A DNA stretch of 64,000 nucleotides from Polytrichum commune (taxonomy: Eukaryota > Streptophyta > Polytrichopsida > Polytrichales > Polytrichaceae), in the NCBI GenBank assembly GCA_950295325.1, contig OX485809.1, forward strand, positions 16,244,001 to 16,308,000. Direction: 5' to 3'. The notes beneath the pieces were generated by a model. The model worked only from the letters and a program-made list of their open reading frames with translations, was not told the origin of the DNA and did not search any database. This document shows, piece after piece, positions 1 through 64,000 of this stretch. Positions within the stretch are counted from its first letter, which is position 1. Every line of letters starts with the position of its first letter. The translations under genes and the position numbers were made by a program.

Positions 1-21
1 TTGTCCAAAAGTTCTACAACC

Positions 22-409
22 TTGGGGACCCTAACATTACCCAACCCAATACTCTTAACTCCGGCGCGGAGTTCAATGCAGCTCCGATGCGGCTCCGGGG
101 AGGTTCGGATGCCAGCTCCGGTGGGTCAATTTTTCTGGCCCTCCCCGTTTTGGCCCCTTGATGACTTTTTTTGGTTTTTTTTTGCTAAATTTGGGTTCTA
201 CGGCCCCAAATTACTCTAGGAGGCCCCTTATGAGATCAAGTAAGGCCCCACCCAATCAAAAAAATAGGGGGCAATTTTTGCCCCAACCCACCCGAACCCA
301 CCGGAGCTGGCATCCGAACCTCCCCAGAGCCGCATCGGAGCCGCATCGAACTCTGCGCCGGAGTTAAGAGTATTGGGTTGGGTAATGTTATCCCCTTGGG
401 GGTGCCAAC
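22..409. repeat. Foldback/MITE-like inverted repeat at window edge
   Basis: Bases near 22-130 are repeated as a near-perfect reverse complement at about 290-409, leaving a 160-bp loop. The arms share the stretch ACATTACCCAACCCAATACT and a long GC-rich part. No target duplication can be assigned because the outer left border is close to the window start. The short reading frames here are only translations of the two arms. Confidence 0.7.
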
Positions 410-1209
410 ACTTGTATAATAAGTAGGAGTCATTGGCAAAGTAAGACTCCAACAATTTATAATGAGTTCATAATCATGCATGAAGGCGTTATTATAAGAG
501 TATTAAGCTATCATAGAATAGAATAGAGTATGACATAATGAGATATGACAGTAAAGAATGTTCTTATTTCATAAGCTTTGTGAAACCCTTTATTATATAC
601 TATGCTCCATGAATAGTAGATTTCTTTATTCTTCTCTTATTATCATTTGCCAGAGGTAGATACGGAAGCCAATTATGTCTAATAAGTAACCATTGGAAAT
701 TTCATCTTTGTGAGCTCTTTGCAACAATACTAATTTCATTGAGAGAATAAATTTTGTGACAAAAAAAACATAATAGAGTTATCCATTAATGAGGTATAGG
801 CAGGGATGAGTAAGGCCAATTAGGTGTTTTCGGGGGCGGAATGGTGACAAAAAAGGTTGTTTGTTGGGGCTCACTTTAGAATAATATGCAAACTTGTCTT
901 TGATATGTAGACATTCATAAATTACATTTCCTCCCTCATCCTTAGTTTTTGACAGTTATGAAGTGGACCCTACATAGTCAAGCTGGATCCCAAGTGCTTT
1001 TCTAGATTGAGGGGTCGCTTAATGTTGTGCTTCTTGGGTGTTCGTTTGCTTTTTATGCCTCAAGGTGAGTGCAAGAGTGGGCTTTGAAGTCCGTGGGTTG
1101 GCCCTTGGCTAATCCATGGTTACCGTATGTTTATGGTGTTAATTTGCATTTAGTCTTGATGGGTTTGAGAGTGAAGAAATATCTTGGGGTTAAGTTTGTG
1201 CTTCAAAGG
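410..1209. other. No gene seen
   Basis: AT-rich unique-looking sequence without an open frame or RNA gene that I can support. Confidence 0.5.
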
Positions 1210-1212
1210 TGT

Positions 1213-1530
1213 CACTAGTAGAAAATTATGTCCAGCCGAAATCAGCTGCGGTTCTTTTGACTAGCCTGATATGTAATCGCTTAACGACTAAAAATGTTTT
1301 TTCTTGATTTAGCAACTAAAATTAGAGGAATTTGGGGGCATGTAAATTACCATTGGAGAGGTGTTGAAAATAATTTTCCAACACTATATTATACGCCCCA
1401 AAATTTTAAACTTACAGTTGCAAAATGAAAAAGAAAAATCTTTCATCGTTTAACGACTGCGGATCAAGCTAATGAAAAGAACCGCAACCGATTTTGTTTG
1501 CGGTTTTTTTGGGCATAATTTGCTACTAAT
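1213..1530. mobile_element. Non-autonomous CACTA (En/Spm-like) element
   Basis: The left end reads CACTAGTAGAAAATTATG and the right end is its near reverse complement (CATAATTTGCTACTAATG). TGT flanks both sides, giving the 3-bp target duplication expected for CACTA elements. A subterminal inverted repeat sharing GCGGTTCTTTT follows the ends. At 318 bp it has no coding capacity, so it would depend on a transposase elsewhere. Confidence 0.75.
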
Positions 1531-1919
1531 GTGTTGAAGTTGACTCAAGGTGGTTGTAGTTGGAGGTTGAAGGTTTAAAATTGGAAGTTGAAATTCCAGG
1601 TCTGAAGTTGGTTTCAAAGTTCTAGGATTAGGGCTTGGTTGGAAGTGAGAGGCGCAAAATATGTTTCAAGGTTGCAAGTTTAGGAACTTTAGTTTGAAGT
1701 GGGAGGTTCAGAGTCTAATGGAAATGAGAGGAGGAGTCTAATTGGCAATGGAGGCACAAAATTGGAGTTTAGAGCCCGATTTGAAGTGGGTGGGTGGGTG
1801 AGTGATGAGTTTGGTTCAAAATTCCAAGGAGTTTCATTCAAAGGCATCATTTTGGATCATGACTTCAAGAAGTGGTGTCTCGAGATATTGAAATTGTAAC
1901 GTGTCTTGTGTGCATATAT
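1531..1919. other. G/T-rich low-complexity stretch
   Basis: Loose repetitions of GAAGTTGG and GGAGGTT; the open frame at 1699-1899 is a by-product of this composition. No gene seen. Confidence 0.4.
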
Positions 1920-3130
1920 ATAATGTAAGTGCAGGTTAGGACCTTGTTGTATGGGTACCTCAAAGCCCTTTGGGGGGATACCATGTCCGGTATCTTCAAG
2001 GCACTAGTGGCTAGCTAGGAACTAGTATAGTGTGTCACTATAGTGCCCATCCTCGAAAGGGGAGAGTAGTATTACCCCAATGTCCCCTTGTCCTGTGGGC
2101 ATCATGTCGCAACCCTTGCTAGGTCCCTTAACAATCTTGCCAATTTTCGTTTCTAGCAAAGGTTACGAGCGCTTACCATTTGCATTCCGCCATGCTAATG
2201 GATAGCTCCTCTTACCCCGGACCAATAGTTCATAGGAGGGAACCAACCCTCCTACTTTGCTTTCGGGACTCACCCCTTAATCGGTAACCCATTTCCCCAA
2301 TGTGGACTTCCATCTATGGAAGTCCAATCCTATGTTGATCATCGCGTTGCCGGAGCAACACTACAACAACCCGAAGCATACTAGGCAACTATGGCCTCAC
2401 AATAGGCCAAAGCCCATGGAGGCCTTGCCGTTCGGCCTCGGGTGGGTGAGGCCACACCACCTCACCCATATAAGCCTCTAGGACTTCACGCGGGGCCCCT
2501 ACCCCACCGTCAACCAACTTCTTGTCTCTCTACCAAGAGTTGGGGCCAAGTGGACATTTTCCTTTAGCTGCTGGGCCTAGAACCCCCCAGCAGCTTCAGA
2601 CCATCATAACTTCCTTGTATGATGTCTGATCATAACCACCAACCACTCCATCTTCATCTACGCTTCACGTAGATGCCGATGGACTCCTCAGTTGCCCCAT
2701 TCGGGCACGTCTTGAGGAAGTTATGCCTGTTTGAACCTTGGCAGTCCCGGGAATCACCCCCAGGCACTGCTGTACCAGGGCGCTGTCCCGGGACAGCGCC
2801 CCACTCAGGCCATAACTCCTAGCTCACACCTCCGATTGAGGTGTTCTTGAGCTTTCTAGAATCACCACGCCATGAGCTACGCATAACTGATGGCCTTCCC
2901 CTTGTGCCTCCTAGTCTTCGTGGGTGGGAGGCGTTCCCAACGCCCGGGGCCCTCACCCACCCTAGGATCACTTGGGCCCTCTCACCAACGGCGCCACAAG
3001 TCCCGGGTGTCACTCCGGGGTCCCCCTTGTGCCCATGGTGTTTCGGGCACTCCTCATGGAGAGGTGCGCGACACATCAGGTCATTGACATTATGAACGGA
3101 CACTTTATTCACGCCGGCCCCTTGCTTGAA
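1920..3130. mobile_element. GC-rich block, possible LTR remnant
   Basis: This 1.2-kb stretch is much richer in GC than either flank and has a sharp composition change near 3130. It contains a perfect 24-bp palindrome at 2778-2801 (half-site GGGCGCTGTCCC). Short frames on both strands at 2819-3175 overlap one another and resemble no family. The composition and the lack of coding sequence fit a solo LTR or truncated LTR retrotransposon, but I could not find paired LTRs, a primer-binding site or a target duplication. Confidence 0.3.
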
Positions 3131-6100
3131 AGGAGTTGGAGTTTCTATCTAAGTGCATGTTGGATAGCAGAGTAAGAATTGTGCATTCATATGATGTAAA
3201 GGCCCATTATGCCCCTTAACCATTGTATTTTTCATTTGGTCAAGAGCTGGGTTTTTAATTCCACACTAGAATTTGAGCACCCAAGTGCATGATGAATGAT
3301 CTCTTCTTGCCATAAAGTTGAGTTTATGTATCCATGTGTGAACCATACTTAAGAGCTAAGTTTTGGATTGCACAATAAGTTTTGTGCACCCTAGTGGGTG
3401 GTTAGTGGCTAGCAAAATACAATTGTATGACAAGGGGGTCACAAAGTCATCATATTATGATTGGTGGCAGAGTTGGGTTTGTGAGAGCATACATAGTCAA
3501 AAGTCTACATAAAACTATGTGACCCAAGCACTTGTCATGCTTATGAACCAAAGGTACAAATCACAGATATGATCCAAACTAATTGGAAGTTGGCAAATGT
3601 CATACTAAAACTCTAGCCACAAGCTTAAATTGGCCATACATGTTGGTCAAGTTATTACCATTTAAAATATGACCCTTCAAACCAAGTTGGGTCTATAACC
3701 AATATCCGAAGGTCCTTGAGCCCCTAATTGATAGTCAACTCACAAGCTCATTAATTAGAGTTTTACCTCACATTAGGAGACGCATACCCAAACTAAGTAT
3801 GGACCAAGTAGGGTCTCATTAGTGGATAACTCTAATGAAGGAAACTCAATGCCTTATTATAAAAGGCTTCTCATCTCATGCTTCAAAATATAAGATGAAA
3901 ATTTTATTAGACAAATTGGAGATTTTAATTTTTGATTGAATAGTCAAATAGGCCTTTGAATTGTGGTCATTATGCATAATTATCAAGCTTGATATTTCAA
4001 TAACCAAGCGACTATGGTAACTTGTTTAGCTTTCATGTTATCTACGTACTACAATGATTGTGGTAATTTATGAGTTACCAAGGTAGCTTAACTATAGTCT
4101 CATGGGATGTATGAGAAGTATAAATTACAAGCATGTAGTACGTTATACTGATAGAGCTATGTTGTTTTTTGAAATCATGTATCAAGTATATATACATAGA
4201 AAAGCATTCTCTATATAGGTGCATAGGAGACAGTGATCAACATAACGAGAGTGTAATCACATGTTCATTTTGTAGTCAACTTACTCCACTTAAGTTATGT
4301 GAATCTTATATGGATTGTCACTCTTTTCATTGAATTCCTATGTTTGAGTGGCATAATATGGCAAGGCCATACTAATCAAGAATTGACAACAACAACATAT
4401 GTGATATAATAAGATTGGAGTATGTACACAAAAAATATATATATCGATCTAGTTTTAATATTAAACACATTTGAAAGGGCATCTTAGAAGTTTATTGCAC
4501 CTCATTTTAAAATACAAGAACTACATATTTGAATGATCTCCAAACCAAAAAGAAAAAGAAAAAGAAATGTAACGATCTTATGCGCACCACTATACTTATC
4601 ATATTCAACACATTTGTGCTCTTGGGTGCAAACCTTTTGTAAACTTAAACAAGAAACCAAAAAGTCTCTTGCTCTTTGATTGATACAAACACTTGAAGCA
4701 TTTGAAATATCCACACTGAGATTAGGTTGGGTGACAAATATGTAGATTCATACATAAGGTCGATGCCAATTGAGCTCAATATGTAATCTTAGGCATGTGC
4801 TTGCAACACAAAGCATTCATTCTCAAAGAAAAGTTGAGCACATATTCAAGTGAAACTAGACCAAGGTCTAGTCCATAATTACTACATGTTTGGGTTGTAT
4901 GGTACTAGGTAGTAACATCTGCCAATATAATTACACATGTAGACTTATCGTGATAGAGGAATAATATATGTTTTGGATAGATTTCCATTATTTTTCAAAT
5001 AGATACAACATCAGAAAATAATACACCCATAATGCATAAAATTCTTATTACTATGTTAAGTAAATTTCATTTATTATCAAATTTTAAATATTATAGCATT
5101 CAAAGTTCTAATCATAATATATACTTAAAGTGTTCCACACTTGCCATTAGATTGATAGCAAAACCCCAAACTCCATGATCCATTAACAAATGCCATGTGA
5201 TATCATTACAAAACCTCACTTTTGTTGCAGTGGACACATATGTTGTCCAACCCCTCCCAAGGACCTTATTAGAGACATGACCAAGGGCCGTGAGGAAAAA
5301 CGAATCCTTGGTCCAAAACCATGGCTGAGAGAAAGTCAAAACCTTGTTGAGAAACCAAGTTGGTGCCTCCAGAAGATTCCTCTTTTAGCACAGTAAAGAA
5401 TGACTCCAAAAAGAACTAGGAACCTCTTTCGAACTCGGTCAAAGAGGTTTGTAAAAATAAATATGTATTCATCAGAGACACACCTCCCATTTCGGAGAAG
5501 AAGGTGAAGGAGACCCGCAACTTCTTTTATTTATGATTACAAGAGATGCACATCAAATCCCAATTGTATGAAGCTTGAAACATAGACAAGTTATATGGAT
5601 TATGCATATCCCATAAACTATTCACACGTAAATGTTTTGAATTAATATCATTGTTTCATGCAAACACCATTTATTGTCTATGACATTCATAAGTATTCGT
5701 TGAAATTCCCGTCTTTTGATACATAGGTAACCATACATGTGCTCAAACCAATGAAAGAGCTTTAATTTTAACACAAAATGGCATACATGAAGTTCAATGC
5801 CAAGTAATTTGAAGACAGAAATTGGGGGAATGTGATTTTTGGAATGAGAACAAGAGGTTTGCTTCATATAAAACTTCCATTCCGCCTTTGCAAGTTTTAC
5901 TTTATGGCAAATGAAGAATGTGAACGGTGGTATTATGTGGAAATGGTTGAGCTTCTAGGAATTGAGGAAGAAGCCTTGACAATAACGGGGCCAATGCTTT
6001 TGTCACCAAGAGTTACCAAGAACACTTTCGAGTTGCATCTGTTCAATTGGCATGAGTAGAAAATCACATCAAGTGCGAAGCCTGAGAATATCATAGTGAC

Positions 6101-6470
6101 AATTTGCTTCTCAATTGAATCTGGAAGTTTTATTGCATCACGTCCGAACATGGTTGGTAGGGAAAAACATTATTGTGAGATATTGCATCTCGACTGAAAT
6201 AGAAGTTTCTGTAATTATGAAATTTTAAAATACAAGAACTGGAGATATAAATTGTCCCCGGGGAAGGAAGAAAAGGAATTAAAGGAAAAAATCATGAAAC
6301 AAATCGAGTCATCATGCTCAACCGCACAATTGTGCTCTCAAATGCAATAAACATGTTCCCGGAAACTCTTCTAGTGTACTCTCGATTCATTCAAGTACTT
6401 GCCGATTCACCTCCGCCAAAACTATTGCTAGTGTACAAAGAAAAATGACTGCATATACTTGATTGATCGC
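3131..6470. other. No gene seen (3' side of the MFS gene)
   Basis: AT-rich sequence with only short frames below 85 codons and no recognisable domain. The part nearest 6470 will include the transporter's 3' UTR. Confidence 0.45.
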
Positions 6471-9003
6471 TCATGAGTTGTGTTGTTGTTGCGTTGTAGA
6501 ATGCGTCACATGAGCAGCAACAGGCTGCTCTGTATCACAAGTCATCAACACCCGGGAACTATGTCTTCTCCGTTGAAATGAGTCGAAAACCACATCGGTG
6601 TAGTATTTCTGTGTCCTTGCGAGAAGCAGAGCGCTCAAACAGCACCCAACCACACAGATACCTGCCATGACGAAAAAGGTCAGGCGGAAGCACACCACAC
6701 CTTTGCAAGTTAGAAACTCATTGTTGTTCTCATGCGCCGGCGCCAAAACATTTCCACTCAATGTTGATATCCAGCCACGAGATCGGTGTAATAAGCCCTG
6801 CAACCCAAAGTTTAATCTACGTGGATTTTGCTTCTGAGCCTCAGCATCGTAGATGTACCCTGCGAGGCGTACAGACAGGATATACGATCCCACGGGGCTT
6901 GCCATGGTGACCGCATTTAACAGGGTGCCGAAATTCTTCAACCCAAATAGCTCCGAGGTTGCGGCAGGAATGAGCGACCAATGTGCACCGAAGCTTAACC
7001 CGATCATCACCGAGCCGATGTACACGGCACCCGGAAAAGCCAGGGCCATGATGGTGTGCCCTATTGCTAATGCAATGAGGGCTACCATGATGAACTTCGG
7101 CCTTGGGGTGCCGAACTGGTGAAGACACGATTCAGACAAGGCTCCAGCGCCCAACCGACCTAAGAAGTTCCAGATCGAGGTTAAGGAGACGAAGGAATGT
7201 ATTGTGGCCTCTGAGTATCCCAACGATACGCCTACTTGACCCACATTGTCCATCGCTGTTAGCCCGGAGCCTAGTCCTATCCCAGCTATGGCGACTAGGA
7301 GCCAGAAGTCACCGTTGTGGAGCGCTTGCCACACCGAATGGTCTTCCCCCCGCGCAGGGAAGTTTCTCTGGAAAGAATCAACCCTGCTGAGATTGGAGTT
7401 AGAGCTATAGAAAGTAGAAGATGATTCCGATGAGCTCGTCTCAGACTCAGCAGGGCTAATTGTTCTGCACTCGTCAGCTCCTGCCGGGGGAGCAGGAATT
7501 AGAGACTGAGTTAGCCCTCCGGCCTCCTGATTGGTTAGGGATAAGTTTTCATTACTGCTTCGACGAGTTGCATAAATCCGTGAGGCGAAGACGATTCCCA
7601 ACGGAAGCAGAAGCAAGAGAAGCGTGACGAAACACACACCCCTGGTCACAGATGGAGGGAAATCTGCTGTCACCGTGTTTTGCAACAAAATGATGCCCAT
7701 GAGGAACGCTGCGAGCGTGAGGGCGGCTCCTGCGATAAGGGCGAGGTAGAGCGATTCTTTAGTGTCGAATTCGACTGGGAAATTTCCAACGCCTTCGATG
7801 TGGTTATGATGCCACGGCTGGTCCTTGAAGAACACGAAGGAGCTCAACACCACCAACGCAGGGAACCACGACAGGAACAAGAGCACCTTCGACCCCTGTA
7901 TTATAAAGAGCACAAGTCAATTCAGAGCTATGTCAATACATTCAGTTCTTAAACACTCCATGAAATGTTTATTACAAGTTTGTGTAAGAAGATTTGCTTA
8001 TTACAAGTTCTCAATTCAACTTCTGGGAGTCCAAAGTTTTTGTGGTATAGACACTTATGGTGTCATTGGATTCCTCTGAGAGTCCTCTTTCTACACATGT
8101 TGCAAGACTTCACATGATAACAAAGCATAAACTCATAGATGCATTCGAAGAGGAAATTAGGTAGCTGTTCTAGAGAGAGGAGACACTTGGGTTCTTTTTC
8201 TCCACATGTTGCAAGACATTACATAATAACAAACCATAAACTCTTAGACACTTATATTGGCACTGGAGTCTTTCCAGTGTCCTCTTTGTACACATGTTGC
8301 AAGACTTTACATGATAACAAACCGTAAACTCTTAGATGCATTAGAATAGAAGAATAAGTAGCTGTTCGAGAAATTAAAGAGTTCCCACCTGGGGCTTCGA
8401 CCCGGCCGGGTAGATCGCAAGGTAGAATTGCGTGAGCACGGCAGCACTGAGGCCCACCAGCCCCTTCATCACACCGATGACCAGGCCGCGCGACATCGGG
8501 AAGCGTTTTACAAGCGACACGAGCACAGCGGTGATGAAGAATGACTGTCCGTTGGCTCCGACGCAGAGGAAGAGTGCCATCGCCCACACGGATGGGGGTG
8601 GGAGCGATCCTGACGCTGACAAGAATGCCATCAGGTATCCTCCGCTAACTTGGCACGCACCGAGTAGGAACACTGCCCACACGGGCCAGATGTCGAAGAG
8701 CAGCCCCGATATGATGCCCACGCTCTCGCCTAGCTCCTTGAAGAATCCCACTGTGTCTAACGTCACTTGGTCGTAGTGGAGTGCGTCTTTGATGGATTCC
8801 GAGTAGTCGGAGTATAGGTATGAGCTTCCGCTGCAACACATGATCCACATCCCCGCCACCATCATCATCCATCTATTTCGCAGGAGCCAATGCCCTGATC
8901 CCGCCATCCTGCTTGATTTCAGAATTAGCACGGACGCTGCCGTATTCCAAATGCCTCGGAGCCCAAAGCAATTAGATTCCTCCTTCAAGCTGGGTCTTGA
9001 CAC
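6471..9003 (-). CDS. MFS transporter, Nodulin-like / NFD4-like family
   Basis: The coding sequence joins exon 1 (9003 to 8389) and exon 2 (7895 to 6471). The 493-nt intron has a CAG/GTGGGA donor and an ATACAG acceptor and keeps phase 0, giving about 679 residues. Exon 1 carries the Nodulin-like MFS half: NRWMMMVAGMWIMCCSGSSY opens helix 1, then SESIKDALHYDQ, and later GLVIGVMKGLVGLSAAVLTQ. Exon 2 continues with KDQPWHHNHIEG, a serine-rich cytosolic loop, the second MFS half (SVWQALHNGDFWLL, GLGSGLTAMDNVGQVG, FLGRLGAGALSE) and a last helix before a polar tail. About 12 membrane helices are expected. Relatives in Arabidopsis include NFD4, needed for karyogamy; substrates are mostly unknown. I used the first Met of exon 1; the Met of MAGSGHWLL is an alternative start. 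It has no coding neighbour and looks intact, so I consider it the one working host gene in the window. Confidence 0.9.
8093..8380. repeat. Tandem repeat inside the MFS intron
   Basis: Three diverged copies of a roughly 95-bp unit, each opening with ACATGTTGCAAGAC and followed by ATAACAAA..ATAAACTC, fill most of the intron. A partial fourth unit precedes them near 8050. Confidence 0.7.
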
Positions 9004-9049
9004 TTCTTATGCGAAAACACTTCGTGATGGAACTTAAAATGTGCTCTAC

Positions 9050-9800
9050 TAGTGACAGGGCTTGGTGACCATAACATTCTTACCTCCAATCTTCATCGAA
9101 ACTATTGATTACCTACACATTCGTGCACATTCTCACTACCTGTGGATTTTTTAGCTCTCAAAACACACGGTTATGACTAAATCTGTAACTATGGCGCTTG
9201 TACTCCGCTTGAAGACTGCAGGATTTGTATCCAGATGACGGTCTCTCAGGTGTGTCCACACATGTAAAGAATAATGCCGCAGGTCAACGAGCAATAGCAC
9301 AAACTCGTTGCCGGCCAACCTGCGGGATTCTTTCACGTTGCGCGTAGACTCGACACTTCGTATGCGAATCAATCTCGTGATGAAACTTTCTACTGTGGTC
9401 TAGTCACAGGATTTTCCATCTTGAGTCAAATGATCAAAAAAGCTGCCACCGTAGTACCTACACATTTTCCTGCAGTCTCTGAACTGCCTGTGGGTTTTGA
9501 GCTCTCAAACTACGCGGCTATGACTAAAGCTGATTCTACACGCAGCCCCCTCCGGTCACTTCAAAACAGCAGGATGAAGCTCTTTCTGGTGGTCAGCTAG
9601 TGACAGGATTTGATCATTCGAGGCAAATGGTCAGAAATGCTAGCAACGAAGTACCTACATATTTCGTGCAGTTTCTGACTGCCTGTATGTTTGGAGCTCC
9701 GAAACTACACGGCTACGAATAAACGTTCCACCTGAACCACCACCTCGTGCTATCCGAACCGCCCCTGCACTTCAAGACTGCAGGAATGGCATCCAAATGG
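9050..9800. repeat. Diverged tandem repeats upstream of the MFS gene
   Basis: Three copies of a 200-350-bp unit lie in the presumed promoter. Shared landmarks are TAGTGACAGG, a CCTACACATTT..TGCAGT block, TGCCTGTGGGTTTTGAGCTC, and an ACACGGCTATGACTAAA block at about 9162, 9512 and 9708. The unit is not coding. Transcription control of the transporter could be affected by unit number, but this is inference. Confidence 0.6.
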
Positions 9801-10669
9801 CGGACTCTCCCAGATGTAGCGTCCACACATGCAAAGAATGCCTCGGGTACGGCCAGGTCAAGGGTCCTTGTCCGCCGCTATAATTTTGCTACCACATCGT
9901 TATAATAAACATCCTCTACGACTCGTCAATCCAACTGCACGACCGACGTCGACCTTCGACACTTGCTGCTGCTCACGATGTAGAATCCTCTAGTTTCTGC
10001 TTACGAGTGCAAGCAAAAGGTGGCGAGTCTGGAATCTGGATCCCAAGAGACTCACAATCCCAGGACTCCTTGCACGAGGAAGAATCCTGATCTCTGCACT
10101 CTCCTCGAAGTTCTTCAAAGTCCTTTGAGTACATACTTGACCATGACTGAACCCCCTCTTAACCTGCGCAAATAACATCTGTGACGATAAAGTGGCTGCG
10201 AAAGGGATCGTTGCGTCAACCCAGAGTACAACTGTGGAGTTACAATGAGCAGCAACTATGTAAATCTCTGGCCTTAATTGCTTGTGGCTTACATGTCAGG
10301 TTCAGGTGAATTGCAATCACTCAAGTGCTAGCTTTCATGGCTTGCACTGATCGATTCCTGACCAAAACTCTTCGAATATCACCTGCAACCGTTGAGGAGC
10401 CAATTGCTTGAAATCAGTTGACAGACTCCTCCGACGGTCTGAGATGCATTGCTATGAAATGGGTGGGAAATTTATGATGCAGGGAATTAACATAAAGCAC
10501 AAAAGGTCTGATGAGCATCTGGATCTCCAGATTCCTGGTTGTCTGGACACCTAACTTAACTTTCTGCAATCAAGTGGCGTCTTGGCCGAGGTGGCTTGTA
10601 CAGTCTTGTGGGATCATCCCCAAGTCCACGAGTTTCCGCATATACCGGTCCTATCCTTCCCGGTCCGGG
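9801..10669. other. No gene seen
   Basis: Mixed-composition intergenic DNA. A short A-box-like motif (TGGCCGAGGTGG) near 10575 has no matching B box, so no tRNA gene is called. Confidence 0.4.
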
Positions 10670-11050
10670 ATGCGGGGCACTAAAAGTATCTCCAACAAGA
10701 GCTTCTTAAGGAACGGGTCCCCTGATAGGATAAGGGCCGGGGCCCGCGACCCTCGGGCAGCTCCAGGAAAATAAATTCGGAACCCCACTGATAAACGCTG
10801 CCCGCCTCGCCACACTTAAAAAAAAAAAAATTGTCCTTGTAGTCTCAAAGGCCGTCTAGTCCATAAAACCCATATATGAGTGCAACTCAATTTCAAAGTT
10901 CAAAATCCAATGTATACGTTCACTTTCACTTAGTAAATAAGGAATTGATTGAGATTTCATTCCTCAAGTGAAACCAACAATAAGATATGTAATTAACTTG
11001 GACCCACCCACAGTGTAAACTCTTTGAGTCTAAAATTTTGTTGTAGATGG
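10670..11050. repeat. Degenerate arm related to the foldback element at 24.5 kb
   Basis: From about 10860 the sequence parallels one arm of the element at 24547-25532, with shared stretches such as AAAATCCAATGTATACGTTC, TAGTAAATAAG.AATTGA, TTTCATT, and ATGTAATTAACTTGGA. The outer GC-rich part (GGGCAGC, GCCCGCC) is also similar. Only one arm is visible, so this is a single-sided relic. Confidence 0.5.
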
Positions 11051-13264
11051 TCTTAGACGACCCTAATCTACTAGATGATGATGAAGAGATACCCAAATCT
11101 CTATCTACTTGACGGAAAACTTGCCAAGTGGTCAACCGCCTCCTATGCTTTGGCTCTAGCCTATGTATTGACCCTCCTTTCTCAGCAAAAAAAAAAGAAA
11201 AAAAAGTTTTGTTGTAGACTTTGGAGTTTCCTCGTCTTGGACCCTAGTGTAAATCCACTCGTATTCTATTCTGAAATATATCGAGGAGTAAGTTAAGGAA
11301 ATGTGCAAGCTACTCAAGTCGGTGGCAAGTTTCATCCTCTCTTCATAAGCAAGATAGGGTAGTGCTCTCCTGATACAATTTAATAACATTGCAAATCGTG
11401 TTTTAAGGCACAAAACATAAAACTTGTAACTTAAGTGACGTTTCCCCAAACCAGAGGTGATCCCTCACAGAATTGCACTCTATCGAAGCCCTTGCATATA
11501 TGTCATAATTGTCAAACAGCTTACTTGTCCCGCCAATTGTTCACATGCGTATAATATTCATTTTTCACATCCAACATATAATATTTAGATTTGTTTTCAT
11601 ATCTATGTAGACGGATTGAGTATCTCAACCATAACATTACTCATTTGAAGAGTTGTGTTCATGGGCCCAGCAGTAGTTTTTGAAATAAATAAAGGCTCCG
11701 GATGTTAGAATTTCATTGCTTCAAACTGAATTTGAAGTCAAAGTAGTTGAATAGTGTTATGCCTAAAAAGATACCACTTAACATTTATTTCTTATATCGA
11801 TGTGTTTGAATGTTGGTCACGAAGTGTTTAAGGTTTGGATTTTTACTATTTTACACTTTTCCTTGGAATATCTTCCCATGGTTTTGTCTTTGAGAGATTT
11901 TAAGAACAACTTTTACATTATTGTGTATTTCAAGTGGAGTTTTCAAGACAATCAAAGGCTTTAATTAAGATTACTTCATCACATTATTCATATTCATAAT
12001 AGTGTTCTATGGGATTGATAGTATTCCATAGAATATTCCTAAATATTTCCCACATTTAGATTGAATGTGAAAAATACCCAAAAATATTGTGTGAAATATT
12101 GTCAATCCCATAGAACTAAATAATGTTATGTTCTCCCAAGAAGTTGAGTAAATCAAAATGCTCGGTTACTCACCATAAACGGTCAACCCGCCGCCATGGA
12201 CCGTGAATTCAATCTATAGATATTGCAATAAATGAAGATATTTTAAGCAAGTGGGGCACGAGAAAGTAGAAAAAGTTGTAAATTGGTTGCATTTACTAGG
12301 TACATGGATTTAACCCTAACTTCCCAAGCAACCATTTGGTTGGTTGATGAAGTGTTGAAGGATGATTGTTTCCCTACATTAATCCCATTTAACTCATTCA
12401 TCCATAATTAAAATAACTATAAACATCAAATCAATATGGATATCTACCCATAGACACATGACCCATGCAATTTGAAGATGATTAGAATATGTAAAACAAT
12501 GTTAAAGTAGGAAGTGGTCATGTCCTTGTTAAATTGTTTGGGGATCATGGGAGGGTGTTGACTCCCCAGGGGATCAATCCTGTATTTTTAAAAACTACAT
12601 GAGAACAAATATAGGGTCCATTTTAAAGTGGCAACATATAAATTATAGAATTATACTTGTTACAAAGCTCAAGTTATATATTGAACTCCATGATATAAAT
12701 AAGTTGGGGTGTTTACAAATTGATCAGTTAAAGAAGTATTAAAACTAACATACCATAGGGTTCAGTAGGGTGGGAATTTAAAATAACATATATTAAGGCC
12801 CCACACTATGGATGACATCTCATGGATGTCATTTGGTAGTTGAATGTAATCTATTAGGTTAGATGCAGGAAGGGACCCTAACGGGTTTGCACATTTTGTT
12901 TGGCTTTGTGATTCCCGAGTTAGGGTTTGCAAGAGATATTTGAAGTTTCCATGTTTGTGCAAATTCCCACCATCTTGCAAACTTGGTGAATGTTGATGGT
13001 TGATGATTGGACAGTAGGCACACATGCATAGTGGCACTCCTCAAGTGCACCCATACCAAGCTTCAACTTCCCTACTTCCAATTTCTTGCTTGCTTGCTAT
13101 ATGTGTAGGTTGAAGGTTTTGAATTTCTTGTTGTGATTTCTCACAATTTTTTGGAAGCATTGTCGATGCAAATGATGGGATGACATCAACATGAGGCATT
13201 TGTATGAGTGATACCAACTACAACTCAAGGTATTTAGTTCTAGTGAGGTTGTTGGTCACAAACC
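11051..13264. other. No gene; small inverted repeat at 12003-12116
   Basis: AT-rich. At 12003-12116 GTTCTATGGGATTGATA.TATT pairs with a reverse complement ending in ATCCCATAGAAC, a hairpin of MITE size without a clear target duplication. Confidence 0.4.
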
Positions 13265-14640
13265 ATGTTTGCAATGTCTTTGAATTTGAGATTGTTGTCA
13301 CTTGTTTATGCCTATGCTAGTCCAAAATTCATTGGATCTTTCGAGTGTGATGAGGGTGAGACATTTGCAAAGCTCGAACCACTACTTGGAGGTATTCATA
13401 TTGTAGATTGTCCCTTTCAATTCTTTGATAGTGACAATAGATGCAAGATTAACCACAAAGCTTTGAGGGGCTCAATAGAGTTTTTTGGAATGTATATGTT
13501 CTACCACTTGCCAATCTCAACCTCAAATCCAGAAAGCGCATGCACGTGGTTAACCTAGATTATGTTTCCGACTGCCAACTCAATAGTGCATATCAGAGGA
13601 GGTTGAAATCCAAGATCTTACTCCTCTTGATGACTATGACCAGCCATTGCCTCCACTTATTGGTTTTAGAGTTAGTGGTGTAAGCATTGACCATGTGACA
13701 TCCAACCTGAAGTCCACATTGGTGAGTGCCAAGGTTATGGTTAGATCATTGTTGGCCAAAGAAATACTTAGGAAAGACATGAAAATAATAACCCTAGAGG
13801 AATACCAATAGCACTTGAGGTTTGAGGTCTGCAGACCAAACTTTTGTGGGTGTAGTGAAGGTGTATTGTGTGGGGTGTTGTATAGAGTTTGATCCACCAT
13901 TGGAGATCATTCAAAAAACATGATCCACAACTTCTTTGCCAAAAAAAAATTCAAAAAAATAACTTGATCAAACATACATGTTCAAAAGAAAGGTGCCAAA
14001 GAAAGGTGCCAAAGAAAGGGAGTCTAGTTTGGTGATCATCCCCAATCACAAGCCTCTACATGAAAGCCTATTGTCTTGACTATATCTGACCATCAAGCAC
14101 AAGTGGTTGAAGTTTACTAAGTGTATTGAATGAAACTAGTGTTGATGAGGGGGGGGCGGGAATTAAATAAATAAATAAATAATTGCTCTAGTTGGGGATC
14201 TTGAATTGAAGGAAGTTAGGTCATGTTGGGGAATTGCAAAGAGTCAAGGGGCATTATGGGTGGCAACAACTGAGTACGTAAGCAATCAATATGTGTAGAA
14301 GTGGGTTGGTTCAAGAAGAGCTAATGATTATCAAAGTGACTCAAGTTTGCGGTTGTTGTATGAGCCATTACCTCAATGGAGTGTCATTAAGTTAAAGGTT
14401 CTCCAGGATGCCCTATGTGATTCTTACTATGATGTGGAGGTGAATCACAAATTTGTTTAGTTTGAGGAAACGCAAGATTACAAACCTCTAAGTGCTAATT
14501 GAATTGTTTTAGGTAGGATTTTAGGCAAAGGTTGTGGCAATGTTTTGACATATCGTATAGTTTGGAACTTTGGGGTTAAAAGGTAGGGTTTGAACTTTCT
14601 ATCTTGAGCACATAAAGTTGGATGTTGTGTATGACCCACT
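13265..14640 (+). pseudogene. Broken unrecognised coding remnant
   Basis: I do not recognise this family. Protein-like segments follow one another on the plus strand in shifting frames: one at 13265-13558 containing GSFECDEGETFAKLEPLLGG and PFQFFDSDNRCKINHKALRG, one near 13580-13810 with EEVEIQDLTPLDDYDQPLPP, and one near 14350-14580 with QWSVIKLKVLQDAL. The first resembles a small ubiquitin-like fold in pattern only. Stops and frame changes separate the segments. The surroundings are repeats, so a decayed transposon gene is the likeliest origin. Confidence 0.3.
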
Positions 14641-17156
14641 TGAACTTGAACAATGACAAAAATTGCTTCATATTTGAATGTGTAAACCCTAAACAAACTT
14701 TGTGATTGGTGTTGGCTAGTTGTGTTCTAATGCTACATGTGTGTATGCAATTATGTTTTTAAACAAAAAAAATTGGAAGCATTTGCATTTGTTTTTAAAC
14801 ACAAGCATTTTATCACCATTTCCATGTATGTATGTATTGAATGAATAGAGTGCATACTATGAAGTAAATTGTGTGCATGTTGTGTTGATGCGTGAATTAT
14901 GATCTTGTATGTATAAGTCTTAGATTTTACATGACATTAGCAAATACTAAACTTTAGAACTATTATATGCCATTATAGAAGAAGACTTAATACCAACTTA
15001 ACCTACCCATAGGATCCTCAAAAATAGTGAGTGATAGAAAATTACATAATAGTAGGGTCCACAATATTTACCTTCTCCATGCCCCCTAAAAACACCTTGT
15101 GTTCTCATGTGTTCCTACTAAATATCAGGGACTGAACCCCCCCCCCCCCCCCCGAGTCTTGACTCCAATCAATGATTGCCACTCCAAAGCAAACTTGGCA
15201 CAAACATCAATGATTTTTATTGTGGTAAAAGTGAAATATCTTTTGGATGTTCATGTAAAAATGTCATGTGTGCTCACATCAACCGTTCAATTCAACTTTT
15301 GGACATTCTCATATGTTTAAGAATTTTTTACATATATGTAGTTAGAAATATTGGATAGTTTACACTCCAAATGCAACGTGGTTAACATATTATGGTTTGC
15401 ACATTTTGGCATGAGATTTTGTGGATGTGCTCAATTATCGAGTTGTTCCCATCTATTTGGTCACACAAGAATTATGCTCATTTTCAAGATGAATTTGATT
15501 CATCAAACAACTATTTTGGAGGATGATCATTTTCTTGTTCCTTCAATTGTTATAATCTATAATTACAAAGGGTTATTCATGCCCAATTTTTTTCCCTCGG
15601 AGAAGTTCACCTCCCCATGTTTCAAGATCCTACTTGTAAATCCCATTTCAACGTCAAACTTGTCCTTAAATATTCCACAACTAACATTGAGTGAAATGCA
15701 CTCAAAACACCCCTTTCATAGGCTTGGAAGGTTCTAAAGGGTTGAGAGAAAGGTAGTGTTCAACTTTATCACATAAGGTAGAGCCACTCATAACCAATCA
15801 CTTAAGAGATCTTGTGCTAGAGTTGGAGAAGTATAATGCAATGCAAATTTATCGCATGTAGGAAGACAGAAATCAAGAGGATTGCAACAACAACAACACA
15901 AAATGGTATTTTTATCCCTCAAATTGAAATTACTATGAATTTTTGAAGCCAAAAGTTGGTTTAAACACATGACCAATGTCTAAAGTTTGCCATAATAGTT
16001 CATTATTAGACAAATGCCTCCTTAACTTAGCACTCAAAACCACGGACATGTGTCATGGCACTATCGATTCCCTAGTGAAACCATAACCAAAGTAGAAGAC
16101 TTAAAAACCAAGTATTGATAGTGTACAAGTTTGTATGAAGGGTGTGCATTGTTGTTGATCATCATCAAAAACATCTATCACTATATTCGTTAATTTGGGA
16201 CTTTTTCGGCATTTTGAGACAGTTACAAATATAAGAACATGGATAAAATCACACAGATATTGGAGAATGTTGTAAGATACAAATACTTTGAAGCAGGTGT
16301 TCATATCAAGAACCCAATTAAGAACTCATATAAAGATGGTTTAGGTAGGACGACCCAAACATTAGACCATGTTCTTGTGGTCCATATATTAATTTGAGAT
16401 AAGAGAAAGTCTCAAATTAACGAATATAGTGAATTCTTCCATTGTCGCTGGATTGCGAGCATTCTTCTTCAACCTTGGATATTGCATGCAATCCTTCTTC
16501 CTCTATGTAGCACTCGCAACTATTTGAAGTTTTGGAGCTAAGCCTAAAAAAGTTTTCAGTTCTAAACAATCTTTTGGAGTTGCTTTCAAATTATAAGCAT
16601 ATGGTAAAACTTTCATAGAAGTGAAAAGAAATACCTTCTCGGGGTTTCTATTCTAACCTACAAACCCATGCCTTTTGGAAATATTTGCTTTTGATTAGTT
16701 TTGAAAACTTTGACATTCTCGCTAACTCATGTTGTGATTAACGTGACAATTGGCAATCATGTCCTGCTATGCACAACAACCCAAACCGTGAAACATGGAA
16801 CCTTTATTTTAACCACCCATGAAAATGAAATACTAAAATCAATCTCAACTTGATCGAAATTCTAGTTCCCTATATATTCCCGATGGGGTCGACACTCTGA
16901 GGATGACGTGGTAGATGACTCATCGCTTGTTGTATGCCAGGTTGTCAGACAAAATCCAGGTCAGCACCTTAACCCACTTCTCTTGGACCCATCCACACTT
17001 TCCATAACTTGACAAAATGGTGGTTTCTGGATTTTTGTATGTCCATCCTTTGAAATTAATATCTATAGTAGTCTACTGGATAAGATAACAAAGTCATGAT
17101 TAGCTAAGGAACAAAACTAGACAATGACTAATTTTAGAAAATTAAGTCATTGGAAA
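14641..17156. other. No gene seen
   Basis: AT-rich, with a long C tract near 15138-15153 that ends in CGAG, like the terminus of the CTCGGGG MITE family, but no body of that element follows. Frames up to 128 codons at 15351-15737 show no domain. Confidence 0.4.
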
Positions 17157-18095
17157 ACGGTAGAAAACGGTAGAACTGTGAGGCTCTGTCTTTTACTATG
17201 AAAGACTACAATTGTAGTTGTCCACTTTGCTCAGGCCAATCCATGGTTATTCACTATACCAAACCTTTCTTGGATTTTGGGCACCTTCTTCTCAAATGCG
17301 GGTCAAGGACTAAAGCTACTCATTTATCACTTAAATGTTTTTAAATGAATAATCCAAAACTACCGAAATAATGCCCCTTCCCCACTTGACATTAGCTAAG
17401 CCTAAAAGTGAGTTCTTAAAAATGAGTGTTCACACCATCGACATTATCTAGTGCCGAGCCTAGTTGGCAAATGATGTGGCATGGCTTTAAAGTGGAGGTT
17501 TTAAGCTAAAACTACCGACCCTCCCATCGGTACCTAGACATGAGGCAAGAATGTAGGACCTCTAAAAGTGTTGCCTCCCGCCCTTGTGATTGGTTGCTTT
17601 TAGTCTTAGTTATGAGGGCACGAGGAGCTCCATTAACAAAAACCAATGGTAAGTATTAAGGCATTTGGGGATGGGACAAAAACTATCCAACATTCATTGC
17701 TTGGTAGATAAAGCAATGAACATGTGTGAAAACTACTTAACTAAAACCTACTTGGAAATCTCCGGAGCACGTTCTTGTAGGTGCATTGGGATGGCCGGAC
17801 GTGTCCGCTATAACCGAGGGAGCTTTACCCAGTTTTAGGGAAGTCTTTGGTTATTTGCTAATGTCAAGTGGGGAGGGGGCATAACTATAGTTAACTAGAT
17901 TTCTTTCAATGCATTTTAGGGAGCAAATATATATATAGAGAGAGAGAGACCACATTAAATAAAGTGGACCAAAAATAACAAGACCAAGTAACATCCAAGT
18001 GTGAACGCAAAGTGGTTAGGAAATTTGCTCTTGAAACGAAGAAGTTGATGCATAGTCTCTGTCCTACAGACAGAGCCAATAAATTAATAAGTAGC
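17157..18095. repeat. Interspersed repeat, copy A (interrupted)
   Basis: The segments 17157-17371 and 17882-18095 match 20147-20586 (copy B), sharing GTGAGGCTCTGTC.TTTACT, ATACCAAACCTTTCTTGGAT, AGTGTGAACGCAAAGTGGTT and TGTCCTACAGACAGAGCCAA. Copy A is split by a 510-bp MITE that copy B lacks. No coding sequence is evident. Confidence 0.8.
17372..17881. mobile_element. Tourist/Harbinger-like MITE with TAA target duplication
   Basis: The ends TGCCCCTTCCCCACTTGACA and TGTCAAGTGGGGAGGGGGCA are terminal inverted repeats continuing inward through TTAGC, about 26 bp. TAA flanks the element at 17369-17371 and 17882-17884. The paralogous repeat at 20.3 kb shows the uninterrupted site with a single TAA, which confirms both borders. 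A TAA/TTA 3-bp duplication is typical of the PIF/Harbinger group. Confidence 0.8.
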
Positions 18096-18109
18096 ATTAG
18101 TGTCTTGTA

Positions 18110-18306
18110 CTTCCTCTGTCCCAAAATGATGATCCTATCCTCCTAAAATGTTTACTAATTTTGTTGATATAGAAATTGTTTGGCACATGAGGTTGTCTAG
18201 CAAAATATTCTACATCAACAAAACAAAACAAAAACATTTGATCTCGAACAATCATGTTGGGACTGAAAACTCTGGGAATACGACAATCATTTTAGGACAA
18301 AGGGAG
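18110..18306. mobile_element. Stowaway-like MITE (mariner group)
   Basis: The ends CTTCCTCTGTCCCAAAATGA and TCATTTTAGGACAAAGGGAG form an inverted repeat flanked by TA on both sides. Size (197 bp), TA duplication and the CTCC.TC.GTCCC-type end are those of Stowaway elements. Confidence 0.75.
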
Positions 18307-18310
18307 TACA

Positions 18311-19258
18311 TTTGACATAATTGAGAGCATGTTTGATTAATCTTTGTTGTTTGCCATAGTGATTTTCAACTTGGACTTCAAAGTTAAGATCTTTCAACTC
18401 ATACTGAATGTGGGGAATATATGGGATTATTATGTGGAATATTGCCAGTCCCACATGCAGAGCAAGCGTGTGTATATGAATAGTGTTATGTCATTTGTGA
18501 ATGCAAATCTAAGAACAACTAACATTGGTAGATGTTTAAGAAAAGTCTTTGTTTTAGGCTCAGACATCTTAGGTGCTTCGAGGTTATGGGCCAACCGCAA
18601 TCCTTCCCGGTTTTATGTTGTTGCACAGATAGAAGGAGCCACAGTCTTACCTCTTTAATGCGACGCTTGATAATATGACAACCTCAATATCACAACACAA
18701 ATTTTGTAAACCAAACTTTCTAGTTGGAATCTACCCTTATAATACGATTGTGACATTGTTAATATGACACTCTTGGACTCCCAAAATGTCATATTGTAGA
18801 GGTCAAAAATGTATATATGGCGGATCCCACACATGTATAAGTACATAGTTAATATTGAATTTATGTAACTTCTACATATGAAATTTGAATAAAATAAAAT
18901 TTAATGTGAAATGATGTTAAAACATGGGAAATAAGGATATCTCAAACCTAATCAAGAGATTCATTAGTTTTGTCTCTTTCGCAACAGTTTTGACTTAATA
19001 CAAAGCCCTTGGACTGTGTACATGTTGATGAGAGAACTCCAAACATTGTGAAACTGGCAGATGCTCAACATAATGCTTAATTCTCAACTACATTCTCTAT
19101 GGACAACCTTTTAAAGTTTAATCCTGCACACATAATGAAATTGCGGGCCATATCGTAGAAGCTCAATAAGATAGTTGTTGCTACTTTGAAGTGGCAATAT
19201 CAACAAACTATTGTTTTCTTCTTCAAGTCCACATAGTATTCATGAGAGAAATTTTGCA
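18311..19258. other. No gene; degenerate repeat remnants
   Basis: Contains a block of TAATATGACA-type motifs (18655-18800) that recurs loosely at 19480-19620, 30760-30910 and 31360-31460, probably relics of one repeat family with unknown ends. Confidence 0.3.
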
Positions 19259-19260
19259 TA

Positions 19261-19414
19261 CTCCTTCCATCCCAAAATGATTTTTTGAGTTCAATTGTTT
19301 ACTGATTTTGTTGATGTAGAAAATTTTGCAAAAAATATGGTGTGCCAAACAACTCCTACATCAACAAAATCTAAAAACATTTGAACTCGGAAAATCATTT
19401 TGGGAAGGAGGGAG
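19261..19414. mobile_element. Stowaway-like MITE (mariner group)
   Basis: Ends CTCCTTCCATCCCAAAATGA and TCATTTTGGGAAGGAGGGAG pair as inverted repeats; TA lies on each side. It shares internal sequence (CATCAACAAAA, ACATTTGA.CTCG) with the element at 18110 and is the better preserved of the two. Confidence 0.85.
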
Positions 19415-20146
19415 TATTTGTAAAGACATTTGAAAGAACATGTATTTTGTGTATATGAAAAAGTATCAAACGTGTGTTTTCATGAGGTACCTCATTATTA
19501 TGATAAAAAGGTCCAATTATTGAATGTCCAATTATTGTCACATTATTGAATATGTGACACCTTGATCACACAATGCTTTTCTCATTTCCCAAACATGTCA
19601 CATTAAAGAAGTAGAACTGTACTTGGCACCTTCATAGTAGGGTATATAAAGTACATGAACCCAAAATGGACACCAATTGTAATGTGGTTATACTCTTCTA
19701 AAATGTAGGAAGTCTCTTCATTTGAGAACAGAAATATGAAAATGTTGTACATTGGTGACCGTTCAAGAAAAATGCAAGGTAAGAGCACCTTAAACCAAGA
19801 CATCACCCAAAATCAACACCCTCAAAATCTTGCATAATAAGTACATGTTGATTTTAAGAATTTTCATCTTGTGAACATCGAACCCCCTAATGGTTTTGGA
19901 TGCTAACACAAATTTCACTTCAAAATTTTATAGTTATTTCAAAATTAGGGTAAAAGAACAAAAAAAGCTTGCAAGTTACATGGTCTTTTTCTTTCTAACT
20001 TGGAAACTTTTTTTTTAGGGGTTCATACGGCTACTACATACACATCAAATACTTTAACTCCTCAGTTGAAGGTGCTCCACCTTATGCTCACAATTTTTGT
20101 CCTTCACTATGGTGATGTTGATGGTTGAGAGACGAGTTTAAACAAG

Positions 20147-20586
20147 AAAACGGTAGAACCGTGAGGCTCTGTCCTTTACTATGAAAGACTATAATTATAG
20201 TTGTCCACAATGCTCGTGCCAATCCATGGCTATTTACTATACCAAACCTTTCTTGGATTTTGTGCACCTTATGCAGGTCAAGGATTTTGATATCACCCGA
20301 AATTTTTAGGATAAATAATCAAGAACTGCCAAAATAACTATAGTTAACTAGATTTCTTTCAATGCATTTTAGGGAACAATTATAGTTCTATATATACATA
20401 TACATATACATATATATACACACACACATATACATATATAATTATAGTTAACATCCACATTAAATAAAGTGGACCAAAAATAATAAGAACAAGTAACGTC
20501 CAAGTGTGAACGCAAAGTGGTTAGGAAATTTGCTCTTGAAATGAAGAAGTTGATGCATAGCCTATGTCCTACAGACAGAGCCAACA
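20147..20586. repeat. Interspersed repeat, copy B (uninterrupted)
   Basis: Paralogue of 17157-18095 without the MITE. It holds a (TATACA)n-like microsatellite at 20391-20440 in place of the GA run of copy A. Confidence 0.8.
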
Positions 20587-20916
20587 AACCATAGTACTTT
20601 CCCAATTCCCTTTTGTTGTAGAGATGAAAGGAGCTTCTCCAAAGGTATGTAGGCCTTATGTGGTCAATCTTCTTATGTGGACACTTTTGTTTGAGCGGTA
20701 TATGACAAAACTTGTTGTTAAAGACACATGTCATGATGAGGTTGGATTACGTGCTTGATTTACTGACACCATTTTGCGTTTAGTATTTGGCATAATTGGG
20801 AGGAATTTTCACACTGAGTCTTAGAGGAAAGAGCACACTCATGTTGATTTCTTGTAACTTTTTTATATGAATTCGACTTTCAAAAACTTGAAATGACAAT
20901 CTTCATGATTTCCAAT

Positions 20917-21265
20917 CTCGGGGGGGGGGGGGGGTAGTCATTGGTCGGAGTAGCAATATACGTGCGAACAAATGATAGGGTATTTTAAAAACATGGTGGC
21001 TAAAAATTATAAATGGACTTAAGATTAATATAGGGTATCAAAAATGGCACTAGACATCTTTAAAGTACTATAGGGTATGGAATAATAGGTAATTTGGAAT
21101 TATAAGTAATGCAAGCCATTTTTCTATTAACCCAAAGTAGAAACTTACATAATGATAGCATGTGGAAAAAAGAAGAGAATTGAAAGTAATACCCCCCTAT
21201 AAAATAGTGGTTGTTTGCACCTATATCCTTAACTTTTTAACACACTGCCCCCCCCCCCCCCCGAG
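20917..21265 (+). mobile_element. CTCGGGG MITE, copy 1 (hAT-like, 8-bp TSD)
   Basis: Begins CTCGGGG with a long G run and ends with a C run and CCCCGAG. TTTCCAAT flanks both sides (20909-20916 and 21266-21273) as an 8-bp duplication, which suggests the hAT group. The interior is AT-rich with CATTTGTTCGCACGTATAT and its partner motif near the ends, and no coding sequence. Confidence 0.85.
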
Positions 21266-21455
21266 TTTCCAATCCAATCTAACGTTAAAAATGAAGTAGA
21301 GATGGAGGTGCCCACAATAAGGAAACCTACCTTACATTGAACCAAGTGGACCTTTAATATGATGACGTGATGGTTGAGAGGTTCCCATGGACCAATCATA
21401 GTCATTTCCCAATTTCATTTTGTTTGCAGAGAAAGAAAGAGCTATTCAATGAGTA

Positions 21456-21790
21456 CTCGGGGGGGGGTAGTCATTGGTTGGAGTAGCAATATACGTGCGA
21501 ACAAATGATAGGGTATTTTAAAAACATGGGGGCAAAAAATTATAATTGGACTTAAGAGTAATATAGGGTATCAAAATGACACTGGACATCTTTAAAGTAC
21601 TATAGGGTATGGAATAATAGGTAATTTGGAATTATACGTAACGTAAGTCATTTTTATATTAACCCAAAGTAGAAATTTACATAATGATAGCATGTGAAAA
21701 AAAAAATTGAAAGTAATACCCCCCTATAAAATAGTGGTTGTTCGCACCTATATCCTTAACTTTTTAACACACTGCCCCCCCCCCCCCGAG
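21456..21790 (+). mobile_element. CTCGGGG MITE, copy 2
   Basis: Same ends and interior as copy 1. Its flanks do not match each other: AATGAGTA lies on the left and GGTCGAGT on the right. Their partners are found, reverse complemented, beside copy 3. Confidence 0.85.
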
Positions 21791-21846
21791 GGTCGAGTGG
21801 GATGTCGATGTTATTATTGTAATGAGAGTAGAAGACAATACTCATT

Positions 21847-22193
21847 CTCGGGGGGGGGGGGGGCAGTGTGTTAAAAAGTTAAGGATATAGGTGCGAACAA
21901 CCACTATTTTATAGGGGGGTATTACTTTCAATTCTCTTCTTTTTTTCACATGCTATCATTATAAAATTTTCTACTTTGGGTTAATAGAAAAATGGCTTGC
22001 ATTACTTATAATTCCAAATTACCTATTATTCCATACCCTATAGTACTTTAAAGATGTCCAGTGCCATTTTTGATACCCTATATTACTCTTAAGTCCATTT
22101 ATAATTTTTTGTCCCCATGTTTTTAAAATACCCTATCATTTGTTCGCACGTATATTACTACTCCAACCAATGACTACCCTCCCCCCCCCCAAG
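21847..22193 (-). mobile_element. CTCGGGG MITE, copy 3 (inverted)
   Basis: Reverse orientation relative to copies 1 and 2; the right end has mutated to CCCCAAG. Flanked by TACTCATT on the left and ACTCGACC on the right, the exact reverse complements of the two flanks of copy 2. Confidence 0.85.
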
Positions 22194-22697
22194 ACTCGAC
22201 CATGTCATTGGGTTCATTATTTTCACATAAAAGTGGGAAGAAAGTTGTTGAAGCCATTATTGTGCTTATGTGATTTTTGACATAATTAGGCGACCTTGTT
22301 ATATGTTCCCCAATTAGGGAGCCTTTAGTGAGGTCAACCATGTCTTTACATGCATGAGAGTAGTGATGAAATAAATTTACACTATTACTTACATAACATA
22401 GCACAAATGTGATAAAAATGTTAACGATGTACACAAACTCTTTGAAGACGGTTCAACCAAGAATTCCCGCGGTAAGAACCACTTTTGAGCTCATTTGAGG
22501 AGCTCAAGTAAGCTAAAAGAAGGTTCTCATGGGATTATTACTGTGGCCACCACTAGTAGGAGAATTCATTACACCTCAATGAGTTTGGCCTCTCATTTTG
22601 TGGCTCCCTTGATACCTCAATTTAAGCATGGCTATACTAAAGTGATCAATAAAATGGTTAATAAAATGAACGTGTGCATGTGTCATGAGTGGACTAA
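22194..22697. other. No gene seen
   Basis: Ordinary AT-rich intergenic DNA; short frames only. Confidence 0.4.
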
Positions 22698-23290
22698 GGG
22701 GTTGTTTACACCATGGACCATGAAGTCGTCCCAAGGCCCTGTAAAATATGCGATTGGTTGTTGAACTCGTTCCAGGACCGCTTTGGTTTACACCAAGGAA
22801 GAAATGTTAGAGTGACCATGGAGTTCAAGGTCCCCAAAAGACACATTTTAAAGCCTACATTATCCACTGACATTGGCCAACGGTAATTGTGGTGGGAGAG
22901 GCAAAAAAGGTATTCTGGTAGAAAAAGGCAAGGGCCCATGGCAAAGAAATACCGTTAGAATTTAATTTTTAATGAATATATTTTTGGGGAAGAGAAAAAT
23001 GAGAACAAGAGAAGACAAAAGAATGTTCAAACTTGATTTTTTTTTCAAAACTTCCCTTTTTATACATATATATATTTAAAACCAGCACATTTGCTTTTGG
23101 TGCATGGTCATTCCTCTTGGTCCACAATTGATTTACATCTAATGAGGGGGACCCAAAAGCTTTGTAAATTGATTTTTTTAGAAATTGGACCATGGAAGTT
23201 GGACCATGGAAGTTGGACCATCAAGTCAGACCATGAGGGAAAGGCCATCTCCCATGGTCCGACTTCATGGTCTATCATGTAAACTGGCCC
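22698..23290. mobile_element. Tourist/Harbinger-like MITE with TAA duplication
   Basis: The left end GGGGTTGTTTACACCATGGA and right end ending GTAAACTGGCCC are inverted repeats that share ACCATGAAGTCG further in. TAA flanks both ends (22695-22697 and 23291-23293). The GGG..TGTTTA-type terminus plus TAA duplication is characteristic of Tourist elements. An internal GGACCATGGAAGTT motif is repeated in tandem near 23180-23220. Confidence 0.8.
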
Positions 23291-24546
23291 TAAGTGGCTA
23301 TGCAAGTGTTTGAGAGTGAGGAGGTTGTGAGCTTGAAACTCTTGGCTACGCCCTTAACACAATTCTACAGGCCTAGGTGAAACCCCACGATGTGTGGTGA
23401 TAGGCCAAGGTAGATGTGGGAGTCCTAATATGGTGGGGTTTCATGATTGGGTAGATGTAATGCACGCAACTATTCCAGTTGTGGAGGGTGTTTGGGATTG
23501 GCTGGGGTGAACCAACCCGTACACTGGTTTTTTGGAGGCAAGGGTTTAGGCATCCAACAAGGAACGAGTGAATGGGTTGGTTTGCCCAAATCATGTGGGA
23601 TTGTGTTGGGGATGTGCGGGAGACAATCTCGAGGAGACAATAAGTTAATGTGAGGGCACAAATGGGGATTGGTGGCCCAAGGGCAACAAAGCTTGATGGC
23701 CAGTATTGGGCCCACAAGCATGGTGACATTGGGGCTCTTTGGCAACAAGGATTGCCTTCGTGGGTTTTTACACTACATATAGTGTATTATGTCGCTATGG
23801 TAACTTTTTGGATGACGCTTCGTATGAATAAGTGAACAAATATCGCCATGGATGATGGACGAGTTCATCCATTGGCCAAACCCCGGCCTTCTCTTGTCAG
23901 CAACTTCGGATGAAAACTTGTCATGGTCAATTGAAATTTGGATGAAAAATCACTTGGTAAGTGACAATACTTTGCAACACTGTGAATCCCCCCAAAAAAT
24001 TACAAGGGATGACAAATAATGTTGGGTTAACATTTAGTGTTGGTGACGCTACACTGCGGATTACACTTAGTATTGAGCAAGACAATTAGAATTGGTGACA
24101 CTAAATATCATGTTTATTGTAGTTAGCAGCCATAACGAGGGTGGAATTATGGAGGATCACTCTTAGGACATACTAACTTATTAATTTCTATGGTAAGCAA
24201 GACCTAGGCATAGTGATGAACCTCCATGGCTAATTAGTACTACAAGCAACATGCGTAACAATAGAGAAGGCATAGCTTAGATACATTCATGGGCGAGGAT
24301 TGAGGTGTGACTGCACAATTTTCCAGAAGTCACTCATGACCTCAAACCACCCACTTGGCACTCATGTAATTCCCTTCTTTAAAATGCTCATATCATACAT
24401 TGAGGAGGAGGAGAAGAGGAGGAGAAGAGGAGGAGAAGAAGAAAGTATATGGATGCCACACGCCCGGTGCTATGTTGTATACTCTTAAACGGGCAGGTGT
24501 AGCCCTAACTACCTTGGAGTTTCTTAGGTCTTGAGCCCTTAAGGTA
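23291..24546. other. No gene seen
   Basis: Overlapping frames of 60-118 codons at 23370-23835 on both strands have no domain similarity. A GAG/GAA-rich microsatellite lies at 24400-24442. Confidence 0.4.
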
Positions 24547-25532
24547 GGGGGACGTTAAATATCCCCCCACGAACTTTTCGGAGTGTCAGAGTCGGGCTGG
24601 GGCAGCCGCCCGGCCAGAAAATCTAAATTTTTTGGACCCGACCAAAAACTGTTGCCCGCCCGCCCGATTTCGAAAAAATCATTGCCCTTGCATTCTTGAA
24701 GGCCACTTACTCACAAATCCCATATTGAGTGCACTTCACCTTCAAGGGCCAAAATCCAATATATATGTTCATTTCCATTGAGTAAATAAGCAATTGACTG
24801 GGGTTTCATTATCAAAGTGAAACTGTCAATAAAACATGTAATTAACTTGGAAGTCAAAAATATTACAAAATTCCAGATATTAATTATTATAATTAACTCA
24901 CTGGAATTAATTCCAATAATTAATTAATTACAGTAAGTACATTTTATAATCAATTAGGTTTACTTAATTTGGTAAGCATAGTTTCTGATTTATTTGGGAT
25001 TAATGAAGATTAATTATATTTAATTATATTTAATCCCACTTGTTATTAATGAATGCGTATGAATACTTGTGAAAGTAGACGGCATTACCTAAATTATTAT
25101 AAAATACACATACTAAATCAGCACACTAAATTTAAGTGTCATTTTAGAATGACAAAGACAATTTCAAATTGTGAGTCACAAAAATTATAACCTCAGTGTT
25201 AGTGAGGGTTTTGTAATATTTTTGACTTCCAAGTTAATTACATGTTTTATTGACAGTTTCACTTTGATAATGAAACCCCAGTCAATTGCTTATTTACTCA
25301 ATGGAAATGAACATATATATTGGATTTTGGCCCTTGAAGGTGAAGTGCACTCAATATGGGATTTGTGAGTAAGTGGCCTTCAAGAATGCAAGGGCAATGA
25401 TTTTTTCGAAATCGGGCGGGCGGGCAACAGTTTTTGGTCGGGTCCAAAAAATTTAGATTTTCTGGCCGGGCGGCTGCCCCAGCCCGACTCTGACACTCCG
25501 AAAAGTTCGTGGGGGGGTATTTAACGTCCCCC
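24547..25532. mobile_element. 986-bp foldback DNA element with about 330-bp terminal inverted repeats
   Basis: The first and last 330 bp are near-perfect reverse complements (outer end GGGGGACGTTAAAT), enclosing about 320 bp of AT-rich DNA. TTAAGGTA occurs at 24539-24546 and 25533-25540 as an 8-bp duplication, extendable to 10 bp if the outer G belongs to it. No transposase is encoded. An 8-10-bp duplication fits hAT or Mutator mobilisation. The very long, little-diverged arms suggest a recent insertion. Confidence 0.88.
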
Positions 25533-25540
25533 TTAAGGTA

Positions 25541-26265
25541 GTGAGGCCTTAAAATAACACCTTCCTTTTGGTGTACCAATTTTTTAAAATTTTGAAGTTG
25601 TCAACAAGTCAATGTAACAGTGTCATCAAGTAAATCGTTATTGAAAGCAATTAGTCATATGTGGCATTAACTATAAAATAGCACCACTTCGACCATTCAT
25701 AGTAGCGCTATAAGGAGGTTGCAAGAATGCTTTTAGAAGAGCACCAACTTTGGCCAATCAGAATGGCTTATCGGGGATCTATCCACTCAACGAGGCGATG
25801 TACGAAGTGATCCACAAAAGGGGACCAACACTTTCAGCTAGTAGAAGATCCTCACATGCAATTAGGCTGATTTTGTGGTGGTTCTCATCGAGCAATCAAC
25901 AGACCCCTAGCACTTAGCAACCCAACATCAACATAACACCCCCCCCCCCCCGCCCTTGTTGAGAAATAAATGGCTCATTCCTCAAGACGACTTTGAATTT
26001 TTTTGTAAATTGCATATGAATTTCTTGTTGACTCTATATAGATTGGTTAATCTATGAGTTTTTTGGTGAAAATAGCCGACGTTTCTTAAAGTGTTGCTTG
26101 AAAGGGCCTGAGTACGTTAGGTACTTTGAGCCGTGTTGGCCTTCAATACAAATGGTATGGTTGAGAAGAGGCTCTGGAGACCAACCACAGTGCCTTTCCT
26201 GGCTTTTAGAGTGGAAGGAGCTACTGCACACCTTCTCATGTGGCTTAAGTTACTCAATTCACCAG
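25541..26265. other. No gene seen
   Basis: Intergenic; includes a 14-base C tract near 25938. Confidence 0.4.
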
Positions 26266-26400
26266 CCTTTTCCGGACATGCACGTCCACATGCATGTAAG
26301 CCCCCCAGAAACGTGGCCGGCCAGTGACCATGTGCATGATCCGGGAGGCATCAGTTTCAAGTCTCATCAGTCTCAAAGCACTGGTGCAGGGGCCCTGGAC

Positions 26401-26443
<43 letters not shown>

Positions 26444-26943
26444 CACACTCCCTTCATTGTGCTTGTGCAATTTGTGTGGACTTGATGCTTTTTGGCTGCA
26501 ATCTATGGTGGGTGGCAGTGTTCGAGATTGATTGAAGCTCTCATATGAGTTTCATTTTGAAAGGGCTATCAAATTTCAGCCCTTCAGTTGGAGGGTTGGT
26601 TCAAGTCCAAGATGTCAATCCTTTCCGGACATGCACGTCCACATGCAAGCCCCCAAGTTACATGACCGGCCAGTGACCATATACATGATCCGGGAGGCAT
26701 TAGTTTCAAGTCTTATCAGTCTCAAAGCACTGGTGTAGGGGCCCTGGACTGCAAAGAGAGAGAGAGAGAGAGAGAGCTCACACTCCCTTCATTGTGCAAT
26801 TTGTGCGGACTTGAAGCTTTTTGGTTGCAATCAATGGTGGGTGGCGGTGTTCAAGATTGAAGCCCTCGTATGTGTTTCATTTTGGAGGGCTATCAAATTT
26901 CAACCCTTTAGTTGGAGGGTTGGTTCAAATCCAAGATGCCAAT
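26266..26943. repeat. Tandem duplication of a 340-bp unit with GA microsatellites
   Basis: 26266-26619 and 26620-26943 align along their whole length, from TTTCCGGACATGCACGTCCA to GGAGGGTTGGTTCAA. Each carries a (GA)n tract (26403-26440 and 26755-26777), different in length. Frames through it are not conserved, so it is not treated as coding. Confidence 0.8.
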
Positions 26944-29900
26944 CCAAGAATATAGAAATGAAATACAAAACTCATATTAAACTTGTGCATGAATTATATG
27001 GTATATGTTTCGAGTACAATGTGAAGAATTAAGAATCAACCGTGTAACTCCATTTCTTGTAGTGACAGTGCCCTACGCTTGTTGGTTCTTGTGACGGGCA
27101 TATTATATTGAGGACTTGAAGTGACGTCTTCATTTTCTTTTTGGGGTTGCATTATGAAGGGTTGTTTTGAGAGAGGTATATTTTGAAGGGCCAAATCGCG
27201 TTTGAAGGGCATTGAAGACTTCAATCTTGAACACTGGTGGGTGGCATATGCCATCTTCATAGCCCGTTCATGTCCCCTGTCCGGATGCGTTTAGCTCTAT
27301 GCCCACTTCTCATTTGACATGAAAGATGGGCTTACCACACGATGACGAGCAAATGCAAATCATGCATGTGGTCATTTTTCTTTGTAAAAAAATTTGAGTT
27401 TATATGAATACCTTGTTTTGTCAATCAAGTGAATATTCTCACTCGTAAAATGATCATATGGGTCCCCTTAATTATGTTGACTCTTAAATCTACAATGGCC
27501 GATGATTTCTCCGAGCATACATAGTCCAATCTCTTCTAATCCTTAAGCATCTAGAGACCCAACTTGGGCCTCTCCATCTCCATACACAAGTGACAAAAAC
27601 ATGTATTTGACGCTTGAGCTACATACATTCATATTTAGTCGATTGCACGTCAATATTTGACACAATCTAAAATCAGCTCATTCTTCAAGTGCACTTTTCA
27701 GGTTGGTTGCATACCTTAATATTTCTAATTTCAAACCTTAATACACAACATACGTGCATATTACATATATATACATAATTGATATTATGATCATTAATGT
27801 CACATTATTGTCTCCCTGACATAAGATGATGCATTATATAAAATTTCAAACTCCTAGATATGAAAAGAATAAAATTGTTTCTAAACTTGTATATGCTCAT
27901 AGAAATTGTGTGTATATGTTGTACTTTGAGCTCTATTGTCTTTCATTAGTCAAATGCCACGTAGAGGTCATTAGCTATGTACTTTGTAAAGCACGTAATG
28001 TCAGGAGTTATTTAAAGATGGGCTATTCATCTAAACTTCTTGAGTAATTGGCAACATATCACTAGATAATATGAAACTTTAAGACCCTACAGGTAAATAT
28101 AATATACATCATGAACTTATTTTACAAAATATTTTATAAGTAAATTTTATCATTTATCAAAATCTTGGAATGTTGACATGAATTGATGTTGATCCCTAAC
28201 AAAACAACAACAATACATTAATGAAACTTTCAAATTATAAAAATTGTGCTCAATGCCTAAAGTGATGCAATTTGGTGTGGTTACCTTCAAAAACTTGAAC
28301 AAAAATTGGAACAAAGAAGAAGAAGAAGAAGAAGATTCTCACATTCAAGTAACGTGTTTTAAAACACAACCAAATGAACCTACAAAATGAGTTAGACATC
28401 CCATGTTATTGTATGCAAAGAATCAAATGCCCAACATTATCGTCAACGAGGGGCAAGTGTTCAAGCTTTTCTTTAGAAGCAATGCAATTCTTACAACTAC
28501 GATTTTCCCACAAATTTATCCAAGCTCTTTAGCATCTACGGGATCATGCGAATTAATCTTCCTAACCAGATCATAACTCCATTGTCACATTTGACATAAT
28601 TGAATATGCATCTAGCCACTTACAATTTGTTTGGTCATATATAGTGGAATTTGAGGTGTCCTAGAGAAGGGAAAAATGAAACATTACAAATTCAACTATT
28701 AGCATGGCAACTCTTTTTTTGAATGAAGCTTCTTCTCATTTTTGGAGGTCAACGGGTTGCCTACATATCTCCAATTTCGTGCCAAATTATCTCCGCATTA
28801 TTTGAACCCGCCCAATCCACCACATACCATTTTCAACTCCTTGAAAAAGTGAAGTTGGGGTGTTGTTCTTGGGCAGTCTCCCTCTACTTTGTTACATTTC
28901 TTGGCAATTGTAATTGTTGAAGAAATTATAGTTAGATAGGAATTCCTTGAAATAGCATTTGGTTGAAGGCCCAATCACATATGGTTTCATACTACACTTG
29001 ACAACATGTGTCTACACTTCACACCACACCACATGATTTTGGAAGTGTCTAGGGACAACCTTTGGTCACAATTTCATGGTCACGGCTCTTGGCTTGTGTA
29101 TGGAGTGACCCTAAACCACGGTATCCAATGCCAACTTCTAAATTGGACGACTTTTAGTCAATTAAGGCAATTTCTCATCCAATGCAAATACATTCGTTGA
29201 ACCTCACATAATTTTTTGTTCATCCAAATATCACATACCCTACTTTATTGATAAGAAATAATACCACCTATAGTTTCCACCTACTCTAATAAAATTAGAA
29301 TATAATATGAGTCATTTGATCAAAGCTATAGTAATTCCAAAATTTGTTTGAAATATTTGTCTATTGCATTAAAAGTATCCCATATATATTTTCTCACGTA
29401 GATTAATCATTTTTGATAGCGACCTCCCCATGTCAAACACATGTCTTTTCAATGTCCCCGAGGTGTCCGTTCTTAGATCCACACCCAACCACACACCACT
29501 CAAATATACATGCCCACTTAAGTTGAGTAACCAAATTGGACCCACTTACCTTAACCCCTAACAATCGACAAAGATTTTTTTGTGTCCAGGCAACCACCTT
29601 TGCATGACCATATTAATGTACACGTACACTATAATCTTCTGATTTGAGACACATGGATAATTGATTTTCTTTTTATTTTTTCAAAAACTTTCTTTGTGAG
29701 CAACCTTGACTTTACAAAGATGTCATCTGTACAGTTAGATCCACCATTCAAGGTGCAATTTTTCTAGTGTAAGTTGTTGCATTGGGATGAACTTTTGAAG
29801 GCATTTTTTTTGGAGATTTCGCTTGGACCTTTAGGGGATAACTTCAAAGCCTTTGTGGACAGGCAGCCATGGCCCTTATAGTACAAGACTGACTTGGATA

Positions 29901-30068
29901 GGGACTCAATTCCCTTCATAGTGGCCATGCAATTTGTCACACAATTTTTACATTTTGGGCCAACATGTATATGATCCGGTGGCAAGTCCCAAGCCGCTTT
30001 CTCGCTTGCTCGAGTCCCATGTTGTCCACTTCACCATCATTGGGTTTCCTCTAAGGAAGGCTCTAAGG
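26944..30068. other. No gene seen
   Basis: AT-rich; a (GAA)n run at 28316-28336. Nothing coding or structural beyond short chance frames. Confidence 0.4.
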
Positions 30069-30446
30069 TAGGGGTGGCAATTTCCGTGCGGGTCCTAAAG
30101 TCGACCCCTATGTCGGAAGCACTTATGTAGGTGCTTTTACCTGGTTTACAAAAGCACCTATCAAGGTGTTTTTACCGTTCACAGCGCTGCCAACATTTCA
30201 TTGGCTGCCAACGGTCGGTTTTAGAAATCCACCGTGTGGATATACCATGTACCCTATGTGCGAATGTTGGTCACTCTACAAGGTTTCCTTTAAAATTTTG
30301 TAGGAAATCATAAACATGCTGGAAAATTTTGATTTTTTCATAGTTGCTCTTGCACCAGCTTTGCGGAGCGCTCAAAATTTATAAAAAAATAGTTTCAGCA
30401 TCCCAACTAGGCACATCTGAAATTTGGACGGAAATTGCCACCCCTA
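30069..30446. mobile_element. hAT-like MITE (TAGGGGTGGCAA ends)
   Basis: TAGGGGTGGCAATTTCCG at the left pairs with CGGAAATTGCCACCCCTA at the right. TAGGGGTGGCAA is a common terminus of plant hAT elements. The palindrome extends a few bases outwards and the flanks do not form a clean 8-bp duplication, so the exact borders or the insertion history are uncertain. Confidence 0.65.
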
Positions 30447-33187
30447 CCTTATGCTATTGCCGCATCAAAGCTCCTCAAAGCCCTTGTCCTTGCAACCAAG
30501 AGGAATGGATGATTCACCCCTTTACCGGAGAAGGCCCTCCGGGATGCACGAGCACTAGGTTCCAAGCCGTATACAAGGGTCTGAGACCAACAACCACGGT
30601 GATTGCGTACTAGGTATGTTGAAAGACATCACGGACAACGTTAAGAAGGGTTGGGCACATGGCTTGGGCTTTCACAACCTGGATGGCCCTTGAAGGACCT
30701 GGGCTGAAACAATCAAAGGTTATCGAAAAGAAAAAAACAACAGAATGCGACGACATAGTCTGACCTTGTTAATATAACACGCGTCGATACAACGACACAT
30801 TTTTGCGCGACCAAACTTCGTAGTCCAATACTCCCTCTTTTATACAACTACGACGCTCAACAATGCGGCCTTTTTAGTATCTCCAATCTGTCGTATTAAA
30901 GTGGTAGTAAGTGCTAAAATTCCTTTCATCTATGTTATGTACATCTATAATACATCCATTTTCACTTGGGAATTGCTTGGGAACTTCACTTACCATTGGG
31001 AACTTAATGAGAATTAGGGTTACTAGTGTAGAAAAGGGACATGGCTAGGGTTAGAGTGGCCTCCTACCTAGTATGTTGCGAAACATCATGCATCATTGTT
31101 GTCTAGTTCCTTATTAGATAACTCTGTGTATTTTGGTGTTACTAAAATTAACATTTTTCGAAAGTTAGTAGGGAATTTAGATAAGATGACAGTTGCTAAC
31201 ATGGGTAGGCAACACCAAATATCTTTGGACTCCTATTTCAAGAGATCTTGAGAACATTTGTATTTGTTTGGAATTATAAGTTATTATTTCATACCATCTA
31301 TATTGCCTAAACTCGTTGTATATATATTTTGAGCTCATATTACTTATGTTTTTGTTTTCCCTCGATAATACAACAACTTTACGCCATTTGTCATATTAAT
31401 GAGAAGACGACACCTCCATAATACGACCTTTTTGTGTTTCCCAAATGTGTCCTACTAAAGAGGGAGAACAATACAAAGTTTTTGTTTAAAAAAATTATTT
31501 ATTATTGGGTAAAACACATGCAATGTGTTTATTGCGTGAGGGTAAAACGTAGTATGCATGTTTACTGCATTTTGCAACCTCCGTAGTGGCTTGCCTTGGT
31601 GGTAGCCACCTTTTTTGTTTTGTTTTTGTTTTCGTACAGTTGCTCGCCCGGCTCCCCTGCTTCCCGAGCACTAAAAACAACTACAGGGCAACAAAGCTGG
31701 GCCATGTGCCTAGCCCAAGGTACATCAACATGCATCGGTTCCCAACGAGGAGCCTTCATGGACAATCGAATTCAAGGTAAATAAGGCATGCGGGTGTTAT
31801 TCGGTCACATTTCTTGATGAAACCCCTATATTTGATTGGTTTGTGGTTGGGTGAGGACCAAAGAACAAACATCAATAAGACACATGTTGGAAAATAGATT
31901 GGACTACGTTTTGCGATATCATTTTAACTACTCCACACTCAATAGTGAACACACTTGAGAAGACCTATGTATGTAGTTAAGGAATCAACAAACAAAAATT
32001 TTCAATAACTATAAGTGAATCATGAAAGACCCGATTTTCAATTCACTTTTTACTAATGTTTCATTGCAGGTTTGCAAATGCAAGGCAAGTTTCTTTGTGT
32101 GAATCTAATTGGCAGTGGTTGGAGGATATCAAAAAACAAATTGAATAACACCCACATACCTTTCATAGGTAGAAGTAAGCTTGGTTTTACAACTTGAGTG
32201 ATATGTGGGAGTTCCCAAACCTCAATCAGTAACAAAGGCCTTAAATGGTCGACTTGGAAGTGGAGATTTTGGATGTTGCATAAGAGTGTTAAAAGCCTTG
32301 TTCAAGCAATGAATAAGAATATTGTAGGCTGATAGCAGGTTGGCCAAAAATGTCCAGTAGTTAATTAATTAAAAATAACATTTACATGGTCTGCATCCGT
32401 ATCTATGTATATAGTTACGTAACATATCTTACATACAAATCCATGTATTGTAACTTATTTTTCATTCATGGTAGTTACATATGCAGCATTAACTTCTCTA
32501 GGGCTAAGGTTACACCTTCTCAGTGTGCTAACTGGGGTTGTGAACTATCTTTGTTGTTGTTTTGTGTTCATGTTTGGTAGAGGTTGTTTGGGAATTTGCA
32601 AGCATGGCCAAGAGGGAGAGGGCAAATCATTCATATGTTCCATCTCATTGACACAGATGAGAGATTATTGACTATTGCAAATTGATTGCTAAAGTTTTGA
32701 ATGAACCAATTTTCTAATATTTAGACATTTTGGTGATTAGTTTTCCTTTCATTTAGGCCATTTGACCCAATAAGTTTCCAAAAAGATTAGGCTTGATTAT
32801 TTCAAAGTATTTTTTATCCAATTTGCTATCAATCTAATGTAATGTGTATTTATTTATTAGTTACCTTTGCTATATTTAATTTCAACTACATGCTATTATT
32901 TGTAAGATTAGAGGACTCCACCCTATGAGATTCAATTATTCTAAAAGGTAAAGGGGAGTTACCCACTAGTTGGGTCTATAGTGTTACATAATGTTCTCAC
33001 CTCGTAAGTAATGACCATTAGTTAAGAGCACTTAATTCACCCCAATTGCATGGAGGGACCGCTAGTTAACTATATGCTTGAGGACTGGTGAAGGAAGTTT
33101 CAAGTCTTAGTTCCTACAAATATACAAAGCTCAAGGTTAGGTGGATCATGCCTCTTATTTCTTCTTTATTTATGGGAGATGTTACAG
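30447..33187. other. No gene; right part may be a decayed LTR
   Basis: No coding region. The stretch just left of 33187 ends in TGTTACA ahead of a primer-binding site and so is probably part of a 5' LTR whose left border I cannot place. Confidence 0.35.
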
Positions 33188-34640
33188 TGGTATCAGTGCT
33201 CCAAGCTCGCATACCTTGGTGTTTTGGGTGTTGTTATTTTTTTGTTGTGTAATAATTATGTTTCAAGGTGGGGAGACAATTAGGGTTATTTTACGAAGTA
33301 AGGAAATAAGTTTGTTGCTTTTTTAAATCTAAGGAATAGAGATTTTTTTTGATTTTTTTCAAGAGAGTCGAAAGGAGCGCTTAAGGTAAGTGCCCTAAAT
33401 TCTCACAACATGCCTTGTAATTGAAAGTCTAATGGATTTGAGACTTGTTCATTAGTTATTCCCTCATCACAAGATTTGCAAAGTTATGAGGGGCCTATTT
33501 GCATGGCATAAAGGAGGTGTCCTATGATACCAGTGCATGTTTTGTTGTTGAAAAACATAAGGCAAAGTACTTTAAGAGAAATTTGACAAGGTTTAGATTG
33601 TCACATCAATTTGAATCTAATTCAAGACTAAGTATATTTGGATGAGCCAGGCCACACATTTGGAATAAGCTCATTGTTTCATCTCAACTAATGATGATCT
33701 TCTGAGGGCAAGTAGTGCATTAGGATGCTTATCTTTTTATTTTATAATGTTAAATCACATTGCTTGGTCAAATATACTTTTGGTAATACACTCAAGTTAA
33801 AAGTAAAGAAGGATGGTACCACTTTGGTATTAGGTATTGGTAATCAAGTTCCTACAGACGGGCATATTAAAGTCCATGTTAAGATAAAACAATACCATAG
33901 TCAAAAAAATTGCCTTGTCTCCAAGTTGAGGAATGGTATTGACTAAATATTGGGAAACGATTGGCTAGTACAACACAAGGCATGCTTGGATTTTCAATCT
34001 AAATATTGCGTGATTTATAAGGTTTGTCATAAAATGACTGTGTTTGTGAACCCAATGCAAAGTGAGAGTCCAAATCCCTATAGATTCACTACAATCCAAT
34101 TCAAACAATCAATTCAAAAGGGAACAACCTCGTTCCTAGTTCAATAGACTACGGTTGGAAATGACGTAGAAGACACAATGACACCACCTTATGCCACAAT
34201 GTTGGAGGATTTTATTGACATGCATTTTAGCCTTTACCGAGTGAATTACATGCAGAGCAAGAAATGGCCCATACTATTCCCCTTGAGTTGGATGGGCAAC
34301 CACCCTTTAGGTTGATCTATAGGATGAGTCCTTTGGAGCTACAAGAAGCCGATACACAAATCAAGGAATACTTGGGAAAGAAATGGATGGAATCCAATTC
34401 ATCACCTTATGGATCTCCTATATATATTATTTGTGAAGAAAAATGATACAATGCTGCAAATTGTAGTCCATTGTCATGCATTCAACAAGGATATATGTAA
34501 TGGATTATCCTTATCCATTACCTTGCATTAATAAATTTATTGATCTATTAGCATATACCAGTGTATTCTCATCACCAAATGCGTATATCAAAGAAAGATG
34601 CACCTAAAACTATGTTCACATCTTAATGTTGTTTCATGAT
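33188..34640 (+). pseudogene. Ty3/gypsy retrotransposon remnant (PBS, protease, start of RT)
   Basis: TGGTATCAGTGC at 33188-33199 matches the usual initiator-methionine tRNA primer-binding site with one change. Downstream, frames at 33725-34147 hold an aspartic-protease-like stretch with the LGNDWL motif and following A.LDF pattern common in Ty3/gypsy proteins. A frame at 34264-34446 has the reverse-transcriptase opening (HTIPLELDGQPPFR, MSPLELQEADTQIKEYL, SSPYGSPI), and YPLPCINKFIDLL follows in another frame near 34510. Several stops and frame changes are present, and neither integrase nor a second LTR is visible, so the copy is dead and truncated. Confidence 0.75.
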
Positions 34641-35580
34641 GAATCTTAATGTTGTTGCTAGATTCAACAAAACAAATGCAAATACATTCCAAGTATTGAG
34701 AAATGAATTCATGGAGGCGTGGAAGGGGGGGGGGGAGGCATATCGTTTATGAATAAGAGGAATTTTCTCACATAAAATCAATGTCCACTAGTTCTAGTAA
34801 TTAAAAAACAACGCAAAGCAATGGCCTCAATTTTTTCATTCTATTAGAATGCCAAACCCAATGCCATTCACACTCCAAATGAAGCATATCCAATCCAATC
34901 TAATCAAACATACGATGAATGATATTGTCAACTATCTATATGCCCCCATTGTCCTCCGGTGCCTCTAAATGGAACAACATCCTAGGGGCGGGCACTAGCA
35001 AAAATTTAGAAAACCAAGTGCGAGAAAATTTAGGGTGGATTTTATTCAAGACACATAATTTTTACATTTTTTTAGATATACAATACCGTCCTCTAAATGT
35101 GAATTTGTAAATTAGATATAATGTATAGTGTGGTTTAAGTTGTGGTATTTTTATATATTTAGATGTAAAGTAGTATAAATAAAATTATTTTTATTTATTT
35201 ATAGGTTTAACATATATCATCTGCCATTAGTGGCATTGGATGAGATATAGGCAAAACGTATATGGACATGTGGATGGATTTGTTGAAACGGTTGCTTTTG
35301 GATGAAAAACATTGTTATCCAGCTATGGAAGGTTGGCTGGTTTATTTAAGGTTTTATGGGGGATTCAAGAACCATACACATGGTATTAGGGTAGTAGAAA
35401 CTATTAGTAGGATATTTGGGTAGTATTGGGCATTAAACAAGCATGGAAGAGACAATCCAAGGATTCTGAAAAGGGTTGTTGAGTTCAGTAATGTTGAGCT
35501 CGGTTTTTCATTTTCATCCTTAGGTTTTTGTATTCTCCACTAATCGGCCGCCATAGTCTCTCTTGATTGAGCACTTGCCC
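34641..35580. other. No gene seen
   Basis: AT-rich, with a G tract at about 34727; could include further retrotransposon debris. Confidence 0.35.
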
Positions 35581-35922
35581 CTCGGGGGGGGGGGGGGTAG
35601 TGTGTTAGAAAGTTAAGGATATAGGTGCGAACAACCACTATTTTATAGGGGGGGTATTACTTTCAATTCTCTTCTTTTTTTCACATGTTATCATTATGTA
35701 AATTTCTACTTTGGGTTAATAGAAAACTGGCTTGCATTACTTATAATTCCAAATTCCCTATTATTCCATACCCTATAGTACTTTAAAGATGTCCAGTGCC
35801 ATTTTTGATACCCTATATTACTCTTAAGTCCAATTATAAATGTTTGCCCCCATGTTTTTTAAATACCCTATCATTTGTTCGCACGTATATTGCTACTCCA
35901 ACCAATGACTACCCCCCCCGAG
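35581..35922 (-). mobile_element. CTCGGGG MITE, copy 4
   Basis: Full-length 342-bp copy in the orientation of copy 3. ACTTGCCC flanks both ends (35573-35580 and 35923-35930), an intact 8-bp duplication. Confidence 0.9.
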
Positions 35923-36563
35923 ACTTGCCCGCTCTGCTTCGGTTTAGGAGCATTTGTTGTACTTTGGTTTAGGAGTGTTTGCTTGCTCATGTGCTTCGGA
36001 TTTTGAACACTTACTCCTTAATTAAACTTCATGATGTTCCTGCAATAATTTTTTTGGTGGGGTTCAAGGTTTTGGAATTTTGAAGTCCCTTGTATATTTT
36101 AATACTTGAAAGTTACTAGTTGCAGTGTAATGTTTATTGTTGGTAATGTTGAAGTTCAATCCTTAAGTCTATATTTCAAGGTGTACATTAAAGTTGAAGG
36201 TATAATGTTCTTTGTTGTTGTTGAAGATTTATGTATATTGGTGTTGATTTATTATGTATGTTGAAGTTACTCAATAATTATTTATGTTGTTCCTATATTG
36301 GTTGGATGCTAAAATTTATAATATAGTGCTTGTATGTGTGTAATGTATGCATAGTGTATTGTATGTGTAATATATGTGCAGATTGTTATAACAAAATTTT
36401 TACTACTTATAAATAAGATATGATGATTATAATTATCCACCCTATAATTATCTACATACAATGATAGGGTGTTACAAAATACCATCCAATACAAATTTAG
36501 CTACTTATAGGGTGGAAAATATTAAACGAAGGAAGGTAAATATCCCCCATTAAATAAGGGGTT
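35923..36563. other. No gene; small hairpin near 36437-36514
   Basis: CCACCCTATAATTATCTA and TAGCTACTTATAGGGTGG form a short inverted repeat. Otherwise nothing. Confidence 0.35.
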
Positions 36564-36884
36564 TTACCATGTGTATACATAAATCAAGTGTAGATGCACC
36601 CCACATGATAACGTCTCCAAATTGGGATTAAATTTGCCAGACTTTGGACGACGTGTAGGTGTTGATGTGGTCGCTTGTGCAACACCAACGCCTTCCAAAT
36701 ATACGGGAAGCAACAATGATCTAAAAGGGAATGATAATTGTTCCATCGTCTTGTCAACACTGCATTTAGATGTACATAATGAGGGTTAGTTACTTGGATG
36801 ATACACAAGTTCACAAAAATCAATAAATTCAAATAGGTTGGGCAAAACTCACATACTCAAATATGAGTTCCTTGCTACTTTGCG
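36564..36884 (-). pseudogene. 3' part of a methyltransferase-like gene split by the giant MULE
   Basis: The minus-strand reading frame entering from 51996-52165 continues through the 10-bp target duplication (36875-36884) as R-K-V-A-R-N-S-Y-L. It reaches a GTATGT donor after 36857, and a further exon starts at 36759 after a TGCAG acceptor. This intron sits at a similar place to the last intron of the methyltransferase gene carried inside the element (after S-E-Y). The last exon itself is not recognisable, and its frame is uncertain (stop at 36584 or 36564). This is the downstream half of the gene whose motif I half lies at 51996-52604. Confidence 0.5.
36875..36884. repeat. Target-site duplication of the giant MULE (left)
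   Basis: CTACTTTGCG; the identical 10-mer is at 51986-51995. Confidence 0.85.
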
Positions 36885-36970
36885 GAGGGAAGCTATCTTA
36901 TGAGCAACGAGCAGTGAGCGGTGAGCAGTAACACATGAGCAATGAGTAGTAACATATGAGCAATGAATCC
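36885..36970 (+). repeat. Left terminal inverted repeat with TGAGCRR heptamer array
   Basis: After a 16-bp outer end, ten consecutive 7-bp units run in register from 36901 to 36970: TGAGCAA, CGAGCAG, TGAGCGG, TGAGCAG, TAACACA, TGAGCAA, TGAGTAG, TAACATA, TGAGCAA, TGAATCC. Arrays of short direct repeats inside TIRs are plausible transposase binding sites. Confidence 0.85.
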
Positions 36971-37062
36971 AAATTTAGTAAAAACACATGGGTTTAGGGT
37001 ACACAACCAAATTTTTGACAAATTAATTGCATATTTTCAATTGTAAATTGCCAATATTTTAA

Positions 37063-37310
37063 ATGAAGCACAAGTCAAAGGGCCCTATTTCCATGGATCA
37101 TTTAAAACACTTTCAATCCATTGCTGGTGTTTATTATAATAATCCAAACCAATACATGTCATTTATTGACATCCTTATACATGTAGTTACAACTAACACT
37201 TGCACAACTACTCACATTTCACAACATCAGCAAGTTCAAGTAGGTGCATAACCTCATTATACGTATATGTAGGTGCCATAATTGTGAGCCACTCAAACCG
37301 CTCACGGGTT
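37063..37310 (-). repeat. Second copy of the transposase gene's 3' end
   Basis: 37088-37310 repeats the region 39015-39262 (last transposase codons and 3' flank), sharing ATAATCCAAACCAA.ACATGT and CAAGTTCAAGTAG. The shared CCGCTCACGG motif lies on opposite sides in the two copies. It is a partial duplication flanking the GC-rich insertion, so the insertion and the duplication may share one origin. Confidence 0.7.
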
Positions 37311-37379
37311 GAGTTAAGGCCCAGAATCTACAAAAGAAAGGAAATTAGATATTAGAAATAGTCAATATGTAGGTAACTA

Positions 37380-37590
37380 CTAGGTTTTGAGACATCCGCT
37401 TGTGGATGCGAGTTGTGTAAGAGACTGGTATTAGGTCTGGATCAACCCGGGTTCGAATCCGGTTGGTTACATTGACCGGTGCTATCCCAAATTGAGCTAG
37501 TGATAAAGCAGGAATAATCTATAGGCGGATACCAAGAAGACGTTACTACGCGGATGTGCGTAGAATCTTCTCAATTATATTATATTTTTA
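37380..37590 (+). mobile_element. Possible tRNA-derived SINE
   Basis: GGGTTCGAATCCGG at about 37449-37462 is a perfect RNA polymerase III B box, with a weak A-box-like GCGAGTTGTGTAAGAG about 40 bp upstream and an AT-rich tail near 37570-37592. No cloverleaf can be closed, so a tRNA gene is not called. A primer-like relic is an alternative. Confidence 0.4.
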
Positions 37591-37599
37591 GAAACTTGT

Positions 37600-39010
37600 T
37601 ATTATTTATTTGTGTGAATCAATCAAACCTGTGAGCTAGGATCACCCCCACCCTTAACTGCGTCGTAATCCAGGTGGGGGATCACCATTTCACAGTTTGG
37701 AACATGCCCACCTCCAATGGTGGTTCTTTCCACCTCTAGGTGACCCTTAATAATGAATAACCGTTTACTTTATTACTAATACTCATGCGTGTCATAACAC
37801 GAACGTGAGAATCAACACAATAAGTCATACATTAGCTTTTCACCTAAATTCCTAGCTTAACTATCACCCTTCACTACTTCACTAATATTACTGCCTTAGC
37901 TTAACTCGGTTAATCCAGCTTAGTTCTCAGTTGACCGTTGTCCTTTCATGCCCTTGGGCCTAATTACAACCAGCTCCTGGCCTCTTAGACCAATCCCGTT
38001 ACCGGCCCCGTTACCGGCCATGTTACCAGCCCTATTACCGGCCATGTTACCAACCGTGGCTAGGCTGATCCCTTGCACCCTTCCTACCACACGTGGCTCT
38101 CGCCTATCTGGTCTGAGCACCCTTCCCATGCGTTCACAACTGTTGAGACCCCAGCCACAGCTCTCGGCCATGCAGCCATCAATTCGCATTTGTGCAACCT
38201 CCTCTCTGTCCTGATTCACCATTTAAATGAGGCTTGTGGCCTGGGCTCTTCCCCGCTCAATTTTGATCATTCTTCACATTAGTCATGTTGTAGTGCCCTC
38301 CGAACCATTTGTTTCGAACAATGTTGGTCGCAACCTGTGGAATTCACCTTCTCCTTTCCAGCTCGCCCCTGCCTTGTGGCATTGTGCCAAGTTCTTTTTG
38401 AAAGGCCGAGGCCTCCAGGCATTCGAATTCAAACAATCCCTATCCCAGCTGCGCCCTCGGCAACCTCTATCATTTGCTCCAGCTTAGCCTCCAGCCTCCT
38501 TCCCCTCTTTGGCACAACACTTCCTCCTCATTCTCGGCGGCATCCATCTAGCTACCTACTAACTCCTCCAGCATCCATCACCAGCCTCGCATTCGGCAGC
38601 GCCTTACTCCTCGGCGGTATCATCCCCCTCCCCCTGCTAGCTTGCTTGTTCGAGAGAGAGCTGAGTTGTGAGAGCGGCGGCCTCAATGGCGCCCGTCCGA
38701 GTCCCTGGATCCGCACTTTACTAGGGTGCAGTGGCACCTGCCTAATTCGAACAGTTCCCAAGCCTTTTCAAGTCACATAAACCCCAGGCTTACAAGGCCT
38801 AAGGTCTAAGCCTAAGAACCACCTTAATCACCTCCTAGTCAATTCCCTTACACCTGCTCTCATTATTCAAGCACTAAGTACTAACCTCCTATCCCTAACC
38901 TTAATTCTAACACAACTCCAATCCTCCATATTTTTTATGTTTTAATTAATTGATGAAAACTCCAAATCTAAGTTTTAATGTGTTTTTCAGGTTGAGAACA
39001 CATGTGCCAC
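37600..39010. other. GC-rich insertion inside the left arm, non-coding
   Basis: Composition changes sharply here. 37996-38055 is a 12-bp minisatellite (five units of the type CCGTTACCGGCC), whose reverse translation gives the Gly/Asn/Met-rich repeats of a chance frame. Overlapping frames up to 147 codons at 38337-38780 show no domain. Origin unknown; perhaps an LTR or another host fragment. Confidence 0.45.
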
Positions 39011-39185
39011 AGAGTTTGGGCTCACAAAACCGCTCACGGTTGGGTCGTAGTCTAAATAGAAATGAAGTTACTGAATCATTTGAAATACTTTCAATCCATT
39101 GCTAATTTTTATTATAATAATCCAAACCAAAACATGTCATTTATTGACATTCAAATATATGTTGCTTAATACAACACTTGCAATA

Positions 39186-42100
39186 CTACTCACATTCTAC
39201 AATACCAACAAGTTCAAGTAGTCGCATGACCTCATTATAGGTATATGTAGGTGCATGAATGAACTTGTCACTCTCGTAATCCACCTTGCACAAAAATCTA
39301 AACACATAATAAAGATGTTTACAATACACCCATTTTCCTTTCTTTCCCAATGCATGAGAGGACATTTTCGTGAAGTCCGGGCATGTGCAATGCGGGATGT
39401 CACCAATTGTGACACGGTATGTAATATCCACTTTGGAGACAATGTTGATTATCACTCCAAAACCTGGATATGGAATGGCAGTCACCCCAACTACAAAGTA
39501 ACCATCCATGAGTCCGGCACTCTCCCATTTGTTTTTGTGATCCGCTGTCGGTGCGGTCGGATTGCGACGAACTGTCTTTCCAAACCTGAATGTAGGGTGG
39601 GCGTCTGGGTTGGGTGGCATACGAAAATGCGAGCGAGGGATGAGAAGGGTTGCAATTGTAGAAAGCCTACGACGGGGGGATAATGCTTCCCTTTGCTGTA
39701 GTTGAAATCCAGCGTCCTCAAGCGCCAACACCTCCTCTCTTGATAGATTGGTGCCTATCTTCACCGGCCAAGTGTTAGGCACTATCGGCCAATCCAACAC
39801 ATATTTCTTCTTACTACCACTCATACAACGCTTGATGTCGTCAGGGCAGAACCAAAATTCATACTCCACATTGTTGGGAGAGCGAAATTCCTTCTTGAAC
39901 CCTTTGTTGGAGCAGGTGTGCCATGTTTTCCAGTACCGACTTTGGCATTGCACATCGTTCCTGTAATGCCCAACATCGTCTAGCTGAGTTGGGTGGCAAT
40001 CTTGCAATGTGCCAATTAGAAGCAAGACAATCAGTCTCTAACACGGATGTAGTATGAGTCACACCATGTTGTGCAGAATTCAACGATTCCTCTATGCGTT
40101 GACGAGTTGCACGAGTGTTAGGGCGAGGAATTGAAAAATTCACTTTGTCGGGTCGATGAGAATCACAATCAGCACCCGGGGGCATGTTGAGTTTTCGTTT
40201 GGTGGACCCAAATAGCTCGGACCCTTCCAATGCACAATCTCTAGTGTTGACGTCTTCTGCCCCCGGGAAAGACTTCATGACATCAGCCAAATTTTTTGGA
40301 TCTCCACACCTGGCAGCCGCCTTAAGTTTCAAGGACGCCAAATCAGGACCTTTACCATGAGACCCCCCTTTCAACCATGCACGGTAATTCGTGATTTGCA
40401 TGAAGGCACGGAACATGTCATCAACAGTAGCTTCATACATGCAAGTCATCTTGTTGCCGGATTGTTGGAGCCATTTGTTATGAACAGTCTCGGCAAGGTT
40501 GCATGTTGGCATTTCTGCACGCTCATCTATTGTCATATCCTACGAACAACATACAAATATGGGGTTAAGAAAAAACAAGACACAAATTTATAAAAATGGA
40601 AAAAATACGGGGAAGTTCAATGACATTGAATAATGCAGTGTGGTATGCACTTACAAGTAGCATATGACCACCCCATTGTCTATAACAGAAGTGCCAAAAT
40701 CCCAACCACTCCGAAAGGCCAAGGATGTCTTCTTCTGTGGTAGCTCCAGATGACAACCACCAAGAACGAATCACGTGATACTTAGTCTCGGCATCGTCCA
40801 TTGTTACCGCGTCCTTGTAATCCTTGCATATTTGCTTGTGTTGAAACTGCAAGGATGGTTTGATATATTTTTGTGTCACCTTATCCAAGCTTGCAGACTA
40901 GTGGAAAAGGCATGTGCGTTCACGTGCGACCATGGGCAGGCTTGGATCGCCGTCCCCATAAACCATCCGCACCTCATTCCAATTGGCTTGAGCATTGTCT
41001 GCCATGAACCCTTTGAAGTTTGTTTTTGGAACACCATTCTCGGCCATAACAGCATTCAGATTTTCCCAAAAGAGAGTTTGTGCTGCACCATCTTCAGATT
41101 GAATGTCACAACACGCAATGGTCAACACCTTACAGTATCGACTGTCGTACACATGGCAAGCCATTGTCGTCCAATCCTTCAAACGTTTGACATGGTCAAA
41201 CATGATCCAAGAATTCTCCATATCTCCCCCGACTTGCATCCTCTTTACAAGCTCCACACCACTGCACGGAAGGTCTACGGACATCTTGAAAACAAAAATC
41301 TTGTCTTTCGATTGCCCTGGGAACTGACTATCATGGACAAACTTGAAAGCAAAATGGTCTTTGAGTGCCATAATACTATCCATAGTTCCCATTCCACTAC
41401 GCACAAAACGTTTTGATTCAAATACAAAATTACGACAATTTGGGAAGGCTAGAGTGCTGAATTTGTCCATGACCACCCGTAAGGAAGAACCAACCAAGTG
41501 ATGGCTTTCTACAATTGTGGGAGATCTAAGAAGGTAATCGGCCAAGAATTGTTTGCTCGCGGCCATAACTATGGCGGAATTTGTGGCTGTGGGTGTTTTC
41601 AACACTTCATTGGCAACGCACTGGTATGCCATGTCCAATGATTCACGACATGTACCATTGGATACAGGGTGATCATGTACACCAAGATGAATGCAAGCTC
41701 TGGACATCCCAGCAGAGGCGGAATGAATGTATATAATGCGAGCAGGGCACAAAGCAATGCACACAGGTGTTGAACGACATACCTTACACTGGATAGTAGA
41801 CCTAGTAGGGGCAACATTACCCACAAGAAATGGCAGAGGGGTTGAACCGGCCCATTCAGTGGTGTTGCGCAGACCCCCATTGCGATGCATATAATCACAG
41901 TAGTTATTAGGACATTGGAGATGACCTGCACAAGTAGAACGCCGAAAGGATAATCCAAAATCATTTTGGATATTCGTGGTTTTGGTGGTGCACCAAGGGT
42001 GACCGTCACACATTTTATCCATACCATCTATGGAGCGGCCATACGTATTTGGAACTCCAAGTGCCATAGGGGGCAAAACAAATAAAACGTCGCCGTCAAA

Positions 42101-42786
42101 AGAAGATGGCAAGTATTTGACATCACAGACATCTATATTGTCAAAATCAATGAATGCAAGATCTGACTTTGACCTTTTCTTAGACTTTGTGAACTTCAAG
42201 GCATCAACGATAGTCAACCCTGTAGATGATGGTGAAAGGTGCAATGGAGGGCGCTGAGAAGGTGTTATACAGTGAACCAATGTGTTGCACATAGGACTGA
42301 ATGGGGATTTGGGAAGTTGTGAAGGAGTGAAGGAGTGGAATTTTTACTTTCAAATGGAAATGACGATATGTCTGAAAGATCAACAGCAACACAAATATCA
42401 TCTTCTGAATCAGACAGCACCAATACACTATCATCATTGGGCTCCAACTTAATAGTTGCAACAGTGGGCATTTGAACTGTGGATGTACCGGATTCATTGA
42501 TCAGTAAGACAGTTGGAGCTTGCATCTGCGATTCAGAAAGACATATGACCCTAAATGAACCAGGCCCTAAAATCCACACAAATCCATCTTCAGTTCTGGT
42601 CTTTTGAACCAAAATCGTTTCATACACCTCTCCATCCGCAGAGTACATCTCTTGTTCTAAATACATGCTTCTTAGTTGGAGATTGAATCTCAAACTAAGC
42701 AAATCTTCCGAGACACACACAAAACCATCATCCTGAAGTGGTAGCAAGAAATGAACAAAGGATCCAGGAGCTCTAATGGTAGCCAT
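39186..42786 (-). pseudogene. MULE-type transposase with zinc finger, DDE core and SWIM finger (broken)
   Basis: Reading from 42786: an N-terminal domain (LLPLQDDGFVCVSEDLLSL, VICLSESQMQAPTVLLINES), then a frame change near 42300 (indel or intron). The 42292-40898 segment has a GCM/WRKY-like zinc-finger region (CAGHLQCPNNYCDY, GVHDHP) and a DDE core (D383 in HVYDSRYCKVL, D432 in FMADNAQANW, then RERTCLFH). A single TAG at 40898-40900 interrupts the frame, which continues as SLDKVTQKYIKP to RQWGGHMLL. A 115-nt intron (40654-40540, GTAAGT/GTAG) follows, then AEMPTCNLAETVHNKWLQQS, a one-base frameshift near 39950, and a C-terminal SWIM finger (C-T-C-P-D-F and C-K-H). It would cut and join the element ends in the nucleus. 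Full length would be near 1,150 residues. One stop and one or two frameshifts make it inactive as read. Confidence 0.88.
40540..40654 (-). other. Intron of the transposase gene
   Basis: 115 nt with GTAAGT donor and GTAG acceptor, phase 0 on both sides; supports a nuclear plant-expressed ancestor. Confidence 0.75.
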
Positions 42787-43157
42787 GGAAAAAAAAGCAA
42801 TAGATGCACGTCACAATAATATTGGATGGACGGAGGTTATTATACTGAATGGTATGTACTAAAAAATGGGGTGTAGATCAAAACTTTGAATACTATAGCA
42901 TCCAATAAATACACAAGTAGACAACTCACACTGACAGTCAAAGAATAGATTAGGCCAAACATAGAACCCTAAACCAAACCCAATAAACTATCTCATTTGG
43001 AAACAAAACCATAGCGAAACCCAATGCACAACTGAGATGTGGATCTTAAGTTCATGACACCATAAGTCATGTCCATTATAACATTGGGAAGAATACATGA
43101 AGAAGAGATTTAACTAATGTATATAACTTAATAAAAATATAAACTATTTAGAATATA

Positions 43158-43264
43158 GATCTATATATCTATATATCTATGTCTATATGTCTATATGTCT
43201 ATATCTATATATCTATATGTCTATATGTCTATATGTCTATATATGTATATATGTCTATATATGT
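43158..43264. repeat. TATATGTC/TATATC microsatellite
   Basis: Alternating 6- and 8-bp units between the two divergent gene blocks of the element. Confidence 0.85.
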
Positions 43265-43763
43265 ATGAATTTCTAAATGAAAACGGAAGAAGCGCGGGCA
43301 CGGATATCATTGAAAAACGTGTTATATAATGAACAAATACATATAAATCGATACTAACAATTTGGCGAATAATTTCACTTTTTATATAATGTTGGGGAAG
43401 TGAAGGATTTAAACCCTATAACCTTCTTAGAATGTTCCCCAATCATGTGCAAAAAAAATGATTTCGGAAAATTTCCAAAAACTCTACGATGTAATCAATT
43501 TCAGAGTTTTTAGAAATTCATAAGAATTAGAAATTTAATGAAAACAAACCTAATTTTTTGTATATCACTACATATGATGGGTGTAACTATGAGAAAACAT
43601 TTTCAAGCTAATTAATTTTAATATGTAGAAAATATACCTATCTAAAGTTTTCTAAAATCTATGGGTTTTGTATTTTTTTTATTTTTTTTCAACCTTTCAT
43701 TCCCCTCTGAACCTAAATCTAAATCTAAACCCCTTCGCGTTCACGGCCGCCATGGCCGAGGCA

Positions 43764-43770
43764 TATAAAT
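43764..43770 (+). promoter_or_regulatory. Probable TATA box of the cargo transcription unit
   Basis: GGCATATAAATAAGG lies just after a GC-rich patch (CGGCCGCCATGGCCGAGG) in AT-rich DNA. A start about 30 bp downstream would place the palindrome array inside the transcribed leader of the kinase gene. Confidence 0.45.
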
Positions 43771-43870
43771 AAGGATGAGAAGGTGTTTCTACAACAAACT
43801 TATATGAGCGACCTTCTATTTAGCACTGCCTATGAGAACAAGTTTATAGAGAAGTTGCTGGTTGGACCTG

Positions 43871-44533
43871 CTTGTGCGCTAGCGCACAAGCCTGCATTAG
43901 GACTATTTCTGTTCATTTTTCCTTTCAATGCTATCACTTACATAAGATTTGTTTAGCCCTGCTGCTGAGAGTTGTTTGTGCGCTAGCTCACAAACATCCT
44001 AGAATTCTTTGTGTTTACTTTGTTTTTCAGATCTATCATTTGTATACGATTTATTGCGCCCTTCTGCTGAAAGTTCTTTGTGCGCTGGCGCACAAACATC
44101 CTTTAGGACTCTTTTTATTTAGGGTATTCTTTAGATATATCATTTGCATATAATTTGTTGCGCCCTTCTACAGGAAGTTCTTTGTACGCTGACGCACAAA
44201 CATCCTTTAGGATTCTTTTTGTTTACTTAGTTCTTTAGATCTATCATTTGCATACGATTTGTTGCGCCCCTCTGCTGGAAGTTCATTGTGCGCTGGCGCA
44301 CAATCCTTTCTTAGTACTTCTATTCATTTTTCTATTTTAGTTCTTACATTTAGTTTAGGCTTCATTTCATTTTCTTTGGTTTGCACTTCATCTGCCTTGC
44401 TGTTGGATTATACTTGTGCGCTGGCGCACATTAATCAGGTATTTTTTCATTGATTTTTTTCTTTACTTCTATCAATGCTTTTAAGCTTCTTCTGCCCTGC
44501 TCCTGCTTTCTGGTTGTGCGCCAGCGCACAACC
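43871..44533. promoter_or_regulatory. Array of seven palindromic sites, about 103-bp period
   Basis: Sites: 43871-43890 (CTTGTGCGCTAGCGCACAAG, perfect), 43974-43995, 44077-44096, 44181-44200, 44285-44304, 44415-44430 and 44512-44533. The core TTGTGCGCTRGCGCACAA is kept, while bases outside it differ between sites but stay complementary in most. Start-to-start distances are 103, 103, 104, 104, 130 and 97 bp. Most units also share CCCTTCTGCTG..AAGTT ahead of the site. Keeping symmetry while the sequence varies suggests selection on a dimer-bound site or an RNA hairpin. Short frames here (repeated CALAHKHP) merely translate the palindromes. Confidence 0.8.
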
Positions 44534-44867
44534 ATCAATGATGACTAATTCCATTTATATATTATGGTTCATCTACTAATATTTGCTTGAATCTTGTTCT
44601 TAATTTCTTTTAGAACATTTTACAACTTTTGTTTTGTTTTGTTATTTATAATTGGATTTTTTTTAATTGATGTTCTGAACTTCATGTGTAACACTACACC
44701 TCCGATCTGGTTGTGTGCCAAATATGAAGACATCAACTTTCATTCCAGGTATTTTTTCACTCCATTATGTTTTGTTTTGATTTATTTTGTCTTGTTCTAT
44801 TTTATTTTGCTTTGTTTTATTTTGTTTTGTCTTGCTTTGTTTTTCTTCTAAATTCCGAATCATCTCA

Positions 44868-45075
44868 GCTGGCGTGGATGGATGTTTTATGCTTCCTCAC
44901 GTCCTGGGTGTTAGGACGTGTAATTACATCATACTCATTATTTCCAGCTGGTATGGTCTACATGATTATAATTTTTATGTGCATATCCTGGATTTGATTT
45001 TTAACATTCAACTTTAAATGGCCCTAGCAGACGTGGATGGATGTTTCATGCATTCCCACGTCCTAGGTGTTCATA
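44868..45075 (+). repeat. Direct repeat pair in the cargo leader
   Basis: GCGTGGATGGATGTTTTATG..CCTCACGTCCTGGGTGTT (from 44872) recurs as GACGTGGATGGATGTTTCAT..CCCACGTCCTAGGTGTT (from 45028). In the better copy the outer GACGTGG and CCCACGTC are complementary, so each can fold. Non-coding; meaning unknown. Confidence 0.6.
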
Positions 45076-45299
45076 TATGTATTTCTATAATATATTTTCC
45101 TTCTATCCGTGTACCAATCTATTTTTAACTGACTTTTAAGATGTGTATCTAAATCCTATATTTCATTTCTTCAACATTAAGTATACAACCCATAGTATAT
45201 GGTAATTTTATGTGGTTTTATTGACTCTTATATGCAGGTGTTCATTGTTCGTTGATACTATCTGCAACATATTATTCAAGGTGATTATTACTTACAACT

Positions 45300-46796
45300 A
45301 TGGAATATCTTCTCAATAAGCCTAATCAAATGGTTACTTTGAGTGTGCAAAGCTTCATTGTAGAATGGTGGGCTGACATGTCTTGGGATTCAATTCATCA
45401 AAATTTTGTATCGATGAGTATGTCCGGCCCTATTCTTTTGCGTGAGCGTGTGAAGATCATGTTTGATGATTGCATCTTGAGATGTTTTCCATCATGCAAA
45501 GAAATGTCCAACTATAATACTTGGAAAGACAACGTCTCTTCTAATTTTGTTGGACAAATGCCCGATGTGGTTTCAAAGGTGCATCGGAAAGTCACGCATG
45601 GTTGGACATTGGACAAGTTAGAAGCGCAAATATTTAATTCCGATCGGTGACGAGTGGAGATTCCACAACTTTCAAGACGTACAAAAACTCATGTCAAAAA
45701 TTTGAACCGTGTTGATCGATATGTCATTTCTGGAGGTGGTGTTTTTCTTTTTGCTTGGAGAGATGTTGTTATTGAAAAGCATGAACGACTAGACCGTGGT
45801 TCATATGGAGTGGTATGGAAATGTTTCATTAAGGACAATTCAGATACTGATCCATTCGTACCCTATGCCATTAAATGTTTTTTGGATCATAATGGAAATC
45901 CTCATCATGCAAGCATGAAGGAGTGTTATTCTGTGGCTTCCATAGATTATGGTGGTGTTATCAAATCGTTTGCTTTCGAAATGACACTCGCACCCGCCAT
46001 CTTCTTGCCTTATTGGAATGGTGGGACATTAGGAGATATGTTCAAATGTATGAAAGACCATGCAACTAATGAGTATGATGTTTTTCAACGTCTTACAATA
46101 TTCAAGAAAAATCATCCAGAACAAATCTGTAAGATTTAAGAATTGGAGCGGTTAAGGCTTTTCTTGTTAAACCGTTGTACCCTTGCGATCACCTTCATTC
46201 AAATCATGGCCGATGTACTCACCATTCATAATGTATTTCTTGGTGATTTATCCTTTACAAACATCTTATTCCATTTTGGTGAGATAGATGACAAAGATGA
46301 AATTTACATAGGCATTCGTGATTGGGGATCGGCAACAATATCGTCGGATATACGACATTCAAATCATTTCTTGCAATCTGAATTTTTGAGACATTCTAGG
46401 CTCCAAGAACGTTGGTGGGTAGATCCTGAGTTGTTATTCAGCAAAGACCACAATGCTCGTCCGTGCCATACCGAAAAGACAGAGTCATATTCTGTATCAA
46501 AGATTGCAGAGGCTATTTGGGGTTTATATGTCGATCCAATATGTCTCATAGTCATTCACTCTCGTTCTTATAATATTTTGTTACATTGTATTCGTCGAAT
46601 GTTATGCACTTCAACCACGGAGCTTCGCATGACCCCTACTGATGTCATGAATCGATTATCTCGCGAACCAGATTTTCATACTTTTCCCTTTAACAAACAC
46701 ATCCGTCAACGTTATCTTACTCTACTAGAACAGAATAGGGTTTATAGTCGTCAAATTAATTGTGATGATGAAATCCCTTTCAAACGTCGGAAATAG
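45300..46796 (+). pseudogene. Protein-kinase-fold cargo gene (two nonsense codons)
   Basis: One frame of 499 codons is broken only by TGA (45648) and TAA (46137). After a unique N-terminal region comes a kinase-like domain. It has a glycine loop LDRGSYGVVWKC (about residues 164-175), the ATP-binding lysine in YAIKCF (K192), a hinge FLPYWNGGTLGDMF, and a catalytic loop LGDLSFTNIL in which D316 and N321 are kept but the HRD histidine position is Leu. A metal-binding RDWG follows (D341, DWG for DFG), then a C-lobe with WWVDPELLFSKDH and SYSVSKIAEAIWGL. These residues suggest the undamaged ancestor could bind ATP and perhaps phosphorylate. The family within the kinases is not recognised. It precedes the ParB-methyltransferase gene by 135 bp on the same strand. 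A role in transposition or in countering host silencing is only a guess. Confidence 0.75.
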
Positions 46797-47749
46797 ATTA
46801 TACATTTTTATATTAATAAAGTATTGGATTTGTAAAATCCATTATGTATTATTTTGAAGTATATATACGATGAAGTTATTTCTATCATTTTTTGTTTACA
46901 TTTTCATTTATGTTTTTTGTTTGCAGAAAATATGTTTCCTAAAGGAAAACAAAAAGACCCATCCTCCGATGCGTTACAACCTCTCTCACCAAGAATACAA
47001 ACTATCCATTGACAAGGCGTTAAATCAACAACTAGGAAAAGAAGACAAGGTGAAAACTCCACCCCTACGCGAAGGTCTCATCACAACAAGGGACTTCAAC
47101 CTGATGTTGTTCTTGAAACAGTGGAAGAAGATTGTGCATCTTCCATGCATTGAAACGATCAACCACAAGTCCATTATAAAGAAAATACAATGACATTGTC
47201 GCAAAGATTGGAGCCATTTTTGGGACAAGATCAAAATATCACTGAAGATATTGCAACAAAAATTGTGGATAATATTGTGGATTTAGTTGCAGAATAAGTT
47301 ATTGAGGAATCCACTTTAGAGAAATTGCATGAAGAAAATCAAGACAATCTGTAATATGATGATACACAAGACTCTAAAGAGAATCAACACTTTCAAGTGA
47401 CACAAACTTCTCCAGAGAATCAACAATTTCAGGATACACAAACTTCTCCAGGAAATCAACACTTTCAAGAGACACCAAATTCTCAACATACTAAACAATT
47501 TCAAGAACAACAACTTTCTCTTGTGAATCAACGATCACAGCATAGAGAGCATTCTTTGACATTGTCTCAAGGGACAATATCTACATCTCAATTTACTGGT
47601 GGACCTTCTGAAGGTGTAACTAATCGATGCAAAAAAGAGAAGGTAAATTTTATTTTCATTTGTATTTAACGGTTTGAATTTTTTTAATTTATATATATAT
47701 TCTATTATTATTAGGTTTATAGTCTCTTACATACATAAATATTGTGCAG

Positions 47750-48347
47750 AGTGGAAAAAATGATATTCATGAAGGATCGATTATGGACACCTCCGCCTAC
47801 ATTGGAGAACCCAGCTGAACATGAAGGGAAATCCATCAAGTACACGAGAATGAGACTCTTGGATTGAAAACAAAAAATCAACTCGACATTGAATGATATA
47901 TGTGTCATGAAATATCCTGTGCCTATCCCTTTGTGTCGAATGATTGACATGGAGGTGGTTAGGCCCGCATTGGACGATGATGTATCAATTTTGTCACGTT
48001 CGTTTCTCAATGGTTATATTCCTGAGTCTGCATCATTTTATGTCTCGGTAGAGCATGAAGAGGGATACACGATTGATGTCAATGATGATATTGTGAATGA
48101 ATGGGATGAAATTTGGAAACAAAAAAATGAAGAATTTGAAGCGTATCTGACAGAGCATGGTTTGCATGCATTCAAAAATAAAATGTTTCACATTTGGGAT
48201 GGAAATCATCGCTTTAAAACGTGGTACAATACCAAAGAGATGAAGTTGGGTGGTGTTGAATATCATATAAGCCCTACATCGATAATCCTTGATGGACGAA
48301 AAGAAAATCATTATGTTATCACATGTCTCTGCGATGATATCAACATG
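47750..48347 (+). other. ParB/Srx-like domain exon
   Basis: The pattern follows the ParB N-terminal fold: an I-P-x-x-x-I strand, then R-P, D-D-D-V-x-x-L-x-x-S-x-x-x-G-Y-I, a variable insert (NEWDEIWKQKNEEFEAYL) and the signature strand and turn W-D-G-N-H-R-F-K-T-W. In ParB and Srx proteins this turn (normally G-x-x-R) binds a nucleotide. The insert is longer than in ParB. One TGA at 47865-47867 breaks the frame. Assignment rests on motif order only. Confidence 0.55.
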
Positions 48348-50039
48348 TAAGTATTTTATTCATTTATATTTTGATTATCTTATATTGTTAATTTTTTTTA
48401 CATGTTTCATCTTTAAGTTTTTCATATTTTTATATTTATGTTTATATTTTGAAATGATTCAGATCAACAGAGAAAAATGTTGTCAAACCTCGATTCATTC
48501 ACACTCTTCAAAGTGACAAAATATGGAAGTCAACCGCTGGAATGGTGGGAAGGAAGGATTAGTCCTGAGCAAATGGCTTTGTGCAAAAAGAGAAAATCAG
48601 TAAATTCTAAAAAGTGGTATAATGTCACACAAGAGATCCTGGTCGAACATATTTACAAGGTAAATTTTGTTTTTCCTTATTTCTTTAACTATGTCAATTC
48701 ATATTTATGGATTTCTAGATTTTCTTTCTTTATGCTCATCAATACTTTGTATTGTACAGAGTGAAATTGAGGACGAGGTTGCAAAAGCAACTGAAAACTA
48801 TATCAACTTGGAGGTTGCAGATCACATCGGATTACAACAAATAATTGCAACAGCATCACAATCCATCAAAACTAAAAAACGGTCAACACTGGTTAAAATT
48901 TTGGCCATCGTTGATCCCGAAAATGGCACAGAGTTTTTTGATGAAATCAAAAAACACTATGACAAAAATGGAGACAATGTGCAAATGACCCTTGATCGCC
49001 TCCATCGTCTTTGTCAATCTCAGGTTGACTCCAAAGAGAAAACGAATTGGCTAAAGCTCAGGAATGCTAATGATGACACAAAACATGCTGCATCGTTTCC
49101 TTTAGAAATTGGAGGAAATGATGCATTGGATCCATGGCTGACAAGAAGAACATTTTGGTGGCAGGTATTTATATATGAAGTTTACTATTTGATATGTAAT
49201 ATATTTATTTATCAGATATATAATATATATGTATGTTTGATATATGTATTATGATACATAATTATTTGTATATTAATTATTAATTATTTTTATGTATGTT
49301 ATACAGCTCAAAGAGGAGGCATACAAAAAAATTGACTACTACATCAATCATGATGATGCAACACAACGATTGGTGTTGGACAATATGACTTCGGATGTTC
49401 CGGATGTTGTCTCATATATTAGAACATGGGAGGAAAAAATTGGGAACATGGCCTTTTTAGTGGAAATACCCACTATGGTGAATGCAAAGACTGTGTGGAG
49501 GAACAATATATGGAAAGATCAACCAAGTTCTGCTGCAATCATGTATCGTATAATTTATCGATACATTAAATTCATTTTGATTGCAAATGGAAAACTTCGA
49601 GGTCGTCCATCATGGTGGTCTTCTTGGACACTTGCAGAAGGAATGCTTTGGAATATTGAACAAAGAAAATGGCCATCTGCACATCGCGAAGGGGGAGGTT
49701 GGTATTTGGACCTTCCCAATGGTTCTTTACCAGAAGAAGAAACACAATTGTTTCAAGATTGCAATGCAAGAGTTGAAGAACAAAGAAGTGTTGGTATTAA
49801 TGTGGGTGAAATGCCAACATTTGAAACCGAACAACCATCGGAGTCCTCCAAACAACCATCGCAGTCTTCCAAACCACATATTCAATTGAGGAAAAAAAGA
49901 AAAATAATCGATACAGAAAATGACGAACAAGATATTGTCCCAAATCCAAAGCCACCAAGTGGTTGAGTGTCGTTAAGATCACAAATTGCAACTGTACCAA
50001 AACCGGGAAGAAATCTTGATTTTATTCCCAAGGTAGGCC

Positions 50040-50996
50040 TTGTTAAAGGTGATTGGTACGATTGTCATGTTTTTTATGAAAAACACAAAAAAAACATCTC
50101 CTGATTTCAAAAATTTGATGTCATGGATGAAAGATGTTTCTTTGGGAAAAGTAAACAACGTGAATGGAATTGTTACCAAAGCATGTGTGGACCTAATTAT
50201 CGTTGATATTCCAGATGGGATGCCAATCCATGGTATTGACGAAGGGCGTACTATTCCTTCTTGGATGCAATCGAAGACAGATGAATGGTGGGAGACATTG
50301 TTTGATTTTTTGGAATCAATACTTTCAGACAATGGTTGCACGCTTATCATGTGCAATGCCAAGATGCCAAGACTGCAAGAAAAAATTGTGAGTTATGCAC
50401 TAGGGACCAGAGATCGTCCAAAACATTTTTGTTTAAGGAAGCATGTCAAAACATTCACAATTGTGAACTGTTTACCACAAAATGCTCCTAACGGTATCCA
50501 AACTGCTCTTTCCAACATTCTTCTCTTGAAGAAACCATCTAGTTCATTTGCCCTCTCGGATGCTGCTAGCTACATAGATCCATTTGTGGACATCAAACAA
50601 TTGGATGTTCTGTTCAATCAAATAACGAACACAAACATGTGTTTGAACCAATGTGGACAATCTTGGAGGGGAGCTAAAGAAAAAAAACCCTTTGGTTATG
50701 CAACAACTCATTGAAGCATGTTCTCCATTACGTGGTCGTATATTGGATTTGTCCGTGGGTACAGGTGCAAGTTTTCACGCTGCAAAAGAAAGTGAAAGAC
50801 ATATTTTTGGTTTTGAAGCAGATGAAGAAATACACATGGGGTTATTGGATGCTTTATTCCAGAGTTTGAATGTTGAAGCATCCAATGTATTTCAAACACC
50901 CTTAGAACCTTCCTCAAGTATTGGTCCAAATTTTGAGGATGTAGCTCCAAAGCAAGGGCGCAAATTTGTGGCCATTGATGTATCTGATTCTGAATA
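50040..50996 (+). other. Beta-class methyltransferase-like domain
   Basis: Motif IV-like segment near 50185-50230 is followed by WWETLFDFLESILSDNGCTL, a variable target-recognition-sized region, W-R-G-A-K-E-K, the motif X-like P-L-V-M-Q-Q-L-I-E-A, and motif I (D-L-S-V-G-T-G-A-S) with its acidic partner (G-F-E-A-D-E). The domain is about 300 residues. A poly-A indel separates the two halves in frame. The SAM-binding glycines are kept; the catalytic DPPY is not. Confidence 0.7.
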
Positions 50997-51913
50997 GTGA
51001 GTAAGTCTTCAAGCTAATTGCAAATTTTATACAATGAATTTGCATGTGTACGTTTATTTTTCAATATATTACTTAAACTCATATTAATATTGTTTTTTTT
51101 TTTGCATGATTAGCATTGGATTGAAAGATTGGTTTGCAAAAGTACCATCAACTCCAAATTTTGTACAAGACCTACCAATATATGCAAAGTCAATGGCACA
51201 ACACATGGCACAACAACAAGAAGTTTCACTAGAGTCATCAAGCCAATCAACGGATCTTCATCCTAGACGATTAGTAGAAATGTTCATGGACATAGAGGCC
51301 CATGAAAAATGAAACTTTACATATATATTATGAAGATGTATGTTGAGAGTTCTCCAATGCCAAGTTTTCAATTGGGTTGTAATAATTAAAATCATTATAT
51401 ATCTAATGTTTTGACTCTTCAATGTTTGTTGTTGTATATATAGTCTTCAATTTTCCACAAATATATATATATTCAATACCACGGTCATGAACATGCACCT
51501 GTAATTAGGTTTGGTTGTGATGAAACTCTTTGTGGTATATTGTACAAGTTGCATATTATGCATCCACTATATTTGAGTGCACACATGAATGCACCCAAAT
51601 CCATGCACCCATGCACCAATTCATTGTTAAATTCATTGTTAATTATTTTGCTACAATTGATGATATTATTGAACCACACAATAAAACATGTGGATGCAAT
51701 AATTTATCTATAGTTGAAATAAAGATGTATTTATATATGATAAATGTATATATGCCCATAGTCATGTGGGATTTTTTTTTTCTCATTGCTCACTTCTTAC
51801 AATGTTGCTTATCATCCCCACACCTCTCCCTATTAAACCCTAAAATCAAAAACTTTTATGCCAAAATTCCACGGTTATAGGATACTAGTGGCCCTATTAC
51901 CAAATATTTCACC

Positions 51914-51985
51914 TTCCTCACCGCTCACAAGTTACCACTCATTGCTCACCGCTCATTGTTCACCGCTCACAAGATAGCACTCCCC
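51914..51985 (-). repeat. Right terminal inverted repeat with heptamer array
   Basis: Read on the minus strand from 51969 down: TGAGCGG, TGAACAA, TGAGCGG, TGAGCAA, TGAGTGG, TAACTTG, TGAGCGG, TGAGGAA, in register with the outer 16-bp end and mirroring the left array, including the TAAC-type unit. Confidence 0.85.
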
Positions 51986-51995
51986 CTACTTTGCG
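51986..51995. repeat. Target-site duplication of the giant MULE (right)
   Basis: CTACTTTGCG, identical to 36875-36884. Confidence 0.85.
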
Positions 51996-52604
51996 AGGAG
52001 GTTCATCCTCCTTCTCTAATGAAGGTGGTTGTGATGATTGATCGACTACGGGGTTCTTTGATGACAACTTGCGAACCGGTTGAAGTATGTTTTTGAAGAT
52101 AAGATCATCTACCTCATAAGCAACAAGATGACGGGCACTCTTACGACATGCATAGACAGAGGCTCCTAAAATGAAATTTGAAAAACAAAATATACAGTAT
52201 ATGGTATAGACATGCATGGACAAAGGCACCTAAAATGCAATTTAAAAAACAAAATATACAATATATGGTATAGACATGCATGGACAAAGGCACCTAAAAT
52301 GAAATTTGAAAAACAAAATATACAGTGTATAAACATCACAGTGGATGGTAGAAAATCTATTGAAACATTAAGGTATATCTATTGAATGTGGTTAGTAAAC
52401 ATTAACATTGTAAACCTACCGGTAGAAGTTGTGACATCAATATCTAGGCTTACATAAAGCCTCAATAAATATATGCATTAGGAGAGGATGTTTTGCACGA
52501 GCACCTTGCCAAGGCACATAACCATTCATTAGTTGATTTTCCATAATTATGTAATTAACATAGACATTGCCTTTACCAACACATACACCTTGCTTTTCGA
52601 ACAT
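51996..52604 (-). pseudogene. Second methyltransferase-like gene, motif I part, interrupted by the MULE
   Basis: On the minus strand an exon (about 52604-52420) reads NQLMNGYVPWQGARAKHPLLMHIFIEALCKP and, after a small frame shift, D-I-D-V-T-T-S-T. A GTAGGT donor is followed by a TTTTAG acceptor, and the next exon (52165-51996) continues G-A-S-V-Y-A-C-R-K-S-A-R-H-L-V-A-Y-E-V-D-D. This matches the carried gene's WRGAKEK, motif X and ILDLSVGTGAS..HIFGFEADEE in order, including the TGAS variant. The exon runs straight into the element's target duplication and resumes at 36884. Nothing of motif IV is visible upstream. It is either a host gene relic or the end of an older related element. Confidence 0.65.
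52145..52336. repeat. 64-bp tandem repeat spanning a splice acceptor
   Basis: Three units starting GACATGCATRGACARAGG at 52145, 52209 and 52273 duplicate the acceptor and first bases of the motif I exon together with intron sequence. Confidence 0.75.
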
Positions 52605-53810
52605 AATAATTTTGTTAAATTATATTTTCACATGCGCAATCTTCTCATGGCAATATAAAAACATTCAGAATTTGCATGACTGCCACAAACAAACAATGTA
52701 CACATATTAACAAAAAAGTTCTACATAATGTTTTTGTACATTTCCAAATAACATTGAAAATGTTGAGGACAAAAAAACTACACAAAATGTGGCAAAAACA
52801 TCGATACCATACTACAATTTCATGTCATTCCTTCTGCAGTATAAAATGTGAGCGCACAATCCAAACCCAATAATAAAATTATAAAGTTCTTAGAGGCCAT
52901 ATTTTTATATTGGTTCCTTTAAAGATATAGAGATTATAACAGTTGTCATCCCACGCAGCCAAATATTAAGGTATTTTTATTTAAAGGATTGTGCTCTTCG
53001 CCTCCAATTCTTGTTGTAAATATTAACAAATAATTTCAGTCAAGAAGATTGAAAATCATTTAAAAACAAATAATCACAAACAAAGTGAAAGAACTTATGT
53101 AATCAAACAACACTAGGAATAAACCATTGTGATAAACATATTTACAACCCAATTGCACCACAATATTCAATCTTTAAAGAACATGTTTAATGATTGAATC
53201 TACTTCAAGAATTTTTATGAGCTTTATAAAACTTTTAAATGGTAGATGTTTTTTATTCATGCATCTAGTTGACAATCTTTGCTATCATTTGAAGTCAAAT
53301 GCAAAGAAACCTGAGACAAAACACTAAAATTCTACCATTTAGGTCATTTGGCGTTGGATTGGCCAGGTATATGAGTAATGTAGACATGCCTATGACCACA
53401 CATGCATGATTCAAAACCTTCCCAACAAAAATCTAGAAACTTTCAATCTCTCAAATTTTGTGAGACTGTAATATGTGAGATTGGGATTTACCTCGAAAAA
53501 ACCACATTCAAAACTTTTTATCGCATGTTAAAGAGAGAGGGTTATAATTTTATGTGATAACTAGTCTCAGCCCTTCACCGCACAGTGTGCGGTATCTGTT
53601 CGGTAGCGTTCCCGGCACGTTCCCAATGCAAATTCTCGTTGTTCCCACGACGACAGCATTGGATGATACCCGTTCAAAAAGGATGTTTTCTGTTAGGTCG
53701 TCTCTCCCAGTGCAGGTTTGAGTCTGTGTGTGCTTGAGGCCGGCGGCGACACTCGTTTCTCCCACACCTTCGCAACCTCTGCATGCTCTGTCTGAGTGCA
53801 GCCATAGCCA
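52605..53810. other. No gene seen
   Basis: AT-rich up to 53560, then GC-richer sequence joined to the PP2A fragment. Confidence 0.4.
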
Positions 53811-53905
53811 TGGAGCAAACCGACAAGGCCATCGAGAGCCTGTGCAAGATTGGCGCGTAGATGAAGGAGCGCGACGTTGTGGAATGGTTCATTCCGCTTG
53901 TCAAG
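53811..53905 (+). pseudogene. PP2A regulatory subunit A (scaffold) exon fragment
   Basis: The frame reads DKAIESLCKIGA, a TAG stop at 53858-53860, then MKERDVVEWFIPLVK, followed by a GT donor. This is the HEAT-repeat region of the plant PP2A scaffold subunit, where the stop replaces a Gln codon (CAG to TAG is a single C-to-T change). Only this exon is present; the next exon (KRLAAGEWF) is absent. Upstream sequence to about 53700 may be unrelated. It lies 180 bp before gyrase A exons on the same strand. Confidence 0.8.
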
Positions 53906-54085
53906 GTCTGTCGGCAGGGGTTTTTGCTCGTCTTTCTGTGGCTTGTTTGTTTCGGCATTTTGATTAGGGTTTCTGTTCTTGAGAGATGAGTGCGGAAGGT
54001 TCGGTTCAGAGGAGAAAGTCGTGGTTATTAGGGAGTTTTTAGGTTTTAGGTTGTTGATCTGTGTTCAAGGGTTTTGATGTGATCT

Positions 54086-55500
54086 TAATTTTGGATCCAT
54101 GGATGGTGATCCTGCTGGAGCAATGCGCTATACAGAGTGCCGCCTTCAAGTAAGACATAGCGTCTCATTTCACATGGTGTTAATATTGCTTTTTGGTCTT
54201 TAGAAACTCCTCAGATATTAAAGGAGTTTGTTTGTGTGCATGAAGTTGGTGTCTGGAATAAAAATGTGACCATTTTTAGACTAGTGTAACTACTTCACTG
54301 TTTTTAAGGATATTTGTTATTGAGGATATCGCTCAAGTTTTTTCTTTGGTTTAGAGGTGTTGACACTGCCGCTGGCAATAATCTCCTTCAGGCACTCTTT
54401 GAAGCCATGATGCTAGCAGACCTAGAACTTGACACGGTATGTGATGAGTCACTTCCAATGGTTTTTGAGAGTAGTCTTCTGCTTTTGTAGATATTCTTGA
54501 ACTGGAAATGTTTACAAGATGTGTTGTTTGATAGGCTGAAAACTTCTTGTCCTTCATAGCGTTTTGGTAATTTTTGCATAATTTTGTCAAGAGTCTAGTG
54601 TTCTTTTGGGGTTATAACGCCCATGAGCTATAGTTTTTGATATATTTATTACATGACTTATATGTATCTACTATGTACAACAAGGTTTTGGTTTCTTAAC
54701 AACTCCTAGTCTGTGTTAAGACATTGTAGTGTCATGTAGTTTAAACAAATCTATTTATGACTTGAAAGAGGTCCTTTTAGGTGTCCTTTGTGAGTCTGGA
54801 GGAGCCTGGCCTGATGTCTTCATGACATCCAAGTTGATATGTTGTGAGCAGGTGGACTTCAGTCCTAATTTTGATGGTTCACAGGATGAGCATGTAGTCT
54901 TACCAGCCCGTCTACCAAATGTACTTCTCAATGGTGCTTCTGGAATTGCGGTCATCACTTCTATCTCAACTCCAATCTACATCTTGAAGTGACAATCTGT
55001 GTGATTTGTAATTGCTAATTCTCTGATTATGAGTGTAGGCTTGGGTGAAGCCTTTTTCAACTCTGTTTATCCCTGTTGTATCTCTTGTGTTTATGTTTGC
55101 ATGTTGTTTCTGCAGAGATTGTAGATAAGTACCCCTCTACTGGTTCATGTGTATGTGCTTCATTTAGGCTCTGTATGGATGGGGAAAACTTGTAGGTTGA
55201 GTTAGTGGAGAGTTCTTTCCTAGTTATTGCTAAAGCTTCAAAGTGGAGGTGAATCTATCATTATGACACTATATATGCCCACTTAGCACATCCAGGTCAG
55301 ATTGTGCTTTTTATTACCCAGACCCGAAAAAAACAGTGTGGTGCAAAATTCTCTGAGATGGAACAATCTGGATATGTCTTATGTGTGGCAGGATTCTAGA
55401 GGCATATCGGACTGGGGCATGGACAATTGACAGTCAGAGGCAAAGTCTCTATTGAGCAGCTGGATAAAAGAAGTGCTCGTTCGTCTCTAATAATATATGG
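54086..55500 (+). pseudogene. DNA gyrase subunit A exons (nuclear copy, broken)
   Basis: Four consecutive exons of GyrA are visible: 54086-54148 ([20 protein letters not shown]), 54392-54436 (ALFEAMMLADLELDT), 54852-54990 ([19 protein letters not shown] to GASGIAV), and about 55392-55500 (ILEAYRTG, one-base frameshift, HGQLTVRGKVSIEQLDKRSA). Donors (GTAAGA, GTATGT) and acceptors fit the protein alignment exactly, so introns are retained and this is a DNA-level copy, not a retrocopy. The catalytic-tyrosine region upstream and the C-terminal half are missing. In plants GyrA acts in plastids and mitochondria; this copy cannot encode it. Confidence 0.82.
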
Positions 55501-55665
55501 ACATACACATGTTATTCTCTAACAGGTCAGAGGCAAAAGATCTACTCGGAGATGACTAGGTTCAAAGACAACGACGTATTGTCCAGCAACATGCAAATAC
55601 GTATCAGCGTGCCGCCTGGGGCAAGGTGACCATTCTGAAGCCTGAAGCAGCAGCTTGAAGGTATG

Positions 55666-58000
55666 TCAGTCAACTTTCTTCTCCATCTCCTTGATCCACC
55701 TCTTCATCATAGCATCAACTCTAATGTTCTCTTTCTCTTTTTTGTTTTCTGCCCTTGCTTTCCTCTTTTCCTCAAGTGTTGCATCCTTTGCATTCTTAGC
55801 ATCTTCTTTTTCTTTGTTCTCAATTAGAAATCCTATACTTGTTATAAGCCTGCCATGACAATGAAGGGCGTTGGTTCTCTTCCTAGATGTAGAAGTATGG
55901 AATTTAAGGATTGCTAGAATATGTGATAGTGACTGACCTTTGTTCCTCTCTGTGCTCTTTGATATGTGTGTAGGAGCAGGAACATGAGGCTGATGGATTG
56001 GTGTAGAGATTGGAGCAATACCATGGGGGGAAGGAGCTACTAGTGGGACACTAGGCTGTTCATGTGGGATACTAGGTTGCACAAATGGAAGAAGACTAGG
56101 CTCTCTTGAGATTAGGTTTTCTTCTTCCATGTAGTCACAATACCATCCTTGGTAGTGGACAAAGATATCCTTGGTAAGATCAATTGCTGCCACATCTCCT
56201 TGAGCTTCATCATTGTTGAAGCTACACACATAATATGATCACAATGAGATGACAATAAAAATCAGCTGCATGTCTCAATAATACTTTTCACATCCCAAAA
56301 TTAACATAGAAAGGATTTGGTGTTATTAGCTGACCTTGAGGTTTTGTACACCAAACTTGTTGGTGAAATTCCTTGAGTCTCTAGGATGACAAGTTCTTCC
56401 TCAGCCAGTGATAACTGTGACAATGATTGTGTTATATCTTGAGGATCCTCCTCAATAGCGACAGTTGTTATCAGCTCTGCTGCAAAGGACCCAAGTCCTA
56501 CATCAATCAATGGTGATTGAATTTGTGATAGTCCAGGCTGAAGTAGCAGGCTAGGTGGGGGGGATCAACTTGAGGAAGCTGAGGAAAGAGGCTGGGTATA
56601 GGTGACATAATGGGGGGGTTTCCAAGATGGGAGAAAAAGTTGGGCATGGGTGATTGCAGGTCTGGAGATGCCACTCCATCTTCTGCTTCAGGTACCTTAT
56701 TCCTCACATATACCTGATCTCCACCTAGCTTTAAGTCCATTGCTCTTTTTTCAATAGGGTATAAACCTGTTGTAGAGAAACCAACCTTAATACTTTTTGG
56801 TTTTAGTGCCTTTGCAAGTGCTCTTGATGCCATTTCAGCTAAGGTAGTCTTCATAGTTGATCCCTTTGCCCAATTGGGATCCTTCCTCATCTTCTCCATT
56901 TTCTCATGTGCTAGGTTCAGTTTGAAGGGATGGAAGATGGCTACATCAAGAGGCTGCAATTCATGAGTTGAATGGGCTCGAAGGGTAAGAATCTCTAAGC
57001 CAATTTCTAGCCCAAATAAGACAGCCTCTCTTGTCACATGGCTACAATGTCCGTCTAAAATTAGTAGGTGCTTGTTCTCTCTAGAGATTCCTCTTGGAAC
57101 ATTGTATTTAAAATATTGCAGCCAATCAAAGAAAATTTCAGATGTCATGTACCCATTCTCTTGCCATGACATTGCAGCATTGGGTTCACAATTCCTTATG
57201 TAATCAATGATGGGCCTTGTTTTCTTCTTGAATATATACAGGTTGGGGATGGAGGACCCTGCTGCATTTACACAGGTCATAATGCTCATCCACTCTCTGT
57301 CATCAGCTATGGTATGTCTCACTGACTTGCTGCCTTTTTTGGCTACCACTTTGATTGAAGAGTTGCCCCCTCCTGCACTCACTCCAGTCTCATCTGAGTT
57401 CCAGATGTGGTTGGGCTGAAAGTCATGTGCAGAGTATATCTGCTCAAGTAGGTTGTAGAAAAAGGTAGTTGATTCCCTATTTAGCCCTAGTGCTCTCTTC
57501 ATTTCTAGACCATCTACACACCTTAAGGTAATACTTGAATGTCTCTTCTTAAATCCATCCCACCATTTCTGACCTAGAATACCATCTCTGAATGGATGTT
57601 GCCTTGGTGCATTCTTTAGAATGGTTTGAATGGTGCATTTGAGCATGTTTAATGTCACACACAAGGCCACCTTCTGCATAGAGAAGCACCATCCTACTAG
57701 TGCTAGTTCTTCAACTTCAGTCAGGTATGTTTGATGTCCAATCTTCTTTGTAGATGTCTTGCCATTCTTCCAATCATGTATGCTTGATGGGGGGATTCCA
57801 TACAGCTCTGCAACTTGTCTAATTGAGAGCCTTTTAGACCTCACTGCATCTAAAGCAAACCTCATGGATTCTTCTGACCAGGTGTCCCTTGTGCCATATG
57901 TCCTCTTTCTTACAGGTTTGCAAGGAGCAGGGTTCTCTCTAGGGTTTGGTGGAGCTAAGTTTCCTTGAGGGCCACTTCTAACCTTCTTTGGGACTTGCAC
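55666..58000 (-). CDS. Pogo-superfamily transposase (one homopolymer frameshift)
   Basis: Exon 1 runs 58000 to 56335 and exon 2 from 56221 to 55666, across a 113-nt intron (GTCAGC donor, GTAG acceptor). Residues 43-86 form a psq-type helix-turn-helix (VAELYGIPPSSIHDWKNG). About 91-165 resembles a CENP-B/Tc5-type second DNA-binding domain (GQKWWDGFKKRHSSITLR). The DDE core has D203 (IWNSDETGVS), D316 (LILDGHCSHVT) and D352 (QPLDVAIFHPFK). The tail, reached after the intron, ends in a charged coiled coil (KRKARAENKKEKENIRV). A run of seven G at 56557-56563 shifts the frame; otherwise it is open over about 740 codons. The indel could be real or a sequencing slip. No inverted-repeat ends with TA were found. 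Confidence 0.88.
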
Positions 58001-61000
58001 ATTCGTCCTCAGCTGTTGCCAGGTGATGCACCCCGTGGGTCGTTCCCTTGCAATTTAGCTCAAGAAGACTCACGGTGAGACATCACGTAAATTTATATTC
58101 GCTTGAGAACTACCGTGCCTCATTAATATGTTCGGTCTCTAATTAATAATCCCTCTCTTCTCCTTATGATATGAATATAATTATTGGAGTGAACACAATC
58201 TCATTATCTTAATTCTTACTCTCAATGTAAGGCATCATTGATAATAAGAACCATTAGATTTAAAGAAAGCTTCAAGAGGTGTAACAATATCCTTGATAAT
58301 AATATAGTATTCAATAAATTGTATGAATCCTTAATGTTAGTAGTTCATAAACATTAATCACACAAATGATAATAATCTTATAATGATGAAGAAGATCTAA
58401 TATTCTTGAGTCTTCCTTTTTAAACTCAAGTGTTACTACTTATAATATTGTAACTTGACATGTATGCATATAGTAGTTATAATTTCATGAACACATCATT
58501 GATTGTTTTGCAATGTCACGTTTAACATTCAAAGTGTTTTAATGACAAGAATAATTATAACTCTCTTGAGGTTTATTCAAGAGAAAGAACTCCTCTTTGA
58601 TTGTTAATGACATCCAACAACTCACAAAGTATCTTAAGAGAAGAAGCATTTTTACTACAAAGTGTTTCTTGATGACGAGAAGATAAACCTATCTTTCTTG
58701 AGTTTTGCTCAAGAGAGAGAGAGAGATCTTCTCTTGAATAAATAATCCTTCAAATTGTAATGACATCCAACAACTCACAAAGAATCTTAAAGTAAGAAGC
58801 TTCAATAACAATTGTAGTAAGTAGATTATCTTATATCAATATTACTTCATTCATATAGATTCAACTTTGATGTAATTTTATGTCTTCATCATTCTTGTTA
58901 ATCATAAGTTCAACAATCAATATGTAGTATAATATGTATAATACTTATAAGTCAATTATGTAGTTTTTAATAATAAGCTCCTCCTCTTTTGAAGGAGTTG
59001 CAATCGTTAAGTTGTTTTGTTTAAATCATAACATGCATATAATTCTTCAATCATTCAATCACATGTATATTTATAATTCTCTTTTGAGGAGATCAATGAT
59101 AAGTTTTGCTTTGAGAGATAATCGTGCTTCCTTCACTCAAGTTGTATAAATTGACAATTGTTTTCTCATATCAATCTCTCTCAAAGTTCCATTGATTCTC
59201 CAAATTGTCTTGAGCGCTTTGTTCTCACCCTCACACTATCTTTTGAGTTCTTTCTCAAAAGAGTCTACTCAATCTACTCTACTCTCGGTTGCTCAATCAC
59301 TTAAGCTACAAAGTACCATTGACGACTCGTAGTCCAAATTGAGAGAGGTAGAAAGATCACACGCATTTGTAGAAAAGATAAGTGTATTGCAAAGGTTCCT
59401 CGAGAGGAGAGTTACAAAAGCTTCAAGTGATTCTTGACACTCAAATTTAAGATAACTTCGTTGTGTAGAAAATGAGGTAATAGTCTCCTAATTTGCTTCC
59501 CTTATATAGTCTTCTCTTCCTAATCCAAAATCTACATTAAGAGTGGTTGTGATCTCCACTTTTCTAAATAACTATCTATCTTCAAAATATGTAGATGTTA
59601 ACTAACTTAAATGGTTATAACCGTTTTACCATTTGAATGTTCAAGTCTCTAAGATTCTACTATATCCTTGTCGTGGCTACATTGTAATTCCTTTTGAGAA
59701 TGCAATCAAGTCTTCACATTTGCTTGATTCCAATGATTTGTATTAAACATACTAGTAGAATCTATTCTTGTCTTATATGCTCATAATGCATCTTCATAAT
59801 GTTTTTGTATCATAAGAATCTAAAATTCTTACATAATTCATAATCATGCTTCTTCAAAATTCCATAATCATGCTTCTTCAAAATTCCATAATCATGTCTC
59901 TTCAAAATCCTTCATTCTAATATATTCCCTTCTTCGGATAATCCTTCATCCTCAAAATCCTACATACTATGCTAATAGAATGTAATTCATACTTCCTAGT
60001 AACTCTATATACCCTTATATACCTCTTACATAAGTCCTTTCATCCTTATATAATAGTCCTCCTTCCTAAATTCTAAGTTTTCCTTTGCTAACCCACTGGG
60101 TACCCATTGCCGTGGGTAATAGGACCTATAACCGCGCGTAAGGTGTGTAAAGCCGTGGCAGTGACCCTATTACCGTGGCCGACCTTCGGAGAGCTCTCTT
60201 CGGTGTTCTTCTTCGGCATTCTTCCTTGGCATTCTTCCTCTTTCTCTCCGGAGTTGTTTGATGTCGTTATGTGCTCTATCTTGCTTCTTTCTCTTCTATA
60301 ATGTTGCCACTCAACACCAGGGGTGTTGAATGGGATGCCTAGCCATCTAATAGTAAAAAAATTACATTAGTTCAAGATTAAGGGTTTGAGTGTGAAGTTC
60401 TTAGGGTTTTAGGAGTAGAATGAAAGAATGTGTGCAAACAATGGCAATGTTAAGGTTAGGATCACACCTTGCAGTTGAAGCATTGATGAAAATGAACTTT
60501 TGCCCTCAAGCTTGTGAAATCATGCATTGCTCCACAGGTTCAGTTGTGCAGCAACGCTCCCCGTGCCGCCCCCCACAACTCCTCGCAACTCAAGAGAAAA
60601 GACATTCTCCTCCCGCAGTTGCGGTTTCACTCTGAAGTTCATCCGTTTAAAATTTTCATCCGATCAATTAAGCATTTGTCGTTCATTCAACATCGTAATG
60701 TTTAATGCATGTTATTCTTGATGTGCTGCAAATTCTCATCCAATTATGAAATCCTCATCCAGTCTATCGAACGTGTTCCCAAAGAAATTTTCATGCGAGC
60801 GTTTTGTCCGGTTGCTGTCCGGTCCGTGGGCCGTGACCGGTCATTGGCGTGCTTATTTTTTGAAGATTTTCCAAGGTGAGTTTTGGTTTAGAGTTGGATG
60901 TCCAATGTTTAATAATCTCCATCCAATGAATTCATCAATTAAAACCAAAAATAATAAAACACATAGGAATGAATTTAGAAATGTTAAAATAAAAACATAC

Positions 61001-61286
61001 ATCCACAATGAAATCATTTTTATTTTGAAAATTCAATATTGAGAGCAACTTATTAAAAAAATTTCCTAACCGATTTGACATTCGTAACTGTAGCTTTGGT
61101 CATTTCCTCCCACTCTCCTATCAATTTTTTTATTAGCATTTTTTCTTTGTATAACTTGGATTCCTCATCTTCAATAGTTATCACCTCTCTTTGTAGATAA
61201 AAACCATAAACCAAGAACAATTACATACCAAAAACTCTTTGAATCAAACATAAAACCAAACAAAAATTGGAATTACCATATAAACC
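58001..61286. other. No gene; AT-rich with a tandem repeat at 59839-59910
   Basis: Three copies of a 24-bp unit (CATAATCATGCTTCTTCAAA..) at 59839-59910. A GC-richer patch near 60080-60240 and frames at 60420-61042 have no domain. It may be the remains of LTR retrotransposons. Confidence 0.4.
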
Positions 61287-61696
61287 CACGGGTAGATCAC
61301 TCCATTGTCAAGTTGAACACCACGTGCGGCCAAAAAAAATCTTCTTTTGGTAAGTTGCACCACCAAAATGGGTCAAAATTTTATCAATTTTTTTTCATGA
61401 GTAGATATACACAATACCTATGACATAGTTAAAAGTGGTAATTAAATTTGATGATTTGTTTTTTTCATAAAACATACCATTTCTAACTAGAATGACACAG
61501 AATTGAACTAAAACAATTACTATAAAAAATAAAGATGACTAAAAATTTCAAAAAAGTATACAAAAGATACTATCAATGGTTATGTATATGTAGAAAAAAT
61601 ATCATAAATTTTAAAATTATATATGGCATGTAATATAGGGGTAGCAAACTTTGTCCGCACGTGGTGTCAACTTGACAATGAAGTGACCTCCCCGTG
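61287..61696. mobile_element. hAT-like MITE (CACGGGTAGATCACT ends), copy 1
   Basis: CACGGGTAGATCACTCCATT pairs with the right end finishing CCTCCCCGTG, and the inverted repeat extends inwards through CACGTGCGG. TATAAACC flanks both sides (61279-61286 and 61697-61704), an 8-bp duplication. No coding sequence. Confidence 0.85.
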
Positions 61697-62087
61697 TATA
61701 AACCAAGGTTAAAAAACACATCAATTGTCAAAGGTTACTATGTAATCCTCGATTTTTTTTCCTACACAATTTACGTAGTCTTTAAAGGAAATAAACTCTT
61801 TAAAGTCAACAAGCTTCAAATCCAAGTATTGCGTATGCGATGAATCTTGTGGGGTAAATTGGTTTTCACGTGATTGTGCTCACTCGATCTGGAATGTACA
61901 CTATATGAAAATTAAAAGAAATATCAAATAAGATTGCGAGGTACAGTGGTTCTTACTAACCGGTTGGCATCAACAACAAACTCTTGGGAGAATCCTGCAA
62001 ATGTAGAATTCGTTTAGTTGTACCTTCGAAAATATATATATATATATATATATATAACTTACAAAATTTTGCACTTGTAGGTTTTTA
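61697..62087. other. No gene; (TA)n near 62031-62056
   Basis: AT-rich intergenic DNA. Confidence 0.4.
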
Positions 62088-62550
62088 ACTAGTTTTTGCT
62101 CTTTGGAGGGGGAAAGGAGGTGATCAAATTTCCATCCTAGAAGATCAAGACCTCAGGATAAGTATCCATCAATTTAGAAGAATCTAGAGCATCATGCCTC
62201 GATTAATACAAAAAATCCAAACCATGTGAAACATGTAACCAATTGGACTTGGAAACACTAGGATCTCAACCGATTATGTCCAAAAATCTCCTTGGACATT
62301 GGAGCCAATCACCCCCCTCCCCCTTCCAAACAAACTACTTTTGGGAGAAAATTCTAGCTAGTTTTTTCTATTCGGAGGGGGGAGGGAGTGATTAGATCTC
62401 CATCCTAGGGTTCTCAACTTGTATTGTGAGGTGGCCAGTGCAGTTGATAGGCCGGGAAACAACATACTTAACCTTACCCCTATTAATACAGAAAATCCGA
62501 ACGATGTCAACATGTTGTATGTTGAACTTAGAAACACTAGGATCTTGTCA
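62088..62550. repeat. Diverged direct repeats of about 180 bp
   Basis: 62088-62275 and 62358-62550 share a GGAGGGGG..AGG.AGTGAT block, TCCATCCTAG, ATTAATACA.AAAATCC and GAAACACTAGGATCT. Non-coding. Confidence 0.65.
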
Positions 62551-62802
62551 CATAAATTAGAAATTCGGGTTTGGGGGAGAAAACTTGGATTGGGGAGGTT
62601 TTGTCCCCTTCTCCTTCATCCACCTTTCTCTTGCCGTCCTCCTTGGCATAATCCACTCCGTCATCTGTCTCTTCCTCTTCTTCCCCCTGATTTTTTTCCT
62701 CCTTTTCGTCCGGGTCATTTGTGTCTACATTATTTGATGACTATGTCATGGATCATTGCCATTCCTCATTCTTTGTGACTTTGCATTGAATTTTTTTTTC
62801 CA
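62551..62802. other. Upstream region of the second transposase copy
   Basis: C/T-rich stretch with no gene. Confidence 0.35.
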
Positions 62803-64000
62803 ATGGCATCTCTATGAGCGGGAGATTGCTCTAATCTTTTCACTTTTCCCTTGGGTGCAAATGGTTTTGTAGTGGTCCACAAAATCTGCTTAGTCTAGAG
62901 TTTAACTTTCGCCTTGGTACCATCTATGTGGAACAAAAATGATTCCAAGAACCTAGTGAGTTGTGCGAGACAGTTTTGATTTAAAACTCAAGGGTGGATA
63001 GTTGTTGTTTTATTGTCATTGGGAGCAAGCTTGTACAAAGTGATAGGATTGTCTGAATTGCAGATGGATGCATCCATAGTGTCACGGGTAGATCACTTAG
63101 TGCATTTAAAAAACGACGTGCGGCATAATCTAGAGAGGATTAAAATCATTTGAAATAAAAATTATAAAGAAATTCCAAATAATGAAGGGGCCATTAAATG
63201 TAGACAATCTCATTATAAGTAAGTTAGATGGACATAAAACGTGGGCCATTATTTTTTTGTAAAATTAATATAGGGGCCGAAGATAAGGATCCTAGAAGGT
63301 ATGTTTAGTATGGTATGTAAATGGGTTTAGGACTCACGGGGATGGATGATAATTGGGATTTCCGTCTGTCCAAAATTACTTAAAAGGAATATAGAGTACA
63401 AAAAATTGCAGTGACTTGGACAATATAAGTAATGGAAGGGTGCAAACAAATGGGCCATTTTTTTAGATTTAAGTAATTATAGGGAGGCTTTAATTCAACC
63501 CTTGAAGGTAAATAGCCCCCCCCCCCAAAAAAAACCCCAACCGCACGTGATGCACAAAAATGCCTTAGAGTGATCTACCCATGCATAGTGTTGTTGATAA
63601 ATGAGTCCATCACAACCGCACCGCAAAGCCATCCTCTTCGCAAGGTTAAATTGGAAGTAGATGATGTGATGGTCCTTAGTGATTCAAGTGAAAATAGTAT
63701 CCAAGTGGTGGACATTACAAGGACTCCATCGTATCCATTTCAATCTTCATGTTTTGTTATTTTTACATCCACTGTACAAGCTCCACTTGGCAATGAGCCC
63801 TCCCCTTACAAACCACTGAACTTGGGTATTTCTTAATTGCACACATGCTCCAAAAAACCTCATGTTCATCTTACGTCATCCATATCTAATTTTCATATAT
63901 TGGAAGCCCTCATAATCACCAAGTGTTGTAGAAGATCCAAATATGAGCTCACAAATATTGACTCCGATGTGAAGTATTTGTCGTCTTTTTTTGATGGGGA
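62803..64000 (+). pseudogene. Second copy of the giant-element transposase, N-terminal part (cut by window edge)
   Basis: ATG at 62803 opens a region colinear with the N-terminus of the 42786 gene: a GFVVVHKICLV counterpart of GFVCVSEDLLSL, YKVIGLSELQMDASIVLLIN against FRVICLSESQMQAPTVLLIN, then KLEVDDVMVLSDSSENSIQV against KLEPNDDSVLVLSDSEDDIC, and SDVKYLSSFFDG near the end. It carries at least three in-frame stops and a 501-bp MITE inside the codon run for I-V-L-L-I-N. This copy faces the opposite way and its remainder lies beyond the window, so a second giant element may begin here. Confidence 0.8.
63083..63583. mobile_element. hAT-like MITE (CACGGGTAGATCACT ends), copy 2
   Basis: CACGGGTAGATCACT at the left and AGTGATCTACCCATG at the right, flanked by CATAGTGT on both sides (63075-63082 and 63584-63591). 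Removing the element and one duplication restores the transposase reading frame, which proves the borders. Confidence 0.9.

Follow-up and report, generated by a model that had tools for sequence, protein, structure and literature searches.

This stretch of 64,000 nucleotides from the moss Polytrichum commune, the window in what follows, contains one large transposable element with three genes. The element proper measures 15,101 bp (36885-51985) and lies between exact 10-bp duplications, CTACTTTGCG at 36875-36884 and CTACTTTGCG again at 51986-51995, as a preliminary description of an element of about 15.1 kb had claimed. It starts GAGGGAAGCTATCTTATGAGC and finishes GCTCACAAGATAGCACTCCCC. Terminal inverted repeats, a feature of most groups of Mutator-like elements (MULEs), are present at the extremes, the left one at 36885-36966 (plus strand) and the right one at 51918-51985 (minus strand). 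Two pairs of arms with GAGCxxT-like heptamers can be aligned, 36892-36927 with 51943-51978 (83% complementary) and 36914-36966 with 51918-51970 (77%), and the same ends occur elsewhere in the genome; the inverted ends with heptamer arrays of the earlier account are thus real. A transposase-like gene (39186-42786) occupies the minus strand. A protein kinase gene (45300-46796) and a methylase-like gene (46932-51312) follow on the plus strand. All three are broken in the window copy, the kinase by two in-frame stops in its single frame and the other two by stops and frameshifts.

Copies of the element in the source genome

The 408-Mb source genome holds at least ten copies with both ends. They are referred to here as subfamily A. 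Seven copies were read whole; they are 14.9-15.6 kb long, 94.9-98.2% identical end to end, and have an identical gene order. The queries for the ends were the leftmost 1.1 kb and the rightmost 1.3 kb of the element. The copy counts are lower bounds, with the best 40 of 813 candidates scored for the left end, 40 of 621 for the right end and 40 of 514 in another search of the same genome. A 10-bp duplication was found in all nine copies with both flanks read; the tenth, at C5:16.86-16.90 Mb, stands outside this count with its right flank left out. Seven of the duplications are exact and all different (ctactttgcg, tccgcacgga, tctgttacct, cattggcgac, gctttggaag, gtgggggagg and gtccgacatt), one matches at 9/10 positions (taaagatcta/taaagatcca) and one at 8/10 (cgttgggtcc/cgttaggccc).

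Because the same ends recur elsewhere, seven copies align from end to end and each copy has its own duplication, the ends are not a product of chance. A chance repeat or an assembly artefact is ruled out by the many copies with different duplications. The element is a real transposon family with these ends and this gene order. The genome search proposed in the preliminary description therefore gave further copies with the same order and differing duplications, and its view of a stable family rather than random gene capture holds, the order being constant in the seven whole copies and that of kinase and methylase gene also in an older relative.

Gene content, sister elements and decay

The transposase-like gene is best seen in the copy at C4:20.34 Mb, where it consists of two open frames of 754 aa and 455 aa, separated by about 28 bp and presumably joined across an intron. 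Its product has an N-terminal C/H finger, a D/D pair, C-x2-H, CNLAETVHN, and a CxC...CxH pattern that was recognised by eye. Among homologues the first D is conserved in 23 of the 24 sequences covered, the second in 17/19, and C-x2-H in 18/18 and 16/17; the E of the triad, in CNLAETVHN, is read solely in the second frame of the copies. CNLAETVHN and C-x2-H resemble MULE motifs. The Pfam SWIM model scored 14.6 bits in the window copy (cut-off 19.6) and was unlisted for the intact copy. With the Pfam model for MULE, none of 34 transposase sequences, each represented by the first open frame only, gave a match at E<=0.1, and a transposase profile gave no convincing match to PDB sequences. The curated Pfam MULE model may miss a distant clade.

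The kinase gene is intact in the copy at C6:9.37 Mb, the sole intact one among the copies listed. It passes the Pfam PK_Tyr_Ser-Thr model narrowly (23.3 bits, cut-off 23.1) and scores 29.3 bits with Pkinase (cut-off 31.7); a database relative reached 35.3 bits in the Pfam profile search. The kinase proposed earlier as a cargo gene is thus present. A search of 5.8 billion proteins, which depends on shared 5-residue words, gave a single match, 94% identical, and no more distant one at E<=1e-3. Comparison with PDB sequences gave no convincing match. Exchange of the kinase module between copies was considered and is not supported: in all ten pairs compared, divergence between about 43 and 47 kb exceeds that of the remaining sequence. 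Upstream of the kinase, at 43872-44531, lies an array of seven palindromes, TTGTGCGCNNGCGCACAA, with a spacing of mostly about 104 bp. It is found in each of the seven copies read whole.

The methylase-like gene has six plus-strand exons (46932-47642, 47750-48346, 48463-48659, 48760-49164, 49307-50996 and 51114-51312), the introns being deduced from GT-AG borders and from frames that continue in other copies. An N6_N4_Mtase fold (PF01555, cut-off 26.7 bits) has been detected at the end of its product, with 32.4 bits in one copy, 29.5 in the near-identical database protein P0002, and 26.5, slightly below the cut-off, in the piece from the window copy. The usual motif IV of such methylases is DPPY. 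The catalytic motif IV of the copies departs from this; its position (VDIPDG, 50202-50219 in the window) reads DIPDG in six of the seven, as it does in P0002, and DIPYG in one. The label ParB-like has a single basis, the DGNHR of exon 2 (47750-48346), which was seen by eye; with the threshold relaxed to E<=10, that part still matched nothing in Pfam and exon 2 nothing among PDB sequences. Of the ParB-methyltransferase gene in the preliminary description, the methyltransferase half stands by fold; the ParB half lacks Pfam support, and motif IV is altered. The search of 5.8 billion proteins, with the same need for shared 5-residue words, gave one methylase match (96% identical) and no more distant one at E<=1e-3, and the PDB comparison none that was convincing. 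A phage or viral origin of the gene was also considered and set aside: 50,697 phage records held no match and viral_contigs held none with six peptide patterns, which does not prove absence.

A sister subfamily, B, is present in higher copy number than A. One B element was read (11.6 kb), and a stretch of the left part of the window copy (37630-39026) is absent from the three sister loci read. The B methylase-like exon is 34-37% identical to its A homologue and lies near the same element end. Scoring the best 76 of 1417 candidates placed this exon at at least 41 further loci, 38 of the 41 free of stops; two decayed relatives in the same list, at C4:57.35 Mb and C1:72.03 Mb, are left out of this number. 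For ten of these loci a B left end lies on the same strand, 10.4-11.6 kb away. The B exon alone scores 13.7 bits with PF01555, and its motif IV counterpart is QFPDG. Within 20 kb of the 41 methylase loci there is, by eye, none of at least 54 kinase loci (23-25% identity; best 85 of 158 candidates scored), a survey in which a weaker kinase could stay hidden in sister elements. In a decayed, older relative (C4:42.13-42.15 Mb), whose DNA is for the most part 73-85% identical and which has KIPNKM at motif IV, the kinase again comes before the methylase gene. Since a homologue is common to the sister subfamily, the methylase-like gene looks like core equipment of these elements, and the kinase seems to have been added in lineage A, including its older relatives.

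Each of the seven copies read whole has at least one broken gene. Among copies, Ka/Ks averaged 0.40 in the kinase and 0.44-0.56 in exons 2, 4 and 5 of the methylase gene, with values of 0.90 in its exon 1 and 0.72 in the 5' part of the transposase; comparison of methylase exon 5 with older pseudogene relatives gave 0.62-0.78. The kinase shows an excess of third-position changes. Changes seen in a single copy were C>T or G>A in 592 of 1026 cases, and this suggests that host methylation acts on the copies, which currently do not escape it.

Possible roles of the accessory genes

On balance we favour the reading that the window holds a decayed copy of a Mutator-type subfamily with an accessory block of kinase and methylase-fold genes, the latter product binding element DNA against silencing or in aid of transposition. 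The minus-strand transposase would bind the heptamer-rich ends and integrate the element, and the plus-strand half would move along with it. The methylase-fold protein may bind the element's own DNA, the candidate sites being the terminal heptamers and the palindrome array; once bound, it could work against host silencing or aid transposition, in the manner of VANC in VANDAL elements. Candidate targets of the kinase are the transposase, the partner protein and host chromatin factors. Element-specific DNA binding or anti-silencing is the likely role of the cargo. Because the catalytic motif IV is replaced, the methylase-fold protein is more likely a binding protein than a working methylase. Such passenger genes may help a transposon to evade host silencing. 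Whether the protein is an anti-silencer that binds without methylating can be tested directly, thanks to the replaced motif and the palindrome array.

An active amino-methyltransferase that marks element DNA with N4-methylcytosine or N6-methyladenine, as proposed for algal transposons, is possible though rather unlikely. The Pfam N6_N4_Mtase model is passed, one copy has DIPYG, and similar algal proteins are read as active methylases marking element DNA in the sections consulted of PMC12477816, but DIPDG in six of seven copies and in P0002, QFPDG in B and KIPNKM in the older relative argue against activity. A bolder form of the binding hypothesis, offered tentatively and as doubtful, is a giant MULE clade in which the regular second gene encodes a catalytically dead amino-methyltransferase that became a sequence-specific DNA binder with the palindrome array as docking site, joined in one lineage by the kinase, a two-part anti-silencing device undescribed for MULEs. 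It is unlikely that the two genes merely ride along in the copies after a single capture, with no function for the element. The moderate Ka/Ks ratios and the broken gene in every whole copy would fit such a history; the order kept in the older relative despite its divergence, the methylase homologue open at most of the sister loci listed, and the third-position excess in the kinase speak against it.

Membership in the MULEs is probable. The element agrees with a cut-and-paste transposon of Mutator type in its ends, its duplication length, the D/D/C-x2-H/E pattern and CxC...CxH. The SWIM-finger MULE transposase first proposed is compatible with these features; in Pfam, MULE gave no match and SWIM fell below its cut-off in the window copy. 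Another superfamily with a zinc-finger transposase, KDZ-like or unnamed, would suit the missing Pfam MULE matches and is improbable in view of the MULE-like motifs. KDZ includes many giant elements that carry accessory genes (PMC12477816, in part), but the 10-bp duplications and putative SWIM fingers here fall inside the range tabulated for MULEs, whose duplications are about 8-11 bp in the portion of PMC6446971 consulted.

Comparison with other transposons carrying accessory genes

The preliminary description knew of no MULE with a kinase plus a ParB-methyltransferase gene, and the literature search turned up no MULE with this combination; related cargo does occur in algae (PMC12477816) and fungi (PMC12730594), as excerpts of both sources show. 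Brown, green and red algae are reported to have transposon-borne ParB-methyltransferase genes (PMC12477816, excerpts, drawing on Iyer 2011 and Petroll 2025). Sola1-1_Ec32 of Ectocarpus (21.5 kb) and other algal elements are, like the moss element, large DNA transposons with a methylase-fold protein of about 1100 aa opposite in strand to the transposase, and a ParB-like part is claimed for both, putatively here. They differ in transposase superfamily, and those excerpts mention no kinase. The moss gene in turn has an altered motif IV and six exons.

Fungal IS3EU elements carry transposase, TET/JBP and alpha-kinase genes together (PMC12730594, in excerpt). The TET-plus members share with the moss element a fixed order of transposase, DNA-modification-type gene and kinase genes, with transposase and kinase oppositely oriented. 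They belong to another superfamily, make 6-bp duplications, have an alpha-kinase and a TET/JBP dioxygenase, and place the modification gene between transposase and kinase. VANDAL and Hiun MULEs with VANC are likewise Mutator-type with an accessory gene (excerpts of PMC6446971 and PMC13317346; abstracts of PMC5735166 and PMC10398659); VANC is sequence-specific and anti-silencing, as we assume for the moss protein, and is described in these sources neither as kinase nor as methylase. DNMT retrotransposons of Symbiodinium and Klebsormidium are also mobile elements with DNA-methylation enzymes (PMC5890265, in part), but these are retrotransposons with C5-cytosine enzymes, within the Pol polyprotein in Klebsormidium. 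Pack-MULEs and ULP1-carrying MULEs are Mutator-type with extra genes (PMC13317346, in part). A Pack-MULE was rejected for the moss element: Pack-MULEs are transposase-free with host gene fragments, whereas here a transposase gene is present and the cargo genes are whole.

The moss family thus keeps whole, intron-containing accessory genes in order within a Mutator-type family, and its methylase-fold gene is common to two subfamilies strongly divergent in that gene. Together with the algal and fungal cases, this suggests repeated recruitment of DNA-modification-type proteins by unrelated giant transposons.

Ends and copies of the element

The Mutator-like element (15,101 bp, window 36885-51985) belongs to a genuine, well-delimited transposon family. 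At its left junction the flank CTACTTTGCG is followed by the element start GAGGGAAGCTATCTTATGAGC, and at its right junction the element end GCTCACAAGATAGCACTCCCC is followed by the same flank, CTACTTTGCG. The source assembly consists of 408 Mb in 64 contigs, nearly all of it in C1-C7 (78, 70, 59, 59, 53, 45 and 42 Mb); the window is part of C7. Its GT-AG introns and the genes nearby are consistent with a plant. Among the best 40 of 813 candidates for the left 1.1 kb, at least 10 other copies occur at 94-98% identity (one split in two pieces), and at least 29 further loci match only as far as position 755 of the query. For the right 1.3 kb, the best 40 of 621 candidates include at least 10 full-length loci, the window's own among them. 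When the two sets of matches are compared, left and right ends are paired in at least 10 copies. Three of ten paired copies (C1:33.33-33.36, C4:44.11-44.13 and C5:16.86-16.90 Mb) span 20-35 kb and are therefore interrupted. An eleventh copy, at C7:13.72 Mb, has a left end, with no right end among the matches listed; a search with the transposase 5' part detected a middle piece at C1:9.11 Mb.

Seven copies were read whole; they are 14,851-15,613 bp long, with pairwise identities of 94.9-98.2%. A 10-bp duplication is present in all nine copies with both flanks read (seven exact, one 9/10, one 8/10). The preliminary description had named further copies with the same gene order and differing 10-bp duplications as support. 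Such copies and duplications have been found and the bounded element is confirmed as a real family; the wider interpretation is supported in part.

Several smaller features lie in the element or elsewhere in the window. A palindrome, TTGTGCGCNNGCGCACAA, occurs seven times in the window with up to 3 mismatches, all at 43872-44531, versus 0.1 expected. Each of the seven copies has 5-11 occurrences; of the older decayed relatives, D4 has five and L041 none. Across 37 units, agreement with the unit consensus is 95% in the palindrome arms and 82% in the remainder, a contrast that is in part a selection effect, the units having been selected by the palindrome itself, although none of the 44 spacings between units contains a skipped unit. 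In 10/10 copy pairs compared, divergence is higher at about 43000-47500 than elsewhere in the element. A direct repeat (37094-37276 and 39072-39254, about 86% alike, the latter at the 3' end of the transposase gene) is present across copies. A stretch of about 200 bp (37386-37581) contains GGTTCGAATCC, which we take to be a tRNA-like B-box; it recurs inverted in D4 at 79% and looks like a SINE. ARAGORN detected no tRNA within the 64-kb window. Outside the element, a 497-aa open frame (56507-58000, minus) looks by eye like a pogo/jerky-type DDE transposase, and two frames of 480 and 209 aa (6471-9003, minus) resemble exons of a nodulin-like MFS transporter, probably a host gene.

The three genes and their decay

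In copy C4:20.34 the minus-strand transposase-like gene has two open frames, of 754 and 455 aa, with a short gap between them that is taken as an intron. A protein search with the first frame gave 38 hits at E<=1e-3, among them one nearly identical protein. Aligned with 33 of these (34 sequences), the query shares a C/H-rich finger plus conserved D, D and C-x2-H; a Pfam search gave a family name to 0/34.

The kinase gene (plus strand, single exon, 498 codons from the ATG) scores around the Pfam kinase cut-offs. Only copy C6:9.37, among those compared, keeps a full-length frame without stops. PYAIK is present in six of seven copies, and HCDLSFTN and DWG in five each; in the window copy LGDL replaces HCDL.

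The methylase-like gene (plus strand, six exons) ends in an N6_N4_Mtase fold. Its main exon is open in three copies among the matches listed (C1:9.66, C5:16.87 and C4:44.11 Mb). The canonical motif IV of methylases is DPPY. Here it is DIPDG in 6/7 copies and in the near-identical database protein, DIPYG in the seventh, QFPDG in a sister element and KIPNKM in an older relative (L041 is unreadable there). Because motif IV is replaced, the protein is less likely to be an ordinary methylase than an enzyme that is dead or altered.

Every gene of the trio is broken in the window copy, and each of the seven copies read whole has at least one gene that is not intact. C>T or G>A accounts for 592 of 1026 changes restricted to a single copy, as would be expected from methylated DNA. 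Mean Ka/Ks among the seven copies, as plain averages, is 0.40 for the kinase, 0.72 and 0.51 for the first and second transposase frames, and 0.90, 0.44, 0.56 and 0.51 for methylase exons 1, 2, 4 and 5. Against D4 the kinase gives 0.42; methylase exon 5 gives 0.62-0.78 against D4 and L041, both pseudogenes. The values favour past constraint, clearest for the kinase.

Relatives in the same genome

In D4 (C4:42.13-42.15 Mb, loci L042 and L043) the kinase and methylase genes keep their order and orientation. It is homologous to window 43477-51626 in pieces mostly 73-85% identical (one 49-bp piece, 92%); no similar ends were found in the stretch read, which ends about 335 bp past the last match. 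Further decayed relatives occur on several contigs among the matches listed.

In three loci read, the sister subfamily B matches the window's subfamily, A, over its left 745 bp (about 95%); window 37630-39026 is missing, and similarity resumes in the 3' part of the transposase gene (about 90%). For the transposase 5' part, the best 40 of 514 matches include at least 4 loci at 80-81%, three belonging to B left ends, and at least 23 others at 76-78% that look like a third subfamily; in five of the latter, judged by eye from listed matches, a right end of the element's family lies 4-14 kb downstream. The best 76 of 1417 methylase matches include at least 41 loci with 34-37% identity over residues 442-541, and 38 of the 41 lack stops. 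Ten of at least 29 B left ends have a methylase locus on their own strand at a distance of 10.4-11.6 kb; for two others the distance is about 21-22 kb. One of these loci, read on its right side, has more methylase-gene pieces (35% and 22-26% identical) and closes in terminal sequence matching A, 11,577 bp from left end to right end; its last methylase exon alone falls below the Pfam cut-off. Similarity drops steeply from the left end towards the right, a pattern suggestive of segment exchange between the two subfamilies.

Among the best 85 of 158 kinase matches, at least 54 loci encode a stretch 23-25% identical to residues ~22-462, 38 without a stop; in 23 the frame is exactly 708 codons long. 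These loci resemble a gene family of their own that has multiplied, perhaps as cargo of another mobile element, and from which the element's kinase may have come. The one locus read, L044 (C5:45429500-45432700, frame 1-1722, plus), has the same N-terminal region and a kinase domain at 30.4 bits (cut-off 31.7).

Comparison with known elements

In the literature searched, no report was found of a kinase and methylase combination in a Mutator-like element, of a methylase gene common to a sister subfamily, or of the palindrome array. Neither 'kinase' nor 'methyltransferase' occurs in the available main text of a MULE survey (PMC6446971) or a review (PMC13317346). Cargo of such a type is already known, since IS3EU elements, in the available text of PMC12730594, have genes for a transposase, a TET/JBP protein and an alpha-kinase in a constant order.

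Follow-up and report, generated by a model that had tools for sequence, protein, structure and literature searches.

The window analysed here, a stretch of 64,000 nucleotides of the Polytrichum commune genome, raises the question of what a gene resembling a bacterial DNA methyltransferase does beside the transposase of a plant transposon. An earlier note on this DNA had described the gene as a ParB/Srx-like domain joined to a beta-class methyltransferase-like domain within a Mutator-like element (MULE), and had suggested a link to DNA marking.

Organization of the element

The transposon spans 15,101 bp of the window, is assigned to type a, and belongs to a family that is abundant in the P. 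commune genome. Its ends and components, apart from the methyltransferase-like gene, are as follows.

36885-51985, no strand assigned: whole transposon of type a, with inverted repeats; the match to the C4 copy begins at 36885 and the match to the C1 copy ends at 51985
36875-36884, plus strand: left TSD, CTACTTTGCG
51986-51995, plus strand: right TSD, 10 bp identical to the left one
36885-36966, plus strand: left TIR with internal GAGCGGTGAGCA-like repeats (inverted-repeat search)
51918-51985, minus strand: right TIR (inverted-repeat search)
39186-42810, minus strand: fragmented transposase gene (ORFs 42265-42810, 40898-42343, 39859-40539 and 39186-40037)
43872-44303, no strand assigned: tandem repeat with a period of 104 and 4.2 copies, a palindrome standing at the start of the unit
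43873-44530, no strand assigned: five palindromes TGTGCG-N4-CGCACA, starting at 43873, 44079, 44287, 44415 and 44515 (0 expected in shuffles)
45285-46796, plus strand: interrupted protein-kinase-like ORFs (PF07714, E=8e-4, below the cut-off)

TSDs of 10 bp were found in all three elements for which both ends were available (window, C4 and C1:64.5M), and the duplications CATTGGCGAC and ATCGAAGTTA flank other elements of the family. The kinase-like ORFs are found in type a and its diverged relatives, and their 11 strongest places in the genome are the 11 close type-a copies.

Assignment to MULEs is plausible and draws on the TIRs, the 10-bp TSDs and a weak SWIM match at the C-terminus of the window transposase (E=0.02; 14.8 bits, the cut-off being 19.6), accompanied by one in the type-b transposase (E=0.076, also weak). 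The part of the label that found no counterpart is the transposase domain itself, since Pfam recognises none of MULE type. Open transposase homologues of 742 aa exist elsewhere in the genome, and scanning both parts of an open 742 + 454-aa transposase gave no Pfam transposase family at E<=10. A D..D..CxxH layout was read in the transposase by eye. Mutator-like elements that carry extra ORFs (mudrB, MutB, vanB/vanC, SET, OTU) are similar in their TIRs, 8-11 bp TSDs and additional ORF, and possibly in their SWIM-type transposase, as described in excerpts of PMC6446971, but differ from the moss element in that its transposase goes unrecognised by Pfam. In the main text of that survey the word methyltransferase has 0 occurrences.

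Structure of the methyltransferase-like gene

The intron-bearing, plus-strand gene proposed for about 46.9-51.3 kb is real. Its putative GT/AG junctions, inferred from sequence, lie at 48347/48462, 48660/48759, 49165/49306 and 50997/51113, and delimit five exons.

47868-48346, plus strand: exon 1 (ORF; donor GTAAGT), with the "ParB-like" motif WDGNHR
48463-48659, plus strand: exon 2 (predicted junctions), frame broken in the window copy
48760-49164, plus strand: exon 3, middle region (ORF, predicted junctions)
49307-50996, plus strand: exon 4, middle region and methyltransferase domain (sister copies, predicted junctions), broken in the window copy
50205-50219, plus strand: motif IV, DIPDG replacing [DNS]PP[YFW] (ORF, profile-profile alignment)
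about 50746-50766, plus strand: motif I, LDLSVGTG, the SAM-binding loop (ORF, profile-profile alignment)
51114-51312, plus strand: last exon (predicted junctions; same exon in sister copies L001 and L002)

Exon 1 carries the motifs IPLCRM..VVRP, NGYI and WDGNHR. Exon 4 reads through as a single frame of 577 aa in three sister copies. With indels ignored, the window copy shows three stops on this frame and is thus frame-broken, four other copies have the terminal stop only, and no stop at all occurs in a fifth copy, of which 1718 of 1734 bases were aligned. Exon 1 and the methyltransferase domain apparently belong to one gene, as had been supposed, because exon order is constant across subfamilies that are about 38% identical and the predicted junctions resemble splice sites.

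The presence of an amino-methyltransferase domain of beta order in the C-terminal half of the product is well supported. Among the 577-aa open frames, PF01555 was scanned against two of the three sister copies: L001 matched over positions 1-216 of the 221 in the profile, above the cut-off (E=1.1e-7), and L002 reached E=1.5e-8, its best stretch covering profile positions 163-216. The window piece around motifs X and I gave E=7.4e-6 (26.5 bits, just short of the cut-off of 26.7), and seven of eight family members matched the profile at E<=1. Further matches were obtained to DpnA (E=7.2e-6) and, for type b, to phrog_67 (E=5.6e-8). Profile-profile comparison of nine family sequences with 35 of 44 reference loci yielded E=1.8e-13 and a score of 96.3, whereas the highest-scoring of 60 shuffles reached 26.1. 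Joined-exon queries in the PF01555, PHROGs and profile-profile searches use approximate exon joins. Motif IV precedes motif I in the window (50205 before 50746), and this order, also anticipated by the earlier note, is kept in all nine aligned sequences. In the same rows the Asp and last Gly of motif I are largely kept, its first Gly is often Ala or Ser, and the Glu of the following ExD is kept in 8/9 (Glu in the window, Lys in L001). Close relatives were found neither in viral contigs (27 pattern matches, 0 relatives) nor by tblastn of phages.

Pairing with the transposase and exchange of cassettes

The methyltransferase-like gene is a standing partner of the transposase. Exon 1 lies head-to-head within 10 kb of 43 of the 89 scored transposases, with 0.17 expected, and disregarding orientation adds one more (44/89). 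The transposase is on the opposite strand in 4/4 of subfamilies c-f, and the gene is present in all six subfamilies examined (a-f). A single capture of a host gene was set aside in view of this recurrence of the pairing.

Transposases of types a, b, d' and e' are 82-93% identical (85% between a and b, 93% between b and d'); the corresponding first exons share only 36-45% identity. DNA similarity between types a and b ends at 42828 and restarts at 51802, and dS amounts to 0.515 for the transposase versus about 2 for exon 1. Judged from such similar transposases beside different palindromes and first exons, cassettes have been exchanged against a constant transposase. We describe the element as a two-gene, probably Mutator-like DNA transposon in which the left TIR and the transposase make up the conserved half, and the methyltransferase-derived gene together with palindrome arrays specific to the cassette type makes up an exchangeable one.

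Palindrome arrays and their possible readers

Arrays of type-specific palindromes, 16-20 bp long, occupy non-coding DNA in most subtypes. The window palindrome, TGTGCGCNNGCGCACA, occurs at 43 places in 408 Mb, of which 41 fall inside the 11 close type-a copies when places and copies are matched by eye. The exact type-a site is missing from the diverged type-a relatives at C1:72.03M, C2:51.88M, C4:42.13M, C4:57.35M and C6:19.40M. Palindrome counts exceeded the null mean in 13 of 14 regions and the null maximum in 11, the null being 20 first-order Markov sequences per region; several of these regions stem from copies of a single type and are hence not independent, and regions L113-L117 include exon 1. 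The c-type count did not exceed the null maximum, and the d-type region has no palindromes. Type-a and e' arrays mostly or almost wholly adjoin genes of their own type: 5 of 19 e' clusters were without a partner among the genes listed, and one palindrome with at least 100 places was compared with a subset of the gene places on C1. Since the palindromes lie inside the swapped cassette, simple linkage might be enough to explain why they travel with the gene.

Repeated subterminal sites are often bound by transposases. One rival explanation takes the palindromes as sites through which the transposase or a host factor binds or exerts regulation, and the methyltransferase-like gene as cargo with another role. 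The outer arms TGTGCG..CGCACA, common to types a and b, would also fit recognition by the highly similar transposases of these two types. This explanation is nevertheless rather unlikely, given that types b and d', with the closest transposases, have palindromes that differ except for a central GTTAAC, that four different palindrome sets occur across a, b, d' and e', and that the TIRs, the expected targets of a transposase, are about 89-91% identical between types a and b.

The N-terminal region

Another candidate reader is a ParB-like protein spreading from parS-like palindromes, which would help to segregate the DNA of the elements, to pair their copies or to organise their chromatin. The DGxxRxxA motif in exon 1, its position upstream of the methyltransferase domain, matching that in ParB-methyltransferases of bacteria and phages, and the palindromic sites near the gene all agree with it. 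Pfam, PDB and profile-profile tests, on the other hand, gave no significant ParB similarity. Of the two Pfam families expected from the earlier note, PF01555 was matched, whereas PF02195 was not in any of 14 family members; across the assembly PF02195 has four matches, only on the small contigs C10, C12 and C23. A PDB profile search with exon 1 returned no relevant match, and NCBIfam and PHROGs searches gave no significant ParB similarity.

Alignment by hhalign of the exon-1 profile with bacterial ParB domains (37 of 44 bacterial, phage and contaminant loci, 7 being left out as incomplete or off target) scored 14.6, and 8/60 column shuffles scored as high, both by default and with -mact. Shuffles were as high in 53/60 cases with -glob and in 26/60 with low gap costs, and removal of an insert of roughly 40 columns gave 22/100 and 98/100. 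MAFFT alignment of exon 1 with bacterial ParB domains left the GNHR motif unaligned. In full-length bacterial proteins its best local match, over 5 columns only, is the linker motif LGNHRL; this linker precedes the methyltransferase domain and offers an alternative reading of the GNHR turn. A structure model of exon 1 built from one sequence has a mean pLDDT of 30.4, too low to use. The ParB/Srx assignment thus continues to rest on the motif, with no sequence test significant, and a ParB-like function appears distinctly improbable. Compared with bacterial and phage fusions of PF02195 and an N6/N4 methyltransferase (PF01555), the moss gene shares the order of motifs IV and I and the placement of an N-terminal region, but it lacks detectable ParB homology and DPPY, and has introns, an additional long middle region and a eukaryotic transposon as its home.

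Loss of the catalytic motif and probable maintenance of the gene

A decaying passenger gene, that is captured DNA without function accompanied by hairpin-prone repeats, would agree with the broken window copy and the stops in many others. Yet plain pN/pS ratios among young copies are 0.41 (exon 1, 11 type-a copies), 0.49 (exon 4, six copies) and 0.58 (exon 1, eight type-b copies), the gene is kept in all six subfamilies with the 577-aa exon open in three copies, and palindrome arrays differ in most subtypes, so that this explanation is already unlikely, and markedly so.

The catalytic [DNS]PP[YFW] motif is lost in all 22 sequences examined (six type-a copies, L033, L029-L032, L035-L042 and L118-L120, partly unaligned loci). 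The position of its Tyr is taken by Asp or Glu in 20 of them, by Gln in L037 and by Tyr in L001, the last in contrast to Asp in five of the six type-a copies. In bdelloid N4CMT, activity was abolished when Ser and Tyr of SPPY were replaced (excerpt of PMC8885841). The protein has thus probably lost methyltransferase chemistry, and the proposed DNA marking by methylation is doubtful because of the lost motif. An active enzyme that places 4mC or 6mA on its own palindromes and so protects or labels the transposon was set aside as very improbable: the strong domain homology, the SAM-binding motifs that appear largely kept and the CG-N4-CG present in six palindrome types would suit it, but the catalytic motif is lost throughout, and N4CMT was inactivated by replacing Ser and Tyr in its version of that motif.

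Bdelloid N4CMT, together with the Marchantia 4mC methyltransferase, shows that genes of bacterial amino-methyltransferase type occur in eukaryotes (PMC8885841, in part); N4CMT retains SPPY and deposits 4mC, unlike the moss gene, which has lost the motif, is transposon-borne and exists in very many copies.

Proposed role of the cassette protein

We tentatively favour, at slightly less than even confidence and by analogy, a cassette product that acts as a self-specific DNA-binding regulator or anti-silencer, comparable to VANC yet an unrelated protein. It descends from a bacterial-type amino-methyltransferase of beta order, would no longer methylate DNA and would probably still bind SAM. A dimer of the protein may use its N-terminal regions to recognise the palindromes that lie in introns and in the divergent promoter of elements of the same kind. 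Once bound there, it would regulate transcription in a self-specific way, most likely by anti-silencing, so that copies of its own kind escape host repression, as VANC achieves for VANDAL elements.

Neither DUF1985 nor DUF287, both of which Pfam includes, appeared in Pfam scans of family exons. VANDAL elements, which are Arabidopsis MULEs, likewise have a fast-diverging second gene beside a conserved transposase and type-specific short motifs in non-coding DNA; excerpts of PMC5735166 describe VANC targets as family-specific motifs in tandem repeats within introns and upstream regions, with motif turnover. The systems differ in that VANC combines DUF1985/DUF287 with the 9-base motif YAGTATTAY, in place of a methyltransferase-like domain and longer palindromes, and that anti-silencing is established for VANC and proposed by analogy for the moss protein. 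Type-specific palindrome arrays beside a methyltransferase-like gene are new here.

It is possible, at somewhat less than even probability, that within a clan of eukaryotic transposons a bacterial-type DNA methyltransferase has been turned into a non-catalytic recognition protein, present as many mutually distinct types in one genome, each with its own palindrome, and swapped as cassettes among elements whose transposase stays the same. Should each palindrome type indeed be read by the protein of its own cassette, a single genome would amount to a natural collection of proteins that recognise DNA, each encoded beside its cognate 16-20-bp site in many copies, some with open exons. The evolution of self-specific escape from silencing in selfish elements would become testable with a protein scaffold other than VANC, and the family would clearly exemplify how a DNA methyltransferase fold can outlive its catalytic motif.

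Organization of the element and its methyltransferase-like gene

Boundaries of the transposon in the window were determined through copies elsewhere in the 407.8 Mb assembly: a copy on contig C4 matches from 36885 on, and the match of a C1 copy ends at 51985. No match is seen left of ~38.6 kb for the C5 copy and left of ~38.2 kb for the C1 copy. The flanking duplication is CTACTTTGCG, and two more elements have 10-bp duplications of their own (CATTGGCGAC and ATCGAAGTTA). The following features are relevant here.

36885-51985, complete DNA transposon with inverted-repeat ends and a flanking 10-bp duplication
Left part of the element, minus strand, transposase gene
43873, 44079, 44287, 44415 and 44515, palindrome TGTGCG-N4-CGCACA (0 expected in shuffles)
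Right part of the element, plus strand, kinase-like ORFs and methyltransferase-like gene
45285-46796, plus strand, protein-kinase-like ORFs, confined to type a and its diverged relatives
47868-48346, plus strand, exon 1 of the methyltransferase-like gene, holding the WDGNHR motif of the earlier note

Short direct repeats (GAGCGGTGAGCA-like), which might be expected of transposase sites, are present inside both TIRs (36885-36966 and 51918-51985). Outside the element, the window contains a separate pogo/Tigger-like transposase (56507-58051, minus strand; DDE_1 E=2.6e-19, HTH_psq) and an apparently normal plant gene for a nodulin-like/NFD4 transporter (6471-9006, minus strand).

Exons 2-5 follow with predicted GT/AG junctions, in agreement with the earlier proposal of an intron-bearing gene inside a transposon. 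The frame of the window copy is broken in exons 2 and 4. Exon 4 is a single 577-aa open frame in three sister copies (C1:9.66M, C4:44.1M and C5:16.87M), of which only C5:16.87M is also stop-free in exon 1 and in the transposase exon.

Judged by sequence comparison, methyltransferase homology of the gene is firm, because matches in Pfam, PDB and PHROGs are accompanied by a profile-profile score far above shuffles. The C1 and C4 sister copies match PF01555 (N6_N4_Mtase) with E=1.1e-7 (profile positions 1-216 of 221) and E=1.5e-8 (best stretch in the C-terminal part), and so do 7/8 sequences in the motif X/I alignment at E<=1. A PDB profile search gave DpnA (7.2e-6) and CcrM (4.2e-4), and type b, another subfamily of the gene cassette (the window element is type a), matched DNA methyltransferases in PHROGs (5.6e-8). 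Nine family sequences aligned with 35 ParB-fused-type methyltransferases from bacteria and phages at a probability of 98%, E=1.8e-13 and a score of 96.3, against 26.1 for the best of 60 column shuffles. The methyltransferase-like domain suggested earlier is thus upheld.

The accompanying suggestion of a ParB/Srx-like domain in exon 1 is a lead, not established by these comparisons. The Pfam ParB domain was absent from 14/14 family members, a PDB profile search with exon 1 returned nothing relevant, and the profile-profile score with bacterial ParB domains was 14.6, equalled in 8/60 shuffles. In that hhalign local alignment the DGNHR turn lies opposite the ParB GHxR turn, and the exon-1 region precedes the methyltransferase as in ParB-methyltransferases; in full-length bacterial proteins GNHR pairs with a linker motif instead. 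Throughout the genome, PF02195 (ParBc) matched on contigs C10, C12 and C23 only, and the five PF01555 matches comprised only two type-a copies and contigs C10 and C12. These contigs (C10, 47 kb; C12, 61 kb; C23, 20 kb) carry genes for ParB and ParB-methyltransferases that resemble those of bacteria or phages, and are probably contamination. DPPY is kept in the C10 and C12 genes, and sequence reading suggests an intein-like insertion in the motif IV/motif I interval of the C10 gene. One planctomycete genome record, CP087563.1, has an unusual expansion of nine ParB-methyltransferase-like loci (L076, L077, L079, L080, L082, L090, L093, L094 and L104).

Association with the transposase

The methyltransferase-like gene is a standing partner of the transposase. 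Genome searches gave at least 150 scored matches of 1005 candidates for exon 1, at least 150 of 724 for the motif-IV exon and at least 89 of 2180 for the transposase. Exon 1 was found divergently oriented within 10 kb at 43/89 scored transposase places (44/89 in any orientation), compared with a mean of 0.17 and a maximum of 2 in 500 random placements. Representatives of subfamilies c, d, e and f also encode this kind of transposase upstream, on the opposite strand (4/4).

The kinase-like ORF has a narrower spread: the 11 close type-a copies account for its 11 strongest matches, and diverged relatives of type a (C4:42.14M, C4:57.35M and C2:51.87M) rank next. About 90 weaker matches (~27% identity), many in ~708-aa open frames, suggest a further repeat family carrying a kinase-like gene.

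Palindrome arrays and cassette exchange

Repeated palindromes occupy the non-coding stretch between the transposase and methyltransferase-like genes, and their sequence differs from type to type. Scanning of 14 intergenic regions for arms of at least 7 gave counts above the null mean in 13 and above the null maximum in 11; none was found in the type-d region (L109/L020). The type-c count of 4 equals the largest null value, although its four sites are nearly identical. Some sites are also located in introns of types b and f.

Palindromes of the cassette types
Type a: TTGTGCGCTGGCGCACAA, 4/4 copies
Type b: CCTGTGCGTTAACGCACAGG and GTTTGGGTCGNNCGACCCAAAC, 4/4 copies
Type c: GGGTGCCGTTGCCGGCACCC
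Type d': GGGTGGCCGTTAACGGCCACCC
Type e: few GCAGAATTCTGC-based sites
Type e': GGGTTTCGGTACCGAAACCC
Type f: GTGTCTCGGTGCCGAGACAC

The form GT..CG-N4-CG..AC is common to six of them: a, b (first set), c, d', e' and f. We take the e' palindrome to resemble bacterial parS.

The type-a palindrome (TGTGCGCNNGCGCACA) has 43 occurrences in the assembly (reversed control, 0). Comparing positions with exon-1 places by eye, 41 were located inside the 11 close type-a copies, each having at least one; the genome-wide search found none in the diverged relatives. The remaining two (C3:51230788 and C7:38394198) are possibly remnants or host sites. The type-e' sequence GGTTTCGGTACCGAAACC was found 41 times, grouped into 19 clusters; 14 clusters (32 sites) are situated no more than 4 kb from, and always upstream of, an e'-like exon 1. 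Such clusters accompany 14/20 places with an exon 1 at least 68% identical to e', and the remaining 130 exon-1 places listed have none within 10 kb; five clusters have no partner gene among the places listed. The type-f palindrome gave 657 forward matches, and among the 100 listed, 6/8 clusters lie within 10 kb of a listed motif-IV exon.

Identity among types a, b, d' and e' is 82-93% for the transposase but only 36-45% for the first exon, and their palindromes differ; for b and d' the values are 93% and 41%. At the DNA level, types a and b share 84-93% identity across 36885-37629 and 39027-42828 and 85% across 51802-51985; similarity is undetectable from 42829 to 51801. Synonymous divergence is close to saturation in exon 1 (pS 0.70), against a transposase dS of 0.515. 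Because transposases and ends are alike while first exons, palindromes and the DNA between differ, sequence comparison indicates that a ~9-kb block with the array, the methyltransferase-like gene and, in type a, also the kinase was replaced as a unit. Array and gene would therefore travel together even without interaction.

Catalytic motif and possible function

Motif IV of type a reads DIPDG in 5/6 copies and DIPYG in one; 16 loci of other types have QFPDG, DIPEG, DLPEG, EYPDG, DQPEG and, once, DIPQG. The catalytic [DNS]PP[YFW] was found in none of these 22 sequences, in which the Tyr position holds Asp or Glu in 20, Gln in one and Tyr in one. In bdelloid N4CMT, replacing Ser and Tyr of SPPY abolished activity (PMC8885841). 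The recurrent acid and following Gly look like changed function rather than decay. Point estimates of pN/pS are 0.41 for exon 1 (11 type-a copies), 0.49 for exon 4 (6 type-a copies) and 0.58 for exon 1 of type b (8 copies).

Genes for DNA modification are as such already known from transposons: Dam-like methylases are found in DIRS retroelements, and TET/JBP proteins in KDZ transposons. In titles and abstract openings of the open-licence papers listed by our searches, we found no description of the present system. Extra ORFs occur in members of known MULE groups, and the main text of a survey of these makes no mention of a methyltransferase (PMC6446971).

By analogy, the closest functional parallel is VANC, the anti-silencing proteins of Arabidopsis VANDAL elements. 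As described in PMC5735166, VANC varies beside a conserved transposase and binds family-specific motifs, tandemly repeated in introns and upstream regions, that turn over rapidly. Both systems pair a conserved transposase with a varying second gene and own-type motifs; dimerisation and SAM binding of the cassette protein are predicted. We infer a self-specific DNA-binding regulator, which would bind palindromes of its own type and regulate its own elements, most likely by anti-silencing.
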